In this document: positions 1 to 64,000 of the stretch, piece after piece | How positions within the stretch are numbered: the stretch's first letter is position 1 | Layout of the letters: the number at the start of each line of letters is the position of its first letter | Assembly (NCBI GenBank): GCA_020444265.1 | Contig: JAHLLH010000004.1 | Location: 1 to 64,000 of the forward strand | Source: a bacterium | GTDB taxonomy: Bacteria > Electryoneota > Electryoneia > Electryoneales > Electryoneaceae | Length of the DNA: 64,000 bases | Direction of reading: 5' to 3' | The notes under the pieces: model-generated | What the model was told of the DNA's origin: nothing | Database searches by the model: none | What the model saw: only the letters and a program-made list of their open reading frames with translations | Position numbers and translations under genes: made by a program

Positions 1-58
1 AACATGAACTACGAAACGAAAATCGCTTGACTGCCAAAACAGTCGCTACATTGGACGA

Positions 59-562
59 CTACTCCCCGCCCTTCCAGGGCGGTTCTTTAATATCGGTACC
101 CTGCCAGCCCATAGAATACTCGCCTCGTTCCAACCATATTCGGTAGCTCGAAGCTTCATAATCCTCGGGCAACTCTACCAACCCTGCCAATACTGGATTG
201 GCGTGGATGTAGTCGAGGTACTTTCGTAGATCCTGTTCGTCTCGAACCCGATGTTCCCAGAAGCGCGGTTGCCAGAGGGTGCCTTGTTTTCCAAGGAAGG
301 CAAGATTTGTCCCCCTTTTGAACTGGCGGATGAGATGCGAGAACCTGTTGGTCCCTTGCCGAATGACTATATGCAAGTGATCTGGCATAATCACCCAAGC
401 GATCACTTCACCTGATTGTTTCCGGGTGTGGTGATCGAACGCTTCAAGAATCATCTTCCGGACTTCTGGAGAGTCGAAATAGAGGTGACGGTCTTTCGTG
501 ACGAGGGTCAGAAAGTAGATGTCATCGGGATGGTCAAACTGAGCACGAATGTATTGAGACAT
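59..562 (-). CDS. REP-associated tyrosine transposase (RAYT, IS200-like Y1 family)
   Basis: A 167-residue protein of the Y1_Tnp fold, single-strand DNA nucleases that mobilise or process short palindromes. The HUH metal motif is visible as MPDHLHIVI (about residues 59-67). A later YLDYIHANP segment (about 115-123) carries the candidate nucleophilic tyrosine and is typical of RAYTs. The start ATG lies directly beside a palindrome at 568-594 that recurs inverted at 704-730, the expected arrangement for a RAYT and its REP substrate. No second transposase gene is present, so it looks like a domesticated single-copy gene rather than an active insertion sequence. The family call is strong; activity is unknown. 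Confidence 0.9.
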   Translation of the reverse strand: MSQYIRAQFDHPDDIYFLTLVTKDRHLYFDSPEVRKMILEAFDHHTRKQSGEVIAWVIMPDHLHIVIRQGTNRFSHLIRQFKRGTNLAFLGKQGTLWQPRFWEHRVRDEQDLRKYLDYIHANPVLAGLVELPEDYEASSYRIWLERGEYSMGWQGTDIKEPPWKGGE

Positions 563-567
563 GGCTC

Positions 568-594
568 AATGTAGGCCGGATTCTTGAATCCGGC
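568..594 (+). repeat. REP-like palindrome, left copy
   Basis: The core GCCGGATTC-TT-GAATCCGGC is a perfect 9-bp stem. The whole 27 bp is repeated exactly in reverse complement at 704-730. The two copies sit between the transposase start and the glnS 3' end, making a REP doublet (REPIN-like) next to its presumed transposase. Confidence 0.85.
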
Positions 595-675
595 AAGGTC
601 AGGACGATCGCCCTGACGTTCCGTATAGTCTTTGAATCTTACTTCATACGTTCAGGAGGTAAAACCGGAAATAGA

Positions 676-698
676 AGACGGGGCTTTTGGCCCCGTCT
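676..698 (-). terminator. glnS terminator hairpin
   Basis: The 9-bp stem AGACGGGGC/GCCCCGTCT has a 5-nt loop. Read on the minus strand it is followed by a T-rich stretch (TTCTATTT). It lies about 45 bp downstream of the glnS stop, between the two REP copies. Confidence 0.6.
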
Positions 699-703
699 CG
701 ATA

Positions 704-730
704 GCCGGATTCAAGAATCCGGCCTACATT
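704..730 (-). repeat. REP-like palindrome, right copy
   Basis: Exact reverse complement of 568-594. It begins 12 bp beyond the glnS 3' end, on the far side of the glnS terminator hairpin from its partner. Confidence 0.85.
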
Positions 731-741
731 TGATAAACCTT

Positions 742-2427
742 TCACCCCTTCTTCTGAATCTTCGCCCAGGTGTCGCGCAGGGTGATGGTGCGGTTGAAGA
801 CGGGGGAGCCCTCTTTAGAATCCGGATCGACGGTGAAATAGCCGAGGCGCTCGAACTGGCAGAACCAGCCGGCCGGTTTGTCGGCGAGGGAGGGTTCGAG
901 TTTGGCGTCGGGGATGATCTCGAGGCTGTCGGGGTTGATGTTGTCCTTCCAGCTGCCGCCGTCGGGGGCCTCGTTGGGGTCCTCGACGAGGAAAAGCTGC
1001 TGGTAGAGGCGCACTTCCGACTCGACCGCGTGTTCCGCGCTCACCCAGTGGATCGTCCCCTTCACCTTGCGTCCGTCCGGGCTGTTGCCGCCACGTGACG
1101 CGGGATCGTAGGTGCAGTGCAGTTCCGTGATGGTCCCGTCCGCATCCTTGATCACATCGGTGCAGGTGATGAAGTAGGCGTAGCGCAGGCGCACTTCATT
1201 GCCCGGGTAGAGGCGGTGGAACTTGCGGTGCGGTTCTTCCTGGAAATCGTCCTGCTCGATGTAAAGCTCACGGCTGAAGGGCACCATACGGGTGCCATCC
1301 TCCGGGTTCTCCGGGTTGTTGACCGCTTCAAACTCTTCCGTCTGCCCTTCCGGGTAGTTGGTGATGACCACCTTCAGGGGACGCAGGACACCCATTACAC
1401 GGGGCGCATGGGCGTTGAAGTCCTCACGGATGGTGTGTTCAAAATTGGCGTACTCGACCGTGCTGTTCGACTTCGACACACCCAGCTTCTCAACAAAACT
1501 GCGGATCTGGTTCGGCTGGACCCCACGACGGCGCAAGCCGGAAAGCGTCGGCATACGAGGGTCGTCCCACCCGGCAACCACACCTTCCTTCACCAGTGCG
1601 AGCAGGTTGCGCTTCGACATCATGACATGGGTCATGTTCAAGCGCGCAAATTCGATCTGCTGCGGGTGGTGTTCTTCGAGCTGATCGAGGAACCAGTCAT
1701 AGAGCGGACGGTGGTTCTCGAACTCCAGCGAACAGAGCGAGTGGGTGATGCCTTCGATCGAGTCGGACTGGCCATGCGCCCAGTCATAGGTCGGGTAGAT
1801 GCACCACTTGTCGCCGGCCTGGTGGTGTTCCTTGTGCAGAATGCGGTACATCACCGGGTCGCGCATGTTGATGTTCGGGTGGCTCATGTCAATCTTGGCG
1901 CGCAGGGTCTTGGCGCCATCCGGGAATTCCCCCGCACGCATCCGTTTGAAGAGATCGAGGTTCTCCTCGATGGAACGTTCACGGAACGGGCTGTTCTTGC
2001 CCGGTTCGGTCAGGGTGCCACGGTATTCACGCATCTGCTCGGCATTGAGGTCGCAGACAAAGGCGACACCCTTTTCGATCAGACGGATGGCCCAATCGTA
2101 GAGGGTCTCGAAGTAGTCGGAGGCGTGGTGCAAGCGTTCGCCCCAGTCGAACCCGAGCCAGTGAATGTCCCGTTTGATCGCCTCGGTGAACTCGACATCC
2201 TCTTTCACCGGGTTGGTGTCGTCGAAACGGAGATGGGTGACACCACCGAATTCCTTGGCGATCCCGAAGCTGATGATGATGGCCTTCGCGTGCCCGATGT
2301 GCAGGTAGCCATTGGGCTCGGGCGGGAAACGAGTTTCCACACGCCCCTTGAAACGGCCCGTGCGGTTGTGCTTGTGGATGATCTGACGGATAAAATCAGT
2401 CGGTGCGGTGTTCGGAGCGTCGGCCAT
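742..2427 (-). CDS. glnS: glutaminyl-tRNA synthetase
   Basis: Charges tRNA-Gln with glutamine in the cytoplasm. Full length at 561 residues. The class I HIGH motif appears in [15 protein letters not shown] (about 35-49). The KMSKS equivalent is VMMSKRNLL (about 268-276). The family-typical [13 protein letters not shown] follows the first motif, and the C-terminal anticodon-binding beta-barrels run to the end. A dedicated GlnRS means the cell need not rely on GatCAB transamidation for Gln-tRNA. It faces away from the lipoprotein genes at 2.6 kb, with about 200 bp between for divergent promoters. A large overlapping open frame on the plus strand is a reading shadow. Confidence 0.97.
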
Positions 2428-2623
2428 GGGTCTCTTTCTCAGGGTGATTCTGGTTCATACCAGCCTACTGGCGAAACGAGAATGTAGGCACGGACAGGGG
2501 GCGGGTGAAAGAGCAGGTTTTCCTGTGGCGAGGGCTTGAGTGGATGAATTAGCGGGAGCGGATCGGGTTGGAAAGAGGTGGAGGAAGGAGTATTTTAAAG
2601 AAATGAACAGATTTGGGGGATCA

Positions 2624-3310
2624 ATGAAACTTTTTCTAATCTACAGCATGTTGCTTGCCCTCGCCTTGTGTGTCCTGATTTTAGGATGCGAGAAGGAATC
2701 CCCTGCTGAACCGGAGATTGAAACTCAATTCTTCCATTACCTGTTTATGCACTCTGAATTTTCCGCTTCGCCGGATCAGGATGGTTGGGCTGTTGTGGGG
2801 ATCGACTTGTGGATCAGGCACCAAGACGGAGACGCCTATGATCCGCTCGCGACGATCACCCTGGATGACAGCATCACGTTGGACTACTTCGACGATCCAA
2901 GCACATGGCCCAAATATGGCTGGTTCGCCGAACAGACCTTCTTGCCAGGAAGTGAGCACACGCTCCATGTCGAGTCACCCATTTCTGGAGTCGAGGATAT
3001 TGTTGTAACGATGCCCCAGGAACTGGAACTGATCGAGATCGACACCACCGACCTCTACCCCGGCGATTTTGTTGACCTGACCTGGACCCTGGATCCGGAC
3101 GTGGAAGTCTATCGGGTCCATGTCAATGGCGAGGATAAAGGTGAAGTGACCAACAGCGACCCGCGAGTTCAATTGAAGTGGTACCCCGACAGCACGTTTA
3201 CCGTCAAGCTCACTCCTCAGCGGGTGTATTACGAGAGAATCCGCCCACAAGACTCGCTGCTTGAGGTAGCAACAACCTCACACACTCAGGTCTTTCAGGT
3301 AAACTGGTAG
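2624..3310 (+). CDS. lipoprotein, tandem paralogue 1
   Basis: About 228 residues from the ATG at 2624. This start gives a compact signal peptide (MKLF..., hydrophobic core) ending in the lipobox LILGC, so the mature protein should be lipidated and exported. An ATG at 2603 with GAGGAAGGAG upstream is the main alternative start. No known domain is recognised. The C-terminal half contains a segment around TDLYPGDFVDLTWTL that matches TDLHPGDRLFISWEA in the next gene, so the two are paralogues with a probable beta-sandwich fold. Function unknown; surface attachment is inferred. Confidence 0.75.
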   Translation: MKLFLIYSMLLALALCVLILGCEKESPAEPEIETQFFHYLFMHSEFSASPDQDGWAVVGIDLWIRHQDGDAYDPLATITLDDSITLDYFDDPSTWPKYGWFAEQTFLPGSEHTLHVESPISGVEDIVVTMPQELELIEIDTTDLYPGDFVDLTWTLDPDVEVYRVHVNGEDKGEVTNSDPRVQLKWYPDSTFTVKLTPQRVYYERIRPQDSLLEVATTSHTQVFQVNW

Positions 3311-3361
3311 TCGATGACCATCCTAAGGTTTCGGAAGCCGAAAAGAATAAGGAATTGAACG

Positions 3362-4087
3362 ATGAAAACGCGTGCGGTTTGGACACTGATTGTTCTAATG
3401 GGTCTGCTATTGATGGGCCTTGGCTGCGACAAGGATGATCCTGTTTCCCCGAAAGATCAACGTCCCGATTTTGAGAATTCGGAAGGGTACAACATCTCCT
3501 TCTATACCAGCACTGTATCAGCGGTTCCCGAAGGATTTTCTCGATACAGCGAACCGACAACAGTTCCAACAACGATAAACGCCGTATTATGGAGTGCACA
3601 GGATACATCCGGACTCGTTGGCGATGGTAGTGTTGTGCTGGATGGTACCTACGAACTGACGCCCGATGGCAGCTTCGAGTTCTTGGATGTGGTCTTCGAG
3701 CCAGTCTTTCAAACAGAAATTGATGAGTTGTTCCAACCCGGTTCCGAACACACACTCGCCATCGATTCGCCCACATGGGGGCAGTATACATTTGACTTGA
3801 CGGTACCAGAGGAAATTGAACTGCTTCCCTATGATATCACCGACTTACATCCCGGAGACAGGCTGTTCATCAGTTGGGAGGCTCCTTCGGACTCAAGTTT
3901 CTACGCGATTCTGCATGGTGACTCGCTTACCTGGGTGGATGAACCCATCTACGGTCATTATATCACCTACTGGCCCGATACAACCATCGTTGTCGGGATG
4001 ATGTCCGGAACCCGTGAAGACGCCGTAGGTGCGATGGATAACAGTATCACCACTGCCCTCTACCAGGAGCTGACCTTCGAGTGGTAG
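3362..4087 (+). CDS. lipoprotein, tandem paralogue 2
   Basis: 241 residues with a signal peptide and lipobox MGLGC followed by an acidic DKDD segment. It follows its paralogue by 51 bp and shares the VP-EEIEL-x5-TDL-PGD core near residues 152-170, which aligns with the same region of the upstream protein. Predicted beta-rich and exported; no catalytic motif is visible. Probably co-transcribed with the gene before it. Its own terminator lies at 4116-4150. Confidence 0.75.
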   Translation: MKTRAVWTLIVLMGLLLMGLGCDKDDPVSPKDQRPDFENSEGYNISFYTSTVSAVPEGFSRYSEPTTVPTTINAVLWSAQDTSGLVGDGSVVLDGTYELTPDGSFEFLDVVFEPVFQTEIDELFQPGSEHTLAIDSPTWGQYTFDLTVPEEIELLPYDITDLHPGDRLFISWEAPSDSSFYAILHGDSLTWVDEPIYGHYITYWPDTTIVVGMMSGTREDAVGAMDNSITTALYQELTFEW

Positions 4088-4115
4088 GCGCTACACCCAA
4101 ACTCGATTTTTCTCC

Positions 4116-4150
4116 CCACCCCGTCTGGATGCAGGCGGGGTGGTTTGTAT
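4116..4150 (+). terminator. hairpin terminator after lipoprotein 2
   Basis: The 8-bp stem CCACCCCG/CGGGGTGG has a 12-nt loop and is followed by TTTGTATCTT. It lies 28 bp past the stop codon at 4087. Confidence 0.6.
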
Positions 4151-4180
4151 CTTGTAGCCTGATTTGGTCTGGGAGGTAGG

Positions 4181-4882
4181 ATGATCCGGCATGGAAAATG
4201 GACCGCACCGTTGGTCCTGTTGCTGGCAGTTGCGATGATGCTGATCGTTATCGGTTGTGATGATGACGATGACAACGATCTGGATGGACGTTTCCCCTAC
4301 CCCGACTCGGGGAATGTGGCGATTGTCACCATCACCCATCGTCAACTGGAAACAGGTCGCGAGCCATTAAGCTATGGTGAGGTGGAGGTGCTGATTGATG
4401 GGGCACGGACCACGGATGCTGTGGTGACCCTCGCGGACCAAGCCCTCTATTACGACAGCCGTGACCAGGCTTACTCGGACCAGCTGACTCCGGCCCTGGT
4501 GCCGAGCGCCTCATCCCGGGTTCGGATCCGCTCCTTCACCTGGGGTGAGGATACCACCTATGTTTTCCTGCCGGGTGACTTTGACCTCAACCATCCCACA
4601 CAGGGAACCTTTTCTGTCGGGAATGAGTTCCCGGTTACCTGGACCGCCTCCAATCGTTGCCATCGTTACATTCTGCGCATCGGGATTGTAGATTCCACCA
4701 ATTCGCTGCTGGTGGATACGCTCGGGACGGATGTGCTCGAGTACGCGTGGACAATCCCGGAGGCAGCACGAGACCACACCCTTCGTGTGAAGCTCGCTGC
4801 GCATCGTACTTTAAATGATCCGCCTGTCTGGTCTGGCACCTCCGAGACCTACAGCGATTTTACTTTTTCCGTTGGCCCGTAA
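4181..4882 (+). CDS. lipoprotein, tandem paralogue 3
   Basis: 233 residues. The signal peptide is followed by lipobox IVIGC and an acidic linker (DDDDDNDLD). A segment LPGDFDLNHPTQGTFSVG followed by PVTWTAS resembles the PGD...W-core of the two upstream lipoproteins, but with weaker identity. The 93-bp gap after the preceding terminator suggests its own promoter. No enzyme motif is seen; function unknown. Confidence 0.72.
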   Translation: MIRHGKWTAPLVLLLAVAMMLIVIGCDDDDDNDLDGRFPYPDSGNVAIVTITHRQLETGREPLSYGEVEVLIDGARTTDAVVTLADQALYYDSRDQAYSDQLTPALVPSASSRVRIRSFTWGEDTTYVFLPGDFDLNHPTQGTFSVGNEFPVTWTASNRCHRYILRIGIVDSTNSLLVDTLGTDVLEYAWTIPEAARDHTLRVKLAAHRTLNDPPVWSGTSETYSDFTFSVGP

Positions 4883-4904
4883 GAACGTTGGATGGAACCA
4901 CCTC

Positions 4905-5117
4905 ATGTCGATTGAACCAGAACTGCTGAAGATTCTTGTCTGTCCCGAGACAAAAGCCCCCCTTGTCCTCGATGGGGAGACCCTGGTCAGCACCGATAAG
5001 GAGACTCGCCGTCGCTACCGTATCGACGATGGCATTCCGGTGATGCTGATTGACGAATCGGAGACCGTTGGTGAGGACGAGTGGCGTGAGATCATGAAGC
5101 GTCACAACAAAGCGTAA
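4905..5117 (+). CDS. UPF0434/Trm112-like small protein
   Basis: 70 residues starting at MSIEPELLKILVCPETKAP. This is the signature of the UPF0434 family (E. coli YcaR-like), related to the Trm112 fold that acts as a partner for methyltransferases. Only one cysteine remains (CPETK), so a zinc ribbon is unlikely. The start at 4905 matches family length; an upstream extension to 4815 would run through the preceding gene. In other bacteria family members often sit near lpxK and kdsB; here the neighbour is an M28 enzyme. The exact role is not established. Confidence 0.85.
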   Translation: MSIEPELLKILVCPETKAPLVLDGETLVSTDKETRRRYRIDDGIPVMLIDESETVGEDEWREIMKRHNKA

Positions 5118-5131
5118 AACTCGGGACGCTT

Positions 5132-6094
5132 GTGGACCACCTCTCGGTGCATGATCGTACAACCCTCGCTTCCAGCCTGCTGAAACGTGGGGTGGTGCTG
5201 TCGCTGCTGGTGTTGCTGCTGACCGTAGCTCCGGGCTTCGCCCAGCCGCCCACCTTTGACGGTACATCGGCATTCACCTTCCTCTACAAACAAGTGGAGA
5301 TGGGTCCACGGAACCCTGGCAGTGAGGGGCACAAACGTGCGCTGGACTCCTACCGGGAATGGTTCGAGCAGTGCGGCGCGCTGGTCCGTCGCCAATCCTT
5401 CACCGCCGATGTCCATACGTCCCCGGAAGGATCCTCCCCGAAGCAGGAGATGCGCGGCACCAACCTGATCGCACAATTCGGCAAGGGACGTTCCGCAGAT
5501 TACCTGCTCTGCGCCCACTTCGACACCCGTCCCTGGGCCGATGAAGATCCCGATCCCAAGCGACGGATGGAACCGATTCCCGGTGCCAATGATGGGGCCA
5601 GCGGGGTGGCGGTGCTGCTGGAAATGGCGCGTCTCTTCGCCGAGCAGCCTCCGCCGGGACGAGTCGATATCGTCCTGTTCGACCTTGAGGATTCAGGCGC
5701 ATCCGGTGACAACGAAAGTTATTGCCTCGGGTCCGCCTACTACGCGAAGAATCACTACGGTCCTGCGCCGATTGGGGCGGTATTGCTGGATATGATCGGC
5801 GATGCGGAGCTGGAAATCCCGATGGAATGGTTCAGCTGGGCCTATGCGCCGGAGTGGACGAAGCATGTCTTCGATCTGGCCGAAGAGGTAGAGGCGGGTG
5901 CCTTTTACCCGGAAGTGGGCGACCCGGTCTATGACGATCATGTACCACTGCTCCGTGCCGGCATCCCGACTGTCGATCTGATCGACTTCAACTACCCCCA
6001 CTGGCACACTCACAACGATGTCCCCGAAAACTGCGCTCCCGAAAGCCTCGAGCAGGTGGGACGGGTGCTGGTGCGGTTGGTGTACGGAGAGTGA
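5132..6094 (+). CDS. secreted M28-family zinc hydrolase, glutaminyl-cyclase-like
   Basis: 320 residues from a GTG start. A hydrophobic segment ending PGFAQ (about residues 20-38) is a probable signal peptide. Zinc-site residues of the M28/glutaminyl cyclase fold are present in order: AHFDTRP (His), GANDGASG (Asp), DLEDSG (acidic pair), LLDMIGD (Asp) and HWHTHNDVPEN (His). The last motif resembles the FPxxWHTxxDxxEN pattern of glutaminyl-peptide cyclotransferases more than that of aminopeptidases. It probably acts on N-terminal Gln/Glu or short peptides in the periplasm. A strong terminator follows at 6124-6150. Confidence 0.85.
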   Translation: MDHLSVHDRTTLASSLLKRGVVLSLLVLLLTVAPGFAQPPTFDGTSAFTFLYKQVEMGPRNPGSEGHKRALDSYREWFEQCGALVRRQSFTADVHTSPEGSSPKQEMRGTNLIAQFGKGRSADYLLCAHFDTRPWADEDPDPKRRMEPIPGANDGASGVAVLLEMARLFAEQPPPGRVDIVLFDLEDSGASGDNESYCLGSAYYAKNHYGPAPIGAVLLDMIGDAELEIPMEWFSWAYAPEWTKHVFDLAEEVEAGAFYPEVGDPVYDDHVPLLRAGIPTVDLIDFNYPHWHTHNDVPENCAPESLEQVGRVLVRLVYGE

Positions 6095-6123
6095 TTTAGT
6101 GAAGGTTATGCAGTGAACGATGA

Positions 6124-6150
6124 AAGCCTGCCGATGAATTCGGCAGGCTT
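6124..6150 (+). terminator. rho-independent terminator after M28 gene
   Basis: The 10-bp perfect stem AAGCCTGCCG/CGGCAGGCTT has a 7-nt loop and is followed by AGTTGTTTGT. It lies 30 bp after the stop codon at 6094. Confidence 0.75.
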
Positions 6151-6184
6151 AGTTGTTTGTCGCGCTACTGGGGACTTTACGAGC

Positions 6185-6383
6185 GTAACTGTCACTTATC
6201 GAAGGGTGGCTGTAGCCCAAGAAACCCGGGCAACAAGATTGCCCGGGCCAGTTGTGTAGCACGGGCATCCTGCCCGTGTATCGCGCCCGTAGGGCGCGGA
6301 AAGTGGCTTGGGTGCCCCGTCACCCAAGCGTGCATTTCAGCACGCTCCGGCTGAATCGGAGCATCCGGTCACGTGACAGTTAC
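6185..6383. repeat. nested multi-hairpin intergenic element
   Basis: The 373-bp gap between the M28 gene and gltX holds an outer 11-bp inverted repeat, GTAACTGTCAC (6185-6195) and GTGACAGTTAC (6373-6383). It encloses five hairpins: 6225-6247 (CCCGGGCAA arms), 6260-6278 (CACGGGC arms), 6282-6298 (CGCGCCC/GGGCGCG), 6306-6329 (GCTTGGGTG arms) and 6328-6345 (GCGTGC arms). The middle TATCGCGCC...GGCGCG hairpin recurs at 30063 and 30834 in elements with different outer stems. An open frame crossing it reads STGILPV, a translation common to non-coding repeats, so no protein is called. Confidence 0.7.
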
Positions 6384-6467
6384 CCTCACGAGCCAAACAG
6401 GCTCACACGCTGGTCACAGGGGCCGTTCCCCACTTCATTATCCACGTGGCAGCAGGAAACAGTCACC

Positions 6468-7925
6468 TTAGAGCTCCGGCGGGGTGCCCTTCTCACGCAG
6501 GAAACCGGCCAGCCAGCGCAGTCGGCGGACGACCGTCTCCTTGCCCAGCTCGACAAGGATCTCAAACAGGCTGGGACCGGCGCCCTGGGCGGTGACCGCC
6601 AAGCGGACCGGGTGGATCACCTTGCCAAAGCCAATCTCCTCGCCTTCGGCATACTCGCGCATCGCATTCTCGAGTGATTCTTCGCTCCACTCGTCCAAAC
6701 CATCGTAGGCTGTAGCGAGACCATCCAGCCAGGTCGGAGTGCCCTCGTCCTTCAGACGTTTTTTTGCGGCCTTCTCATCGATGATCGTCGTCGGCTCGGT
6801 GAAGACATAGAAGCCTTTTTCTACAAAGTCGACAGGGAAGTGAGCGCGTGACTTGAGCAGCTTGACTGCGACCGGCAGCATCTTGCCCGCACCGGCGGGG
6901 AATTCGCCCGAGGCGACCTTTTCGGCGACCAAAGGACGGACTGCAAGTTCGAGCTCTGCATCCGGCAGACGGCTGATAAACTGGGCGTTGACCCACTCCA
7001 GCTTCTGCTCGTCGAAGGTGGCGCTCTTGCTGCCGATGCCCTTTGTGTCGAATGCTTCGATCAACTCTTCACGATTCAGCAGCTCACGGTCATCGCCGGG
7101 GTTCCAACCGAGCATCGCCATGTAGGAGAGGATCGCTTCCGGCAGGTAGCCCATCTTGCGATATTCGGTGACAGCGGTCGCACCATGTCGTTTCGAAAGG
7201 CGTTTTTTGTCCTGGCCAAGAATGAGCGGAACATGGGCGAAGGTGGGCACCGGCCAGCCGAGTGCCTCGTAGATCATGATCTGCTTCGGTGTGTTGGTGA
7301 TGTGATCATCGCCACGCAGCACAAAGTTGACCGCCATCTCGAAATCGTCCGCCACCACCGCGACCATGTAGACGGGCGTACCGTCGCTGCGCATCAGGAT
7401 GAAATCGTCGATCGTGTTGCAGGGTGTTTCGATGACCCCATGGACGGCATCCTCGAAACGGATCGAGCCGGTTGGGACCTTGAAACGGATCGCATGGGGT
7501 TCGCCCGCATCGGCACGACGTTGCGATTCCTCGGAGCTCAGGTCACGGTCCGGGCTGCGGAAGGCATCGATCCCGCCCGCTTCACGTTCCGCTTCCTTTA
7601 TCTTCGCCGCCTCTTCCGGGCTGACAAAGCAGCGGAATGCATGGCCACGTTCCACAAGCTGGTCGACCACTTCCTTGTGGAAAGTGAGGCGTGTCGATTG
7701 ACGTAAATGTTCTTCATCGGCGGTCAAGCCGAGCCATTCGAGTGCATCGAGGATGTCTGCCTCGAACTCTTCGGTGCTGCGCTGCTTGTCGGTGTCCTCG
7801 ATACGGATGAGGAACTTGCCGCCGTTGTGACGTGCCAGCAGCCAATTGAAGATGGCGGTGCGTACCCCGCCGATATGCAGAAAGCCCGTTGGGCTCGGTG
7901 CGAAACGTACTCTCATCTCACTCAT
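6468..7925 (-). CDS. gltX: glutamyl-tRNA synthetase
   Basis: Charges tRNA-Glu, also the first substrate of haem/siroheme synthesis through HemA (39.9 kb). 485 residues from MSEMRVRF; the ATG at 7985 would add 20 non-homologous residues. The HIGH equivalent is FAPSPTGFLHIGGVRTA and the KMSKS equivalent is KKRLSKRHGATAV (about residue 240). Length is standard for bacterial GluRS. Probably the last gene of a minus-strand group with the membrane protein and methyltransferase upstream (56-bp and 39-bp gaps). Because glnS is present, a discriminating GluRS is expected. Confidence 0.96.
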   Translation of the reverse strand: MSEMRVRFAPSPTGFLHIGGVRTAIFNWLLARHNGGKFLIRIEDTDKQRSTEEFEADILDALEWLGLTADEEHLRQSTRLTFHKEVVDQLVERGHAFRCFVSPEEAAKIKEAEREAGGIDAFRSPDRDLSSEESQRRADAGEPHAIRFKVPTGSIRFEDAVHGVIETPCNTIDDFILMRSDGTPVYMVAVVADDFEMAVNFVLRGDDHITNTPKQIMIYEALGWPVPTFAHVPLILGQDKKRLSKRHGATAVTEYRKMGYLPEAILSYMAMLGWNPGDDRELLNREELIEAFDTKGIGSKSATFDEQKLEWVNAQFISRLPDAELELAVRPLVAEKVASGEFPAGAGKMLPVAVKLLKSRAHFPVDFVEKGFYVFTEPTTIIDEKAAKKRLKDEGTPTWLDGLATAYDGLDEWSEESLENAMREYAEGEEIGFGKVIHPVRLAVTAQGAGPSLFEILVELGKETVVRRLRWLAGFLREKGTPPEL

Positions 7926-7981
7926 GATCGATTCCACTGCCTCAGTGTGTCTGTCAAAAACATGTAAGTGGTGTAAGCCAG

Positions 7982-8725
7982 TCAACTCTTTTTCTTCAGC
8001 ATGTAAAACGTGTAGCCGTAAAACTCTGAATATTTGCGAAACATGTCGATCTCGAGCATCATTTCCTCAATCAATTGCTTCAGATCCGGATTGGCGTCGG
8101 CCTCCGCTTCCCAGGTCGGTGCCAATTCGACATAGGGAGTGTAATACTTCTCCCACCAGCCCTTCGGGTCGAGACGACGGGTGTCGAGAACCTCGTAGCC
8201 CGCATCCTCTGCAATCTTTCTGGCATCGATCTCATCCAGCACGGGGCACTCGACCGATTCAAAGTAGTCCCGGATCTCTTTCGGTGGATCAGGACAGAAC
8301 CAGGTGATCTCACTAACGACCAGGCAGCCACCCGGAGCGAGCAGACGATTCCAGTCACGAATCCCCTTCTCAAATCCTATTGCAAAGATCGACCCTTCAG
8401 CCCAAATCAGGTCGAAACTCCCCTCAGGAAGCTCGAGCTGATCCATTGAACTGGCATGTGTACTGATACGATCCGTCACACCCACTTTTCGCGCCTCCTC
8501 CATCACCTTCTCAAGGTAGGGTGGATGGATGTCCGTCGCGACAATGCTACCCTTGGTCGCGCGGGCGAGCGCCATGGTTTGATAGCCGGTACCGCAGCCG
8601 ATATCTAAAATCTTCGGTTTGCCGTTTGTCAATGGCAGCGCGTGATAAACCGCCGTGGTCATCTCATCGAGTCCCGGTCCCTGACGAGGGAGACGGGAAA
8701 ACATCTCGAACAACGTTTCCATCAT
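7982..8725 (-). CDS. class I SAM-dependent methyltransferase
   Basis: 247 residues. The SAM-binding motif I is ILDIGCGTGYQT (about 39-50), with an acidic end of strand 2 (VATDIHPPYLE), FDLIWAEGS as motif post-II and LLAPGGCLVVSE as motif III. An FSRLPRQGPG segment precedes the core, as in UbiE-like small-molecule methyltransferases. The substrate cannot be deduced. It lies 56 bp upstream of gltX on the same strand, so it is probably co-transcribed with it. Confidence 0.85.
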   Translation of the reverse strand: MMETLFEMFSRLPRQGPGLDEMTTAVYHALPLTNGKPKILDIGCGTGYQTMALARATKGSIVATDIHPPYLEKVMEEARKVGVTDRISTHASSMDQLELPEGSFDLIWAEGSIFAIGFEKGIRDWNRLLAPGGCLVVSEITWFCPDPPKEIRDYFESVECPVLDEIDARKIAEDAGYEVLDTRRLDPKGWWEKYYTPYVELAPTWEAEADANPDLKQLIEEMMLEIDMFRKYSEFYGYTFYMLKKKS

Positions 8726-8764
8726 GGTACAGCGTCCCCCCAGACGTGACTGTTTACAATTTGG

Positions 8765-9220
8765 TCACGGTTTCTTTTCGTCCTCATCACCGGGCATGAA
8801 GCGGCTGATGTCGTCCATAATCTCCTGTCCAGGATCCTTTATGGCAGGTGGTACATCAACAGGAGTCGCCTCAACCGTTTCCGGTTGGACCGGGACTCGG
8901 GTCGGGTAGCGTTCCTGCAAATCGAACTCAATCCCGCCTGCGAACCCGGCAATCGCATTGTAGAGAACAGCGGCCAGCAGGGTAATCAGGGTGTAGATCA
9001 CCGACAGGAAGATGGCGAGGAAAAGACCGCCGAGGATCAGCGCGCCGCCAGTCATCACCGGCAGCCCGAACTCATCTCCAACCATGCTGGAGACCATATC
9101 CATCAGTCCACCGAGGAAGATGGAGTAGATGAGGAACATTACAAGGACCACTGCGAAGTAGAGGATAAACCCTACTTTCGCCACCGGTCCCAATGGAATC
9201 CTTTTCAGCACCCAGGTCAT
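8765..9220 (-). CDS. DUF3566-like transmembrane protein
   Basis: 151 residues from MTWVLKRIPLGP. There are two strong membrane spans (about 13-38 and 55-90), with a glycine-rich hairpin and the sequence LYNAIAGFAGGIEFDLQE after span 2, a hallmark of DUF3566-type bacterial membrane proteins. A proline- and acid-rich cytoplasmic tail follows. The start at 9220 is preferred over 9265 because it places the first basic residues just before the membrane span. Function unknown; it may form a complex, as is inferred for the family. Confidence 0.65.
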   Translation of the reverse strand: MTWVLKRIPLGPVAKVGFILYFAVVLVMFLIYSIFLGGLMDMVSSMVGDEFGLPVMTGGALILGGLFLAIFLSVIYTLITLLAAVLYNAIAGFAGGIEFDLQERYPTRVPVQPETVEATPVDVPPAIKDPGQEIMDDISRFMPGDEDEKKP

Positions 9221-9360
9221 GCACCCTCCGGAGTTGATGGGGTGGAGGCGGCATAACCGGGCCACTCCACCTGACGCCGTGAATATAGGGGACTGGCTGA
9301 CGGGACGCTATGAATGCACCCATTTCGACTCGGCTCTGGATTGCTCAATGGGAACAAATT

Positions 9361-9386
9361 AACGCCCGTCCTGATGGACGGGCGTT
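9361..9386 (-). terminator. tRNA-Ser terminator
   Basis: Perfect 10-bp stem AACGCCCGTC/GACGGGCGTT with a 6-nt loop, 4 bp beyond the tRNA 3' end on the minus strand. It is followed by AATTTGTT. Confidence 0.75.
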
Positions 9387-9390
9387 GTTG

Positions 9391-9483
9391 TGGCGGGGAG
9401 GGAGGGATTCGAACCCTCGGTACGGGTATAAGCCGCACACTCGCTTAGCAGGCGAGCACCTTCAGCCACTCGGTCACCTCCCC
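9391..9483 (-). tRNA. tRNA-Ser(GCU)
   Basis: 93 nt with a long class II variable arm. The acceptor stem is GGGGAGG/CCTCCCC with discriminator G and an encoded CCA (TGG at 9391-9393 on the plus strand). The anticodon arm CTCGC-CTGCTAA-GCGAG gives anticodon GCU. The T-loop reads GGTTCGAATCC. It closely resembles E. coli tRNA-Ser(GCU) in length and D-arm sequence. Confidence 0.97.
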
Positions 9484-9720
9484 GTGGCCTGCTGTGATGC
9501 AAGAACCAGCAGGATTTCTCTGCTGGCAACGCCAAAGGTAGAACATTTGGATGCCGAGAGCAAACCCACCTTTGGGCCCACGGAGAAGCGGGGAACATTC
9601 GAGCAGGTTCCTATGGACTGAAAGTTTTCCATCTACAGACAAAAAGAAGTGAAGCCCAGCCAGTTGATCGCTCTTGATTCAACGGAGTTTGATGGGTTCT
9701 GATCGTTACAAAGCCTGAGT

Positions 9721-9753
9721 AAAGGGGGGCGCGGCATTGCCGCGCCCCCCTTT
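9721..9753. terminator. strong bidirectional terminator
   Basis: 15-bp perfect GC-rich stem with AAA/TTT at the base and an ATT loop, followed on the plus strand by T5. It sits 25 bp past the stop of the 639-residue lipoprotein gene on the minus strand. Confidence 0.8.
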
Positions 9754-9778
9754 TTACGTGAAACAGATCGTGTAACCA

Positions 9779-11698
9779 TCACCGATAGATAATGAAGAGG
9801 CGGGTGTCGCCCGGGGAGCTATCGGTGGATACCATCAGGATCGATTCGTCGCTACTTAAACGAATCCCGTTCCTGCTGATTGGATCATCAAACTCGATTA
9901 CCTCAATCTTCTCGCCTGAATCAAAATCCCATACCTGAATCTCGTTGGCACTTGCAGTGCCGATGTAGATATGCGACCCATCTTCCGAGACGGTGACAGC
10001 GCGTGGATAGGGACCGGTATCAAACTGATCCACGAGTCGGAAGTCAGAGGTGTGGACAATCTGGACGTAATGAGGGTAGTCCCCAGCGAGCAGCAGTCGG
10101 TTGTTACCACGTGTAAAATCGAGATCCCACAACAAGTACCCCAGGCTGCCATGGTCATCCTCGAGCAACAGGCTGGGGTTGTTTCCTGATATGTCATATT
10201 TCCACAAGCTCGCCGGGTAGCTGCCTACCTCACTGATGTAGAGCAAATCCCTGGTCTCATCGATCAGAAGGAAGGAATTGTTCACCACCAATCGTGAGTC
10301 GGAGATGAAGTTGACTCCGTTGCCAGGCACCCAGCTATCCGGGTTGGGGACATAGAGCGGGAAACGGTTATTGCCGGTACCATAGAGAACATCCCCGTTG
10401 GGATCGTAATCGAGATAAAGCGGTTTCATGCCGTAGGGTCGAAGATCGATCAAGCGGGTGAAAAGGCCCGCATCAAGGGGAATCCTCCAGATCGCCGAGT
10501 CCCCCTGGCTGGCGACATAGAGGGTACGGTCGCCTTCGTTGAGCGTGAAGGAAACCGGGTCAAAGAGGATCGGGTATTCTTCCCCCGGAATGGTATCGTT
10601 GAACGCGTAGTAATAGTCAATGTTGTTGGCGGTGACATCAATCTCATAGGCGAGATCAAGTTCGGGCAAGGCGATGAAGAGATATTCACGTTGCTCATCA
10701 TAGAACATGTCAGTAATCGGTGAACCATATTCCGTGAAGACGCCCGCCCGAATCGTATGCTGTGCGCTTGGCACCACCACATCCAAGTCGTAGGTGGCAT
10801 CCACTCGGTACGTATAGAGCGCACCGAGGACAACATTCGTGTCGAGGTAGGTTGTTGCAGTCGGGCTCTCAATCTGCACCAGCTCCTGGTAAGCGGAGCC
10901 ATTGACACTGCGCACGATGCTGTAGTACTGGAAGAGCGACTCGTCCGCTTCATGGTGCCATTCGAGACGGTTCGCTTCGTATCGCCGTTCGATTGGGTAG
11001 AGTTCGTTCGGCTGAATATCCAACACCGATACGGTTACCGTGTCGATCGCGTTATACTGATGATCGATCTCCGCGACCATGTTGATGTGATGGATGCCCG
11101 CCTGCAGGCCACGGTAGGCGAAGACGAATCCCTCTGTATCCGGTACCGCTTCGAACAGCAGTCCCTGTGCATCGCTGAACGCTTCCACATTGACATCAAC
11201 ATCGTTGAAGTCCTGTACCCCGATCACTCGTGCGACAAACTCGATGGAATCGTTGATTGTGAAGAACTGGCTGGAACGCGGGTCGAGAATGGTGATGGCA
11301 TATTGCGCATTGGTGACAATCTCTGAGACCACAACAAAAACGCTGTCGGTTACTGTTTCTTTACCGTCGCTCACCTGTACCTGGATGCCGAAGCGACCCT
11401 GAGCATTGGGTGCGGTCCACTGAACCTGGAACTGATCGTCCGCAGCGGGGAAGTTGCCCTCAGCCGAGGACCACTGGATCGACAGGGAGTCGAACTCCGC
11501 ATCGGGAGTGCCAGCATCGGGGTCTTCCGCATCGACGAAGAGGGTCACCGAGCCGTTTGGAAGGACCGTATCCGGCTGTGCCCAGGCACGATTGATCCGG
11601 GGCGGTGAGTTCTCATCGGAGGCGCTGTCGCAACCTATCATCACCACCAGCAAGGCCAGGGCGAGGAGGGACGGAACAAAACGGGACCAACGACTCAT
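9779..11698 (-). CDS. large lipoprotein with Ig-like/FnIII domains and a beta-propeller
   Basis: 639 residues. The signal peptide has lipobox VMIGC. Residues about 35-130 form a cadherin/PKD-like domain (DAEDPDAG, VQVSDGKETV). About 235-320 resemble a fibronectin type III domain (YYSIVRSVNGSAYQEL, YTYRVDATY). The C-terminal 300 residues contain YVTN/SMP-30-like propeller strands such as PRAVTVSEDGSHIYIGT. Probably an outer-surface protein in adhesion or polymer binding; no catalytic residue is identifiable. It runs divergently from the LVIVD-repeat protein gene at 11975. Confidence 0.75.
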   Translation of the reverse strand: MSRWSRFVPSLLALALLVVMIGCDSASDENSPPRINRAWAQPDTVLPNGSVTLFVDAEDPDAGTPDAEFDSLSIQWSSAEGNFPAADDQFQVQWTAPNAQGRFGIQVQVSDGKETVTDSVFVVVSEIVTNAQYAITILDPRSSQFFTINDSIEFVARVIGVQDFNDVDVNVEAFSDAQGLLFEAVPDTEGFVFAYRGLQAGIHHINMVAEIDHQYNAIDTVTVSVLDIQPNELYPIERRYEANRLEWHHEADESLFQYYSIVRSVNGSAYQELVQIESPTATTYLDTNVVLGALYTYRVDATYDLDVVVPSAQHTIRAGVFTEYGSPITDMFYDEQREYLFIALPELDLAYEIDVTANNIDYYYAFNDTIPGEEYPILFDPVSFTLNEGDRTLYVASQGDSAIWRIPLDAGLFTRLIDLRPYGMKPLYLDYDPNGDVLYGTGNNRFPLYVPNPDSWVPGNGVNFISDSRLVVNNSFLLIDETRDLLYISEVGSYPASLWKYDISGNNPSLLLEDDHGSLGYLLWDLDFTRGNNRLLLAGDYPHYVQIVHTSDFRLVDQFDTGPYPRAVTVSEDGSHIYIGTASANEIQVWDFDSGEKIEVIEFDDPISRNGIRLSSDESILMVSTDSSPGDTRLFIIYR

Positions 11699-11974
11699 GC
11701 CAACCTCGAGGTTTCTGTTGAATCAATTATCAGAAATATAAGCTTCATCACTCGCAAGAACGCAACGGTTTTTCGTGATTGGGAGAACTTCTAGATGACT
11801 CGAGACCTATTAAATCTCTCCTGTATTCCGAAGCTCCGAGTTACCAAGTGCCTTGAGAGTGATTCGGAGCACGAGTTCAAACATACTTAGGCGCAGCTCT
11901 CCTCCATTAGGGAACAATATGCAAGCAACGATATATTCTTGAGAATCTGACCTTTGTACTTAGGAGGTATGAAT

Positions 11975-14284
11975 ATGCTACGGTTTGCTTTGTGGATTAT
12001 GCTACTGGCGTCGATTCCTGTATTATCATTCTCGCGTGATGCCCGCCATCTTTTCCACGAATCTACCCCATTAGATGTTTGGGAAGTTGCAGTTGAAACA
12101 GTAACTCTTGGGGGAGGGTATTATGCAGTTCCTACAGGTCGTACCGGGCTACAGATCATATTTGAAACGGCCGAAAACCTGGAAGTAGTCGGCCGTTTTC
12201 AAAACGGCAAACAAGCTGAGCAGTTTGCCTCATTCGAAAATGTTGGATACCTCGGATCTGTTGCGTCGCTGGATATTCTGAACCTTGAGACCCCTGAACA
12301 CCCATCACTAATCCAGAGCAGACAAGATTGGTATGGGCATCCTCGACTGATGGAGGCTGCCGCTGAAAAGCTTGTTATTGTATGCAACCCTGGTGAGTAC
12401 CGTCTTGTCGTCTATTCAGTTAGTGATCCTCGTGATCCGGTGCTACAATGCAACACTCTCCTTGCGGAACTTGTAGACGAGCCAACCGATTTGGTAATTA
12501 TTGATGATCTTGTGCTCATCATCGAGCGATCTCTATTTGTCTACTCCCTGAGCGATCAAGGTTCACCTGAGCTGATTTGCGAAATTCCACCTCCTGCAGT
12601 CGGTGTCTCCCCCGCAAACCTTTCTCTTGCGGTGAGCGACAACCTTGTCTGGTTGGTTGGTGCGGAGACGGGTCACGGCAACACCTGGCTACAGGCTGTT
12701 GATCTATCAAATCCAAGTGACCCAATCATTTACGATCCGCACCAAGGTCTAGGTGGGTATGACATTGCTGTTCGAGGGGAATTGGCCGCCGTGATAGGCG
12801 GCATCTACTGGGAAACGTATCCACCAGTAAGCAGAAGTCCATTTCCCCTTGAACTAGTTGATCTATCAGAACCTGCTCACCCGTTGCTTCTCGATTCTGG
12901 GTATACTTCACACGAACTTTCTCGAATCACCTTCTCAGAAAACACTCTGTTGACAACAGCATTGAATGAAGGGCTGAGAAGCTATGAAACTGAATCAGAT
13001 GGCGGGATATCAGAACGTATCAGGATGCAAAAAGTTGCAACATTTGAGGGGTTGGCAACCTCGCCAAACCTGGTGTTTGTTCCTGTGTATACACGGTCGT
13101 GGTTTTATTTCCCAGAAGTAGAAGTGAACGCTTATGATTTCTACCGAGTGTCCATTCAGGACGGTCAGCCAGCGACTGCCTTACCGCCAATTCGCAACGA
13201 CCAGACAGTACGAACTGTATTCCAGTCAGAACGTGCTCTCTATGTTGGAACCCCAGGATTTCTCACTGCTTACAAACCAGAAACAGGTGGGCTATTTGAT
13301 GAGTTAAGTTCCATCGAGTTCAGTAACTCGATGGCGCAACGGCGCACCCGATTCTCCTCAGAATACGCAGCAATTGGACGTATGTCACAGGCTGGAGTCA
13401 ATGTCTACTCGATTGGTGATCCTGAACATATGGAATATCGAGGTGTTTATGGTGCAGAAGCCGGACGTATACGACAAATAGTATTGAATCAGAACAACAT
13501 GATTCTATTAGGGGATGAAGCGTGGGCAGCGTTCGATATGCGGTCAGGTGAGGATCCTGAACCGGTTTGGTTATGGGGCGACGCACCGAATGAAACCTAC
13601 TCGGAATGCTGGGCAACATCATCTACGCTATACTGCAGTTACCTGCGTCTGGACGGGACAACAGTAGTTGATTCTTACAATGCAACTGAGATTGAGTCAA
13701 TTACGATTGGTTCACCAATTACTTTCAGTTTACCACAAGGTTGGATCAATATCTCGCAGCGCGGATCAAGGGAGTTTTTTGCGTCGCTATACTGCTCAGA
13801 TACTGGCGACAGTCTACAGGTACGTCTATTCGATCTGTCGCGTTCTGAGGGAAACGAACAAGTGGGCAGTTTGACAATACCTTCCAAATATGTCCCGATT
13901 GATCTGGGGTGGTCAGGTGGAAGGATCGTTGTAGTAACCATGCACGAAGTATTGATCTTGAAGCTTGGTTCGGAAATGTCATTACATGTGGAAAGTGTAT
14001 ATCCGATAACATCGAAACTGAATCCAGCCTATCCAAATCCCTTCAACCCCTCGACTGTAATCCCCTTTGAACTGAAACAGGCGGGGAAGGTGCGTGTTTC
14101 CGTCTTTGATATTCGGGGTCGAAAAGTGAAAACCCTTGTGGATGGGCAGCGTACCGCAGGGCAGCATCGGGTGGAGTGGGATGGACGATCCGCCTCGGGA
14201 CTACCAGTGGCATCGGGAAGTTATATCGTGCGGTTGGAGGTTGATGGGGTGCAGGCGAGTCGCAGGATTACACTGGTGAAATAA
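11975..14284 (+). CDS. secreted LVIVD-repeat protein with C-terminal sorting/FlgD-like domain
   Basis: 769 residues. The ATG at 11975 is chosen because AGGAGG (11962-11967) lies 7 nt upstream; the ATG at 11969 is too close. A signal peptide (MLRFALWIMLLASIPVLSFS) is followed by LVIVD-type repeats (VDLSNPSDP, VYSVSDPRDP), expected to fold as a propeller. The last 90 residues carry YPNPFNPST, then VSVFDIRGRKVKTL and the ASGSYIVRLEV end. This is the C-terminal sorting (type IX-like) or FlgD-Ig domain common in FCB-group bacteria. AT content is higher than in neighbours. No secretion-system genes are in the window. Confidence 0.85.
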   Translation: MLRFALWIMLLASIPVLSFSRDARHLFHESTPLDVWEVAVETVTLGGGYYAVPTGRTGLQIIFETAENLEVVGRFQNGKQAEQFASFENVGYLGSVASLDILNLETPEHPSLIQSRQDWYGHPRLMEAAAEKLVIVCNPGEYRLVVYSVSDPRDPVLQCNTLLAELVDEPTDLVIIDDLVLIIERSLFVYSLSDQGSPELICEIPPPAVGVSPANLSLAVSDNLVWLVGAETGHGNTWLQAVDLSNPSDPIIYDPHQGLGGYDIAVRGELAAVIGGIYWETYPPVSRSPFPLELVDLSEPAHPLLLDSGYTSHELSRITFSENTLLTTALNEGLRSYETESDGGISERIRMQKVATFEGLATSPNLVFVPVYTRSWFYFPEVEVNAYDFYRVSIQDGQPATALPPIRNDQTVRTVFQSERALYVGTPGFLTAYKPETGGLFDELSSIEFSNSMAQRRTRFSSEYAAIGRMSQAGVNVYSIGDPEHMEYRGVYGAEAGRIRQIVLNQNNMILLGDEAWAAFDMRSGEDPEPVWLWGDAPNETYSECWATSSTLYCSYLRLDGTTVVDSYNATEIESITIGSPITFSLPQGWINISQRGSREFFASLYCSDTGDSLQVRLFDLSRSEGNEQVGSLTIPSKYVPIDLGWSGGRIVVVTMHEVLILKLGSEMSLHVESVYPITSKLNPAYPNPFNPSTVIPFELKQAGKVRVSVFDIRGRKVKTLVDGQRTAGQHRVEWDGRSASGLPVASGSYIVRLEVDGVQASRRITLVK

Positions 14285-14292
14285 GGGCTGTC

Positions 14293-14883
14293 TTACTGAA
14301 CTCCAAAGTGGTAGTACGCTCCGAGCAGGGCGATGATGAACGCCGTCAAGGTGGGCAGGAGACGGCGGGCGCGGAGGTTCCGGTAGTACATCCCGGTGGC
14401 AACATTCTGCGCGCCGAGCAGGAAGATGGCGAGGCCGGGCAGGGTACGGTTGTCGGTCCAGCCGAGGACGGCAAAGACTGCTGCGAGGAAAAGGACACCT
14501 TGCAACGTCCAGATTCGACTGACCGATTTATCGCCACGCATCAGGATGATCGCAAAGGGAATGGCAAAGAGGGCGTACAGCCCGACAGTAATGGTCCCAC
14601 CCTCCTTCGGAAAAAGTTTGATCAGGAAGAGCGCCACGAACGCCAGTTCAGCGATGACATCGACCGTACGAATGCCGCGAATCACCATCGGTGGGACACG
14701 GAGATAAGCGGCCAGCAGGTACGAGAAGAGGACAATCAGGGCGAGGATCATTAAACCCTGAACCACGGTTCCGCTCCAGAAAAAGGCGGAGGCAAGCGTC
14801 GCCAGCACAAAGATCAACAGTCCAGGGTTCTCCCGGATGATCTCATCCCCGAAACTGAAAAATCCGATCGATGGCTTACTCAT
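14293..14883 (-). CDS. polytopic membrane protein of unknown function
   Basis: 196 residues from MSKPSIGFFSF, preferred over the ATG at 14898. Six to seven hydrophobic spans alternate with short loops (RGDKSVSRIW, GWTDNRT, YYRNLRARR). There is no transporter motif or conserved charged membrane residue. It is convergent with the LVIVD protein (8-bp gap). Function not recognised. Confidence 0.6.
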   Translation of the reverse strand: MSKPSIGFFSFGDEIIRENPGLLIFVLATLASAFFWSGTVVQGLMILALIVLFSYLLAAYLRVPPMVIRGIRTVDVIAELAFVALFLIKLFPKEGGTITVGLYALFAIPFAIILMRGDKSVSRIWTLQGVLFLAAVFAVLGWTDNRTLPGLAIFLLGAQNVATGMYYRNLRARRLLPTLTAFIIALLGAYYHFGVQ

Positions 14884-14992
14884 ACATCCCTCATCCAATC
14901 CCTCCAGCGGTTGACAAAGGTAGCGGTTGGAACGGCTGCTGTCATCCGGGCATGCGGTGTGATAAGCAGGATGGAGTCACATTTGAACAGAC

Positions 14993-15023
14993 GAAACCGT
15001 CCGGTGAATCACCGGACGGTTTC
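14993..15023. terminator. bidirectional hairpin terminator
   Basis: 13-bp perfect stem GAAACCGTCCGGT/ACCGGACGGTTTC with a 5-nt loop. It lies 89 bp past the stop of the 43-residue gene on the minus strand and can serve either strand. Confidence 0.6.
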
Positions 15024-15111
15024 TGCAATGACGCGGGTTGCGGCTGATGATGCGCGGGTGCGTAACCGCGCGGGAATCTGTGTGAACAGTCGGCCGTGAG
15101 CAGACTTGGGG

Positions 15112-15243
15112 CTACTCGCGATCGATAGACCACCATTTATCTTCCTCGGACATCTGACCTTTCGGGCCTTTCAACAGCTCGGCAATGCCGACCAGTAGAA
15201 GGCCGGCGATCAGTCCGCCAAGGATCCAAAGTGCGATTGTCAT
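15112..15243 (-). CDS. 43-residue single-span membrane protein
   Basis: Too short for usual gene callers. The translation starts MTIALWILGGLIAGLLLVGI and continues to a charged tail ending KWWSIDRE. One transmembrane helix (about 3-22) is followed by a short soluble tail. A good ribosome site (GAGAGGAGGATGT) precedes the ATG, and the hairpin at 14993-15023 could terminate it. No homologue is recognised; it may be a small regulatory subunit. Confidence 0.6.
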   Translation of the reverse strand: MTIALWILGGLIAGLLLVGIAELLKGPKGQMSEEDKWWSIDRE

Positions 15244-15365
15244 ACATCCTCCTCTCCCGCTACATGGGAAGAGTACCACATCGTTTGCAACAAGGTATTG
15301 CGAAGGGTCACCGCTGCTCCGTGTCCTGCATCACATTTCCCAAAAATCCAAAACGGATACCCGAC

Positions 15366-15804
15366 GGTGACTGGTACGCTCGAGTGGGGAGGGAAATGGG
15401 TGGGATGGTCTGCATTGGGCTTGGCGGGGGTATGAAGGATCAGTTTCGAGCGTACCTGTCACCAAATGATTTAGGGGCTGAAGGGTCTGGTGACAGGTAC
15501 ACTCGGAGGATTTGCCGGGTACGATACATGTGTTTTGTCGAGGGTGGCTGTTGGGGAAAACATGGCAGCGGTGTGTACCAGTCACCATCGGTTATCATCC
15601 GTGGGGCTGGCGCGTGTGAGTGTGGTGGTGGCTCTGTAACACCCGGGCGGGGACTAGGGGAACGGGGTGAGTGTTACTGTCACGATTCACGGCGACGTGG
15701 ACAGTCTGGTGACAGGTACACTCGGAGTGGCTACCCATTAAAGATGTTGGCTTTCATCGAAGCTGGAAGTGGACGCGTGTTGGAAGCGGTGTGTACCAGT
15801 CACC
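15366..15804. repeat. three inverted pairs of a 16-bp repeat (REPIN-like array)
   Basis: Six copies of GGTGACWGGTACRCNC in alternating orientation: 15366-15381 (+), 15448-15463 (-), 15489-15504 (+), 15571-15586 (-), 15708-15723 (+), 15789-15804 (-). Within each pair the starts are 82, 82 and 81 bp apart, so each pair is a unit of about 98 bp able to fold as a long hairpin. The units lie in the otherwise empty gap between the 43-residue gene and the cysteine-rich gene. A weaker relative (GTAACTGTCAC and its complement) flanks the 6.2-kb element. Confidence 0.8.
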
Positions 15805-15810
15805 AGCGCC

Positions 15811-16110
15811 TTACCAATTCGGTTTGGGACGGCGGGCGCCGTACTCCAGGGTGCAGGGAGCGTTACGGGTGGTGTGTTGTTCGAGGGCACGGCACCAGAT
15901 GGCATTAAACGTCCTGCAGCTTTTACCACCATCTACATTATCCCGTGGCCACTCCGCATGCTCGCAGGCCATCGTGCAAAATTTCAGGTCGGCATGGCCA
16001 ACCCCGGCGTTATCCACTTCTTCCCGTTCGGTCGGAAGGGGTGTGTTGCGATCTCGCTGGAAACGGAGATAGTGCAGGCCTTCCCCATCTCCCGGAACTT
16101 TGTGATTCAT
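15811..16110 (-). CDS. cysteine-rich conserved hypothetical protein
   Basis: 99 residues, preferred over the overlapping plus-strand frame. It has a GGAGAG ribosome site, balanced composition and a cysteine/aromatic pattern: KFCTMACEHAEWPRD, then GGKSCRTFNAIWC and RNAPC. This matches my memory of a small bacterial family with a GxGSCRTFxAxYC core, suggesting a metal site or disulfides. There is no signal peptide. It is divergent from the HDOD gene. Function unknown. A search of the 99 residues against Pfam and NR would confirm or reject it. Confidence 0.6.
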   Translation of the reverse strand: MNHKVPGDGEGLHYLRFQRDRNTPLPTEREEVDNAGVGHADLKFCTMACEHAEWPRDNVDGGKSCRTFNAIWCRALEQHTTRNAPCTLEYGARRPKPNW

Positions 16111-16379
16111 CGTCTCTCCGTATGCTGCAGGAAGCTACTCGCTCCTCGCCATCCGGGGCAAGGCATGGTATGGCTCCACTATCGTCTGGATCGGATTCTG
16201 GCACCTATAGCCAAACCCCAAAAAGTGTGTGCTATACCTGAGAATAGGGAGAAAACAAGCCAATAATCGGTTGAACTTTCGCGTTTTTAGAGTTAGACTA
16301 TCATAGCATGTGCGATGGTGTATTTGACTGGCTCACGATCATTTGGATTACTCCCAACCCAAAATCGCTGGAGATAGAG

Positions 16380-17267
16380 ATGCCGAAGTATGAGTGGGAG
16401 GAAATGCGCATCGTCCTCGATGACATTACCACCCTGCCGACACTGCCAACGATTATGATCAATGCGATTAATATCGCGTTCGATCCGACCAGCAATGTTG
16501 ATGATCTGCACAATCTGTTGCGTAATGATCCAGCGATCACCGCACAGATTCTTCGCATCGTCAACTCTTCCTATTATGGTCCGAGCAAGACGATTGAAAA
16601 CCTGAAGACAGCATTGGTCATCCTCGGGATGGATGAGGTGGTGAGTGTTGTGACCGCAGTTTCGATGGCTGATTCACTCCAGGGCCTGGAACAGACGGAA
16701 GCTTTTGACCTGCGTGAATTCTGGATTCATTCCGTGGTTGTGGGGGAAATTTCTCACGCCATGCTGAAGAAGGTGAAGATCAGTAATGAGAGCGAGTTGT
16801 TCACGGCTGGTTTGCTGCATGACATTGGCATGATCCTGCTGGCAACTCACTTCAGCGAAGACTATGTACACGTCCGGAATGTCGCCAGCGAGACAAAAAA
16901 ACCACTTCACGTGGTTGAACAGGAAGAGCTTGGCTTCGATCATGCGAAGATCGGCGAATACCTCGCTGAACGCTGGAACCTGCCCGAAAATCTCCGTCAC
17001 GCAATCCGTTACCACCACGAACCCCAGCTTTCAGAGAATCCCAGCATTGACGTGGCGATGATCTACCTTGCGGACCGTTTTTCGCACCAGCGCGACTCAG
17101 GTGCGAGCGAGTGGATGGATGATGTGGAGATGGAAGATGGTGAAGCGTGGACGACTGTCTCTGCGTTGTGGGAGAAACACGGTACCGTACCGATGGGTAC
17201 GCTCGCCGAGTTTTGCGGAACGCATATTGAGAAGGCACGTGAAAAGGTGCAACTGATGATGTTCTGA
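16380..17267 (+). CDS. HDOD-domain signalling protein
   Basis: 295 residues from the ATG at 16380 (GGAGAT just upstream). The HDOD domain spans about residues 10-210: LPTLPTIMINAINIA, LRNDPAITAQILRIVNSSYYG, then the HD-like LLHDIGMILL and HAIRYHHEP. HDOD proteins lack confirmed phosphodiesterase activity and act as adaptors in stress, motility or c-di-GMP signalling. It is a stand-alone domain, with no EAL or GGDEF. A terminator at 17289-17318 ends the transcript. The partner is unknown. Confidence 0.9.
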   Translation: MPKYEWEEMRIVLDDITTLPTLPTIMINAINIAFDPTSNVDDLHNLLRNDPAITAQILRIVNSSYYGPSKTIENLKTALVILGMDEVVSVVTAVSMADSLQGLEQTEAFDLREFWIHSVVVGEISHAMLKKVKISNESELFTAGLLHDIGMILLATHFSEDYVHVRNVASETKKPLHVVEQEELGFDHAKIGEYLAERWNLPENLRHAIRYHHEPQLSENPSIDVAMIYLADRFSHQRDSGASEWMDDVEMEDGEAWTTVSALWEKHGTVPMGTLAEFCGTHIEKAREKVQLMMF

Positions 17268-17288
17268 TCAGATAGATCGGACAAATGA

Positions 17289-17318
17289 ACGTCGACCCTT
17301 TCGGGGGTCGGCGTTTTT
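17289..17318 (+). terminator. terminator after HDOD gene
   Basis: 10-bp stem ACGTCGACCC/GGGTCGGCGT (one G-U pair) followed by a T5 run, 21 bp past the stop codon. It also lies at the 3' end of the convergent symporter gene. Confidence 0.75.
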
Positions 17319-17321
17319 CAG

Positions 17322-19037
17322 TTAGAAGCGGCTCCGCATCCAGGCAAAGACAACTCCACCTCCGGCGAGGGCGAGGATAAGCGAAAGGATTGCGTCGGCC
17401 CAGGCACCCAGCAGGAATTGCCCAATCGCGAAGGTCAGCCCCATCGTCAGGCAGACGCCACCTACCCAGGCAATCAAGTCCACACGCATGCTTTTCTGCA
17501 CTGGCTGAGGTCCATCTTCGGCAAGCCAGGCGCGTCGTACCGGACCCCAAGCACCCGGTGGACGAGTCCGTCGGTAAAATGCGACCAGCACATCTGTTGA
17601 TGCCCCTTTGACCCAGAAGGTGATCGGCACCCAGAAGACCGCGGAGACGAGGGTGATGACCACGACACGCAGGGGGAAGGGGATCGGCGGATTGAGAATG
17701 TAAATCGCCGAGGCAACCAGGGTCGAAGCGACCATCGCTGCGATTTCACTCCAGGCGTGGATCCGGTGCCAGAACCAGCGGAGGACATAGACCGGACCCG
17801 TTCCCGCACCAAATGCGATCAGGAACTTGAAGGCTTCGGTGACCGAGGTGATCTGGTAGGAGATGATCGCTGTCAGCCCGATCAGCAGAATCATCGACAC
17901 CTTCGCCGCCACCAGGTAGTGTTTGTCGCTACGTCCGGGGTTGAGCCAGCGACGATAAAGATCATGGGTCAGGTAGCTCGATCCCCAGTTGAGCTGGGTG
18001 TCGATGGTGGACATGAATGCGGCGACCAACCCGGCTATCAGCACCCCTTTCCAGGGGCTCGGCAACACTTCGAGGATCAATTTCGGGTAGGCCAGCTCAT
18101 CATCCACGAGATCCGGGAAAATGACAAGGCTGGCCAGTGCGGCGATGATCCAGGGCCAGGTACGAAGGGCATAATGCGCGATGTTGAACCAGAGGGTTGC
18201 GCCAAAGGCATGTGCTTCGTTTTTGGCCGCACTCATGCGCTGAATAACTTTTCCGCCACCATCGCTGTTGATATTCGCCCACCACTGGAAGGAGGAGTAA
18301 ATCACAAACCCTCCAAATGCACCCGTCCAGAATTCCACGGTGAAGATGCCATCAGCCGGGATGGCAGGGATCAGGGTGAGCCGTTCGGACCCCGCGGCAG
18401 CGAGGATCGGTTCCATCCCACCCGCCGCATTGACCGCGAACACCGCGAGGACGATGGCCCCGATCAGGGCAATCAGGAATTGGGCGACATCGGTGACCAC
18501 CACTCCCCAGAATCCTGAAAGGAAGCTGTAGCCGATGGCGAGCAGGGTAGCAGCAAGCACACCGCCCCACTTCGGTCCACCCCAGACAACTCCAATGATC
18601 TTCGCCATCGCCAACAGCACCCAGGACATGGAAATGGTGTTGATGGTCAAGGCCATCCAGCCTGCACGGACCACACGAAGAACACTTCCCGCACCTTTGC
18701 CGTAACGAAGTTCGGTCAGTTCGACATCCGTCACCACCTCGGCGCGTCGCCACAACCTGGCAAGCAGGAAAGCGGAGAAGAGGCCGCCGATGGCGAACGA
18801 CCACCATTGCCAGTTCAGCGAGATGCCGCCACTGCGCACAAGTTTGGTGACATAGAGTGGTGTGTCGACAGAGAAACTGGTGGCGACCATGCTGGTACCG
18901 GCAATCCACCAGGGCAATTTGCGGGAGGAGAGGAAATAGCTGTCCGTGCTCTCGTGCGCACGACGTGTAAACAATGCCCCAAGGACAAAGATGAGAAGGA
19001 GATAGATCGCAATAGTAAGCAGGTCGGAAGTGGCCAC
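17322..19037 (-). CDS. sodium:solute symporter (SSS family)
   Basis: 571 residues with about 13 predicted membrane helices. SSS-type features are an N-terminal ESTDSYFLSSRKLPWW segment, a TSMVATSFSVDTP motif in helix 2 (Na+ site region) and AAFMSTIDTQLNWGSSYLTHDLY in helix 8. It imports a small solute (sugar, amino acid or carboxylate; not deducible) with Na+ across the inner membrane. The start is 3 bp from the stop of an EIIA-type gene, indicating tight translational coupling and likely control by that protein. Confidence 0.92.
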   Translation of the reverse strand: MATSDLLTIAIYLLLIFVLGALFTRRAHESTDSYFLSSRKLPWWIAGTSMVATSFSVDTPLYVTKLVRSGGISLNWQWWSFAIGGLFSAFLLARLWRRAEVVTDVELTELRYGKGAGSVLRVVRAGWMALTINTISMSWVLLAMAKIIGVVWGGPKWGGVLAATLLAIGYSFLSGFWGVVVTDVAQFLIALIGAIVLAVFAVNAAGGMEPILAAAGSERLTLIPAIPADGIFTVEFWTGAFGGFVIYSSFQWWANINSDGGGKVIQRMSAAKNEAHAFGATLWFNIAHYALRTWPWIIAALASLVIFPDLVDDELAYPKLILEVLPSPWKGVLIAGLVAAFMSTIDTQLNWGSSYLTHDLYRRWLNPGRSDKHYLVAAKVSMILLIGLTAIISYQITSVTEAFKFLIAFGAGTGPVYVLRWFWHRIHAWSEIAAMVASTLVASAIYILNPPIPFPLRVVVITLVSAVFWVPITFWVKGASTDVLVAFYRRTRPPGAWGPVRRAWLAEDGPQPVQKSMRVDLIAWVGGVCLTMGLTFAIGQFLLGAWADAILSLILALAGGGVVFAWMRSRF

Positions 19038-19040
19038 GGA

Positions 19041-19511
19041 TCACAATTCCTGGTAGTCGGACTCGTGTTCCTTGATCAGGTCGAGCACCTCTTCGGCTGT
19101 TGAGACCGTGAGCAATGCTTCTCGTAAATCCTGACGTGTGCAGAGACGGCTGATGCGGCTGAGCAGCTTGAGGTGCAGGGATATTTCGTTTTCAGGTGCC
19201 AGCAAAAGGAAGAGCAGGTTGACTGGCTTGTTGTCCATCGCACCGAAATCAACACCTTTCGGGCAACGCCCGAAGCCAACCACCGGTTCTTTCATCTCAG
19301 GGAGGGTCGCATGGGGCACCGCAACTCCCTGACCAACCCCCGTGGAGAGGGCGAATTCACGTTCCAGAACGGCAGATACCGCTCGTTCGGGATCGATTCC
19401 CTGATGGGCATGTGCCAGCCGACTGACCAGGAGACGCAGGACATCTTCCTTGGGTTGGGAAGGGAGGTTCAGGTCGATGCTCGCTTCACTGATCAGGTCA
19501 CCAAACCGCAT
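19041..19511 (-). CDS. PTS EIIA-type (fructose/Ntr) regulatory protein
   Basis: 156 residues covering one PTS_EIIA type 2 domain. The phosphorylatable histidine is in GVAVPHATLPEMKEP (about residue 66). LFLLLAPENEISLHLKLLSRISRL is the usual helix-strand segment. No EIIB or EIIC follows; instead a sodium symporter gene begins 3 bp downstream. This suggests phosphorylation-dependent control of a non-PTS transporter rather than sugar phosphorylation. The phosphoryl donor (HPr/EI) is not in the window. Bare EIIA-Ntr-like proteins are established regulators; the symporter target is inference. Confidence 0.9.
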   Translation of the reverse strand: MRFGDLISEASIDLNLPSQPKEDVLRLLVSRLAHAHQGIDPERAVSAVLEREFALSTGVGQGVAVPHATLPEMKEPVVGFGRCPKGVDFGAMDNKPVNLLFLLLAPENEISLHLKLLSRISRLCTRQDLREALLTVSTAEEVLDLIKEHESDYQEL

Positions 19512-19906
19512 GCGTACTCCTGTTCAACATCATTTTCTACGGAATCACCCGGACGGGTCATGCGGAAGCTAATCATGAGGGCTGTCGAATCCAAGAGTGA
19601 CAAGGTACTCGGGCAACTGAACGGTGTTTGAGAGCAGTTTGTCATCAATCGGGTATTAAAATCCTGAAACGGGCCCGACACAAGGAGATGGAGGGAATTT
19701 CGCCCTTGACTTTGAACAAGGTCCGAGTCAACATTAAAAAGAGCAGTTTAATAGCTATGTGAATCGTGGTGGCCGGGGGGCGCTGGACCAGCAGGTGAGG
19801 GACACCGATACCCTTCCGGGGAATGAAACGTACTTCCTGATCTGAGTCGTCCTTCCACCCGAACACCACAGCCGAACGCGCATCGGTAAACGTCTTAGGA
19901 GTTATC
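19512..19906. other. 395-bp intergenic gap without a credible gene
   Basis: Separates the minus-strand EIIA gene from the plus-strand NYN gene, so it should hold divergent promoters. A minus-strand frame (19645-19941) runs into the NYN gene, has no ribosome site and resembles no known family. No strong hairpin or repeat was found. Confidence 0.5.
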
Positions 19907-20509
19907 ATGAAACGAGTCGCTGTCTTCATTGATGGCAGCAACTTCTACAACGGACTCCGCGACAATGTCGGCCGAATGGATGTAGACTTCCATCGTCTTG
20001 GCAAGCTTCTCGCGGCGGATTCCGAAGGAGAGTTGCTCCGCATCTATTACTACAATGCGAAGGTGGACCCGGACTATGATCCGGATAATCACGAGAAGCA
20101 GCAGCGCTTCATCACCCACCTCGCCCACACCCCCTACCTGACTCTCCGTCTGGGCAAACTGGTCTACTACCAGGTTCGTGGTGAGGACACCGGCCGCAAG
20201 CACTACGCGGTGGAAAAGGGTCTCGATGTCAAGCTCGCCATCGACCTCGTCCGTCTCGCCGTCAACCGCGCCTGCGAAGTTGCCGTCATCGTCTCCGGTG
20301 ACAAAGACCTCGCTGAAGTGGTTGAGTATGGTAAAGAGATGGGCCTCGAAGTCGTCAGCGCCTTCTTCCCGCGTGGCATGTCCGAGCAGCTCGCGACACG
20401 TGCCGACAAGGTCGTCTACTTCGACGAGAAGACGCTTTCTGACATCTTCATCGGCAACCAGAACAGCGAAGATGAGGATGACGAGCAGCAGCCGTTGACC
20501 AATCGCTAA
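19907..20509 (+). CDS. NYN-domain (LabA/DUF88) PIN-like ribonuclease
   Basis: 200 residues. The acidic triad regions of the NYN fold are clear: VFIDGSNFYNG (Asp9), EKGLDVKLAIDLV (about residue 105) and VIVSGDKDLAEVV (about 130). An acidic tail (SEDEDDE) closes the protein. Family members are metal-dependent endoribonucleases acting on RNA processing or turnover; the target here is unknown. Monocistronic, with a strong terminator at 20546-20573. Confidence 0.9.
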   Translation: MKRVAVFIDGSNFYNGLRDNVGRMDVDFHRLGKLLAADSEGELLRIYYYNAKVDPDYDPDNHEKQQRFITHLAHTPYLTLRLGKLVYYQVRGEDTGRKHYAVEKGLDVKLAIDLVRLAVNRACEVAVIVSGDKDLAEVVEYGKEMGLEVVSAFFPRGMSEQLATRADKVVYFDEKTLSDIFIGNQNSEDEDDEQQPLTNR

Positions 20510-20545
20510 GTGATTCCAGCCCGGTCCGCCAGGCTTTTTCTTTGG

Positions 20546-20573
20546 CCCGGCAAGCTTTGCTTGCCGGGTTTTT
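20546..20573 (+). terminator. terminator after NYN gene
   Basis: 10-bp perfect stem CCCGGCAAGC/GCTTGCCGGG with a TTT loop and T5 tail, 36 bp after the stop codon. Confidence 0.85.
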
Positions 20574-20579
20574 CGTATT

Positions 20580-20640
20580 GTACTCGGTGGCCCTGTTGGG
20601 TGGCACGGGCACGCCGTTGCCCGGGTTTCATTCCCAGTTG
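20580..20640. repeat. GTAC-GGTGGCCC...TTGCCCGGGTTTCA repeat, copy 1
   Basis: Shares its layout and most bases with 45745-45795. It contains the small hairpin CGGGCA-CGCCGT-TGCCCG (20606-20623). Both copies begin within about 75 bp after the 3' end of a plus-strand gene. Confidence 0.6.
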
Positions 20641-20650
20641 ATGCCCATCG

Positions 20651-20838
20651 TCATTGCGAACAAGCGGCGACCGCCGCGCTGTGTGGCAATCTGCCGTTAG
20701 AATGTCGCTCGCTAGAGCGGCAGCGGGGTGGTGGGGAGGTAAGGGGTGTGAGGAAGCAGAGCGTGTGGCGGGTCCCCTTCTGGCGATGACCGTCGTCAGG
20801 GGAATAGAAGAGCAGATTGCTTCGCTTGTTCGCAAGGA
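20651..20838. repeat. MITE-like 190-bp element, copy 1
   Basis: The left end TCATTGCGAACAAGCG (20651-20666) is matched by the right end CGCTTGTTCGCAAGGA with one mismatch, as a terminal inverted repeat. The inside contains GGCAATCTGC near the left and GCAGATTGC near the right. The same architecture and internal GATGACCG-CGTCAGGGGA block occur at 48015-48204. No coding capacity. The pattern matches widespread CATTGCGA-type mobile repeats. Confidence 0.7.
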
Positions 20839-20994
20839 CGTTTAAGTCGCCCTGTCGAAACAGGTGGAGCGGGCAAGAAGGACATCCGATAAACCCTGTT
20901 TCCGATAAAAGTTAGCCTTTTTCTGGAGCATGTTGTACTTTACCATCGTCGTGTGGTTGATTGCCGCCCCTGTGAGATAAGAGAGCCAAACAAG

Positions 20995-21014
20995 TTTGTT
21001 CCAGATGGAACAAA
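20995..21014. promoter_or_regulatory. perfect 20-bp palindrome, candidate operator
   Basis: TTTGTTCCA-GA-TGGAACAAA: 9-bp arms with no mismatch around a 2-bp centre. It lies about 290 bp before the exporter start and is not followed by a T run, so it is more operator-like than terminator-like. The regulator is unknown. Confidence 0.45.
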
Positions 21015-21177
21015 GTCGTGTTTACAAATTCCGGGGTGGCGAAAGGGCAAGAATCAAGCGGAATTCCGCACTCCTTTCTCGGTCAGTGAAAGAAGATAGA
21101 ACCGGTCTCAAGGGGGTTACTGCGACCGCTCGTATGAGAGTCTCTTTTCTTGCTTTTGATCATGATGTGAATGCACA

Positions 21178-21196
21178 TTGTGCAAAATAGCACATA
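21178..21196. promoter_or_regulatory. CRP/FNR (HcpR)-like site upstream of exporter
   Basis: Reads TTGTGCAAAATAGCACATA, i.e. TGTGC-N6-GCACA, 110 bp before the exporter start. It shares spacing and most bases with 22931-22948 upstream of dsrA. HcpR, a CRP/FNR-family regulator of sulfate reducers, is reported to use a TTGTGA-N6-TCACAA-type motif; assignment to it is inference. Confidence 0.5.
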
Positions 21197-21305
21197 CTAC
21201 CCGCGTACCTATTTCCATTTCATGTTTGGCCACGGGAAGTGTTGTGTCGTACGCCTGACCCGGGTCGATTGACCCGAGCCGCCGTGCTTCATCCTGGGGG
21301 GGACG

Positions 21306-22649
21306 ATGAATCGGGGCGTGGTAAGGTCACCACTCCTACACAGCGAAGACTGGTGGGCAGTCTGGATAGGATTTGCGGTGTTGATTGCCGCAGCCTTCGG
21401 ACTGGTCCGTCAGGTCCCCAAGCTCCAGAAATGGACTACGTCTCCCCTGGATGCGTTTCAACATGGCGCATCGTTTTCGCCTGACCAGAGCATGATCGTT
21501 CCCGTGGTGTTGACGGGGGTTGTACTCGTCCTCCTCTTCGCCCTCGCCATCCGTTTCCTCGGGGATCGACCCTTGCGGTTCATGGCAGGGTTTGGGATTG
21601 TCTTCGTGCTCGCGGTGGTATCCTACCTGCTTTCAAGGCAGGTGCAAGTGAGGGCATATGGGCTCGAATACGCGGTCTGGGCCCTTGCATTCGGATTGTT
21701 GATTTCGAATACGGTGGGTGTACCGGAGTGGTTGAAGGCAGGTGCACGCAGCGAGTTGTACATCAAGACCGGGTTGGTTCTGCTGGGTGCGGAGATTCTC
21801 TTCACCCACATTCTGGACATCGGGGGGCCCGGCCTGTTTGTCGCCTGGTTTGTCACCCCGATTGTTATCCTGGTGATGTTTAATGTTGGGACGCGCCTGT
21901 TGAAGATTCCCAGCAAAGCGCTGATCATCACCATCGCAGCAGCGACATCGGTTTGCGGAGTGTCTGCGGCCATTGCAACCGCTGCTGCGGCGAAGGCGAA
22001 GAAGGAAGAGTTGACCCTCGCGGTTGGCTTGTCGCTCATTTTCACCGTCCTGATGATGATCTTCATGCCTTGGGGCATTCGCGCGATGGGCATGGATGTG
22101 CATGTCGGGGCGGCTTGGATCGGCGGAACCATTGACTCAACCGGAGCGGTGGTCGCCTCGGGTGCCTTCCTTGGCCCGGAGGCGGAGAAGATCGCGGCGG
22201 TTGTCAAGATGATCCAGAACGTGCTCATCGGTGTGGTCGCTTTTCTGGTTGCCGTCTACTGGTGCGCAAAGGTGGAGCGCGAGGGGGACGACAAGGAATG
22301 CAAGACCAGGCCTTCTTTGAAAGAAATCTGGATTCGTTTCCCGAAGTTCATTGTCGGGTTTGTTGTCGCCAGCGTAGTGTTTTCGTTTGTCCTGATGCCC
22401 CTGATGGGCAGCGAAGCGGTGGAAATTGGAATCTTGAAACATGTGAGTGTGCCGTTGCGCGGATGGCTCTTCTGCATGGCCTTTGTGTCAATTGGTCTTG
22501 AGTCAAATTTCCGTGAGATGGCCGCCCAGATGTCCGGCGGTAAACCCTTTATTCTGTATGTCGTCGGGCAATCGTTTAACGTTCTGCTGACTCTGCTGGC
22601 CGCTTGGCTGGCCTTTGGCGGCATCCTGTTTGACAGGTTGGTGCTGTGA
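21306..22649 (+). CDS. YeiH/UPF0324 family putative sulfate exporter
   Basis: 447 residues with about 11-12 membrane spans. UPF0324 motifs are visible: EYAVWALAFGLLISN, YIKTGLVLLGAEILF, SVCGVSAAIATAAAAKAKKEELT and WIGGTIDSTGAVVASGAFLG. Members are annotated as putative sulfate/sulfonate-product exporters; transport direction is unproven. Position just upstream of dsrA, with a shared type of promoter palindrome, suggests movement of a sulfur oxyanion tied to DsrAB. The N-terminus carries about 80 extra residues including two spans. The stop overlaps the next gene. Confidence 0.85.
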   Translation: MNRGVVRSPLLHSEDWWAVWIGFAVLIAAAFGLVRQVPKLQKWTTSPLDAFQHGASFSPDQSMIVPVVLTGVVLVLLFALAIRFLGDRPLRFMAGFGIVFVLAVVSYLLSRQVQVRAYGLEYAVWALAFGLLISNTVGVPEWLKAGARSELYIKTGLVLLGAEILFTHILDIGGPGLFVAWFVTPIVILVMFNVGTRLLKIPSKALIITIAAATSVCGVSAAIATAAAAKAKKEELTLAVGLSLIFTVLMMIFMPWGIRAMGMDVHVGAAWIGGTIDSTGAVVASGAFLGPEAEKIAAVVKMIQNVLIGVVAFLVAVYWCAKVEREGDDKECKTRPSLKEIWIRFPKFIVGFVVASVVFSFVLMPLMGSEAVEIGILKHVSVPLRGWLFCMAFVSIGLESNFREMAAQMSGGKPFILYVVGQSFNVLLTLLAAWLAFGGILFDRLVL

Positions 22650-22876
22650 GGCCGCGGAAGCTGCTGCGAGTTCTGCGGTTGACAGCAGGCAGTCTGCTGT
22701 TGGCATTGTTCTTTATCGTCCTGTCGTTCGGCCCGTTACCGTCTGGCACAGCGGGGAAGGTGGTTCGCAATAACCTGGACGAGGGCATTGACGCCACCCC
22801 CTTTTTCTATACAGAAGCGGACGGGGTTGCGTCAGCGGGAGATGAGCTGAAAGAGGCCTTGCAACGGAACAGGTAG
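22646..22876 (+). CDS. small membrane protein coupled to UPF0324 transporter
   Basis: 76 residues. The GTG start overlaps the transporter's TGA (GTGA), the usual sign of translational coupling. A basic N-terminus (MRPRKLLRVLRL) precedes one hydrophobic span (about 13-30) and then a soluble tail predicted to be periplasmic, lacking cysteines. It could be a signal-anchored accessory subunit of the exporter. No homologue is recognised. Confidence 0.65.
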   Translation: MRPRKLLRVLRLTAGSLLLALFFIVLSFGPLPSGTAGKVVRNNLDEGIDATPFFYTEADGVASAGDELKEALQRNR

Positions 22877-22930
22877 CTCGTTTGGTAGAGTTGCAGGGGC
22901 ATCACAAATGGCGGAATTGTCCTGACCATA

Positions 22931-22948
22931 TTGTGAAGAATAGCACAA
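22931..22948. promoter_or_regulatory. CRP/FNR (HcpR)-like site upstream of dsrA
   Basis: TTGTGAAGAATAGCACAA: TGTGA-N6-GCACA with TT/AA extensions, one base from a perfect dyad. It lies 112 bp before the dsrA start in the 183-bp gap after the small membrane gene. A further half-site (ATTTGTGAA) is at about 22961. Pairs with 21178-21196. Confidence 0.55.
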
Positions 22949-23059
22949 AAACAGAAGATAATTTGTGAATAGAAGGGCGAAATCGTGCAGCCGGTCCCGG
23001 AAGGGCAGTTCCTGAGAGGGACGGGTCGAGGCACGAGCAAACGGCGTTAGGGAGGAGTC

Positions 23060-24262
23060 ATGCCAAAGGAGTACAAGACCCCCAAGCTTGACGAACTGGA
23101 GAAAGGCCCGTGGCCAAGTTTCGTCAAGGAAATCAAGTTGGCCGCCAAAAAGAGCGAGATGTCGAACGACTTGTTGGGCCAGCTGGAGCAGTCCTACAAC
23201 GAGAAACTTGGGCACTGGAAGCACGGCGGTATCGTTGGTGTCATGGGCTATGGTGGTGGTGTGATCGGCCGCTACAGCGACCTGCCGGATAAGTACCCGA
23301 GCGTGTCCCACTTCCACACGATTCGTGTCAACCAGCCGTCGGGTTGGTTCTACACCTCAGATGCGCTTCGCACGATCTGCGACATCTGGGAGAAGCATGG
23401 TTCCGGATTAACCAACATGCACGGCTCGACCGGCGACATGGTCTTTCTCGGTACCACCACGGATCACCTGGAACCGGTTTTCAAAGACCTGACCGAAGCG
23501 GGTTGGGACCTTGGTGGTTCTGGTTCGGATATGCGTACCCCGTCCTGCTGCGTCGGCCCCGGCCGCTGCGAATGGGCGTGCTACGATACCCTGCAGCGCT
23601 GCTATGACATCACCATGCGCTACCAGGATGAACTCCATCGTCCGGCATTCCCGTACAAGTGGAAATTCAAATTTGCCGGTTGCCCGAACGATTGCGTGGC
23701 GTCGATCGCTCGTGCGGACATCTCGGTGATCGGTACCTGGAAGGACGACATCCGTGTCGATGCCGACCAGGTCAAGACGTATGCGGATGAGGGCTTGGAC
23801 ATCTTCAACGATGTCGTGTTGAACTGCCCCGCCAAGTGCATGCGTTACGATGGCGAAAAGAAAGAAATCTCTATCGACAACAAGGATTGCCGTCGCTGCA
23901 TGCACTGCATCAATGTGATGCCAAAAGCGCTGCGTCCGGGTGTTGAACAGGGTGCAACCATCCTGATCGGTGCGAAAGCACCTATCGTGGAAGGTGCTCT
24001 GCTTTCCAGCGTACTGATTCCCTTCCTCGATATTGACGATGAGGAAGAGTTCGAAGCCTTCTGCGACCTGATCGAAGAGATGCAGGACGTTTGGTGTGAA
24101 GAAGGTAAGAACCGTGAACGTGTCGGTGAATTCATCCAGCGTGTCGGCATGGGCAACTTCCTCGAGGCCGTCGGTGTTGAGCCGATTCCCGAGATGGTGG
24201 CTTACCCCCGCGACAACCCGTATGTCTTCTACGAAGACTTTTACGAGGATGAAGATGAGTAG
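23060..24262 (+). CDS. dsrA: dissimilatory sulfite reductase, alpha subunit
   Basis: With DsrB it reduces sulfite (six electrons, sulfur loaded onto DsrC) in the cytoplasm. 400 residues; GGGAGGAG precedes the ATG. Siroheme-[4Fe-4S] ligand cysteines lie in CCVGPGRC (163-170) and GCPNDC (208-212). The inserted ferredoxin domain is NCPAKC (256-260) plus DCRRCMHC (277-283). The acidic C-terminus is typical. It is the first gene of a plus-strand group dsrABD-L-C-N. The adjacent dsrD supports the reductive type. Strong family identity throughout. Confidence 0.99.
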
Positions 24263-24322
24263 GCGCATCGGCCTTCTCAACCGTAAACAACAACGCAGAA
24301 CGTTTGGATAAGGAGTAGGAAA

Positions 24323-25411
24323 ATGGCTGATGCAGCCCCTCAGCGGATTACCGATATCGGCCCGCCAGATTTTCAGCAGTTCCTTCCGCCCGTGGTGAAA
24401 GCGAACTACGGCAAGTGGAAATACCATGAAATCGTCGAACCGGGCGTGATGGTCCATGTGGCCGAATCCGGCGATGAACTTTATACGATCCGTGCCGGTT
24501 CACCGCGTCTGCTGGCGATAGATACGATTCGTTTCTATGCCGACCTGGCGGACAAGTATTGCGACGGTCATCTCCGTTTCACCAGCCGTCACAACGTGGA
24601 ATTTTTGACGACGAAGAAAGAAAACGTCGCGAAAATCCGTGCAGAAATTGAAGCGAACGGCAACCCTGTTGGTGGTATGGGTCGTTCCATTACTTCCATC
24701 GTCCACACCCAGGGCTGGGTGCACTGCCACAGTGCAGCGACCGATGCCTCCGGCGTGGTCAAGGCGGTGATGGATGAAGTGATCGACTACTTCAAGGAAG
24801 AAAAACTTCCCGCGAAGTGCCGTATCGCTCTCGCCTGCTGCCTCAACATGTGTGGTGCGGTCCACTGCTCGGATATCGCGATTCTCGGTATCCACCGCAA
24901 GCCGCCGCGCATCGATCATAAAAATCTCGACAAGATCTGCGAAATCCCGAACCTGTCGGCCTCCTGCCCGACCGCCGCGATCCGTCCGGCGACCGTCGAA
25001 GGCATGCCCTCCGTGGAAGTGATCGAAGAGCAGTGCATGTATTGTGCGAACTGCTTTACGGTCTGCCCTGCGATGCCAATTGCAGATCCGGAGAACGACG
25101 GTGTGTCGATCTGGGTCGGCGGCAAGGTGTCCAACGCACGTAGTGAACCGCAATTCTCGAAGCTGGCGATTCCGTTCATCCCGAACAATCCGCCGCGCTG
25201 GCCGGAAGTGACCGAAGCGATCGTCAAGATCATCGAGGTCTGGGCCGCCAACGCACGTCCCTACGAACGTATGGGCGAGTGGATTGAGCGGGTCGGTTGG
25301 CCACGCTTCTTCAAACTGACCGGTATTCCGTTCGAGAAGGAACACATCGACGACTTCAAGCATGCCGGTCTCAGCTTCAAACGCAGTGCTCACCTGACGC
25401 ACGAGGCGTAA
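24323..25411 (+). CDS. dsrB: dissimilatory sulfite reductase, beta subunit
   Basis: 362 residues, 60 bp after dsrA, with an AAGGAG ribosome site. The hallmark [17 protein letters not shown] (128-144) and [17 protein letters not shown] (171-187) supply ligands for the catalytic siroheme cluster. A ferredoxin-like [13 protein letters not shown] (238-250) holds another [4Fe-4S]. In this enzyme family the beta subunit carries the functional siroheme. Length and motifs are complete, so the complex should be active. Confidence 0.99.
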
Positions 25412-25422
25412 AGGAGTCTACC

Positions 25423-25674
25423 ATGGCGATGACAGTCGACCAGATCGCCGACGCGATGTACAAGGAAGTCGAAGAGGCGACCAATTTCGGCAAAAAGCTG
25501 AAACCGATGGACCTCACCAAGGCTATGCTCAAGGCCTATGAAGAGGAAGGTGTGGACAAGAAGATGTGCAAGAGCGCGATCAAGAATTTGGTCGACTCTG
25601 GCCGTCTTGTTTACACCTATTTCGGTGGTTCGTACCTCGAACTCCCGCATCGTGAAGGTGCTGCGAACGACTGA
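25423..25674 (+). CDS. dsrD: DsrD, activator of DsrAB
   Basis: 83 residues starting MAMTVDQIADAMYKEVEE, 11 bp after dsrB. It has the winged-helix DsrD composition with a conserved TYFGGSYLELP end. DsrD is a known marker of reductive-type dsr loci and has been shown to increase DsrAB activity allosterically; it is absent from typical sulfur oxidisers. A long stem-loop follows at 25694-25730, which may protect the dsrABD part of the transcript. Confidence 0.95.
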   Translation: MAMTVDQIADAMYKEVEEATNFGKKLKPMDLTKAMLKAYEEEGVDKKMCKSAIKNLVDSGRLVYTYFGGSYLELPHREGAAND

Positions 25675-25693
25675 TTTGCTGGTTTCGATTCTT

Positions 25694-25730
25694 CTCCTCC
25701 TTCCGGCGTGATACGTGCCGGAAGGAGGAG
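25694..25730 (+). promoter_or_regulatory. long stem-loop after dsrD
   Basis: 14-bp perfect stem CTCCTCCTTCCGGC/GCCGGAAGGAGGAG with a 9-nt loop, 19 bp after the dsrD stop. There is no T run, so it is either a partial terminator or an mRNA-stabilising structure setting dsrABD expression above the downstream genes. Confidence 0.6.
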
Positions 25731-25853
25731 GATGTTGATTCCTGGATCGGTTGTTCCAAAATGTGGAAGCAGGTTAGGTATGCGGTTGGGACGGCACGGG
25801 GGGGCCGTCCAAGCTGCTAAGTTTGCTCCGGGCAGGGGGCATGTGAAAGGTGG

Positions 25854-27581
25854 ATGGAAATGCCGATACAACGGGCAGCGAAGAAAAAGAAACTGGGTGG
25901 ACGCGGTGCCCTCGGTGCAGGTCGCGGTGGTGGGTCGTCACGAGAATACTCGGACAAACGGCCTGTCCATGCAATGAAGCTGGCCCCGTGCATGTGCAAC
26001 TGCCCGCAGGGAACACCGGTCCGTGAGGCGATCAACACGATCAGCCTCCACGAAAAACATGGCCTGTCTCTTGACGAATCCTTTACCAAGGCATGGGAGA
26101 CATGGACCGAAATCAACCCCTTCCCGGCGATTCTTGGACGTGTTTGCCCTCACCCCTGTGAAGGCGACTGCAACCGGAAGACGAAAGACGGCGGGGTGTC
26201 GATTAACCAGATCGAGCGTTTCATCGGCGATTGGGGCTTGAAGCAGGAACTCAAGCTGAAGAAACTTGACGATGCTGAGGATTATTCGGAGAAGGTGGCT
26301 GTTGTCGGGTCCGGCCCTGCCGGTCTGAATGCGGCCTATCACCTCGCGAAACGTGGCTACAAAGTGACCATCTTCGAGGCCTTCTCCAAGGCGGGTGGTA
26401 TGCTGCGATACGGCATCCCGGATTATCGTCTCCCGCAGGAAATCCTCGACAAGGAAATTCAGCGTATCCTCGATCTTGGGGTTGAGCTGAAAACGGGGGT
26501 CACCGTCGGCAAGGACCAGGCCTTCTCCGATATCGAGAAAGAGTTTGATGCTGTCTTCGTTGGCATCGGAGCCCACAAAGGCCGTCTACTCGGCCTTGAA
26601 GGCGAAGAGGATGCAAACAATGTCTACACCGGTACCCAGTTCCTGAACATGGTCAACTCCGGCAACCCGCCGGATGTCGGCAAGAAGGTAGTGGTGGTCG
26701 GTGGTGGTGACTCGGCGATGGATGCAGCACGTGTCTGCCTGCGTCTCGGTGCCGAAGTGACCCTGTTGTATCGCCGTACGCGCAACGAGATGCCCGCGAT
26801 TGAAGAGGACATCGTCGGTGGTGAGGAAGAAGGCGTCAACTTTGTTTTCCTCGCGACTCCAGTCAGCCTGAATGTCGATGGCGACAAGTGCACCAGCATC
26901 AAGTGCCAGAAGATGGAACTCGGCGAACCAGATGATTCCGGACGTCGCCGTCCGGTGCCGATCGACGAGTTTTTCGAGTTGGACATCGACACGCTGATCC
27001 CCTCGATCAGCCAGGAACCCGAATTCGATGGGTTGGAAGAGCTGAAGGCCGGACCGAAGGATTGGGTCAAGGCAGACGAGTTCATGGAGCAGGATGAGGA
27101 GCACCACCACTTTGCTGGTGGCGATGCACTCAACCTCGGGACAGTGACCCTTGCGATGGCGCAGGGGAAACGTGCCGCTGCGACGATGCATGCCCGTTTC
27201 CGTGGTCTCACCGTCGAACATGAGAAAAAGCCGGAGCTGGTCGCGCCGGAAAAGATCCTGACCAACTACTTCGACCCGAAGCCACGCACGGAAGTCGAGG
27301 AAGAAGACGTTAAGGAGCGGGTCAAGAGCCTGGTGAAGGAAGTACACCGCACCTTTACCGAAGAAGAAGTGGTAGCAGAAGCAAGCCGCTGCCTGAGTTG
27401 CGGCATGTGCATCGAGTGCGGGCAGTGCTACAGCTACTGTCAGGACCAGGTGGTGGCGCGTCCAGTCAAACCGGGCGAACCCTTCACCTTTAATCTCGAC
27501 GCATGCAAAGGCTGCGAGAAGTGTGCTGAAGTCTGTCCATGCGGCTACATCGAAATGCGTCTGCCGGGACAGGCATCGTAA
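25854..27581 (+). CDS. dsrL: DsrL, iron-sulfur flavoprotein NAD(P)H oxidoreductase
   Basis: 575 residues related to the small subunit of glutamate synthase. The N-terminal cluster region has CMCNCPQG (46-53) and CPHPCEGDC (98-106). The FAD site is VVGSGPAGLNAA (150-161) and the pyridine nucleotide site is VVVVGGGDSAMDAA. It has a C-terminal ferredoxin domain with cysteine motifs at about 513-529 and 551-563, the feature separating DsrL from plain GltD. DsrL links NAD(P)H to DsrAB. Co-occurrence with DsrD points to the reductive (DsrL-2-like) form. The basic, Gly-rich first 30 residues are unusual. The ATG at 25860 is an alternative start. Confidence 0.93.
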   Translation: MEMPIQRAAKKKKLGGRGALGAGRGGGSSREYSDKRPVHAMKLAPCMCNCPQGTPVREAINTISLHEKHGLSLDESFTKAWETWTEINPFPAILGRVCPHPCEGDCNRKTKDGGVSINQIERFIGDWGLKQELKLKKLDDAEDYSEKVAVVGSGPAGLNAAYHLAKRGYKVTIFEAFSKAGGMLRYGIPDYRLPQEILDKEIQRILDLGVELKTGVTVGKDQAFSDIEKEFDAVFVGIGAHKGRLLGLEGEEDANNVYTGTQFLNMVNSGNPPDVGKKVVVVGGGDSAMDAARVCLRLGAEVTLLYRRTRNEMPAIEEDIVGGEEEGVNFVFLATPVSLNVDGDKCTSIKCQKMELGEPDDSGRRRPVPIDEFFELDIDTLIPSISQEPEFDGLEELKAGPKDWVKADEFMEQDEEHHHFAGGDALNLGTVTLAMAQGKRAAATMHARFRGLTVEHEKKPELVAPEKILTNYFDPKPRTEVEEEDVKERVKSLVKEVHRTFTEEEVVAEASRCLSCGMCIECGQCYSYCQDQVVARPVKPGEPFTFNLDACKGCEKCAEVCPCGYIEMRLPGQAS

Positions 27582-27652
27582 CAAGAGTAAACTAGAACCT
27601 CCCATACAGTTCACCTTGTGTGCCTTGGCACGCAAAGCATGAGGGTTGTACC

Positions 27653-27970
27653 ATGGCAAGCTTCGAGTACAACGGAAAAGCCGTCGATGTCGACGAGGAT
27701 GGTTTCATCGAGGATCCCAGTGTCTGGAACGAGGAACTCGCGAAGGCGCTGGCGGAGATCGAAGGTGTGACTGAGATGAGTGACGATCACTGGAAGATCG
27801 TCCACTATCTCCGTGACTACTACAAGCAGTTCGGGATTGCCCCGATGGTGCGGAAGCTCTGCAAGGAGACCGACACTCCCTTGAAGCGCATCTACGAACT
27901 CTACCCGTCGGGTCCGGCAAAGGGCGCCTGCAAGGTCGCCGGCCTGCCGAAACCGACTGGCTGCGTCTAA
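27653..27970 (+). CDS. dsrC: DsrC, sulfur-carrier protein
   Basis: 105 residues. It keeps both functional cysteines of the flexible arm: Cys93 (GACKVAG) and the penultimate Cys104 (TGCV), ten residues apart as in true DsrC rather than TusE. It accepts sulfur from DsrAB as a trisulfide and is reduced by DsrMKJOP. The start at 27653 (MASFEYNGKAV) follows GAGGGTTGTACC. It sits between dsrL and dsrN, so it is probably co-transcribed, although dsrC often also has its own promoter. Confidence 0.98.
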   Translation: MASFEYNGKAVDVDEDGFIEDPSVWNEELAKALAEIEGVTEMSDDHWKIVHYLRDYYKQFGIAPMVRKLCKETDTPLKRIYELYPSGPAKGACKVAGLPKPTGCV

Positions 27971-27988
27971 ACTGTAGACGATTTGCCG

Positions 27989-29380
27989 ATGAGTCGTTGC
28001 CCGGGAATCGTTGCAGCCGGCCTAAGCGGAGATAGCGGAAAAACGCTTGTCGCGCTTGGGCTGGCTGCTGCGTGGGCAAAACAGGGACGAACCGTTGCCC
28101 CGTTCAAAAAGGGGCCGGATTACATCGATGCCGCCTGGCTGACCCTTGCCGCATCTGCGCCCTGCCGTAACCTTGATAGCTACCTGATGGAGGAGGCAAC
28201 CATCCGGGCGAGCTGGGAGGGTGCGACGGCTGGGGCGGATATCGGAGTGATCGAGGGCAATCGTGGCCTGTTCGATGGGGTTGATGCCGAGGGCAGCCAC
28301 AGTACGGCGGCCCTCGCGAAGTTGCTGGACCTGCCCCTGCTGCTGGTGATCGATGCGACCAAGATGACTCGAACCACCGCAGCATTGGTATTGGGTGTGC
28401 AAACGCTCGATCCGGAGCTGCGTCTGGAAGGTGTCATCTTAAACCGGGTTGCCGGGAAACGGCATGCCCGGGTGGCGCGCGAAGCGATCGAATCGGTGAC
28501 TGGTGTGCCGGTTGTCGGGATTATCCCCAAGTTGACAAACCAGGGAATGATTCCAGGCCGTCACCTCGGGTTGGTAACGACCGACGAGCATCCGGAAGCG
28601 CGACAGGCAATTGCACGTGCAGCAGAGGTGGTGGAGGAGCATCTCGACCTTGAACGAATCTTCGAGATCGCCGGGGGGGGGAAGGATTGGAAACCGTCGG
28701 CGAGAATGGCCGCTCCAGCAAGGAAGAGGGTGAAACGGGAAGGGACTGTGCGCATCGGGGTGGTGCGTGATGCCGCCTTTCCTTTTTACTACCCGGAAAA
28801 CCTGGAGGCGCTCGAGGCACGAGGGGCCGAGGTGGTCCCGGTCAGCGCGCTGAATGGGGATGGTTTACCAGACGATTTGCATACGCTGTACATCGGGGGA
28901 GGCTTTCCAGAAACCCATGCGGAACAGCTCGCCGCGAATCGACCCTTTCTCGACGCGCTCCATCAGGCCGCACAGGACGGCTTGCCGATCTATGCTGAAT
29001 GTGGCGGGTTAATGCTGCTGACCGAAAGTATCGAGTACAAGGGCCGTACCTACCCGATGAGCAAGGTGCTGCTTGTGAAGATCGGCTGGTCGAAGAAGCC
29101 TTCGGGGCATGGTTACACACGGGGGCAGGTGACCCGGGACAATCCATTTTACCCGGTCGGCACAGATATATCAGGACATGAATTCCACCATTCCAGTTTG
29201 GAGGAGGGGCAGGATATCCCGGGGACGGTGGTTGAGTTGGAAAAAGGCACCGGGGTCGGCGGGGGACATGACGGGTTTGTAACGAACAACGTCCTCGCTC
29301 TTTATACGCATGTTCACGCGGCCGGTCTTCCTGCTTGGGCAGATGGGATGATCCGGGCGGCGAAGGGGTACAAGGGCTAG
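27989..29380 (+). CDS. dsrN: DsrN, cobyrinate a,c-diamide synthase-like siroheme amidase
   Basis: 463 residues, CbiA/CobB type. The P-loop-like AAGLSGDSGKT (about 9-19) begins the ATP-dependent half; GPDYIDAAW and VIEGNRGLFDG follow. The C-terminal glutaminase domain has the nucleophile in YAECGGLML and the His region GHEFHHSS. In dsr loci this protein amidates siroheme to the siroamide used by DsrAB. No other cobalamin genes are in the window, which supports DsrN over vitamin B12 synthesis. The ATG at 27989 is preferred to the TTG at 27983. Confidence 0.9.
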   Translation: MSRCPGIVAAGLSGDSGKTLVALGLAAAWAKQGRTVAPFKKGPDYIDAAWLTLAASAPCRNLDSYLMEEATIRASWEGATAGADIGVIEGNRGLFDGVDAEGSHSTAALAKLLDLPLLLVIDATKMTRTTAALVLGVQTLDPELRLEGVILNRVAGKRHARVAREAIESVTGVPVVGIIPKLTNQGMIPGRHLGLVTTDEHPEARQAIARAAEVVEEHLDLERIFEIAGGGKDWKPSARMAAPARKRVKREGTVRIGVVRDAAFPFYYPENLEALEARGAEVVPVSALNGDGLPDDLHTLYIGGGFPETHAEQLAANRPFLDALHQAAQDGLPIYAECGGLMLLTESIEYKGRTYPMSKVLLVKIGWSKKPSGHGYTRGQVTRDNPFYPVGTDISGHEFHHSSLEEGQDIPGTVVELEKGTGVGGGHDGFVTNNVLALYTHVHAAGLPAWADGMIRAAKGYKG

Positions 29381-29397
29381 TCTGAGCAGAGTGTTTT

Positions 29398-29418
29398 GTG
29401 TCGCTGCGGTCCTCGCAA
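29398..29418. repeat. remnant of a CATTGCGAGG-type MITE
   Basis: TGTCGCTGCG is joined directly to GTCCTCGCAACG. These equal the two outer ends of the element at 30654-30779, so this looks like an internally deleted copy in the 83-bp gap before the TPR gene. Confidence 0.4.
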
Positions 29419-29463
29419 CGGCACGTTTGAAAGAAGTTTGGTTGGGGGGAGAAGGGAGCAGCA

Positions 29464-30000
29464 GTGGCGATCAAGATGCCGTCGGCTGAGCAGACGGCGA
29501 AAGCAAGGCGAAAACTCGAGCAGGAGAAGCAGGAGGAAGCGCTGCATCGCCTGCAAGAGCAAGTTGAATCGGGCCAGGGTGATGCCCTGGTCCACTACCA
29601 GCTTGGTGTCGCCTACCTCTCCCTCGAGCAGCCGATCGAAGCGATCAAAGCGCTGAAAAAGTCGATCGAACTCGACGAACGATTCATCCATGCATGGGTC
29701 AACCTCGCCATCGTTCATCACCAGATGGGCGAATTTGATAAATCGGTCGAGATGAACCGTCGCGCGCTCGACATTGCACCCGGTTTTGTCCCGGCACGAG
29801 TTAACCTGGGGTTGGCGCTGAACGCTTTGGGTCGCTACACATCTTCGATTGAAGAGTTGACACGAGTGTTACAGCTCGAGCCAAAAATGCCTCAGGCGCT
29901 GGCGGGCCTCTACGAAGCCCATCTTGCGCTGAAACATGCAGATGAGGCACAACGTTTCCGGAAGCTCGCCGAAGAGGCGGGCGTGAGGTTTGTGGAGTAA
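29464..30000 (+). CDS. TPR protein in dsr cluster
   Basis: 178 residues from GTG with a GGGGGGAGAAGGGAG leader. A charged helix (about 8-32) is followed by at least three tetratricopeptide repeats: ALVHYQLGVAYLSLEQ, AWVNLAIVHHQMGEF and ARVNLGLALNALGRY. There is no signal peptide, so it is cytoplasmic. It lies between dsrN and the dsrM-side genes on the same strand, suggesting a scaffold or assembly role for Dsr proteins, which is inference. Confidence 0.85.
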   Translation: MAIKMPSAEQTAKARRKLEQEKQEEALHRLQEQVESGQGDALVHYQLGVAYLSLEQPIEAIKALKKSIELDERFIHAWVNLAIVHHQMGEFDKSVEMNRRALDIAPGFVPARVNLGLALNALGRYTSSIEELTRVLQLEPKMPQALAGLYEAHLALKHADEAQRFRKLAEEAGVRFVE

Positions 30001-30034
30001 GGCTCAAGCGTGGTGTTGTCGTTGTGTAGTCCGT

Positions 30035-30120
30035 TGTGTCAGACGTCTACGTCTGACACATGATCGCGCCATCGGCGCGAAGAACCGTCAGGTCTTCGCT
30101 TCGCTACGGACCTGACGGAA
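30035..30120. repeat. modular three-hairpin element, dsr copy 1
   Basis: Stem 1 is TGTGTCAGAC/GTCTGACACA (30035-30060), stem 2 is TCGCGCC-ATC-GGCGCGA (30064-30080) and stem 3 is CCGTCAGGTC/GACCTGACGG (30085-30118). Same plan as 30804-30890 and the core of 6185-6383, but stem 1 has a different compensated sequence. It fills the gap between the TPR and RsbRD_N genes. Confidence 0.75.
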
Positions 30121-30166
30121 TAAAGAACACGCACAGTTGGCAGGGAATCTGCCACAGGGGGGATGT

Positions 30167-30640
30167 GTGAACGATCTGGCCCAACGGCGAGATGAGCTGG
30201 TCGCGCTCTGGTTCGAACGGGTGATGGCATCCTACCCGTCCCAGGCCGCCATGCTGCTGACCAAACAGACCGATCCATTCGCCAATCCGGTTGGCGCTTC
30301 CTTCCGACGAGACCTCGCCATTCTGTTTGACCATTTCACAGGCATTACGGACGAGGAGGGCTTTGATCGTGCCCTCGACAATGTCTGCCGGATACGTTCC
30401 GTGCAGGATTTTGCACCGTCGCAGGCAGTCGGTTTTGTTCTCGATCTGAAACAGGTTCTCCGTGACCAGGGTTGTTGGATAGATGCGTATGAACCGCAGG
30501 TAGATCGTCTGCTGCTCAAGGCATTTGATGTCTACCAGCAATGCCGCGAGGACCTGGCAACTGTACGTGTCAACGAGGCCCATCGGAGAACCGACAACCT
30601 GTTGCGCCAGCTGAATCGACGGGATGAGGTGGGGACATAG
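30167..30640 (+). CDS. RsbRD N-terminal-domain protein
   Basis: 157 residues from the GTG at 30167 (AGGGGGGA upstream). A single helical domain with RRDELVALWFERVMASYP, FANPVG and a middle FDHFTG segment matches the RsbRD_N family (PF14361), first defined at the N-terminus of RsbR-type stressosome proteins. No STAS domain follows. Stand-alone members are often seen beside dsrMKJOP in sulfate reducers (from memory), so a sensor or assembly function for the membrane complex is plausible. Confidence 0.8.
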   Translation: MNDLAQRRDELVALWFERVMASYPSQAAMLLTKQTDPFANPVGASFRRDLAILFDHFTGITDEEGFDRALDNVCRIRSVQDFAPSQAVGFVLDLKQVLRDQGCWIDAYEPQVDRLLLKAFDVYQQCREDLATVRVNEAHRRTDNLLRQLNRRDEVGT

Positions 30641-30653
30641 AGGATAAATGTGT

Positions 30654-30779
30654 GTCGCTGCGAGGAACGTAGTGACGAAGCAGTCTCGAACCATTTTCCG
30701 TGTTGGCTACGCGCTTTGCGCGCAGGGAGTCGAGCTGAGTGATCTGAGGTTGCTTCGTCCCTTCGGTCCTCGCAATGAC
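30654..30779. repeat. MITE-like CATTGCGAGG element in dsr cluster
   Basis: Imperfect terminal inverted repeats: GTCGCTGCGAGGAACG...GACGAAGCA at the left and TGCTTCGTC...CCTCGCAATGAC at the right, with an internal CGCGCTTTGCGCG palindrome. No coding capacity. It lies between the RsbRD_N gene and dsrM. Confidence 0.65.
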
Positions 30780-30803
30780 GCATTGTAAACGTTGTGTAGT
30801 TGT

Positions 30804-30890
30804 TGTGTCAGGTCCTTAGACCTGACACATGTATCGCGCCTGGGGCGCGAATATCCGTCAGGTCTCCGCTTCGCTATGGAGCTGACGGAA
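30804..30890. repeat. modular three-hairpin element, dsr copy 2
   Basis: Stem 1 TGTGTCAGGTC/GACCTGACACA (30804-30829), stem 2 TCGCGCC-TGG-GGCGCGA (30834-30850) and stem 3 CCGTCAG...CTGACGG (30856-30888). Near-copy of 30035-30120. Located 25 bp beyond the MITE and about 100 bp before dsrM. Confidence 0.75.
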
Positions 30891-30988
30891 CAACACATGG
30901 AACTGAACGAATCACGTTCCAAGCAGCACTCAACATCGAGCAACAAGATCAAGTAGAGATAAAGAACCCCAGCTAGGAGGAGAACCGC

Positions 30989-31978
30989 ATGAGCACCTGG
31001 TCTTCCCTGATCGCGATTGTGCTTTTAATCACAATTGCCATCGTGGGGGTGCAGGTGGCTGGATTGCAGATGGTCTTCGGGGTGGTGATCCCTTACATCG
31101 CCATTGCCCTGTTCCTGATCGGCGTCGTCTACCGGGTCATCCGTTGGGCAATGTCGCCGGTCCCCTTCCGCATTCCGACCACCAGCGGTCAGGCACGATC
31201 GCTGCCCTGGATAAAAAACAACTCTCTCGAAAGCCCGCACAACGGCTTCACCACCTTCCTGCGCATGCTGCTGGAAGTGCTACTCTTCCGTTCCCTCTTC
31301 AGAAATACGAAGACGGATCTGAAAGAGGGGAGGCTGTTGTATGGCTCGAACAAGTGGCTCTGGCTGGGAGGCATAGTCTTTCATTATTCCTTCCTGGTCA
31401 TTTTCCTGCGTCACTTCAAATATTTTGCTGAGCCAACTCCGGCTTTTGTGACCGCGCTACAAAGTGTCGATGGTTTCTTCCAGATTGGCCTGCCGATCCT
31501 CTACATCACCGATATGCTTTTCCTCGCGGCGGTCAGCTTCCTCTTCATCCGCCGTGTTTGGAGTCCGCAACTGCGGTACCTCTCGCTGGCATCGGACTAC
31601 TTCCCACTCTTCCTGCTGTTGGCCATCGGCTGCACTGGTGTGCTGATGCGCTACTTCACGAAGGTGGACATTGTCGCGGTCAAGGAGCTTGGCACCGGGT
31701 TGTTATCCTTCCACCCGGTGGTGCCGGAGGTCGGGGTGATGTTCTACATCCACCTTTTCCTCGTCTCCAGCCTGATCGCTTACTTCCCGTTCAGCAAGCT
31801 GATGCACATGGCGGGCATTTTTCTCAGCCCGACACGCAATTTGGCGAACAACAATCGTACGAAACGGCACGTTAACCCGTGGGACTACCCGGTTCACGTT
31901 CACACCTATGCGGAGTATGAGGATGAATTCCGTCCGGTGATGAAAGCAGCGGGGCTTCCCCTGGACAAGGAGGAGTAA
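30989..31978 (+). CDS. dsrM: DsrM, membrane cytochrome b subunit
   Basis: 329 residues with five to six membrane helices and a NarI-like domain. AGGAGGAG precedes the ATG. Membrane histidines available for two b haems include FHYSFLVIFLRHFKYF and YIHLFLVSS. It exchanges electrons with menaquinol and passes them to DsrK. A soluble segment between spans 2 and 3 (about 60-105) is usual for DsrM. First gene of dsrMKJOP; 2 bp before dsrK. Confidence 0.95.
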   Translation: MSTWSSLIAIVLLITIAIVGVQVAGLQMVFGVVIPYIAIALFLIGVVYRVIRWAMSPVPFRIPTTSGQARSLPWIKNNSLESPHNGFTTFLRMLLEVLLFRSLFRNTKTDLKEGRLLYGSNKWLWLGGIVFHYSFLVIFLRHFKYFAEPTPAFVTALQSVDGFFQIGLPILYITDMLFLAAVSFLFIRRVWSPQLRYLSLASDYFPLFLLLAIGCTGVLMRYFTKVDIVAVKELGTGLLSFHPVVPEVGVMFYIHLFLVSSLIAYFPFSKLMHMAGIFLSPTRNLANNNRTKRHVNPWDYPVHVHTYAEYEDEFRPVMKAAGLPLDKEE

Positions 31979-31980
31979 TC

Positions 31981-33648
31981 ATGGCCGTGAAATACAAACC
32001 GGACCAGCTCCTCCAGGTCGATTACAAGCCGCCAAAGAAAAGCTGGCTTGATCCAAAGATCGATTTCGGGGAGAAGAAGGGAAACTGGAACTACGGTGCT
32101 GTGCCCGATGCCGTAACCCATCTCGAGCTTCCCAATGCTCGCAAATGGCAGCCGAGCGATGAGGACTGGCAGCTTCCTGAGAATTGGAAAGAGATCATCT
32201 TTGAGGGGCTACGTCAGAGGTTGGACCGTTTCCGCTCTCTGCGGCTGTTCATGGACGTCTGCGTCCGTTGTGGTGCCTGCGCGGACAAGTGCCATTATTT
32301 CCTCGGATCGGGCGATCCGAAGAACATGCCAGTGATGCGTGCCGAACTGCTTCGCTCGGTCTACCGACGTGATTTCACTCTTGCCGGGAAATTGATGGGC
32401 AAGATGATGGGTGCGCGTGAGCTGACAGTCGATGTGCTCAAGGAGTGGTTTTACTACTTCTTCCAGTGCACCGAATGTCGCAGGTGTTCCGTTTTCTGCC
32501 CCTACGGCATCGACACCGCTGAAATCACCATGATCGGCAGGGAGCTGCTCGCGCTTGTCGGGTTGAACATCGACTGGATTCTGACCCCTGCGTCCAATTG
32601 CTTCCGCACCGGTAACCACCTCGGCATCCAGCCGCATGGTGTGGTGGACAGCCTGGAATTTGCGGCGGACGAACTGGAGGATATTACCGGTATCAAGGTG
32701 GATCTGCCGATAAACAGGAAGGGCGCAGAAGTGCTGTTTATCGCGCCCTCGGCGGACTACTTCGCCAGCCCGCATTACTACACCCTGCTCGGCTACATGG
32801 CGCTATTCCACGAGATCGGCCTCGACTACACCTGGTCGACCTTCGCCTCCGAAGGCGGCAATTTCGGCCTCTTCCATAGCCATGAGATGATGAAACGTCT
32901 CAACGCGAAGATGTACATGGAAGCGGAACGGCTGAAGGTAAAATGGATCCTCGGCGGCGAGTGTGGCCACATGTGGCGTGTGATTCATCAGTACATGGGC
33001 ACCATGAACAGTCCAGCTGATTTCCTCGAGGTGCCAAAGTCGCCGGTTACCGGGACGGTCTTTGAGCACGCGAAATCGACCAAGATGGTCCACATTTGCG
33101 AGTTCACCGCTGACCTGATCAAGAACGATAAGATCAAGCTCGATCCGAGCCGTAACGATCACTGGAAGGTGACCTTCCACGATTCCTGCAACCCGGCCAG
33201 GGCTATGGGACTGATCGAGGAACCGCGTTACGTGATCAACGCCGTTTCGAACCATTTCCACGAGATGCCCGAGAATACGATCAAGGAACAGACCTTCTGC
33301 TGCGGTAGCGGGGCCGGACTGGGGACGGACGAGAACTTCGAGATGCGGATGCGCGGTGGTTTGCCACGTGCCAACGCAGTGAAGTTTGTCAATGAGCGGC
33401 ACGGAGTTGATCATCTGCTCTGCATTTGCGCAATTGATAAGGCGACGCTGCCGCCGTTACTCGAGTTCTGGGTGCCGGGAGTGGAAGTGGCCGGGATCCA
33501 CGAGATGGTCGGGAATGCCCTGATCATGAAGGGCGAGAAGGAACGCGAGACAGACCTGCGTGGCGAACCCCTCGCCAATCTGCCGATCCCGGAAACGGAC
33601 GAGGCTGCGCCGGACGAGAAACCCGTGGAGGAAGCCGACCATGTATGA
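31981..33648 (+). CDS. dsrK: DsrK, HdrD-like iron-sulfur catalytic subunit
   Basis: 555 residues. Two [4Fe-4S] motifs: CVRCGACADKC (94-104) and CTECRRCSVFC (163-173). C-terminal CCG-type motifs for the noncubane disulfide-reducing cluster are HDSCNPARAMG and TFCCGSGAG. Related to heterodisulfide reductase subunit D. It is thought to reduce the DsrC trisulfide on the cytoplasmic side using electrons from DsrM. The last 8 bp overlap the dsrJ start. Complete. Confidence 0.97.
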   Translation: MAVKYKPDQLLQVDYKPPKKSWLDPKIDFGEKKGNWNYGAVPDAVTHLELPNARKWQPSDEDWQLPENWKEIIFEGLRQRLDRFRSLRLFMDVCVRCGACADKCHYFLGSGDPKNMPVMRAELLRSVYRRDFTLAGKLMGKMMGARELTVDVLKEWFYYFFQCTECRRCSVFCPYGIDTAEITMIGRELLALVGLNIDWILTPASNCFRTGNHLGIQPHGVVDSLEFAADELEDITGIKVDLPINRKGAEVLFIAPSADYFASPHYYTLLGYMALFHEIGLDYTWSTFASEGGNFGLFHSHEMMKRLNAKMYMEAERLKVKWILGGECGHMWRVIHQYMGTMNSPADFLEVPKSPVTGTVFEHAKSTKMVHICEFTADLIKNDKIKLDPSRNDHWKVTFHDSCNPARAMGLIEEPRYVINAVSNHFHEMPENTIKEQTFCCGSGAGLGTDENFEMRMRGGLPRANAVKFVNERHGVDHLLCICAIDKATLPPLLEFWVPGVEVAGIHEMVGNALIMKGEKERETDLRGEPLANLPIPETDEAAPDEKPVEEADHV

Positions 33649-34069
33649 TGCCGGAAAAATTGTGACCGGGCTGCTGATCTTCCTCCTGCTGATCACCTTC
33701 CCGGTTTGGTACAACGCTGCGATGGGCAAAGCGCAGACACGGCCCAATCCGGTCGTACAGACCGCCGATGAGCCGGGGCGCGACACCTGTGTCCTCGAGG
33801 GTGATGAGATGGTTACCGCACACATGAACCTGCTCGATGAGTGGCGGGATACGGTGGTGCGGGATGGTGTCCGAATGACCGAAACCTTCAACGGCCACAG
33901 GATCGAGATGAGCCTGAGTCGTACTTGCATGGACTGCCACAGCAACAAGGAACAGTTCTGCGACGAGTGCCACACCTACATGGATGTCGAACCCTACTGC
34001 TGGGAATGCCATGTGGAACCGCGTCAGGCACCCGAAGCGGCACCGGAGATGGAAGGGGGTGAGCAATGA
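33641..34069 (+). CDS. dsrJ: DsrJ, triheme periplasmic cytochrome c
   Basis: 142 residues. An N-terminal uncleaved anchor (about 5-24) precedes three CxxCH haem sites: CMDCH (96-100), CDECH (107-111) and CWECH (120-124). The extra Cys50 (DTCVLEGDEM) corresponds to the unusual His/Cys haem ligand known in DsrJ. Overlaps dsrK by 8 bp and dsrO by 4 bp, so translation is coupled. Confidence 0.96.
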   Translation: MYDAGKIVTGLLIFLLLITFPVWYNAAMGKAQTRPNPVVQTADEPGRDTCVLEGDEMVTAHMNLLDEWRDTVVRDGVRMTETFNGHRIEMSLSRTCMDCHSNKEQFCDECHTYMDVEPYCWECHVEPRQAPEAAPEMEGGEQ

Positions 34070-34863
34070 GTGTTGACCGCAGGCAGTTTGTCCGTCTCGC
34101 GGGCACTGCGGCACTCGGACTCGCCGCCGCACCCGCTGCGAAACTGATCGCCAGCCAGGAAGAAACAGCCTCGTCTGAGGTAATGCACGAGGCGAGCCTG
34201 CCAACTGGCGAGCCGAAGACCGCGGAACGTTGGGCGATGGTGATTGACCTGAAAAAGTGCGCCGGGCATGAGGGCTGTACGAAATGCATCGACGCATGCC
34301 ATGACTCACACAATGTGCCGGACTTCGGCAACGACAAAGATGAGATCAAGTGGCTGTGGAAGGAATCATTCGGGCATGCCTTTCACGAGCAGGATCTGGA
34401 CTATGTCAGCGATGAGTTGAAACATCGTCCGACCCTGATGCTCTGCAACCACTGCGACAATCCCGCCTGTGTCCGTGTCTGCCCGACCGGGGCGACCTGG
34501 AAACGGGAGGATGGGATTGTGATGATGGATTGGCACCGTTGCATCGGCTGCCGCTACTGCGTGGTGGCCTGTCCCTACGGCAGCCGCTCGTTCAACTACC
34601 GCGATCCACGACCCTTCATCGATGAAATCAATGAGGAGTTCCCGACACGGATGCGTGGTGTGGTCGAGAAGTGCACCTTCTGCGAGGAGTTGCTGGCGAA
34701 AGGTCAGATGCCGAAGTGTGTGGATGCCTGCGAAGCGGGCGCGTTGGTCTTTGGCGATCTTGAGGATCCGAACAGCAATGTCAGCCAGCTGTTGCACGAG
34801 CAGTTTGCGATCCGTCGTAAACCAGCCCTCGGCACACAGCCGGAGGTGTACTACCTCGTGTAA
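34066..34863 (+). CDS. dsrO: DsrO, Tat-exported ferredoxin-like subunit
   Basis: 265 residues. Tat signal DRRQFVRLAG at the N-terminus, then an Ala-rich stretch. Four cysteine groups for four [4Fe-4S] clusters, as in PsrB/DmsB-type proteins: CAGHEGCTKCIDAC, CNHCDNPACVRVC, CIGCRYCVVAC and CTFCEE...CVDAC. It faces the periplasm and pairs with DsrP. A 100-bp gap with a repeat hairpin separates it from dsrP, unlike the overlaps earlier in the set. Confidence 0.96.
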   Translation: MSVDRRQFVRLAGTAALGLAAAPAAKLIASQEETASSEVMHEASLPTGEPKTAERWAMVIDLKKCAGHEGCTKCIDACHDSHNVPDFGNDKDEIKWLWKESFGHAFHEQDLDYVSDELKHRPTLMLCNHCDNPACVRVCPTGATWKREDGIVMMDWHRCIGCRYCVVACPYGSRSFNYRDPRPFIDEINEEFPTRMRGVVEKCTFCEELLAKGQMPKCVDACEAGALVFGDLEDPNSNVSQLLHEQFAIRRKPALGTQPEVYYLV

Positions 34864-34868
34864 ATCCG

Positions 34869-34923
34869 TTCGGTCAGGTCTTCTGACCTGACCGACTATC
34901 CGCCAAATCGGGTGACTTGGCGG
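34869..34923 (+). repeat. two-hairpin repeat between dsrO and dsrP
   Basis: CGGTCAGGTC-TTCT-GACCTGACCG (34871-34894) and CCGCCAA/TTGGCGG (34100+ offset removed: arms at about 34900-34906 and 34917-34923). The first stem has exactly the same arms as 49138-49161. It interrupts the dsrMKJOP transcript 8 bp after the dsrO stop and 40 bp before dsrP. Confidence 0.75.
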
Positions 34924-34963
34924 AACATAGGTGCCAACCCTCATCCATCGTTGGAGAGTGGCC

Positions 34964-36139
34964 ATGATTGAGAATGCATTACGCGGCGATAAACGTTACT
35001 GGACCTGGGTATCAGCCCTCGGCGCAGTGGTGCTGGTCGGGGTCTACTTCTGGTTCCGTCAGTTCCATCTGGGCTTGACCATTACTGGCTTGTCACGAGA
35101 CGTGGTCTGGGGATTCTACATCGCCCAGTTTACCTTCCTCGTTGGTGTGGCAGCATCTGCCGTCATGGTGGTCCTGCCCTACTACCTGCACAATTACAAG
35201 CAATTCGGCAAGCTGACAATCCTTGGGGAATTCCTCGCGATTGCGGCCGTCATCATGTGTATGGCATTCATTTTTGTCGACATGGGGCAGCCCTTCCGTA
35301 TCGGGAATGTCTTTTTACATCCTTCGCCAAACAGCATGATGTTCTGGGATACGGTATCCGTTTTCGGTTACCTCTTTCTGAACATCATCATCAGCCGGGT
35401 GACCTTCCGTGCTGAGAAAAAAGGGGTCAAGCCACCGAATTGGATCCGGCCGATCATCATTCTGTCGATCCCCTGGGCGATTTCAATCCATACCGTGACC
35501 GCCTTCCTCTATTCCGGTCTGGCGGGACGGCCTTTCTGGCTATCCGCAGTGATGGCACCTCGATTCCTTGCGACCGCCTTTTCCGCGGGTCCGGCATTGC
35601 TGGTGCTGATCATGCTGGTGCTGAGAAAAATATCGAGTTTTGATGCGGGCAAAGAGCCGATCCGTAAGCTGGCGATCATCATCATGTACGCGATGGCATT
35701 GAATGTCTTCTTCCTGCTGATGGAGATATTCACCGCCTCCTACAGTGGCATGCCGGAACATATCGACCACTTCAAGTTCCTCTACTTCGGTCTCGACGGG
35801 TATACGACGATGGTGCCGTGGATGTGGGGGTCCGCGATCCTCGCGGTCTTCTCGCTCATCCTCCTGTTTAATCCGAAGACACGGAACAACGAGACGTTCC
35901 TCGCGTGGGCCTGTGTTGCGGTGTTTGCCAGCATTTGGATTGACAAGGGTCTCGGCATGGTGGTGACCGGCTTTACCCCGAACCCCTTCGGGACCGTCAC
36001 CCCCTACAGCCCAACCTTCCCGGAAGTGATGATTTCGCTGGCGATTTACGCCATCGGTGCCCTGATTGTCACCTTCCTTTACAAGGTTGCGCTTTCGGTC
36101 CGTGCACGGATGGGCCAGGGGTACGAGGCTGCGCATTAG
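34964..36139 (+). CDS. dsrP: DsrP, NrfD-like quinone-interacting membrane subunit
   Basis: 391 residues with about ten membrane helices. The start at MIENALRGDK follows GGAGAGTGGCC. It belongs to the NrfD/PsrC family, which exchanges electrons with the quinone pool without haem. It should accept electrons from or give electrons to DsrO/DsrJ. Last gene of dsrMKJOP; hairpins at 36165-36190 and 36258-36288 follow. Confidence 0.95.
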   Translation: MIENALRGDKRYWTWVSALGAVVLVGVYFWFRQFHLGLTITGLSRDVVWGFYIAQFTFLVGVAASAVMVVLPYYLHNYKQFGKLTILGEFLAIAAVIMCMAFIFVDMGQPFRIGNVFLHPSPNSMMFWDTVSVFGYLFLNIIISRVTFRAEKKGVKPPNWIRPIIILSIPWAISIHTVTAFLYSGLAGRPFWLSAVMAPRFLATAFSAGPALLVLIMLVLRKISSFDAGKEPIRKLAIIIMYAMALNVFFLLMEIFTASYSGMPEHIDHFKFLYFGLDGYTTMVPWMWGSAILAVFSLILLFNPKTRNNETFLAWACVAVFASIWIDKGLGMVVTGFTPNPFGTVTPYSPTFPEVMISLAIYAIGALIVTFLYKVALSVRARMGQGYEAAH

Positions 36140-36164
36140 CGAACGACATCTTGTGATACAGGTA

Positions 36165-36190
36165 CCCCGGCTTGGCAGGACAAGCCGGGG
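36165..36190. repeat. 10-bp hairpin downstream of dsrP
   Basis: CCCCGGCTTG-GCAGGA-CAAGCCGGGG, 25 bp past the dsrP stop, with no T run. Could stabilise the dsr mRNA end; a terminator follows. Confidence 0.6.
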
Positions 36191-36257
36191 CACCCGCTCC
36201 GATCTTGTCGTGCGAGTCATCGGCAGCGTGTGGAGATTTCATAGAGATTGCCTGAAA

Positions 36258-36288
36258 AAACCCGTCCCCCAACTGGGCGGGTTTCTTT
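36258..36288 (+). terminator. terminator after dsrMKJOP
   Basis: AAACCCG/CGGGTTT base with inner C/G pairing and a T-rich tail (TTTCTTTAT), about 120 bp past dsrP and 50 bp before the next gene. Confidence 0.75.
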
Positions 36289-36339
36289 ATTCGCTATATT
36301 TCAACTATTCAAAACCTTTTTGCGTTGATGGGGGCAACG

Positions 36340-38007
36340 ATGAGCGATGGTAATCGGGTGGTGGTGATCGGTGGTGATGCGGCTGGGTTAAAGGCCGCTG
36401 CACGGTTGAAACGTATCTGCCCCGAGACGACAATCACGGTGTTTGAACGATCCGAGACCATTTCCTATGCCGCCTGCGGGTTGCCCTATTACCTCTCCGG
36501 GGACATTGACAGCCTGGATGATCTCCTGACCACCGCCTGGGGAGAGAAGAAGACCCCCGACTATTTCCTCTCTTCAAAAGACATCGAGGTGAAAACGGGG
36601 CACCAGGTCATCGGTATCTACCCGGAGAAAAAGCAGGTCGAGGTACGACGGACCGGGGCGGATAGTTCACGAGCTGTTGCCTACGATTCCTTGATCATCG
36701 CGACGGGCGCTTCCCCCATCATGCTGGATTTGCCAGGCTGCTCAGGAGATGGAGTCTGCTGCTTCACACGCCCTAGCGATGCCGTCAATCTTCGTCAGTC
36801 ACTCGAGCGCAATGAGATCGGCCGTGTGCTGGTCGTCGGTGCGGGCTACATCGGGCTGGAGTTGTGCGAAGCCTTCGGCGCCTTGTGGGGCGTGGAGGTG
36901 GTCCTGGTGGAGCGCGAGAATCAGGTCCTCGCCCCCAACCTCGATCCTGAACTGGCGCGGCTGGTGCAGAACCATCTCGAGGATCAGGGAGTCACCATGC
37001 GCCTCGGGGCACGGCTGGAACGAGTCAAGCACAACGAGAACCAGCTTGTCGCGGTGCTGGATGATGGATCGGAAGAGCCAGTAGACCGAGTGATTGTATG
37101 TGTCGGGGTACGTCCCAACGCTCGCCTCGCTTTCGAGGCAGGGCTGACCCTCGGCTATCACGGCGGCATCCTTATAAATGAGCAGGGACAAACCAGCGAT
37201 CCAAGTATCTATGCTGCCGGCGATTGTGCCGAATTGCCGGATGGGCAGGGAACCCGTCTGCTGCCGCTCGGGTCAATCGCCAACCGGATGGGTCGAGTCG
37301 TTGCCAATTCGATTGCAGGTATCGCCGGGCCCGGCCTGGCTCCCCCGAACGGGGCCGGGATTGTCAAGGTATTCGACCTGACGGTCGGCTCTATCGGCAC
37401 AAGCGCCAACCGTGCGGTATTGGGTGGTAATTCGGTCGAGGAGTATTGGGGCACCTTCTCGGCCAATGCCCACTACTACCCGGAAAGCACGGATGTTTTT
37501 ATGAAATTGATCCGTGCTGCCGATGGTCGATTGCTGGGATTGCAAGTCGTCGGACAGGGCGATGTGACACGATGGGTGAATGGATTCGGTCAGATCCTGG
37601 ACCTCACGGAGGGGAATACGGAAGCGCTCACCCGCTACGAGCACGCCTACGCGCCACCCTATGCGACAGCGCTGGATCCCTTCCACCATTTCGCAGGGAT
37701 GATCGAAGCCGGGGCGGACTTACAGTATAGTCCGGAAGCATGGGAGGAGCTTGCCGTCGATCCGTCCATCACCTGGATCAACCTGCTCGACGATTCCGAA
37801 CGATCCTCGGTCACCTTGCCAAGCTTTGCTGGCACGGTGCATGATTGGACTCTTGGCGAGGTGCGAAAATCTTTAGCGACGCTACCGAAGAATAAGGTGA
37901 TCGTATTCTGTGCCAAGGGTCCACGATCCTACGAGGCCGCTCTCTTCCTGCGGCAGCAAGGTATAAATGCTCGCTACATGGCGGGTGGGGTGTTGATGCT
38001 TGGGTGA
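36340..38007 (+). CDS. CoA-disulfide/persulfide reductase-like flavoprotein with rhodanese domain
   Basis: 555 residues from the ATG at 36340 (GGGGG upstream). N-terminal FAD motif VVVIGGDAAGLKAAARL; the redox cysteine is in ISYAACGLPYYLSG (about residue 43 from the start); a second Rossmann motif is VLVVGAGYIGLELCE. The C-terminal 100 residues are a rhodanese domain with the active loop VIVFCAKGPRSYEAA. This two-domain plan is that of NADH-dependent persulfide reductase (Npsr) and CoADR-RHD, which release sulfide from CoA persulfide or polysulfide. It lies directly after dsrP behind a terminator, so it is likely its own unit serving zero-valent sulfur metabolism. Confidence 0.88.
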   Translation: MSDGNRVVVIGGDAAGLKAAARLKRICPETTITVFERSETISYAACGLPYYLSGDIDSLDDLLTTAWGEKKTPDYFLSSKDIEVKTGHQVIGIYPEKKQVEVRRTGADSSRAVAYDSLIIATGASPIMLDLPGCSGDGVCCFTRPSDAVNLRQSLERNEIGRVLVVGAGYIGLELCEAFGALWGVEVVLVERENQVLAPNLDPELARLVQNHLEDQGVTMRLGARLERVKHNENQLVAVLDDGSEEPVDRVIVCVGVRPNARLAFEAGLTLGYHGGILINEQGQTSDPSIYAAGDCAELPDGQGTRLLPLGSIANRMGRVVANSIAGIAGPGLAPPNGAGIVKVFDLTVGSIGTSANRAVLGGNSVEEYWGTFSANAHYYPESTDVFMKLIRAADGRLLGLQVVGQGDVTRWVNGFGQILDLTEGNTEALTRYEHAYAPPYATALDPFHHFAGMIEAGADLQYSPEAWEELAVDPSITWINLLDDSERSSVTLPSFAGTVHDWTLGEVRKSLATLPKNKVIVFCAKGPRSYEAALFLRQQGINARYMAGGVLMLG

Positions 38008-38030
38008 GTTTGGTGACCGTTACCAAACTC
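38006..38030. terminator. bidirectional hairpin between convergent genes
   Basis: 9-bp perfect stem GAGTTTGGT/ACCAAACTC with a 7-nt loop overlaps the stop of the flavoprotein gene and lies 4 bp from the end of the convergent lipoprotein gene. There is no clear T run. Confidence 0.45.
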
Positions 38031-38034
38031 ATGG

Positions 38035-38778
38035 TCACCGAATCGACGTTGAATCGGGCCTGGGCCGGATACGAAACTGGAAGGTATCTGACCACGCTTC
38101 GAAGAAGGTCCAGCCATAGATGGTTGGATCACGGTGGTTGTTGCCACGCCCGCTGTAGAGGTCCCGGGTGAACTGGAAAAGATAGAAAGACAACCTTACC
38201 GTATCCCCGTCCCCAGCGTGAAACAGCCATGAGGAATCTGCCGTCCGGACACTCGCTGTGTCGCTGGTCGCACGCCAGAAGAGATCGAGTGTCCGTTGAC
38301 GTTGCCTGCCATCCATCTCCTCGTCCAACTCATAAAGCGGCAACTCAAAATCCCATCGAACCCGGTAGCTGTCCGCCTCGTTAAAGAGAGTGGGACTCCC
38401 TGCTTCGATGGGAACATCGTTGATGCGCACGTTGCTCGGGTAGGGGACTTCCGGGAGCTCAAGCGACGCATCCAGGGTACCGTTTTCCCACAAGTAGCGA
38501 TACTCGAGCAGGGAGGTGGGAGTGATCAGCGTGTCGGCTTCGTAGTAACGATCATCGGCGAGGAAGAGGGCCAGGGGGTGACCATCGACCCAACTTTCGA
38601 TGGGGCCATCCACCAACTGGCTGCGGAAGCTGAGGGCCCAAAGGGTGTCGCCGACCATCTGACGGGTGGTGATCGAGTAACGAAAATTGGCCGGAGTGTA
38701 CTCCGTCTGCTCGAACTGTGGTTCACAGCCGATCAGCAACACTCCTGTAAGCAACAGAAACAGTCCCGTCTTGGACAT
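38035..38778 (-). CDS. lipoprotein with beta-sandwich-like domain
   Basis: 247 residues. Signal peptide MSKTGLFLLLTGVLLIGC with lipobox LIGC. A central segment VRINDVPIEAGSPTLFNEADSY parallels VNDLPIEVGSEVQLPATDSY in the next minus-strand gene, so the two are paralogues. No known catalytic motif; exported and probably outer-membrane anchored. Function unknown. Confidence 0.72.
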   Translation of the reverse strand: MSKTGLFLLLTGVLLIGCEPQFEQTEYTPANFRYSITTRQMVGDTLWALSFRSQLVDGPIESWVDGHPLALFLADDRYYEADTLITPTSLLEYRYLWENGTLDASLELPEVPYPSNVRINDVPIEAGSPTLFNEADSYRVRWDFELPLYELDEEMDGRQRQRTLDLFWRATSDTASVRTADSSWLFHAGDGDTVRLSFYLFQFTRDLYSGRGNNHRDPTIYGWTFFEAWSDTFQFRIRPRPDSTSIR

Positions 38779-38959
38779 CTAAATACCTCCAGCTTCATTC
38801 AACCTAGACGGGAGGTGAGGATGCAGCAAGCCTGGACCAGCAACTCGTCGGAAAAGTGGGAGATGACTTCAGGTCAGTGGGCCGGACCATTGGTACCCCT
38901 CGTTTTGAGGCAGGGCTTCACACAACAAGGAAAAGCTTCAGCATCTGGTAGAGGTATGC

Positions 38960-39682
38960 CTAGTCAGAAGCCGGAATGCGGATACGAAAACGGGTAGTCG
39001 GAAACTCGATGTTCCCATCAAAATCGACGGAGAGATTCGCACCGCTGTATCCTACTGTGCCATACCCGGACAAATCATGAAACAGCTGCTTGGTGATCCG
39101 GAGTTCGACCTCATCCAGGGCGGTGAGGTTGTCGAAGGTGCGTTCATAGCGGTCAAAAGGTAGACTCAGCTCATCCTTATAATGCTGACCTTTTACCGTC
39201 CATTCGAGAACGAGTTGATTGTCATAGGACGTCGGCCAGGATTGGGGAACTGGAGAATGTCCGTTCGTCGGTATCTCAATTGCAAAGGTGTAGCTGTCTG
39301 TAGCGGGCAGTTGCACCTCGCTTCCCACTTCGATCGGGAGATCATTGACTCGCAACATCGGTTTGCCAACAAAGCCGAGATCGAGCGTATCGACCAAGGA
39401 GCCTTGATCCCAGGTCCATTCGATGGGGTGGAAGCGGCCCGATCCAAGTTCGAGCTCATAGATTTGGGTGTCGTATTCGAAGTTGACCAGGTAGTTGTCC
39501 ACCCTGAAGCTGGCAGCATCGGAGAAGCCGGGATTGACCACGACGAAACTTGCAGGATCGGTGTAGCCATGGTACAGCGACATGTCCAGACTGAAGTGCC
39601 GCGGTCCATCGATTGGGGGACAGCCGAGGAATGAAACAGCGAGCAGGAGAACCGTTAGCAGCAAGGCAGTGTGTCTCTTCAT
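38960..39682 (-). CDS. lipoprotein paralogue of the 38-kb gene
   Basis: 240 residues from MKRHTALLLTVLLL (GAGGGATATT precedes). Lipobox SFLGC, then PPIDGPRHFSLDM. Shares the NDLPIEVGS...DSYTF core with its neighbour. Resembles the 2.6-4.9 kb lipoproteins in size and beta-rich composition, but direct identity is not obvious. Function unknown. Confidence 0.7.
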   Translation of the reverse strand: MKRHTALLLTVLLLAVSFLGCPPIDGPRHFSLDMSLYHGYTDPASFVVVNPGFSDAASFRVDNYLVNFEYDTQIYELELGSGRFHPIEWTWDQGSLVDTLDLGFVGKPMLRVNDLPIEVGSEVQLPATDSYTFAIEIPTNGHSPVPQSWPTSYDNQLVLEWTVKGQHYKDELSLPFDRYERTFDNLTALDEVELRITKQLFHDLSGYGTVGYSGANLSVDFDGNIEFPTTRFRIRIPASD

Positions 39683-39864
39683 AATATCCCTCACGTGATT
39701 ATCGGAAATTACGAATTCGACAAGCCACAACTCCAGTATCATTGCAATATGAAATCATTGGATTGTCCCCGATAGTCTCGCCAAACTCCTACCGTGAAGC
39801 CCATGCCTTTTCGTACTTTCCAGAGAATTATGCACCATCGTGAACAAAGGCTGGATGGCAAAAC

Positions 39865-41211
39865 GTGGTCCTCAGCGTCCTCGGATTCAACCACCGCACC
39901 GCCACCGTGGCGGAGCGTGAATCGTACCAGTTGCAACGTCGTGAACTGGGCGAGGCAACCTTGCTCTATAAACGGATCAGTGGTGTTGGGGAATGCCTTG
40001 TTCTGGCCACCTGCAACCGTGTCGAATTTTATCGTGTCGACGATACAAAGGGACACCCGGGGCAAGAGGTGGTGGAGTTTTACCGTCAGCGGGGCGTGGA
40101 TGAGCCGGAGAAGGTGCTCGATTTCGCCTATCGCCATGTCGGTGCCGGCGCAGCACGACATCTTTTCCGTGTCATCGCGGGGATGGATTCGCTCGTGTTG
40201 GGTGAAGACCAGATCCCGGGACAGGTGAAAACGGCCTACTCAGCGGCCTGCGGAGTAGGCGGGCCGGGCAAGGTGTTGCATAAGCTCTTCCACCATGCCT
40301 TCCGTTTGTCAAAACGAGTCCGTAGCGAAACCACCCTCGGCGAAGGGGTGCGTTCGGTGCCGGGCATTGCTGCTCAGCTCCTTGCCGAACAAGCCACGAC
40401 TGGACAGACCGCGCTGGTAATCGGGGCGGACGAGACCACAGACGTGGTGCTGAGTCACCTTGCCAGTACACCTGTCCGTCCGGTCCTGCTGAACCGTACC
40501 TGGTACAACGCGCAAAAGCTGGCTGCAGCACACAATGTTGACGCTCGCCCGTGGGAGGAGCTGATAGATGCGGTCGCTGAAAGCGACTACATCTTCACCG
40601 CGACCGGTGCGCCGGAAGCAATCTTTCATGCCACGATGATGGGCGATCGCACGGGTCGTCCGCTACGAATCGCCGACCTTGCCGTTCCACGTGATGTGGA
40701 CCCTGAAGTTGGCACCCTTCCCGGTGTGGAATTACTCGATCTTCAGGATCTCAAATATCACCTGGAACGAGTGGCGGATCGTCGCTGCGATGCGCTTCCC
40801 CAAGCCCAGCAGATTGTTGAAGAGCAGGTGGATGCCTTCCTCGAGTGGCTGCATGCGCAGGTCTTTGTCGGTGGCATCGAGGCGGTGAAACACGACATGC
40901 ACGAGGTGGCCAATGAGGAGCTGCAACGATTCAAAGGCTCCTTCCACCAGGGTGAGATGAAGGCGCTGGAAGCCTTTTCACACGCACTGCTGAAACGATT
41001 GATTAAAGTGGCCGCGCACCATTTCGAACCGGATGGCGTGCCGACCGATACCATCATGGCCCGACTCGATCCCGCCGCCCTTGAGGTGGTTGGGAATGGA
41101 AACGGGAACCATGAGCGAGCTGCAAAGAAGCTGAGCTGTCGAGAGAAACGACAGAAGCGGGATGGCCAGGAAAAGAAGAGAACGGGGGGAGACGGGGAGC
41201 GCGAGCGGTGA
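39865..41211 (+). CDS. hemA: glutamyl-tRNA reductase
   Basis: Reduces Glu-tRNA to glutamate-1-semialdehyde, the first committed step of tetrapyrroles and so of siroheme for DsrAB and haem for DsrM/J. 448 residues from GTG. The catalytic cysteine is Cys50 in LATCNRVEFY, with GEDQIPGQVKTAY downstream. The NADPH loop reads VIGADETTDVV, where GAGE is usual, so one glycine is replaced by Asp. A highly basic tail (KKLSCREKRQKR) extends the C-terminus. Its stop overlaps the following gene. hemB, hemC, hemD and hemL are not nearby. Confidence 0.93.
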   Translation: MVLSVLGFNHRTATVAERESYQLQRRELGEATLLYKRISGVGECLVLATCNRVEFYRVDDTKGHPGQEVVEFYRQRGVDEPEKVLDFAYRHVGAGAARHLFRVIAGMDSLVLGEDQIPGQVKTAYSAACGVGGPGKVLHKLFHHAFRLSKRVRSETTLGEGVRSVPGIAAQLLAEQATTGQTALVIGADETTDVVLSHLASTPVRPVLLNRTWYNAQKLAAAHNVDARPWEELIDAVAESDYIFTATGAPEAIFHATMMGDRTGRPLRIADLAVPRDVDPEVGTLPGVELLDLQDLKYHLERVADRRCDALPQAQQIVEEQVDAFLEWLHAQVFVGGIEAVKHDMHEVANEELQRFKGSFHQGEMKALEAFSHALLKRLIKVAAHHFEPDGVPTDTIMARLDPAALEVVGNGNGNHERAAKKLSCREKRQKRDGQEKKRTGGDGERER

Positions 41212-41915
41212 GCAAAGCGATGCCGGATCCGGCGAAAGCCTCCAAAAAGACCCTCCGTGAAAAGGTAGGACGTGTTGTTGAGATGTGTGAGCGCGAACGG
41301 GGACCTCTGCATTTCCCAGGAGAACGGGATCCCCTGCCCGGGTTGGTCCAGACGCTGCTGACACACAACACGACGGATCCGAACGCCTTTGCGGCGTATG
41401 ACCGTATGCTGGAGAAGTACGGCAGCTGGGAGGCGATTCATCAGGCGCCGAAAGAGGAGCTGGCTGCCACCGTCCGCATTGCCGGACTGCAAAACCAGAA
41501 GGCGGACCGTATCCAGGCGTTATTGGGTTTTTTGAAAAAGACCTATGGCGAGTACAATGCTGATGCGTTGAAAGGGATGGAGTTTGACGAGGCGCTGGCG
41601 ACCTTCGGCCATCTGCATGGGGTCAAGCATAAAACCCTCGCAGTGGTCCTCTGTTTCGACCTGGGGAAGGATGTTTTCGCTGTCGATACCCATGTTCATC
41701 GACTCTGCAAACGGTTGGGCTTTGTGCCGGAGAAATTCGATCCGGTGAAAACCTTTACGGCGATGCGTGAGCTGGTGCCCGAAGGAATGAGCCACCAGTT
41801 GCACATTCATTTAATCCGTCACGGACGGGAAATCTGTCACTCGAGAAAACCCGATTGCGAGGCGTGTTCTCTCCAGTCGGAGTGTCGATATTACCAGCTT
41901 TCCGGGGGGAAGTAA
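41208..41915 (+). CDS. endonuclease III-like DNA glycosylase
   Basis: 235 residues. The GTG start overlaps the hemA stop (GTGA). The helix-hairpin-helix is LHGVKHKTLAVVL, with the Lys equivalent to the catalytic lysine of Nth. The catalytic Asp is in AVDTHVHRLCKRLG. The C-terminal iron-sulfur loop is C-x6-C-x2-C-x5-C (CHSRKPDCEACSLQSEC). It should excise oxidised pyrimidines in base-excision repair. Somewhat divergent from E. coli Nth, so nth itself or a paralogue cannot be told apart. Confidence 0.88.
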   Translation: MSKAMPDPAKASKKTLREKVGRVVEMCERERGPLHFPGERDPLPGLVQTLLTHNTTDPNAFAAYDRMLEKYGSWEAIHQAPKEELAATVRIAGLQNQKADRIQALLGFLKKTYGEYNADALKGMEFDEALATFGHLHGVKHKTLAVVLCFDLGKDVFAVDTHVHRLCKRLGFVPEKFDPVKTFTAMRELVPEGMSHQLHIHLIRHGREICHSRKPDCEACSLQSECRYYQLSGGK

Positions 41916-41961
41916 TACACAGTTGGTGTAACCATCAGGACCACGGAAGGCGGAATGCTGT

Positions 41962-42726
41962 ATGGAGTTCGGGAAAGGCAGGAAGAGCGGGGGGACGGTA
42001 AAAGCGGCGCTGTTCGGGCTGGCGATGCTACTAGTCGTTGGGATGACCTCGTCCAAAGCTGAAGTGATCGCGGATGCCAGCCTCGCCACGGATTACATCT
42101 ACCGTGGGCTGGACAATCTGAATGGTGGCCCGGCCTTTCAGCCGACGGTCACCTGGATCACCGGGACGGGAATTGATCTCAATGCCTGGTTCAACTGGGG
42201 GTTGACAAATCGCGGGAGCCAGGCGATTCGCAACTTTGACGAGGTCGACCTGACGGCATCGTATACGAAGCAGCTTGGCAGTTTCCTGGTGCAGGGTGGT
42301 TTGTTCCACTTGAGCTGGTACAACTTTCCGACGTTCCCGGATGACTACAGCCAGTTCAATGAGGTCTTTGTTGGGGCAAGCCATCCTGGGCTGCCTTTTC
42401 AGCCATCGGTTACGGTCAACTACGAGTTGAACGAGGTGGATGGAAATGATTTGTACATCCAGGTCCGGATGGGCCACGAGGTGATGTTTGACAACGATAT
42501 CCCTGTTTTTCTAGGTCTTAGTGCCGGGTATTATCAGGCCGATTGGATGGACCTCGACGGGATCAGCGATATCAATCTCGAGGTGGGAACGACGGTTTCA
42601 CATGGGCTGCATGCCGTGACGCCGAGCATTACGATAACCTATGTCCCGCGGGACGAGGTCAACTCAAACCATCTCCTGATTTGGGGAAGTTTGACATTAA
42701 CACGTGTCTGGCTGACAGGGAGTTGA
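41962..42726 (+). CDS. TorF-like outer-membrane beta-barrel protein
   Basis: 254 residues. A signal peptide ends near SSKA, then ASLATDYIYRGLDNLNGGPA begins a pattern of alternating aromatic and polar strands, as in the TorF/CHP02001 family of putative porin-like proteins. The final strand ends in WGSLTLTRVWLTGS. Supports a diderm envelope. Substrate unknown; 46 bp after the glycosylase gene. Confidence 0.7.
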   Translation: MEFGKGRKSGGTVKAALFGLAMLLVVGMTSSKAEVIADASLATDYIYRGLDNLNGGPAFQPTVTWITGTGIDLNAWFNWGLTNRGSQAIRNFDEVDLTASYTKQLGSFLVQGGLFHLSWYNFPTFPDDYSQFNEVFVGASHPGLPFQPSVTVNYELNEVDGNDLYIQVRMGHEVMFDNDIPVFLGLSAGYYQADWMDLDGISDINLEVGTTVSHGLHAVTPSITITYVPRDEVNSNHLLIWGSLTLTRVWLTGS

Positions 42727-42813
42727 TCGTCCGGAACGCCAGACGGGTGAACCAACATCATAAACAACGAACCAAGGCACGGATAGAAATCCGCGCCACA
42801 TTTGGAGGGGATT

Positions 42814-45675
42814 GTGGCAGACAAATACGTTTATTCTTTCGGTAGCGGGCAAGCCGAGGGCAACGCGAAGATGAAAGAGTTGCTCGGTGGTAAGGGGGCG
42901 AACCTCGCCGAGATGACCAACCTGGGACTCCCGGTCCCGCCTGGATTTACAATCAGCACCGAAATGTGCAACGAGTATTTCGAGTCCGGCGGCAAGCTGC
43001 CTGATTCGCTGATTCAGGAAGTGAAAAAAGCGATGCGCCAGGTGGAGCGCATCATGGGTCGCAAATTTGGCGACAAAAAAAACCCACTGCTGGTCAGTGT
43101 CCGTTCCGGCGCGCGCCAGTCGATGCCCGGCATGATGGACACCGTCCTCAACGTCGGTCTTTCCACCGAAACTCTTCCTGGCCTGATCGAAATGACTGGT
43201 GGGGATGAGCGTTTTGCCTACGATGCTTATCGTCGTCTCATCATGATGTACGCCGATGTGGTGATGGAAAAGGCCGCAGGGATTGAGCCGGAGCGCGATG
43301 ACCTCGCCGTCCGTGCCCGTCTCGAAGACCTGATGGACGGCATCAAGGAAGCCAAGGGCTACGCCACAGACCGTGAACTGACCGCCGAAGATCTGAAGAT
43401 TCTCTCAATGCAGTTTAAGGCCACCGTGCGCGGTGTGCTCGGCCAGCGTTTTCCCGATGATCCCTGGGAGCAGCTCTGGGGTGGCATCCGTGCAGTCTTC
43501 CAGTCCTGGATTGGTAAGCGTGCGGTTTCTTACCGCAACATCGAAGGCATCCCGCACAACTGGGGTACCGCAGTCAACGTGCAGACGATGGTCTTCGGAA
43601 ACCTGGATGACGATTCCGCGACGGGTGTTGCGTTTACCCGTGACCCCTCGACGGGCGAGAATGTCTTCTATGGTGAGTGGCTGCGTAACGCGCAAGGCGA
43701 AGATGTAGTCGCGGGTATCCGCACCCCGAACGCTTTGAACCTCGCTTCGAAACGTGAAGGCAGCAACGATCACCTCGCCAGCCTCGAAGAAGAGATGTCC
43801 GAGCTGTACGACGAGCTAAGCGGCTTCCGTACTCGTCTTGAGACCCACTACCGCGACATGCAGGACCTCGAGTTTACGATCGAACGTGGTCGTCTCTGGA
43901 TGTTGCAGACCCGTGTCGGCAAGCGTAATGGTGTCGCAGCTGTTCGTATGGCAGTGGACATGGTAAACGAGAAAATGATCTCACGCGAAGAGGCGCTGCT
44001 TCGCATCAAGCCCTCGCAGCTCGACGAATTACTGCACCCGATGCTTGATCCGGCGGCAGAACGCGAAGCCTGGAAGTTGGCCAAGGGTCTGCCTGCAGGC
44101 CCCGGCGGTGCGGTTGGACGAATTGTGCTGGATAGTGATAAAGCGAAACGTTGGGCAGAGCAGGGCCGTAAGGTCATCCTCGTCCGTACCGAAACCAGTC
44201 CGGAAGATGTTGATGGTATGAAGGCTGCGGAAGGAATCCTCACCAGCCGTGGCGGGATGACCAGCCATGCGGCCCTCGTGGCACGTGGTTGGGGCAAGTG
44301 CTGCATCGCAGGCGCGAGTGATCTGAAGATCGATTACCGTGAACGGTCGGTGACCACAGCCCTCGGAACCACCTTGAACGAAGGTGACTGGATCAGCTTG
44401 AACGGTTCCACCGGTATCGTCTACCAGGGTCAGCTCGCAGTGATGGCTGCCGACCCGGAGAAGATGGACGAGTACAATGAACTGATGAGCTGGGCGGATG
44501 AGATCCGTCGCCTCGGCATCCGTACCAACGCCGACAATCCGAACGATGCCGCGCAGGCGCGTCGCTTCGGAGCCAAGGGCATCGGCCTCTGCCGTACCGA
44601 GCACATGTTCTTCGGCGAAGAGCGAATTCGCTCGATGCGTGCCATGATTCTCGCCAAGACGGAAGAGGAGCGGGTTGCCTCGCTGAAGCGCTTGTTGCCC
44701 TTCCAGCGTGAAGATTTCTACCAGATCATGAAGGCGATGTCGCCGTTCCCAGTGAACATCCGCCTTGTTGATCCGCCACTGCACGAGTTCCTGCCGGACG
44801 AGAACGATCCGGAAGCAGTACAGGAAGTGGCCGATGAGATGGAAGTCGATGCCGGGAAGCTAAGCAGCCGCATCCACGAGCTGCGTGAGCTGAACCCGAT
44901 GCTGGGCCATCGTGGCTGTCGTCTCGGTATCACGATTCCGGCTGTCACCGAGATGCAGGCGCGTGCCATCCTCGAAGCGACTGCCAAGCTGACTCTCGAA
45001 GGTGTCGAAGTGCATCCCGAGATCATGGTCCCGCTCGTTGGCAACTATCTCGAGTTCGAGAACCAGCGCGACATCATCATGAAGACTGCCGAGCAGGTGA
45101 AAAAGAGCACCGGCTGCAGCGAGCTGCACTTCAAGGTTGGCACGATGATCGAGGTGCCTCGTGCCGCGATCACCGCCGATGAAATCGCTCCGATTGCACA
45201 GTTCTTCAGCTTCGGGACCAACGACTTGACCCAGATGGGTTGCGGGTTCAGCCGTGACGATTCGGCGACTTTCCTCCCGCATTATCTCGAAGCGGGAATC
45301 TACCAGGACGATCCTTTCCAGTCGATTGATCAGAAGGGTGTTGGCCAACTTGTACGGATCGCGGTGGAGAAGGGACGTGCGGCGAACAAGGATCTGCACC
45401 TCGGGATCTGTGGCGAACACGGTGGAGACCCGGCTTCGATCGAATTCTTCGATGAGGTTGGACTCGACTATGTTTCCTGCTCACCTTTCCGTGTCCCGAT
45501 TGCACGGCTTGCGGCGGCGCAGTCAACCTTGCGTCACAACGGCGGTCCGAAGCCGGTAGAGGATGCCCCGAAAGCTGGTACGGCGGCAAAGAAGGCAGCC
45601 CCTGCCAAGAAGACGGCGGCCAAGAAGCCAGCGGCACGGAAAACAACCGCGAACCCTCGGACGAAGAAGTCCTGA
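42814..45675 (+). CDS. ppdK: pyruvate, phosphate dikinase with histone-like tail
   Basis: Interconverts pyruvate + ATP + Pi and PEP + AMP + PPi. 953 residues from the GTG at 42814 (GGAGGGG leader). The N-terminal nucleotide domain includes GGKGANLAEMTNLGLPVPPG. The phosphohistidine is in GGMTSHAALVARGWGKCC. The C-terminal PEP domain has FSFGTNDLTQM and CGEHGGDPASI with the catalytic cysteine. The usual length is about 875-910. The extra tail (about 909-953) is rich in Lys, Ala and Pro (AAKKAAPAKKTAAKKPAARK), like histone H1 or bacterial Hc1. In an anaerobe it fits PPi-linked glycolysis or gluconeogenesis. Confidence 0.96.
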   Translation: MADKYVYSFGSGQAEGNAKMKELLGGKGANLAEMTNLGLPVPPGFTISTEMCNEYFESGGKLPDSLIQEVKKAMRQVERIMGRKFGDKKNPLLVSVRSGARQSMPGMMDTVLNVGLSTETLPGLIEMTGGDERFAYDAYRRLIMMYADVVMEKAAGIEPERDDLAVRARLEDLMDGIKEAKGYATDRELTAEDLKILSMQFKATVRGVLGQRFPDDPWEQLWGGIRAVFQSWIGKRAVSYRNIEGIPHNWGTAVNVQTMVFGNLDDDSATGVAFTRDPSTGENVFYGEWLRNAQGEDVVAGIRTPNALNLASKREGSNDHLASLEEEMSELYDELSGFRTRLETHYRDMQDLEFTIERGRLWMLQTRVGKRNGVAAVRMAVDMVNEKMISREEALLRIKPSQLDELLHPMLDPAAEREAWKLAKGLPAGPGGAVGRIVLDSDKAKRWAEQGRKVILVRTETSPEDVDGMKAAEGILTSRGGMTSHAALVARGWGKCCIAGASDLKIDYRERSVTTALGTTLNEGDWISLNGSTGIVYQGQLAVMAADPEKMDEYNELMSWADEIRRLGIRTNADNPNDAAQARRFGAKGIGLCRTEHMFFGEERIRSMRAMILAKTEEERVASLKRLLPFQREDFYQIMKAMSPFPVNIRLVDPPLHEFLPDENDPEAVQEVADEMEVDAGKLSSRIHELRELNPMLGHRGCRLGITIPAVTEMQARAILEATAKLTLEGVEVHPEIMVPLVGNYLEFENQRDIIMKTAEQVKKSTGCSELHFKVGTMIEVPRAAITADEIAPIAQFFSFGTNDLTQMGCGFSRDDSATFLPHYLEAGIYQDDPFQSIDQKGVGQLVRIAVEKGRAANKDLHLGICGEHGGDPASIEFFDEVGLDYVSCSPFRVPIARLAAAQSTLRHNGGPKPVEDAPKAGTAAKKAAPAKKTAAKKPAARKTTANPRTKKS

Positions 45676-45744
45676 GCGGTGACCGCTGAAGGATGCCATG
45701 CGATGGATCGAGGGATCTGACTTTGCGGTCTCTGGGCGCGTTTA

Positions 45745-45795
45745 CTGTACTGGGTGGCCCGGGCACTCCGTTGCCCGGGTTTCACACCCGGTTGG
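45745..45795. repeat. GTAC-GGTGGCCC...TTGCCCGGGTTTCA repeat, copy 2
   Basis: Contains the hairpin CCCGGGCA-CTCCGT-TGCCCGGG (45758-45779). Matches 20580-20640 except for a short insertion in that copy. It begins 70 bp after the ppdK stop. Confidence 0.6.
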
Positions 45796-45881
45796 TCGGT
45801 TCAGGATCTATACGACCAGATGAATCGGTCCACATGAGTGGGACGCAACCGAGACGAACCGAACGACGAAAGGCGATGCGG

Positions 45882-47852
45882 ATGGGTCGGTTACGCACCT
45901 TCTTCCTGACAAGCTTAATTCTTCTCGCGGGTGTGACAGTTGTCCATGCGCAGGTGGATACGATTGCGAAGCGGCCGTACTATGAGTTGACTGCTTCCCT
46001 GGCTCCGACTCAACACCGGGCCACAGGATCCCTGCTGTTGCGCTATGTGAACCAGACAGGTGCAGATCTGCACCAGCTGGTTTTCGCAATGGACAACCCG
46101 CAGCAACGGGAAGACCTGATCAGCAGAGTGCGTGTCAACCGCCGCTCCGCGGAAGTCACCTGGTTTTTCAAGGACCAGGGGGCACCGTTCGACGGGTTCG
46201 AGCTCGATGCGAAACGATCCATGCCGCCGGATGTGGTCTCTGAGGTGGAGATCTCCTTCCAGAGTCAGACGGCAGTGGATCGTGATGATTTGGTTCTTTA
46301 TCAAGGTGACTGGTTCCCCCGTGTTGTCGGACCTCCAGACACCACGGGGGTAACCGTCGACCGTTCCCTGATGGATGTCGATGGTACCATCGACTACCCG
46401 GTGGAATGGCGCGGCGCTCTCTCTGGTCTGATCTTGCGTGAGGATGCCATCGGCGACCGTGTCGAACTCTTCAACGCCGCCGCCGGTATCAAGCATTACG
46501 GTATTGTGATGGGCCGTAACCTGCGCATCCTCGAGGATGAGCTCTATGGGATATCGGTCCGCACCTTCACCCCTTCCGACGATGAAGACTGGGGCAGTCG
46601 AGTCCTGCGTCAGATTAGCGAAGTCGTGGAGTACTACAAACGACGCACGCCGGTCACCCCCCCTCTCATCCTCAACGTGGTTCCCGATGGTGCAGACAAG
46701 CAGCACGCTTCCGTTCTGTTTGCCAACACCCTCACCCTACCCTATCGACCCGGGCAACACACCGCCGACATCAGTCTCGAGCTGGGACGCGCACTTACCG
46801 AACTTTACTGGGGATTTGGCGGGGCAGCCGGCCCAGATGTTCGCATCTCGGCGATGGAGCAGGCGTTCAGTCATTATGGTGTGTTGATGTGGTCGCGTGA
46901 AACGAATCGCGATACCTCCTGGGTCGAACAGGTTGACAGTCGGTTCCATGCGGGGTTGTTGGCACGTCACCATCCCGCCATCAAGGAGCCGGTCGGCGAC
47001 CCGATGGAGAATGGATTTGCTGGCGAGGTGGGGGCGGCCAATGCTTTCCTTACCCTGCGGATGTTGGAAAATTCCCTGCCACCCGGCTCGTTTGCCGAAC
47101 TCTACGACAAGGCTATCGTCCAGTACGCCCACCACGGGATGGACCGCGACAAATTGACAGATCTGCTGGCCGAGCAGGGACTCTCCGTTGACGATAGCAT
47201 GCTTGATGCATTCGACAATGGGTTGCCGTTGATGGATGCCAGGATTGTCTACACGGAAAACCGTGGTCAGATTCTGGATGCCTGGGCAACCGAAGTGAGG
47301 GTCCAGCGGACCGGTGCGGACGCCTTGCTGATCCCGGTTGGAATCGTCCAGACCGACGGCACCCTGTTTATCGAGGTGCTTCAGCCGGGACGTGACTCTG
47401 TGCTGCTGCGTTCACCACTGCCCCCGGCACGGACAGTGATTGACCCGGAACAGACCTTACCCTTGCTTAGTTCGGCAGGTGTCGATGCAGAAGCGGTCGG
47501 GCTGGTAGCCGTAGCCTTGGCTCAGGAAGAACGGTGGCCCGAACTGCGCGACCTGATCGACCATCTGGATCGAGAAGGATTGCCGAGGACTGGCGAGGTG
47601 GCAAACTTCTGGGCAGAAGCCTTACTGCATACCGGCTACTACACCCAGGCGAGGGATCTGCTGCACGAGGCGGTGCAAAGCGGTAGCGGGGATGATGAGT
47701 TGGGCAACAATCTGCTGCTGCTGGGCAAGAGCTATGATCTGCTCGGGCAGCGATCCCAGGCGATCGAAGCCTACCGCAGCGCCGCGAACCACATTGGTGT
47801 CAGCGCCGAGGCGACCCACCTGATCGAGACACCGTATACACAAGCGAATTGA
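45882..47852 (+). CDS. secreted M1-peptidase-like protein lacking the zinc motif
   Basis: 656 residues from MGRLRTFFLTSLILLAG (AAAGG 8 nt upstream); signal peptide to VVHAQ. The N-terminal domain (YELTASLAPTQHRATGSLLLRYVNQTG) matches the M1 aminopeptidase beta-domain. In the catalytic domain the helix expected to carry HEXXH reads SLELGRALTELYWGF, so the zinc histidines are gone and it should be inactive as a peptidase. The C-terminal region has TPR-like helices (YYTQARDLLHEAV, GQRSQAIEAYRSA). Probably a binding or scaffold protein in the periplasm. A terminator follows. Confidence 0.7.
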   Translation: MGRLRTFFLTSLILLAGVTVVHAQVDTIAKRPYYELTASLAPTQHRATGSLLLRYVNQTGADLHQLVFAMDNPQQREDLISRVRVNRRSAEVTWFFKDQGAPFDGFELDAKRSMPPDVVSEVEISFQSQTAVDRDDLVLYQGDWFPRVVGPPDTTGVTVDRSLMDVDGTIDYPVEWRGALSGLILREDAIGDRVELFNAAAGIKHYGIVMGRNLRILEDELYGISVRTFTPSDDEDWGSRVLRQISEVVEYYKRRTPVTPPLILNVVPDGADKQHASVLFANTLTLPYRPGQHTADISLELGRALTELYWGFGGAAGPDVRISAMEQAFSHYGVLMWSRETNRDTSWVEQVDSRFHAGLLARHHPAIKEPVGDPMENGFAGEVGAANAFLTLRMLENSLPPGSFAELYDKAIVQYAHHGMDRDKLTDLLAEQGLSVDDSMLDAFDNGLPLMDARIVYTENRGQILDAWATEVRVQRTGADALLIPVGIVQTDGTLFIEVLQPGRDSVLLRSPLPPARTVIDPEQTLPLLSSAGVDAEAVGLVAVALAQEERWPELRDLIDHLDREGLPRTGEVANFWAEALLHTGYYTQARDLLHEAVQSGSGDDELGNNLLLLGKSYDLLGQRSQAIEAYRSAANHIGVSAEATHLIETPYTQAN

Positions 47853-47900
47853 TTGGAACAGGTGCATGCCGGGGGCTCCAACCCCGGACCACTCGACTGG

Positions 47901-47923
47901 CCCGACACTTTAGTGTCGGGTTT
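47901..47923 (+). terminator. terminator after M1-like gene
   Basis: Stem CCCGACACT/AGTGTCGGG with a TTT tail, 48 bp past the stop. Confidence 0.7.
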
Positions 47924-48014
47924 CGTCTGAGTGCGTCACCCTTCGCCGGTCGCAAAACGATTTAGTGGCCTGGGTTTCAGCTCCGTCTCCTACTTGCAGA
48001 CAGGTCCCCACCCC

Positions 48015-48204
48015 GTCATTGCGAACAAGCGGCGACAGCCGCGTCGTGTGGCAATCTGCTCTTGATTGCAGCTCGCACGAGCGGCAGAGGGGTGATGGGG
48101 GGGCGGGGTGCTCGAGGATGTGGGAGTCCTCGGCGATCCCCTTCAGGCGATGACCGCCGTCAGGGGAGTGCAAGAGCAGATTGCTTCACTTCGCTCGCAA
48201 TGAC
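48015..48204. repeat. MITE-like 190-bp element, copy 2
   Basis: Begins GTCATTGCGAACAAGC and ends TCGCTCGCAATGAC, an inverted terminal pair. It shares GGCGAC-GCCGCG, GGCAATCTGC, CGTCAGGGGA and AGAGCAGATTGCTTC blocks with 20651-20838. It occupies most of the 473-bp gap between two convergent genes. Confidence 0.7.
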
Positions 48205-48228
48205 GTGTTGGGGATCGGGTGAGAGTAA

Positions 48229-48264
48229 AAGGTTCCGTCAGGTCCGTGGACCTGACGGAACCTT
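48229..48264. repeat. perfect 17-bp-arm GTCAGGTC hairpin
   Basis: Arms of 17 bp around a 2-nt GT centre (left arm ends GTCAGGTCC). This is the longest member of the GTCAGGTC/GACCTGAC family. It lies just outside the MITE copy at 48.0-48.2 kb. Confidence 0.75.
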
Positions 48265-48278
48265 ACTCTATAAATAAA

Positions 48279-48300
48279 CCCGACTTGCAAGCACGTCGGG
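48279..48300 (-). terminator. gpmA terminator
   Basis: CCCGAC/GTCGGG stem with a TTGC-AA-GCA inner helix. On the minus strand it is followed by TTTATTTATAG. 26 bp past the gpmA stop. Confidence 0.7.
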
Positions 48301-48325
48301 CCACCCATCTATACTACACAATTCG

Positions 48326-49072
48326 TTACTGTTTCTTCCCCTGGTTCGCGACTGCCTGCATCGCAGCGGCGATCTTTTCCTGGTCGCCCAGGTAGTAATG
48401 CTTGATCGGCTTGAGGTTCTCGTCAAGTTCGTAGACCAGCGGCACTCCAGTCGGGATATTGAGGCCGACAATCTCATCGTCGCTGATGTCGTCAAGGTAC
48501 TTGACCAGGGCACGCAGGCTGTTGCCGTGCGCCGCGATCAGGACACGTTTGCCCGCCTTGATTTCCGGGGCGATCGTTTCGTGCCAGTAGGGGAGGAAAC
48601 GCGCCACGGTATCCTTCAGGCATTCGGTCAGGGGAAGTTCATCTGCAGAGAGGTCGGCGTAACGACGGTCCTTGCCGGGGTTGCGATCATCGTCTTCGGC
48701 TAGGGCTGGTGGCGGGGTGTCGTAGCTGCGACGCCAGATCTTAACCTGGTCCTCGCCGTGCTTCTCTGCGGTTTCCGCCTTGTTCAAACCCTGCAACGCG
48801 CCGTAATGACGCTCATTGAGGCGCCAGTTGCGAATGACTGGTACCCACATCAGGTCCATTTCGTCGAGGGCGATCCAGAGGGTGCGGATGGCACGTTTCA
48901 GCAAGGAAGTGAAGGCGAGATCAAACGTGAAGCCTTCTTCCAATAGTGTCTTGCCTGCGGTATGTGCTTCCCCGAGGCCCTTTTCCGACAGGTCGACATC
49001 GGTCCAACCGGTGAACCGGTTTTCACGGTTCCAATCACTCTCGCCATGGCGCAGCAATACGACTTTGTACAC
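48326..49072 (-). CDS. gpmA: 2,3-bisphosphoglycerate-dependent phosphoglycerate mutase
   Basis: 248 residues. Phosphohistidine motif [12 protein letters not shown] at the N-terminus, [12 protein letters not shown] in the middle and the second catalytic histidine in [13 protein letters not shown]. The C-terminal tail ([15 protein letters not shown]) is the flexible lid typical of dPGM. It interconverts 3- and 2-phosphoglycerate; with ppdK nearby it supports lower glycolysis. Flanked on both sides by repeat hairpins; monocistronic. Confidence 0.96.
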
Positions 49073-49110
49073 GCTCCTACTCCTTCTCGCTTCTTTGCGA
49101 CGCTCGTTCC

Positions 49111-49161
49111 GCCAGGTCTCCTGACCTGGCAGATCATCGGTCAGGTCGGGAGACCTGACCG
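49111..49161. repeat. double GTCAGGTC-type hairpin upstream of gpmA
   Basis: GCCAGGTC-TCCT-GACCTGGC (49111-49130) and CGGTCAGGTC-GGGA-GACCTGACCG (49138-49161). The second has the same arms as the dsrO-dsrP hairpin. It sits 39 bp upstream of the gpmA start. Confidence 0.75.
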
Positions 49162-49282
49162 AACACGTTCACTCAACCAAAGTCATGGCCAGGAATCCGG
49201 CAGTTGCCGGAAGACGAAGCAGCCTTGTTTTCTATGAAAGACCTTACTTCGTCGGGCACAGAGCTCCCCTCTCCCAATGACT

Positions 49283-50821
49283 TTATTTCTTCTTCCCTTT
49301 GCCCTTCCCCTGCTGCTTCTGCGCTTGCTTGAACTTGTCGGCAAACAGGTCGCCCAGGGTGCCGGTCTGCGGGGTTTCACGCAGATTACGACGGTGTGCA
49401 TGGCAATTGGCTAAGCGCAAGGGATAGAAAGTGCACTGAGCTTCGAGGCACTTGTCCGGTGGGCAGAACCATTCCGGCATGCTCTCGTCGGGGCGCAGAT
49501 CCGTTCGCACCATTTCGATGATTTCCTGCCACGACAGGGCAGAGGGTTCCACATCCTGTGCTTTTGGAGACCCACGGTTCAACAGCTTGAGTGACGGGTG
49601 TAGAAACCAGCCTTCCACCAGGCCTACATCGTTGATGTTGCGCGGCGGTTTCCGTCCATTCCCCTTGCGCTTGACAATTTCTGCGGCACGTAACCGTCCC
49701 GAAATCCGTGTCAAATTGAGGATCGGGCTGCCATCCGGCTTCTGGCCGGACTGCAGGGTCACATTGCCAGCACTGGGATCGTAGTAGAGCACCGCATTGG
49801 CTCCGCGACGATACCTCGCAGCCTTGATCGCAAGCCCATTTTTACTGGCAATAGCGACCAGCGACAGCCCACGTCCCCGGATCACTTTCGCACTGCGTTC
49901 GACCTCATCAATCGCCTGGAACCAGTCCGCTTCACGGGAAACCGCCGCCTGCAGGAAGGGGAAGACCGCCTCGAAATAGGCATCGGTGCCTTCGCCATGC
50001 AACGCTGCGAAGCCGATCATTGCGTGCGGCAACAGGATACGGCGTTCCAGCTCCAGGTCGGGCATCGCATTGTCCGCCCCGGCCAGTAGCCAGGCATCCA
50101 TCTTCAGCAATTTCTCGAGGTCACGACGAGTTTCCCAGCCACGTGCCCGCGCTTCAGTATGTGCTTCACCCTGAACCGTCCATTCCGGCATGGATTTGCG
50201 GACATGGGAGGGATCCCCGAACTCCTCGCGACGGAGGAATTCGGTCAGGGTTTTATCAAACAGCTCAGCGGTTTGCTTCAGCGGAGGCTCATCCTCGGCA
50301 CCCGCTTTCGCAAGCCCGGCGAGCAAGCTGCGCATGACATCGACCACCTTCTGGTCGTCGTCGTACAGACGGTGCAAGCCTTCCACAAGCCCGTGCGGTG
50401 CCAGCAGGTGATGGCTCGCCTCACGGCTGGTCAGCGACTGCCCTTTGGCGTCGTGATTCAGTGTGTAAGGGAGCAGGAAACGGTACTGCGGGTCTTTGTC
50501 CACCTCGAGGGCTTCTGCTACAAGTTGTGCGGCACAGGTGTCCCACTTGTCCTCGTTGTCCTGGCCTTCGACCGGGTGGGTGTCGAAACGACCCCCGCCG
50601 GTGTCCACGGTGAGGACACCTTCTTCCTCAAGCTGCTCAGCGGTTTTCCCGTCCGGCAGGTTGTTCGCGGAGACAAAAGTCAGCGGGGCATCTTCCACCC
50701 CGGGGAAAGGTTTTGTGCCGTGGACTTTGAGCATGTGCACAGCAAAGATGGCGTCGAGGTCAGGATGCTGATGGGTGATCAACCCCTTGACCGGCATTGG
50801 GCTTGGATTGGATGCTGTCAT
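49283..50821 (-). CDS. MYG1/DHH-like putative phosphoesterase, divergent
   Basis: 512 residues from MTASNPSPMPVKGL. Near the N-terminus GLITHQHPDLDAIFAVHML is a metal-type HxxPDxD motif. LTVDTGGGRFDTHP (about 70-84) resembles the DVGG-x-D-HH block of MYG1/UPF0160 proteins, and LNHDAKGQS and a helical region follow. The middle and C-terminal parts (about 290-512), including CPPDKCLEAQCTFYPLRLANC, are unlike the family, and a Lys-rich tail ends the protein (QGKGKGKKK). Could be a nuclease or nucleotide phosphoesterase; not assignable with certainty. Confidence 0.6.
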   Translation of the reverse strand: MTASNPSPMPVKGLITHQHPDLDAIFAVHMLKVHGTKPFPGVEDAPLTFVSANNLPDGKTAEQLEEEGVLTVDTGGGRFDTHPVEGQDNEDKWDTCAAQLVAEALEVDKDPQYRFLLPYTLNHDAKGQSLTSREASHHLLAPHGLVEGLHRLYDDDQKVVDVMRSLLAGLAKAGAEDEPPLKQTAELFDKTLTEFLRREEFGDPSHVRKSMPEWTVQGEAHTEARARGWETRRDLEKLLKMDAWLLAGADNAMPDLELERRILLPHAMIGFAALHGEGTDAYFEAVFPFLQAAVSREADWFQAIDEVERSAKVIRGRGLSLVAIASKNGLAIKAARYRRGANAVLYYDPSAGNVTLQSGQKPDGSPILNLTRISGRLRAAEIVKRKGNGRKPPRNINDVGLVEGWFLHPSLKLLNRGSPKAQDVEPSALSWQEIIEMVRTDLRPDESMPEWFCPPDKCLEAQCTFYPLRLANCHAHRRNLRETPQTGTLGDLFADKFKQAQKQQGKGKGKKK

Positions 50822-51084
50822 GCTGGGAAAGCTACGGAGGACGGGGACTGTATGCAACGGCGGGCTTCCTGTGGGATTGTGGCTCAAGGGCGACCTGATC
50901 TGAGAATAAAATCGAATTGCCACCAAGTCTGGTGACTCACTTGTATACTGAATGATCCCCCCGGGAAACCCGGGTCGGTGTGACGTGCAGCATTGTTGCG
51001 CCGGGAGCTCTCACCTATATTGGTGCGTCAATCAGAACCGTGGCAGGGGGGCAATGGTTAGTCCACGGCTGAGTCAGGAGTGCA

Positions 51085-52761
51085 ATGATGGAACCCATGG
51101 GCGAAAATCGCTTCAGCGAAAATCCGCGTATTCATACACTTATCGAGAAGGTCGTCGGCGAGCTGAAAATGTTCACCGAGGACCAGGCTCGTCACATCAA
51201 TGATTTGGTCCGGATCGGCTCCGCACTCTCTGCGGAACGTGACCTGAACCGTATCCTCGAAATGATCCTCTCCCAGGCACGGCGTTTCACCAACGCCGAT
51301 GGTGGAACACTCTATCTCCTGGCGGATGATCAGGAGAGCCTGGCTTTCAATGTTGTCCACACCGATTCGCTCAACATCTTTCAGGGTGGAACCTCCGGCA
51401 ATGAGGTAAAGTTGCCGAATGTGCCGCTCTATGATGAAAAGGGCGAGGAAAACCACTCCAATGTCTCCGCCCATGTCGCGCTGACTGGTAAGGTGGTTAA
51501 CATCGAGGATGTCTACGAAGCGAAGGGCTTCAACTTCGATGGCGCACGCAAGTTTGACGAGTCCCTCAACTACCGCAGCATGTCGATGCTGGTTGTCCCG
51601 ATGCGTGACCACGAGGGCGAGATCATTGGCGTCCTCCAACTGATCAACGCTCGTGACCACGAAGGCGAGACCATCTCCTTTGCTTCCGAGCTGGAGGGGA
51701 TGACCCATGCGCTGGCTAGCCAGGCGGCAGTGGTGCTGACCCAACAGCGGTTGATCAGCGACCTGAAAAATCTGTTCGAATCCTTTATCGAGGCGATCGC
51801 GACAGCGATTGACGAGAAGTCAAAATACACGGGTGGTCACATCGCTCGTGTGACTGAGCTGACGATGGAGATAGCGAACAAAATCAACGAGACCGACGAG
51901 GGCGATTTCGCCGATTTTTCGTTCACCGAGGACCAACTCGAGGAACTGCGGATCGCAACCTGGTTGCACGATACTGGTAAGATCACTACTCCAGAATATG
52001 TTGTTGACAAGTCCAATAAGCTTGAGACTGTCTTCGACCGTGTCGAGCTGGTTCGGACACGTTGGCAGGCGATCCGCCTGGCGAAGCGACTTGATGTTCT
52101 TAATAAATTGCTCTTTACAGTCGAGGATAAGCTCGACCCGACGGTTCGTGACAGGTTGATCGGGGAAATGCAGGACGATCTCAAGCAGCTCGATGAGGAC
52201 CTCGAGTTCCTGGTGACGACAAACAAGGGTGGGGAATTCATGGCGGACGACAAGATCGACCGTCTGAAGGGAATCGCTGCGCATACCTACAACGTGGGCA
52301 ATGGCACCGACATCCCCTACCTGACCGAGGACGAGGTCTACAACCTCTCGATCCGCAAGGGGACCTTGACCGACGAGGAGCGTGAGATCATGAACAATCA
52401 CGTCGTCATGTCGATCAAGATCCTTGAGCAGCTTCCCTGGCCGCGCAAAATGTCGGATGTGCCCGCCATTGCCGGCGCACACCATGAAAAACTCGATGGC
52501 ACCGGTTATCCAAACGGTTGGAAAGAGGACGAAATCAGCTTGCAGGGCAGGATCATGGCCGTGGCAGATGTCTTCGAGGCGCTTTCCGCGAAGGACCGGC
52601 CCTACAAGGATCCGATGCCGCTTTCCCAGGCGGTGAAAATCCTCGGCTTCATGGTCAAGGACCGTCACTTGGACGAGCGCATTGTCAAACTCTTCGTCGA
52701 ATCCGGCCTGGTCAAGGAGTACGCCGAGCGTCACCTCGCGAAAGAACAGATTGATTTGTAA
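51085..52761 (+). CDS. GAF and HD-GYP domain signalling protein
   Basis: 558 residues, AGGAG upstream. A GAF domain (about 45-215) includes GGTLYLLADDQESLAFNVV and VPMRDHEGEIIGVLQLIN. The HD-GYP phosphodiesterase domain has GHIARVTELTMEIA, WLHDTGKI (about 295) and HHEKLDGTGYP (about 467). The distance between HD and GYP is about 170 residues, roughly 100 more than usual, because of an insertion with two long helices. Expected to hydrolyse c-di-GMP in response to a ligand in GAF. Cytoplasmic; no receiver domain. Confidence 0.92.
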   Translation: MMEPMGENRFSENPRIHTLIEKVVGELKMFTEDQARHINDLVRIGSALSAERDLNRILEMILSQARRFTNADGGTLYLLADDQESLAFNVVHTDSLNIFQGGTSGNEVKLPNVPLYDEKGEENHSNVSAHVALTGKVVNIEDVYEAKGFNFDGARKFDESLNYRSMSMLVVPMRDHEGEIIGVLQLINARDHEGETISFASELEGMTHALASQAAVVLTQQRLISDLKNLFESFIEAIATAIDEKSKYTGGHIARVTELTMEIANKINETDEGDFADFSFTEDQLEELRIATWLHDTGKITTPEYVVDKSNKLETVFDRVELVRTRWQAIRLAKRLDVLNKLLFTVEDKLDPTVRDRLIGEMQDDLKQLDEDLEFLVTTNKGGEFMADDKIDRLKGIAAHTYNVGNGTDIPYLTEDEVYNLSIRKGTLTDEEREIMNNHVVMSIKILEQLPWPRKMSDVPAIAGAHHEKLDGTGYPNGWKEDEISLQGRIMAVADVFEALSAKDRPYKDPMPLSQAVKILGFMVKDRHLDERIVKLFVESGLVKEYAERHLAKEQIDL

Positions 52762-52946
52762 TGGGTAAACACCGGGTGGAACAGGTTGATATTTAGGGTC
52801 AGTACGTCTTGCAGGTGGACGTGAATGCCTTTAAATAGTGGAAGGTGAGTTGTATCACCTGTTTTGGCGCACCCGTTCAACAAGCGAACACAAATAGCTT
52901 CATGCCGTATCAGGGTCATGAGGCATTTTTATTTTTGGGGGGTATT

Positions 52947-53597
52947 GTGAAACATCTAACAACATTTCTGTTTGTCGCGCTGATCGCCGTGATCGCGATT
53001 GGTTGCTCATCCTCGTCCTCCTCGAATCCTGAGCAAGAAACAGATCAAATCGTCGCGTCGGACGTTGGGTTGGAAGCTGGAGGCGATGAATTTGGCACTC
53101 CGATCAGCCGCGAAGCGTTGCGTGAAAAGATCATGAACCTCGATTATGTCTATGACGTAATCGTTACGGATGTAGACGGTTGGGATATTGTCTTGTGGCA
53201 GGTTCGCCATCGTGCAAACAGGGATGTGGTAACTTATCGTGGTTTACTGGTTTACTCGTCAGGTTACAACCTCTATGAGGGAACTGCAGCAGGAATCTGG
53301 GACTACGATAATAATATTTTTGCCTGTACCGCTCTCGACTCGTCGTGGAATGGTGGGCACATCAATTACGACATGCCGTTCCAGGGATATAGTTCGGAAG
53401 GACAGCCCTGGCTTCGTGGCCCCTATTATTACCTTGAAAACCCGAACAGGGTGAACAGAATTGACGCTTGGGTTACCGCTGGCACCTTACCCTACCTCGA
53501 TCCTGGCAAACAACAACCAAGGCTTTCTCGAGAAGAACTTGCGGACTACCTGTGCCGTACGGAAGGAAGGCGAGAAAAAGATTTTGGTGATGAATAG
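52947..53597 (+). CDS. lipoprotein of unknown function
   Basis: 216 residues from GTG with GGGGGGTATT upstream. The signal peptide ends in lipobox AIAIGC, followed by a Ser-rich linker (SSSSSSNPEQE). The mature part has many Tyr/Trp/Asp residues (GIWDYDNNIFACTALDSSW), suggesting a carbohydrate-binding-like beta fold. No family recognised. Starts about 185 bp after the HD-GYP gene, followed by another lipoprotein. Confidence 0.7.
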   Translation: MKHLTTFLFVALIAVIAIGCSSSSSSNPEQETDQIVASDVGLEAGGDEFGTPISREALREKIMNLDYVYDVIVTDVDGWDIVLWQVRHRANRDVVTYRGLLVYSSGYNLYEGTAAGIWDYDNNIFACTALDSSWNGGHINYDMPFQGYSSEGQPWLRGPYYYLENPNRVNRIDAWVTAGTLPYLDPGKQQPRLSREELADYLCRTEGRREKDFGDE

Positions 53598-53666
53598 CCG
53601 ATTCAGGGCGCACAACGTTTAAGGGTCATACCCGTCGAATTGCAGGGTGTGGAACCAGGGGGGAGA

Positions 53667-54884
53667 ATGTTGCTGAAGAAAGTATTGGTTGTTCTGTTGA
53701 TTCTGTGTGGAGTCGTGTTCCTGGTTGGTTGTGAAGAGGACGATAATCCCACCAGGGATGAAGGCGATCTGGTCCAGTTTGATCTGGGTGGTATGCTTCC
53801 ACTCACAGGAGACCTCGAGCGCTATGCGTCCCAACTGCAAACTTTCATTCAGTTTGGTCTTGATGATGCCAACGCGATGCTGGCGAATCAAGGAAGTCCA
53901 ATTCGGATGAATCTTATCGTGGGAGACACCAGGACAGAAGGGGAAGATGCTCGCAGCCTCGCCGAATACATGCACAGAATCAGCGGGATCAACTGTGTGG
54001 TTGGGCCCTTGACCAGCCATGAGATTCTGGCCCTGACCACTTCGAGTGTCCTTGATAGCATCCTGGTTTTGAGTCCTGGTAGCACCGCACCAGCTCTTGC
54101 ACTGCCCGGCGACAACGTTTTCCGTTTTGTCACGAGTGACAGCCAGATGGCTAACGTTTTGTCCCAGAAAATGTGGGATGATGGGATTCGCGGGATCGTA
54201 ACTCTCTACCGAAACGATATTTGGGGCGTTGCGTTGTCCAGCTATATCGGGGATGCGTTCACTGGCCTTGGTGGGCAGGTGATTTCACGTCATCAGTACT
54301 ATGGTGCCCGGACGAGCGAGATGACCGAACTACTGGATAGTGTCTCTACCGATCTTGCGGCCTCCGGTTTCAGCGCGGACCAGATGGCACTTCAGCTGTC
54401 AACTCTCGAAGAGGGGGTTGAGCTTTTCCGGACGGCGAATGTTTTGAGTGACGAGTATCCGGAAGTGGGAGAGATTCGCTGGTATGGTAGCGATGGGCTC
54501 GTGCAAAACCAGTATATGATTGGTGATGACGAGATCAATACTTTTGCGGCGCAGGTTCAATACACCGCTCCTATCTTCGGAATCGCTGAAAGCGCATCTC
54601 TAAGTTCGCTTGTCGCGCGATTTGAGGCGGTATCCGATGACGAACCCTGGACCTACTCCTTCATCGCCTATGATATTGCAAGGCTAATTGGTGAAGCGCT
54701 AGCCGAGGTTTCCAATCCCAATGATCTTTCTGAACTTCGATCGGCTATTCTCGATGCTGCTGATAGCATGGAGGGGGTCTCCGGTTCGCTCGAGCTCAAC
54801 GAGGATGGAGATCGTGCCGGGGGGACCTACAATTTCTGGCAAGTGGTTGAGGAAGAGGGTTCAGTTGGCTGGGTGAAACTCTGA
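53667..54884 (+). CDS. ABC-type amino-acid/ligand-binding lipoprotein (Peripla_BP_6)
   Basis: 405 residues; GGGGGGAGA precedes the ATG at 53667. Lipobox VFLVGC, then acidic EEDDN. Leu/Ile/Val-binding-protein-like features: FDLGGMLPLTGDLERYA, INCVVGPLTSHEILAL, VLSPGSTAPAL and a late YDIARLIGEAL. It captures a small ligand outside the inner membrane. No permease or ATPase genes are adjacent, so it may feed a remote transporter or act as a sensor. Confidence 0.85.
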   Translation: MLLKKVLVVLLILCGVVFLVGCEEDDNPTRDEGDLVQFDLGGMLPLTGDLERYASQLQTFIQFGLDDANAMLANQGSPIRMNLIVGDTRTEGEDARSLAEYMHRISGINCVVGPLTSHEILALTTSSVLDSILVLSPGSTAPALALPGDNVFRFVTSDSQMANVLSQKMWDDGIRGIVTLYRNDIWGVALSSYIGDAFTGLGGQVISRHQYYGARTSEMTELLDSVSTDLAASGFSADQMALQLSTLEEGVELFRTANVLSDEYPEVGEIRWYGSDGLVQNQYMIGDDEINTFAAQVQYTAPIFGIAESASLSSLVARFEAVSDDEPWTYSFIAYDIARLIGEALAEVSNPNDLSELRSAILDAADSMEGVSGSLELNEDGDRAGGTYNFWQVVEEEGSVGWVKL

Positions 54885-54932
54885 GGGGTTTTTTCCAATC
54901 CCAGCGGTCCACTTTTTGCATTTTCAATACCC

Positions 54933-54972
54933 GGTTGCGGCACGTATCCAGCGGTTGCGGCACGTATCCAGC
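54933..54972. repeat. 20-bp tandem duplication
   Basis: GGTTGCGGCACGTATCCAGC occurs twice head to tail with no mismatch, in the gap before the DUF4032 gene. Confidence 0.8.
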
Positions 54973-55101
54973 CCTGGCCGGGTGTTTGTTGTCAACCGAA
55001 CTGGCCAACGGCGCAATCTTCTCTCCTGCCTGTGAAAAAGCCCTTTCCCGCAGGAGGTATTTGCCAGACATTTCAGCAAGTCTGTGAAACAGGATGTTGC
55101 C

Positions 55102-56319
55102 ATGGCGGCACCACACTTTGAGTTCTCCCTGCTTCGAGAGGGGATCCCCGATTTTCTCGATCTACCCTGGGACCTACCGCTTGAAGAGTGGGAGGGACGA
55201 GTGGATCGTCTCGAGCAAGTTCCGCGCGGGATCAGCCGTCATGAGGTCGTCTTTGTCAACTATGATGGCGTCCTCTACGCCATCAAACAGCTGCCGCCTG
55301 AAATTGCAGCACGTGAATACGCCTCCCTGCTCGAGATGGAGGAGAGACGGCTACCCGTTGTGCGCGCCTGGGGGCATCTGGACACCCATCCGTACGGTAA
55401 CCCAACCAGCATCCTGATCACTCGCTACCTCATACGCTCGCTTCCTTACCAGACCCTTTTCGCCGGGCAAGACCTGATGCAAACGGGTGCCGGTTTACTC
55501 GATGCAATGGCAGGGCTACTGGTGCAGCTTCATCTGGCTGGTGTTTTCTGGGGGGACTGTTCGCTGGCTAATACCCTCTTCCGACGAGATGCGGGCACTC
55601 TCCAAGCCTACCTGGTCGATGCGGAAACAGCCGAGGTACGGGACCAGGTCTCCGATGGCATGCGTTCCCATGACCTCGACATCATGGAAGAGAATGTCGC
55701 GGGGATGCTGGCCGATCTTGCGGCGATGAAGGGAATGACCGCTCCGGCGGAACTGGATGAAGTGGGACGCTACATCCGTTCGAGTTACCGTGGACTCTGG
55801 CAGGAAATTACACGTGAGGAAGAGCTGGATCGTGAAGAGGGATGGCGTATCCAGCAGAGGATTCGTCGCCTGAACGATCTCGGTTTTTCCGTGCGCGAGG
55901 TGGCGATGACCGGGGCCGATGGACGGTTGCGTTTCAGACCGATTGTTGCGGATCGTCACTACCACCGCGATTTGCTGCACTCGCTGACCGGGATCGATGC
56001 GGAAGAAGAGCAGGCACGTCAATTGATCAACGAGGTCCAGCAGCACCGAATCGCTCTCAGCGATCAGCAGGGACGCAGTGTATCCCTTTCCGCCGCTGCC
56101 TTCCACTGGCAACTCGAGGTGTTCCGTCCTTTGGCAGCATCTCTGGTCGAGGTGGTCGAAGGTAGCTCCACTGAGACGGAACTCTATTGCGCTCTGCTGG
56201 AACACAAATGGTACCTGTCGGAACATGCTCGCCGTGATGTCGGCCACAAGGCCGCCCTCGAAGACATGTTGCAAAACCCAGGGATGATGCCATCTACAGC
56301 TGGTGGTCCTGGGCTATAG
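55102..56319 (+). CDS. DUF4032 protein with kinase-like fold
   Basis: 405 residues from MAAPHFEFSLLREG. The N-terminal half resembles lipopolysaccharide-kinase/protein-kinase-like proteins: YAIKQLPPEIAAREY (Lys-bearing strand, distant Glu), GVFWGDCSLANTLF (catalytic loop with Asp) and YLVDAETAEVR (metal-binding Asp). The second half is the DUF4032 region (ROOM: DRHYHRDLLHSLTGIDAEEEQA). Probably cytoplasmic; substrate unknown. The GTG at 55084 is an alternative start. Confidence 0.8.
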   Translation: MAAPHFEFSLLREGIPDFLDLPWDLPLEEWEGRVDRLEQVPRGISRHEVVFVNYDGVLYAIKQLPPEIAAREYASLLEMEERRLPVVRAWGHLDTHPYGNPTSILITRYLIRSLPYQTLFAGQDLMQTGAGLLDAMAGLLVQLHLAGVFWGDCSLANTLFRRDAGTLQAYLVDAETAEVRDQVSDGMRSHDLDIMEENVAGMLADLAAMKGMTAPAELDEVGRYIRSSYRGLWQEITREEELDREEGWRIQQRIRRLNDLGFSVREVAMTGADGRLRFRPIVADRHYHRDLLHSLTGIDAEEEQARQLINEVQQHRIALSDQQGRSVSLSAAAFHWQLEVFRPLAASLVEVVEGSSTETELYCALLEHKWYLSEHARRDVGHKAALEDMLQNPGMMPSTAGGPGL

Positions 56320-56460
56320 ACGAGGGTGTATTGGTGGTGCAGGGTGGTTGCGTCAGGTTCGAGGTCCGTATGAGGTTGTGTCAGGTCCTCAGACCTGACG
56401 CTTCTCTTTCTGGTGAGTACACTCGACTTGCGAGCAAGTTGGGCAACCCCTGGAGGCAGA
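56320..56460. repeat. repeat-bearing gap downstream of DUF4032 gene
   Basis: Holds one GTCAGGTC-CTCA-GACCTGAC hairpin (56380-56399). Nearby TCGACTTGCGAGCAAGTTGGGC (given here in two parts: TCGACTTGCGAGC and AAGTTGGGC) resembles the gpmA terminator region at 48.28 kb. No gene seen. Confidence 0.55.
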
Positions 56461-56461
56461 A

Positions 56462-56489
56462 AACGGCCGCTGCTGAAGCAGCGGCCGTT
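56462..56489 (-). terminator. terminator of response-regulator transcript
   Basis: 13-bp perfect stem AACGGCCGCTGCT/AGCAGCGGCCGTT with a 2-nt centre. On the minus strand it runs into TTTTCTGCC. It is about 190 bp past the response regulator stop and 13 bp past a tiny open frame (56502-56588). Confidence 0.7.
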
Positions 56490-56676
56490 GGCATGTGCAC
56501 GTCAGGCGTGCGACCTCTTGAAGCTCGTACTGGTACTATCCACGGGCACCACCTCCTCTCCGTTCGTCCACGGAAAAGGACGTCGCATCGCGTCCTGGCC
56601 GGACCTTCCGGCTGGATGTAATCTACCCGCTGTTGAGCTCACGGGCAAGGTCTTGAAACTGGAATCGGGATTTCGT

Positions 56677-57060
56677 TCAGGCGGAGGGCCGTCCGAGGTA
56701 CTCCTCGACACGGCTGGCAAGCTCGTTCAATCGGAACGGTTTCATCAGGACACCGACAAATTCGCTGCCGAGCTCCTCAAGATCGAGGGCATATCCGGAC
56801 ACTACGGCGATGGGTCCGGTGTAGTTCAGTTCACGCAATTTGACGGCAAGCTCACGACCATCCATGTCGGGCATGGAAAGGTCAGTCAGGACAAGGCGAA
56901 CCTGGTTGGAATCTTCCTTGATGGCTTCGAGAGCTTCACGGCTGGAGCTTGCTGCGATGACAGGAAAACCGAGCGCCTCGAGCATCATACGGGAGGTCCC
57001 GAGAATCGTCGGGTCATCATCCACAAGAAGGATAAGGTCATCGTGTTTATGGTCGATCAT
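56677..57060 (-). CDS. single-domain response regulator (CheY-like)
   Basis: 127 residues, receiver domain only. Acidic pocket LLVDDDP (about 11-17), phospho-acceptor Asp in LVLTDLSMPDMDG (about 59), signalling Ser in AVVSGYA and Lys in VLMKPF. No output domain, so it acts by protein contact or phosphorelay. No histidine kinase gene is in the window. Confidence 0.92.
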   Translation of the reverse strand: MIDHKHDDLILLVDDDPTILGTSRMMLEALGFPVIAASSSREALEAIKEDSNQVRLVLTDLSMPDMDGRELAVKLRELNYTGPIAVVSGYALDLEELGSEFVGVLMKPFRLNELASRVEEYLGRPSA

Positions 57061-57208
57061 TTCGTCCAGGCTCCCTGACCCCTGCTGCTACCTGCATGGC
57101 AATCTGAATGGTCTCTTAAAAGCCAAGCGGTATTCTGCCTGAATATAGGGCTGGGGACTGTCAACATCCATGGGATTTGTCTCGGAGCAGAGGGATTATT
57201 TCCAATAC

Positions 57209-57913
57209 TTAGAAACGCTGGTAAGGTTCCTGTACGAACAGTTCAGGTGTGTCGGCGAACGACTTGGCCACCATGAAACCAGTGCTGTTGAGTTTTATCG
57301 CTGGGGCTAGGATTGTTCGGTCCACATGGATGGCATGCATGCCGGCTTGAAGTGCTGGATGAATGTCATTCGGGATCGAATCACCGATCATCACCGCTCG
57401 GTCTGGAGCAACCCCGGTATCCTTAAGCATTGCCTGAAAAAAACGCGCATCAGGTTTGGAAATACCCAGCTCCCCCGCGATGAAAGCTTGCTCGAAATAG
57501 TCACGAATGCCGTGTCTGGCCAGCAGGTCATGGATGTACGCACCCTGGTTGGCGGCCAGGGCGAGGTGAAAATTGGGCTGCAACTGATCGAGTGCCTGCT
57601 TGACTCCTGGTAGCAAGGGGTTAAGCTCAAATTGACGGGGCTCCAGCCAGGTGCGGAAATCGGTCAGTGCTTCATTAGCTGCTTCAAGCGAGGGGGCGTG
57701 GTATTCCAGCACACGTTTGTAGACCTGCGGCTGTCCCTCTGCTTCCAGCCGGTTCCTTGTCGCGAGAAAGTCCTGATGGGAAATGTCCTCGCCATGGTCT
57801 TGGAACCAATCCGCAAAGAAACGGTAGAGCGCATCCAGCAGGGGACGGTCATCCAGCAGGACCCCACCCACATCAACAAACAGCCACTCGATGTCAGCAG
57901 GAAACGGCATCAC
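57209..57913 (-). CDS. HAD-superfamily hydrolase
   Basis: 234 residues. Motif I is FVDVGGVLLDD, where the second Asp of DxD is Gly; motif II LAANQG; motif III Lys in GISKPDARFF; motif IV MIGDSIPNDI. An inserted helical cap between motifs I and II marks subclass I. Overlaps the upstream SDR gene by 4 bp, so it belongs to the kdsA operon. The operon suggests a sugar-phosphate substrate, perhaps KDO-8-phosphate or another LPS precursor, but the fold type differs from standard KdsC. Confidence 0.85.
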   Translation of the reverse strand: MMPFPADIEWLFVDVGGVLLDDRPLLDALYRFFADWFQDHGEDISHQDFLATRNRLEAEGQPQVYKRVLEYHAPSLEAANEALTDFRTWLEPRQFELNPLLPGVKQALDQLQPNFHLALAANQGAYIHDLLARHGIRDYFEQAFIAGELGISKPDARFFQAMLKDTGVAPDRAVMIGDSIPNDIHPALQAGMHAIHVDRTILAPAIKLNSTGFMVAKSFADTPELFVQEPYQRF

Positions 57914-58926
57914 TCATTCCCACTGGTTCTGTTCCGCTTGGCTCGTCTCCTCCTGGATCGCATGATGCGTCGCTCTCGAGCTGGAACATCTGGCCAATCC
58001 GCTGGGGGGACATGGGGCAAGAGCCCCAACCACTCGGTAACTCGATCGACCAGGTTTTCGCTGAGGGTAGTATCGACACGCTTGGGCAGATAAGCCCCCC
58101 AGGCTGGGGCGGGGTCGGATGTGAACTCGACCTCCAGTTCAGCTTCCTTCAGCAATGGGTTGAGGAGGTCGCTTAATGGAATCGAAGAAATAGTAAGCGT
58201 ATCAAGAAGATTGTACGATTTGTTAGAATTATCCGAAACGAACAAATGATGGAGCTGAGTAACACATTCTTCTTGCGATGCGACAGCGACAGGTACCGTC
58301 TGATCGGGCAGCGATAGTGGCAACCGTGCGAGGGCCTGCAGGTAGTGAACCACCGGTGTGGTTCGCAGTGATTGTCCGAACCCGACCAGCGAAGGCAGAG
58401 GGATGGCGTGGACAGATTCTTTGTCTGCCACAACCTGTCTTACTTCCGCCTCAGCTTCGATCAACCAGCGCCACTCCTCGTCCTGCTCACGGGGATCATC
58501 TGGCTGCATCGGCAGGTAGTTGGGCAGCAGGATTTGGCTGACACCTGATGTTGTCGCGAGATCAATCAGGCGCAGGATGGCAAGTTGATGAACCTCCTCG
58601 ATCAGCGTCTGGGGAGTTGGGGCACGCCTGGAGGGCGGCACGGCCGCGCAGTTGATCAGCAAATCAACCGGTTTGCCAGCTACAAGTAGGTCCTCCCGTT
58701 CGATGCTTCTTATGTCGAGTGGAAGGAAGATGAAGCTTTCGTGCTGCTTCAAGCGGTCAAGCTGCCAGGCGGTGTGCAACGGGGAGGAGGCCCCGGGATC
58801 GCCATTGTCGATGCCGACCAGGGTCGCTCCTTCGCTCAGAAAACGTTCCGCGAGGCTGTGGCCCAATCCGCCCAGCACGCCGGTGATGGCAATGGTTCGA
58901 CCCTGCATGGTGCTCGATTCACTCAC
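57910..58926 (-). CDS. NAD-dependent epimerase/reductase-like protein (extended SDR)
   Basis: 338 residues from a GTG that overlaps the kdsA stop; the ATG at 58908 is an alternative. Rossmann motif IAITGVLGGLGHSLAERF with an acidic end of strand 2 (LVGIDNG), then LDIRSIERED and LLINCAAVPP. No YxxxK catalytic pair is evident, so activity is uncertain. Arg-rich C-terminus (RSRRRRAKRNR). Operon with kdsA points to a nucleotide-sugar or LPS role. Confidence 0.7.
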   Translation of the reverse strand: MSESSTMQGRTIAITGVLGGLGHSLAERFLSEGATLVGIDNGDPGASSPLHTAWQLDRLKQHESFIFLPLDIRSIEREDLLVAGKPVDLLINCAAVPPSRRAPTPQTLIEEVHQLAILRLIDLATTSGVSQILLPNYLPMQPDDPREQDEEWRWLIEAEAEVRQVVADKESVHAIPLPSLVGFGQSLRTTPVVHYLQALARLPLSLPDQTVPVAVASQEECVTQLHHLFVSDNSNKSYNLLDTLTISSIPLSDLLNPLLKEAELEVEFTSDPAPAWGAYLPKRVDTTLSENLVDRVTEWLGLLPHVPPADWPDVPARERRIMRSRRRRAKRNRTSGNE

Positions 58927-59750
58927 TTCGCGCCGTCCCGTGCGATGCTGTGTAACTCCAGCCATTGCGGCAGATTTTCCTCGAGAATCTCGGGAGTGAT
59001 CATGTTGGGACCGTCCGAGGGGCTGCTATCTGGATCGGGATGCACTTCGAGGAAGAGACCATCGACCCCAGCAGCTACTGCGGCACGTACCAGCAGGGGA
59101 ACCCAGTCTCGATTTCCACCGCTCTTGCCACCAGCACCACCAGGGGATTGAACCGCATGAGTGCCGTCGAAGATGACGGGTGCGTGGCGACGCATGATCG
59201 CGAGGGAACGCATGTCGACGACGAGGTCACGATACCCGAAGGTCGCTCCCCGTTCTGTCAGCAGCACGGGCACATCCCCACCCAGCTTCACCTTCTCGAT
59301 GGCGAATCGCATGTCCTCTGGCGCGAGAAACTGTCCTTTTTTCACGTTAACCGTTTTGCCCGTTCTGCCCGCTTCAATCAGCAGATCAGTCTGACGGCAG
59401 AGGAAGGCGGGAATCTGAAGCACATCCACCACTTCCGCCGCGGCCTTCACCTGCTCACGTTCATGCACATCGGTTACCACCGGCACGCCGACCGTCGTCT
59501 TGACATCCTCAAGGATGCGCAACCCTTCATCCAGCCCAGGTCCTCGTTTCGATCCGCCCGAGGTGCGGTTCGCTTTGTCGAACGAGGCCTTGAAGATGTA
59601 AGGCACGTTGTAGGGACGGCAGATGGAGGCAATGGTCTCAGCAATCTGCAGCGCGAGGTCACGGGTCTGGAGGACACAGGGGCCTGCGATCAGCAGGGGA
59701 TGACCTGCTGGGTCGAGTTCGAGGGATGGCGCAATCGTAAGCCTGCTCAT
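58923..59750 (-). CDS. kdsA: 3-deoxy-8-phosphooctulonate (KDO-8-P) synthase
   Basis: Condenses PEP with arabinose-5-phosphate for LPS core synthesis. 275 residues from MSRLTIAPSLEL (AAGGA upstream); full length. Conserved IAGPCVLQ, FKASFDKANRTS, RGPGLDEGLRIL, TDVHE, NVKKGQFLAPEDM, DGTHAVQSPGG and the end DGLFLEVHPDP. First gene of a three-gene operon with coupled stops and starts. Good evidence for an LPS-bearing outer membrane. Confidence 0.97.
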   Translation of the reverse strand: MSRLTIAPSLELDPAGHPLLIAGPCVLQTRDLALQIAETIASICRPYNVPYIFKASFDKANRTSGGSKRGPGLDEGLRILEDVKTTVGVPVVTDVHEREQVKAAAEVVDVLQIPAFLCRQTDLLIEAGRTGKTVNVKKGQFLAPEDMRFAIEKVKLGGDVPVLLTERGATFGYRDLVVDMRSLAIMRRHAPVIFDGTHAVQSPGGAGGKSGGNRDWVPLLVRAAVAAGVDGLFLEVHPDPDSSPSDGPNMITPEILEENLPQWLELHSIARDGAK

Positions 59751-60010
59751 GCGATGTTCCTTGGTGGTCGGGTTGGTCACTCGGTCGAATATACGTCACC
59801 TGAACCTCCGCCCCAACCGGAACCATCCCGGTTCCTTATCCCCCCGAAGAACGCACGCTTCTGTGGGGTTTGCTTGACGGGGAGAGAAACGGAGATGTAG
59901 CTTCCCCCCATACCTTGCCATCCTCTGCGTAAATCCGGGAGGAGGGCAGCAACCGGGAGAGCTGTGTGAACCATCTGGGACCGTATCGACAAGGCTGGGG
60001 GACTGCTCGC

Positions 60011-63000
60011 ATGCTGTGCGCGTTGCTGGTCCTGCTTGTCGGCATGCCTCTGCTGCTTCACGCTTCCACCGACAGACTTCTTCTACTCGCCCCTGATCCT
60101 GCCCGCGTCCAGGATGGAACCGCCTTCTATGAGGTCGTTTTCCCATCTGGTCTCTCCGTGGATAATCAGCGGGCTCTCGCGTTTAAAGAGCGACGTTCTC
60201 TTGAGCAGACCGACTCCCTCCGTCTCGAGAAACGGTTCCGAGAACAGCAGCACCTGGTCGGCGATTTGCTGGATGTGCTAAGGGATCTGCGCAAGGAGAT
60301 GCGAAAGTCACACCCGGAGCAGGCACACACCTTCCCGGAGGGAAGCCTCGACAGCGTACGAACCTTCCTCGAGATCGAGAACCGTGACAGCCTGATGCGA
60401 GCACGTGTGGAGATCGATCTGGCACCCTTTGCCACTAAACCCTACCGTCGTCTACTGATTGGCAATCTTCAGCACCGGAAATCGGTGGACAGCAGACGCA
60501 GTCATCCGGAGATCAGCTTCTCCGGGGTCAACGGACCCCTCATACAGCATCTGCGTTACCTGGAGTGGTGTGGTTTTCGGCTGGAAGAGGAGATTGTTTC
60601 AAAGCTTCAGCTTCTTCACGGCAGTCCCAAGCAGAAGAAATGGCATGAAGAGCTGCTTAAGTCGGCTGGCAAAGCTGTTGAGGAACGCGAGTATCGCCGG
60701 GCAATTCACCTGACAAGATTGGTCAAGGCTTCCCAGTGGGGTGGTTCGGAGACGTTTTACGCGTTTGGCTCCTATACGGGACGTCTGTCCGGAGATGTGC
60801 ACCCTGAAGAAGCGCCGTGGGGCGTTCCGCCCGCTTCGATGAATAGTTTGACTCTCCCAGGTGACAGCCTGCTGCGCAATTCGCCGGATGTCCACTTGGA
60901 GAATGGCGTTCGGACCTTCGGGTACGATCACTGCGAAGAATCAATCGCCTGGCTGGAACGTGTGCCATTGGAATCCTCACAAGGGCCTACCGCCGCACTG
61001 TTGCTGGCAAAACAATACCGGCAAGAAGGCAGAACAGGCAATGCGCGAGCAGCCCTCGAAGCCATCGCTAATCAGATGCCAAACCTCTACAATGATGAGG
61101 CGCGCGACCAGTATGCGCAGGTTCTGATCGCATTGGGCGATCTGCTGGCCGAGGCTGGCGAGCTGCAGCGAGCAGTGGACAGTTGGCAACGGGTGGATCG
61201 CCACAGCCGCTATCACGCACAAGCTACACTCAAGGCCGGTTGGGTCGCGCTGAATCGCGGCAATCTCGCCGCGGTTCGCGATTGGGCCGAATCAGTTGCC
61301 GATCAGCAGGGCGAAACCCCATCCGGTTATGAAGCTGCTGTCTTGTTTGATCTTGCGGGGGGTGACAGGGACCATCTCGCGGAACGGCTTGAGCAACTCA
61401 ATCAGCTCGATCACTTCCTTGCCGCCCTGAACAATCTCGAAACGGCTGAGGGGTTGCTGGCATCATTGGACGCGATGCACGATGATGTGGTGATCAATGG
61501 AGCGAACGGGGATATCGCCGAGCTGCATCGTCTGGAACGGATCAGTGGGAAAGTACAGACAGCAAGTGTACTCGCTGCCGCGAATCATGCTCCGTCCGGC
61601 TTGAGATTCGACGGTCTATCCCCTCATCTCACCTTGCATCCGTTTGAAGAGGAACAACTCGAGGATGAGTCAGTTCGTGAAGCTCAGTTGCGTGAGCTTT
61701 TGCGCTCAATCGATCAACTGGCGCATCGCATCGAGCAATGGATACCTGCTCCGCCTGAAGACGACTGGAAATGGGTGGACCGTCTCAAGACCGCCCGTCT
61801 GATTCGAGATCAACAGGACGATGCGGTTGAGGAACGTTTCAAGGCGGAGCGGTGGCGGGAACCACTGACCCGTCTCAGGCTGGTGCTTCGAACTACGCTT
61901 TTATTTGATGACAATCGCTATCAATTTAACCCGAAGTCGGTGCCGGGTCGTGAATCTGTGCAACAGGCAGAAGCAATTGAACATCGTGTCAAACTCTTGT
62001 TGAATAGTGGCCAACCCGCCTCGTTCGAGGCCGCAGCACAGGGGTTGCTCTGGTGTGGGGACCTTTATCGAAACGCCGCCAACACCGTGGATGGTGATTT
62101 ATTGGGTCGCGCGATATCCTGCTACCGGGCGATCGATACACTCTCTGTGCCGAGTGAGCTGAAGGCATTGGCGCTGGACCGTCTCGCAGCGATGGACCTT
62201 GTTGCGGGAGATCATCAACGGCTTCAGCGGGTACGAGCCACTGTTGACACGATACGCGCACGTTACCCTGCATCGGCAGTTCTCGCCCATGCTGATCTGC
62301 TTGCGGCGGAAGCGTGGATGTCAGAGAAACGACCCCAGTATGACGACGCTCTGCTCGATCTAGAATCTGCACTCTACCGTCCGGACAATCCCTTCCGAAA
62401 CGAAACCTTGTATCTGACCGGCTGGTGTGCACTGCGTCTCCATGATGTCGATCGCGAACGGGCCATTCGTGCGTTTGATCAGGCGCTGATGATAGGGGAG
62501 ATGAGGGACGAACAGCGTTTACGGCAGGAGTTGATCCGTGAGCTTGCCGGTGCTTTTGCACCGCCCTTTGTCGAAAATGCAGACGCTGGCTTCGCGCTGG
62601 CAGAGGAGTTCTTCCGCAGGAAATGGAAACGAGTTCCGGAGTATGGATTCGAGTTCTACTTGAAGCTGGGCGATCTCTACCTGTCTGAGCTGGGGGACGA
62701 AAAGGCTGCAACACGGGCCTTCCAAATCTGCCGGACCGATTTCAGGGGCGAGGAATATCACCTCCGGCTCGATCTGACCCGAGTCCGACTTGAGGACAAG
62801 GAAGACGGGAACCCGCTCGAGGCTTTCGAGCGGAGGCTTGAACTGGCAAACCAAAGCCGTGAGCTGGACCGTACCAGCCCGGAACTGGATTCGCTGTTGG
62901 TGCAACGTTTGGTCGAGGCGGTCAGCCTGGCCGCATCGGAGGTGTCCAAAGGAGGCGACAGCAGCTGGGTTGGTCACTTGAACAGGGCGACGGATCTGAT

Positions 63001-64000
63001 GGCGAGGATGGGGAAGCCGCAGGAACGAATTGCACGAGCTCTTTTCCTGCGTGCGGCAACCCTTGAACGGTTCGCGGGGAGCAGCACGAGCTCGAAGACC
63101 CTGTTGGCCTACTACCGGACCATCGCACTGAGCTATCCCTCCAGCGAGGTTGCCAGACCATCAATGCAGCGAGCGTTTGCTCTGCTCTACGATGCGCTTG
63201 GCAAACAAAAGGGCGAGAATCCGACGCCTCTGAACCCTGCGGAATTGACTCATATCGCGCTCCTGTTGGCAGATCGTTTCCCGGATGACGCCAGGACACC
63301 CTCCCTGCTGCTCCATGCCGCCGCCAGCACCAGCGGTGGCAGCTCGGATGCATTGCTGGATACAATTGCAGTTCGATTCCCCGGCAGCGATTCTGCTTTA
63401 AACGCGAACAAGCTTTGGTTCAAGCGGAAACTCGCAGGGAAGTATTACGAAGCGGTCTCGAGACGTGCACTCGGACTGCTGGCAGAGTCGCCCGGAAGGA
63501 AGCTGAGGGAGGTGGCCGCGGGTGCCTATGCGCAAGCCAGCTACGAGTTGGCGATGCCCCATGCACAGGCAGGCAATGTGGACAAGGCACTACAGCTCTA
63601 TCGACGAGGTGCCGAGGTAGGGAAAGGGAGCGAGCTTGCGCCCACTCTGCTCTACCAGGCAGGTCTGCTGGCAGCGGAAACGGGACGCAAGGAAGAGGCC
63701 CGTGGCTTTTTCCAGGAACTGGTGGATTGGTATCCCGACAGTCCGTCGGCTGCCAGTGCATCCTTTAACCTGGCGCTGACCCTCGGGCAGCTCAAAGGGG
63801 GTGAGCTGCTTGGATCGCCCGATGAAGCAGGACCGGAAGAGATAGCCCGCGCATTTGAAGATGCCTACCGTTCCGATTCAACTTCTACCCATGCCGCCAC
63901 TTTCCTGGCGAACGCAGCGGAGAATTATCGTGTCGCTGGAATGCCTTACAACGAGCTCCGTAACCGTTTGACCTTGCTGCGCCTCTTTCCGGAGAAATCC
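60011..64000 (+). CDS. very large secreted TPR-rich protein, 3' end beyond window
   Basis: At least 1330 residues with no stop before the window end. The ATG at 60011 follows GGGGG, and an in-frame TGA at 59966 limits upstream extension. Signal peptide MLCALLVLLVGMPLLLHAS. A coiled, charged helix (about 75-110) follows, then many helical repeats of TPR type (QYRQEGRTGNARAALEAI, ALGDLLAEAGELQRAVDSW, CYRAIDTLS, GDLYLSELGDEKAATRAF). Likely a periplasmic or outer-membrane scaffold in transport or cell-envelope assembly. No enzymatic motif found. Confidence 0.85.
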   Translation, partial: MLCALLVLLVGMPLLLHASTDRLLLLAPDPARVQDGTAFYEVVFPSGLSVDNQRALAFKERRSLEQTDSLRLEKRFREQQHLVGDLLDVLRDLRKEMRKSHPEQAHTFPEGSLDSVRTFLEIENRDSLMRARVEIDLAPFATKPYRRLLIGNLQHRKSVDSRRSHPEISFSGVNGPLIQHLRYLEWCGFRLEEEIVSKLQLLHGSPKQKKWHEELLKSAGKAVEEREYRRAIHLTRLVKASQWGGSETFYAFGSYTGRLSGDVHPEEAPWGVPPASMNSLTLPGDSLLRNSPDVHLENGVRTFGYDHCEESIAWLERVPLESSQGPTAALLLAKQYRQEGRTGNARAALEAIANQMPNLYNDEARDQYAQVLIALGDLLAEAGELQRAVDSWQRVDRHSRYHAQATLKAGWVALNRGNLAAVRDWAESVADQQGETPSGYEAAVLFDLAGGDRDHLAERLEQLNQLDHFLAALNNLETAEGLLASLDAMHDDVVINGANGDIAELHRLERISGKVQTASVLAAANHAPSGLRFDGLSPHLTLHPFEEEQLEDESVREAQLRELLRSIDQLAHRIEQWIPAPPEDDWKWVDRLKTARLIRDQQDDAVEERFKAERWREPLTRLRLVLRTTLLFDDNRYQFNPKSVPGRESVQQAEAIEHRVKLLLNSGQPASFEAAAQGLLWCGDLYRNAANTVDGDLLGRAISCYRAIDTLSVPSELKALALDRLAAMDLVAGDHQRLQRVRATVDTIRARYPASAVLAHADLLAAEAWMSEKRPQYDDALLDLESALYRPDNPFRNETLYLTGWCALRLHDVDRERAIRAFDQALMIGEMRDEQRLRQELIRELAGAFAPPFVENADAGFALAEEFFRRKWKRVPEYGFEFYLKLGDLYLSELGDEKAATRAFQICRTDFRGEEYHLRLDLTRVRLEDKEDGNPLEAFERRLELANQSRELDRTSPELDSLLVQRLVEAVSLAASEVSKGGDSSWVGHLNRATDLMARMGKPQERIARALFLRAATLERFAGSSTSSKTLLAYYRTIALSYPSSEVARPSMQRAFALLYDALGKQKGENPTPLNPAELTHIALLLADRFPDDARTPSLLLHAAASTSGGSSDALLDTIAVRFPGSDSALNANKLWFKRKLAGKYYEAVSRRALGLLAESPGRKLREVAAGAYAQASYELAMPHAQAGNVDKALQLYRRGAEVGKGSELAPTLLYQAGLLAAETGRKEEARGFFQELVDWYPDSPSAASASFNLALTLGQLKGGELLGSPDEAGPEEIARAFEDAYRSDSTSTHAATFLANAAENYRVAGMPYNELRNRLTLLRLFPEKS

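Follow-up and report, generated by a model that had tools for sequence, protein, structure and literature searches.

Dissimilatory sulfite reductase (dsr) operons and a complete sulfate-reduction pathway have been described in the Electryoneota (AABM5-125-24), a lineage of the FCB group (PMC10439189; PMC10580873), and AABM5-125-24 was listed in 2023 with a full dsr set that includes dsrD and dsrL-2 (PMC10591310). A YRR motif is the signature of DsrL-2 and is lacking from DsrL-1. The DsrL-2 of Desulfurella is active with NADPH only, and some oxidizers also carry DsrL-2 (PMC7596348).

The window analysed here is a stretch of 64,000 nucleotides from a further member of this phylum. An intact set of dsr genes, with a reductive-type dsrA and a dsrL encoding the YRR motif, lies on one of its strands. 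We conclude that this locus is very probably an operon for sulfite reduction in a sulfate-reducing member of the Electryoneota, with predicted activity, direction and cofactor use.

Gene content of the dsr locus

Positions 23060–36139 of the plus strand encode, in this order, dsrA, dsrB, a dsrD-like gene, dsrL, dsrC, dsrN, a TPR gene, an RsbRD_N gene and dsrMKJOP, all intact (Table 1). Most junctions within the cluster are short or overlapping; dsrK and dsrJ share 8 bases, and dsrJ and dsrO share 4. The first-pass annotation had described a complete dsr locus on one strand with its key motifs intact, and both the family models and the residue checks agree. Its gene list held the main dsr genes but omitted the RsbRD_N and TPR genes.

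Table 1. Features of the dsr region of the window and sulfate-reduction genes on contig C11. Paired values are bits/cut-off of NCBIfam equivalog models.
Feature	Position	Strand	Evidence
YeiH-type (Cons_hypoth698) membrane protein, 5' of dsrA	21306..22649	+	Pfam PF03601 1.3e-50
dsrA, dissimilatory sulfite reductase alpha, reductive bacterial type	23060..24262	+	TIGR02064 579/393 bits, alignment, tree
dsrB, dissimilatory sulfite reductase beta	24323..25411	+	TIGR02066 503/342 bits, alignment
dsrD-like, 83 aa winged helix, dsrD position	25423..25674	+	conservation, AF2 pLDDT 86
dsrL, type DsrL-2 (YRR), predicted NAD(P)H:acceptor oxidoreductase	25854..27581	+	NF009410 573 bits, alignment
dsrC, both C-terminal cysteines	27653..27970	+	TIGR03342 119 bits, sequence
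dsrN, CbiA-type sirohaem amidase	27983..29380	+	NF002204 436 bits
TPR-repeat gene of operon	29464..30000	+	Pfam TPR
RsbRD_N-domain gene 5' of dsrM, DsrT-like by position	30137..30640	+	PF14361 9.7e-16
dsrM	30989..31978	+	NF038037 521/300 bits
dsrK	31981..33648	+	NF045796 731/400 bits
dsrJ, three CxxCH haem sites	33641..34069	+	NF038038 156/100 bits
dsrO	34066..34863	+	NF045797 307/200 bits
dsrP, NrfD family	34964..36139	+	PF03916 2.4e-38, synteny
FAD pyridine-nucleotide-disulfide oxidoreductase, NSR/CoA-disulfide reductase type	36325..38007	+	PF07992 2.9e-66
hemA, glutamyl-tRNA reductase	39865..41211	+	PF05201 1.1e-42
sat	C11:202519-203157		family model
aprA	C11:203915-205759		family model
aprB	C11, adjoins aprA		position and sequence
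qmoA, qmoB	C11, upstream		position and sequence
qmoC	C11:245234-246313, ~40 kb away		family model

DsrC and the CbiA-type DsrN also scored above their own NCBIfam cut-offs, and the NCBIfam match of DsrL was to a GltD-like NAD(P)-binding flavoprotein family. DsrA has kept the cysteines C164-x5-C170...C208-x3-C212 and C277/280/283, and DsrB those at C135, C172, C173, C177 and C238/241/244/248; in the alignment, the ligands of the iron-sulfur clusters and of sirohaem in DsrAB are intact. The same is true of the haem sites of DsrJ, the C-terminal C-x10-C of DsrC and both [4Fe-4S] motifs of DsrK, while the C-terminus of DsrL holds eight ferredoxin-type cysteines.

The order of the dsr genes is kept across the family loci compared, in the phylum and beyond. 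A TPR gene occupies the same site in five of six other family loci and is also found in Thermoanaerobaculia-type loci. The RsbRD_N gene adjoins dsrM in most loci compared, and the name DsrT would apply to it by the position given in PMC10504309. Downstream of dsrP, the NSR-type gene, whose product has a rhodanese-like tail as judged by eye, is syntenic in eight relatives, including other Electryoneota families; an NSR gene within the dsr operon has been described (PMC10439189). Several relatives likewise carry hemA close to the dsr cluster. The YeiH-type gene lies near dsr in three more family genomes, where it is divergent. Further upstream in the window, positions 11954-14284 encode a large predicted secreted protein with a YPNPFNPST-type sorting tail at its end.

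Directly 3' of dsrB, the locus encodes a small winged-helix protein. Published surveys reportedly name the gene after dsrB dsrD, as did the first-pass annotation. Position, size and the modelled winged-helix fold speak for that name, but the protein matched neither Pfam DsrD nor the solved D. vulgaris DsrD (1ucr) significantly. The cut-off of the Pfam DsrD model (PF08679) was reached in none of the 39 phylum genomes. The model gave 15 weak matches in the phylum, two of which fell exactly on the DsrD-like gene, in two genomes, and favour a distant kinship with DsrD; the best match of a DsrD-like member had an E-value of 0.0033. No solved DsrD structure was among the matches listed for the DsrD-like protein, and hhalign against a D. 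vulgaris DsrD sequence identical to 1ucr was not significant. Among the matches listed, hmmsearch, Pfam, hhalign and fold comparison returned the general winged-helix class alone. The gene is kept in phylum relatives and in most named relatives. Across the whole clade, which spans several phyla, the protein is conserved, stays below the curated Pfam DsrD cut-off and does not significantly match solved DsrD. We label the gene dsrD-like on the basis of position, size and winged-helix fold, with activation of DsrAB as its putative role.

The YRR motif of DsrL is located at the nucleotide site (Y306-R307-R308) and was present in all 70 DsrL proteins compared in the alignment. Because of this motif, we assign DsrL to type DsrL-2 and regard it as NADPH-linked; NADPH-driven sulfite reduction would be the best reading, one that draws on a single characterized DsrL-2. 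The pairing with reductive DsrAB would place the protein in subcluster DsrL-2C. An NADH link, which the first-pass annotation had suggested, was rejected, as YRR at the nucleotide-binding site points to NADPH instead. The same annotation had taken the pairing of dsrL with dsrD as telling; relatives belonging to many phyla have it too, and dsrD-like and dsrL genes were seen together in most named relatives. The start of DsrL (25854-25960) is lysine-rich and then glycine/serine-rich, and 38 of the 70 DsrL proteins contain KKK among their first 40 residues.

Host and relatives of DsrAB

The host genome (4.33 Mb in 19 contigs, 94% complete) belongs to the Electryoneota and shares its family with Candidatus Electryonea clarkiae, bearing out the expectation of an FCB-group host outside the classical sulfate-reducing phyla. 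For comparison within the phylum we used 39 genomes, including Ca. Electryonea clarkiae, Ca. Tariuqbacter arcticus and candidate division LCP-89. The dsrB gene was present in 20 of these, and in all seven family genomes examined.

DsrAB is of the reductive bacterial type, as indicated by its split from rDsrA and by the equivalog scores. In a DsrA tree that included few canonical references, the window clustered with its own family, away from Desulfovibrio-type DsrA, and a long branch with 100% support divided it from eight rDsrA sequences. The oxidative references were the rDsrA of phage Lau218 and its IMG/VR relatives; a DsrB search for such references gave no match in viral contigs and nothing useful in plasmids, and a DsrA alignment search of viral contigs gave no match. 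The DsrA tree and the YRR motif indicate that the locus has neither the rDsrAB nor the DsrL-1 of oxidative rDsr systems. In a DsrAB tree built with a quick method, the seven family members formed one clade with 100% SH-aLRT support, while the three groups of the phylum did not unite and backbone support was moderate.

DsrAB sequences from the families of the phylum fall into more than one clade, so older dsr transfers among phyla are possible. This speaks for a different origin of the locus, in which its dsr genes were recently acquired from Desulfobacterota or entered the bin as contamination. Such an origin is extremely improbable. In a ranking of DsrB relatives across 84,980 species genomes, the best 80 were headed by Ca. 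Electryonea clarkiae and also included other Electryoneota, Zixibacteria, Kapabacteria, Acidobacteriota, Gemmatimonadota, Planctomycetota and others, and no classical Desulfobacterota were among these 80; on this ranking, recent transfer from Desulfobacterota was rejected. Carriage of dsrB throughout the family argues against both recent acquisition and contamination, as does the position of the locus on a 350 kb contig on which a large neighbouring gene ends in the FCB-type YPNPFNPST tail. The first-pass annotation had named grouping with oxidative DsrAB or recent transfer from Desulfobacterota as outcomes that would overturn its reductive assignment; the DsrA and DsrAB trees and the DsrB ranking gave neither.

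Remaining sulfate-reduction genes and direction of the pathway

The first-pass annotation had listed sat, aprAB and qmoABC as genes to look for elsewhere in the genome, and all were found on contig C11, where qmoA, qmoB, sat, aprB and aprA are consecutive. Because sat, aprBA and qmoABC are also present, the genome, as judged from its genes, encodes full sulfate reduction. Sat and AprBA, fed by QmoABC, would convert sulfate to sulfite. With the DsrD-like protein as activator and electrons arriving from NADPH via DsrL-2, DsrAB would then reduce sulfite to a DsrC-bound trisulfide, which DsrMKJOP would reduce with quinol-derived electrons, releasing sulfide. DsrN would amidate the sirohaem. For the last reductive step, both an intact dsrMKJOP and a DsrC with two C-terminal cysteines are encoded. 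The NADPH could come from a sulfhydrogenase-like [NiFe] hydrogenase on contig C18, which is predicted to be NAD(P)-linked and has its own gamma subunit; uptake-type and Hox-like [NiFe] hydrogenases are also encoded.

A second sat, fused to ApsK (C13:123726-124370) and perhaps assimilatory, adjoins a probable DASS-type transporter. An octaheme cytochrome of the tetrathionate-reductase family is encoded at C12:51.9-53.6 kb. It is accompanied by a cytochrome b and by two YeeE/YedE stretches, of which one has a rhodanese-like tail. The first-pass annotation had also listed phsA and soe genes; no molybdopterin oxidoreductase (PF00384) was found in the assembly, which therefore lacks phsA, psrA and soeA. 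The genome has caa3-type and cbb3-type oxygen-reducing haem-copper oxidases, and a third gene of the COX1 family probably encodes a quinol NO reductase (qNOR).

The reductive type of DsrAB, the presence of a DsrD-like gene and the failure to find a dsrEFH cluster all favour reduction. The genome has two isolated DsrE-family matches, one above and one below the cut-off, and no tusA-dsrEFH was found beside the yeeE/yedE genes; dsrEFH of type II diverges too far for such a search and could have escaped it. The operon might instead run mainly or also in reverse, with sulfide oxidized via DsrC, DsrMKJOP, DsrAB-L, AprBA-Qmo and Sat, oxygen as the acceptor and NADP+ reduced by DsrL-2. We consider this unlikely. 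In its favour, the genome encodes two oxygen reductases, and reductive gene sets are able to run in reverse, as reductive-type DsrAB does in cable bacteria and Desulfurivibrio (PMC13293266; PMC6018796); DsrL-2 also occurs in some oxidizers, as noted above. Besides the DsrD-like gene and the failure to find a dsrEFH cluster, reversal is opposed by the placement of lineages with the same gene set in the reductive group (PMC11406059) and by an acidobacterium with a similar set, which uses sulfate and oxygen in turn (PMC10564751). It is similarly doubtful that the host is a facultative aerobe using one operon both ways, for NADPH-driven sulfite reduction under anoxic conditions and for oxygen-coupled sulfide oxidation without DsrEFH. 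The flexible direction raised by the first-pass annotation thus gains little specific support: the two haem-copper oxidases would allow it, but no dsrEFH cluster was found. Sulfite reduction is the direction we predict for the operon.

Relation to described dsr systems

The gene set has already been published for Electryoneota and is common in about ten other phyla. To these records the present analysis adds a 19-contig Electryoneota genome with a full sulfate-reduction set. The co-occurrence of dsrD and dsrL-2 is the rule in the clade, so the pair alone is no sign of NADH use or reversibility. Points of note in the group are the poor match of its 'dsrD' to the curated family and the presence of oxidases without a molybdopterin enzyme.

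The oxidative rDsr systems of Allochromatium and SUP05 have in common with the locus that DsrL is the NAD(P)H partner of DsrAB. They differ in their DsrL-1, which lacks YRR (PMC7596348), and in dsrEFH, which is essential there and was not found in the window genome; phage-borne rDsrA is 39% identical to the DsrA of the window. Within the phylum, Ca. Tariuqbacter arcticus resembles the window in its dsrABDNLC genes and NSR gene (PMC10439189). It has no standard dsrJOP and carries b6f-type genes instead (PMC10439189), whereas dsrMKJOP of the window is canonical. In the Ca. Tariuqbacter dsr locus we saw divergent dsrM and dsrK pieces and no standard dsrJOP, consistent with that report.

Zixibacteria, Kapabacteria, Acidobacteriota and others with DsrD and DsrL-2 share the gene set and the YRR motif, and their DsrB is about 68–77% identical to that of the window. 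Unlike in the window, dsrN in these operons is often 5' of dsrL or absent. Ca. Electryonea clarkiae and other Electryoneota have the same order, dsrABDLCN-TPR-RsbRD-MKJOP (PMC10439189; PMC10591310). Ca. Electryonea clarkiae belongs to the same family, with identities of 85% for DsrA, 80% for DsrB and 80% for DsrK. The window comes from another genus and differs from Ca. Electryonea clarkiae in having hemA and the NSR-type gene 3' of dsrP, an arrangement that it shares with other families of the phylum.
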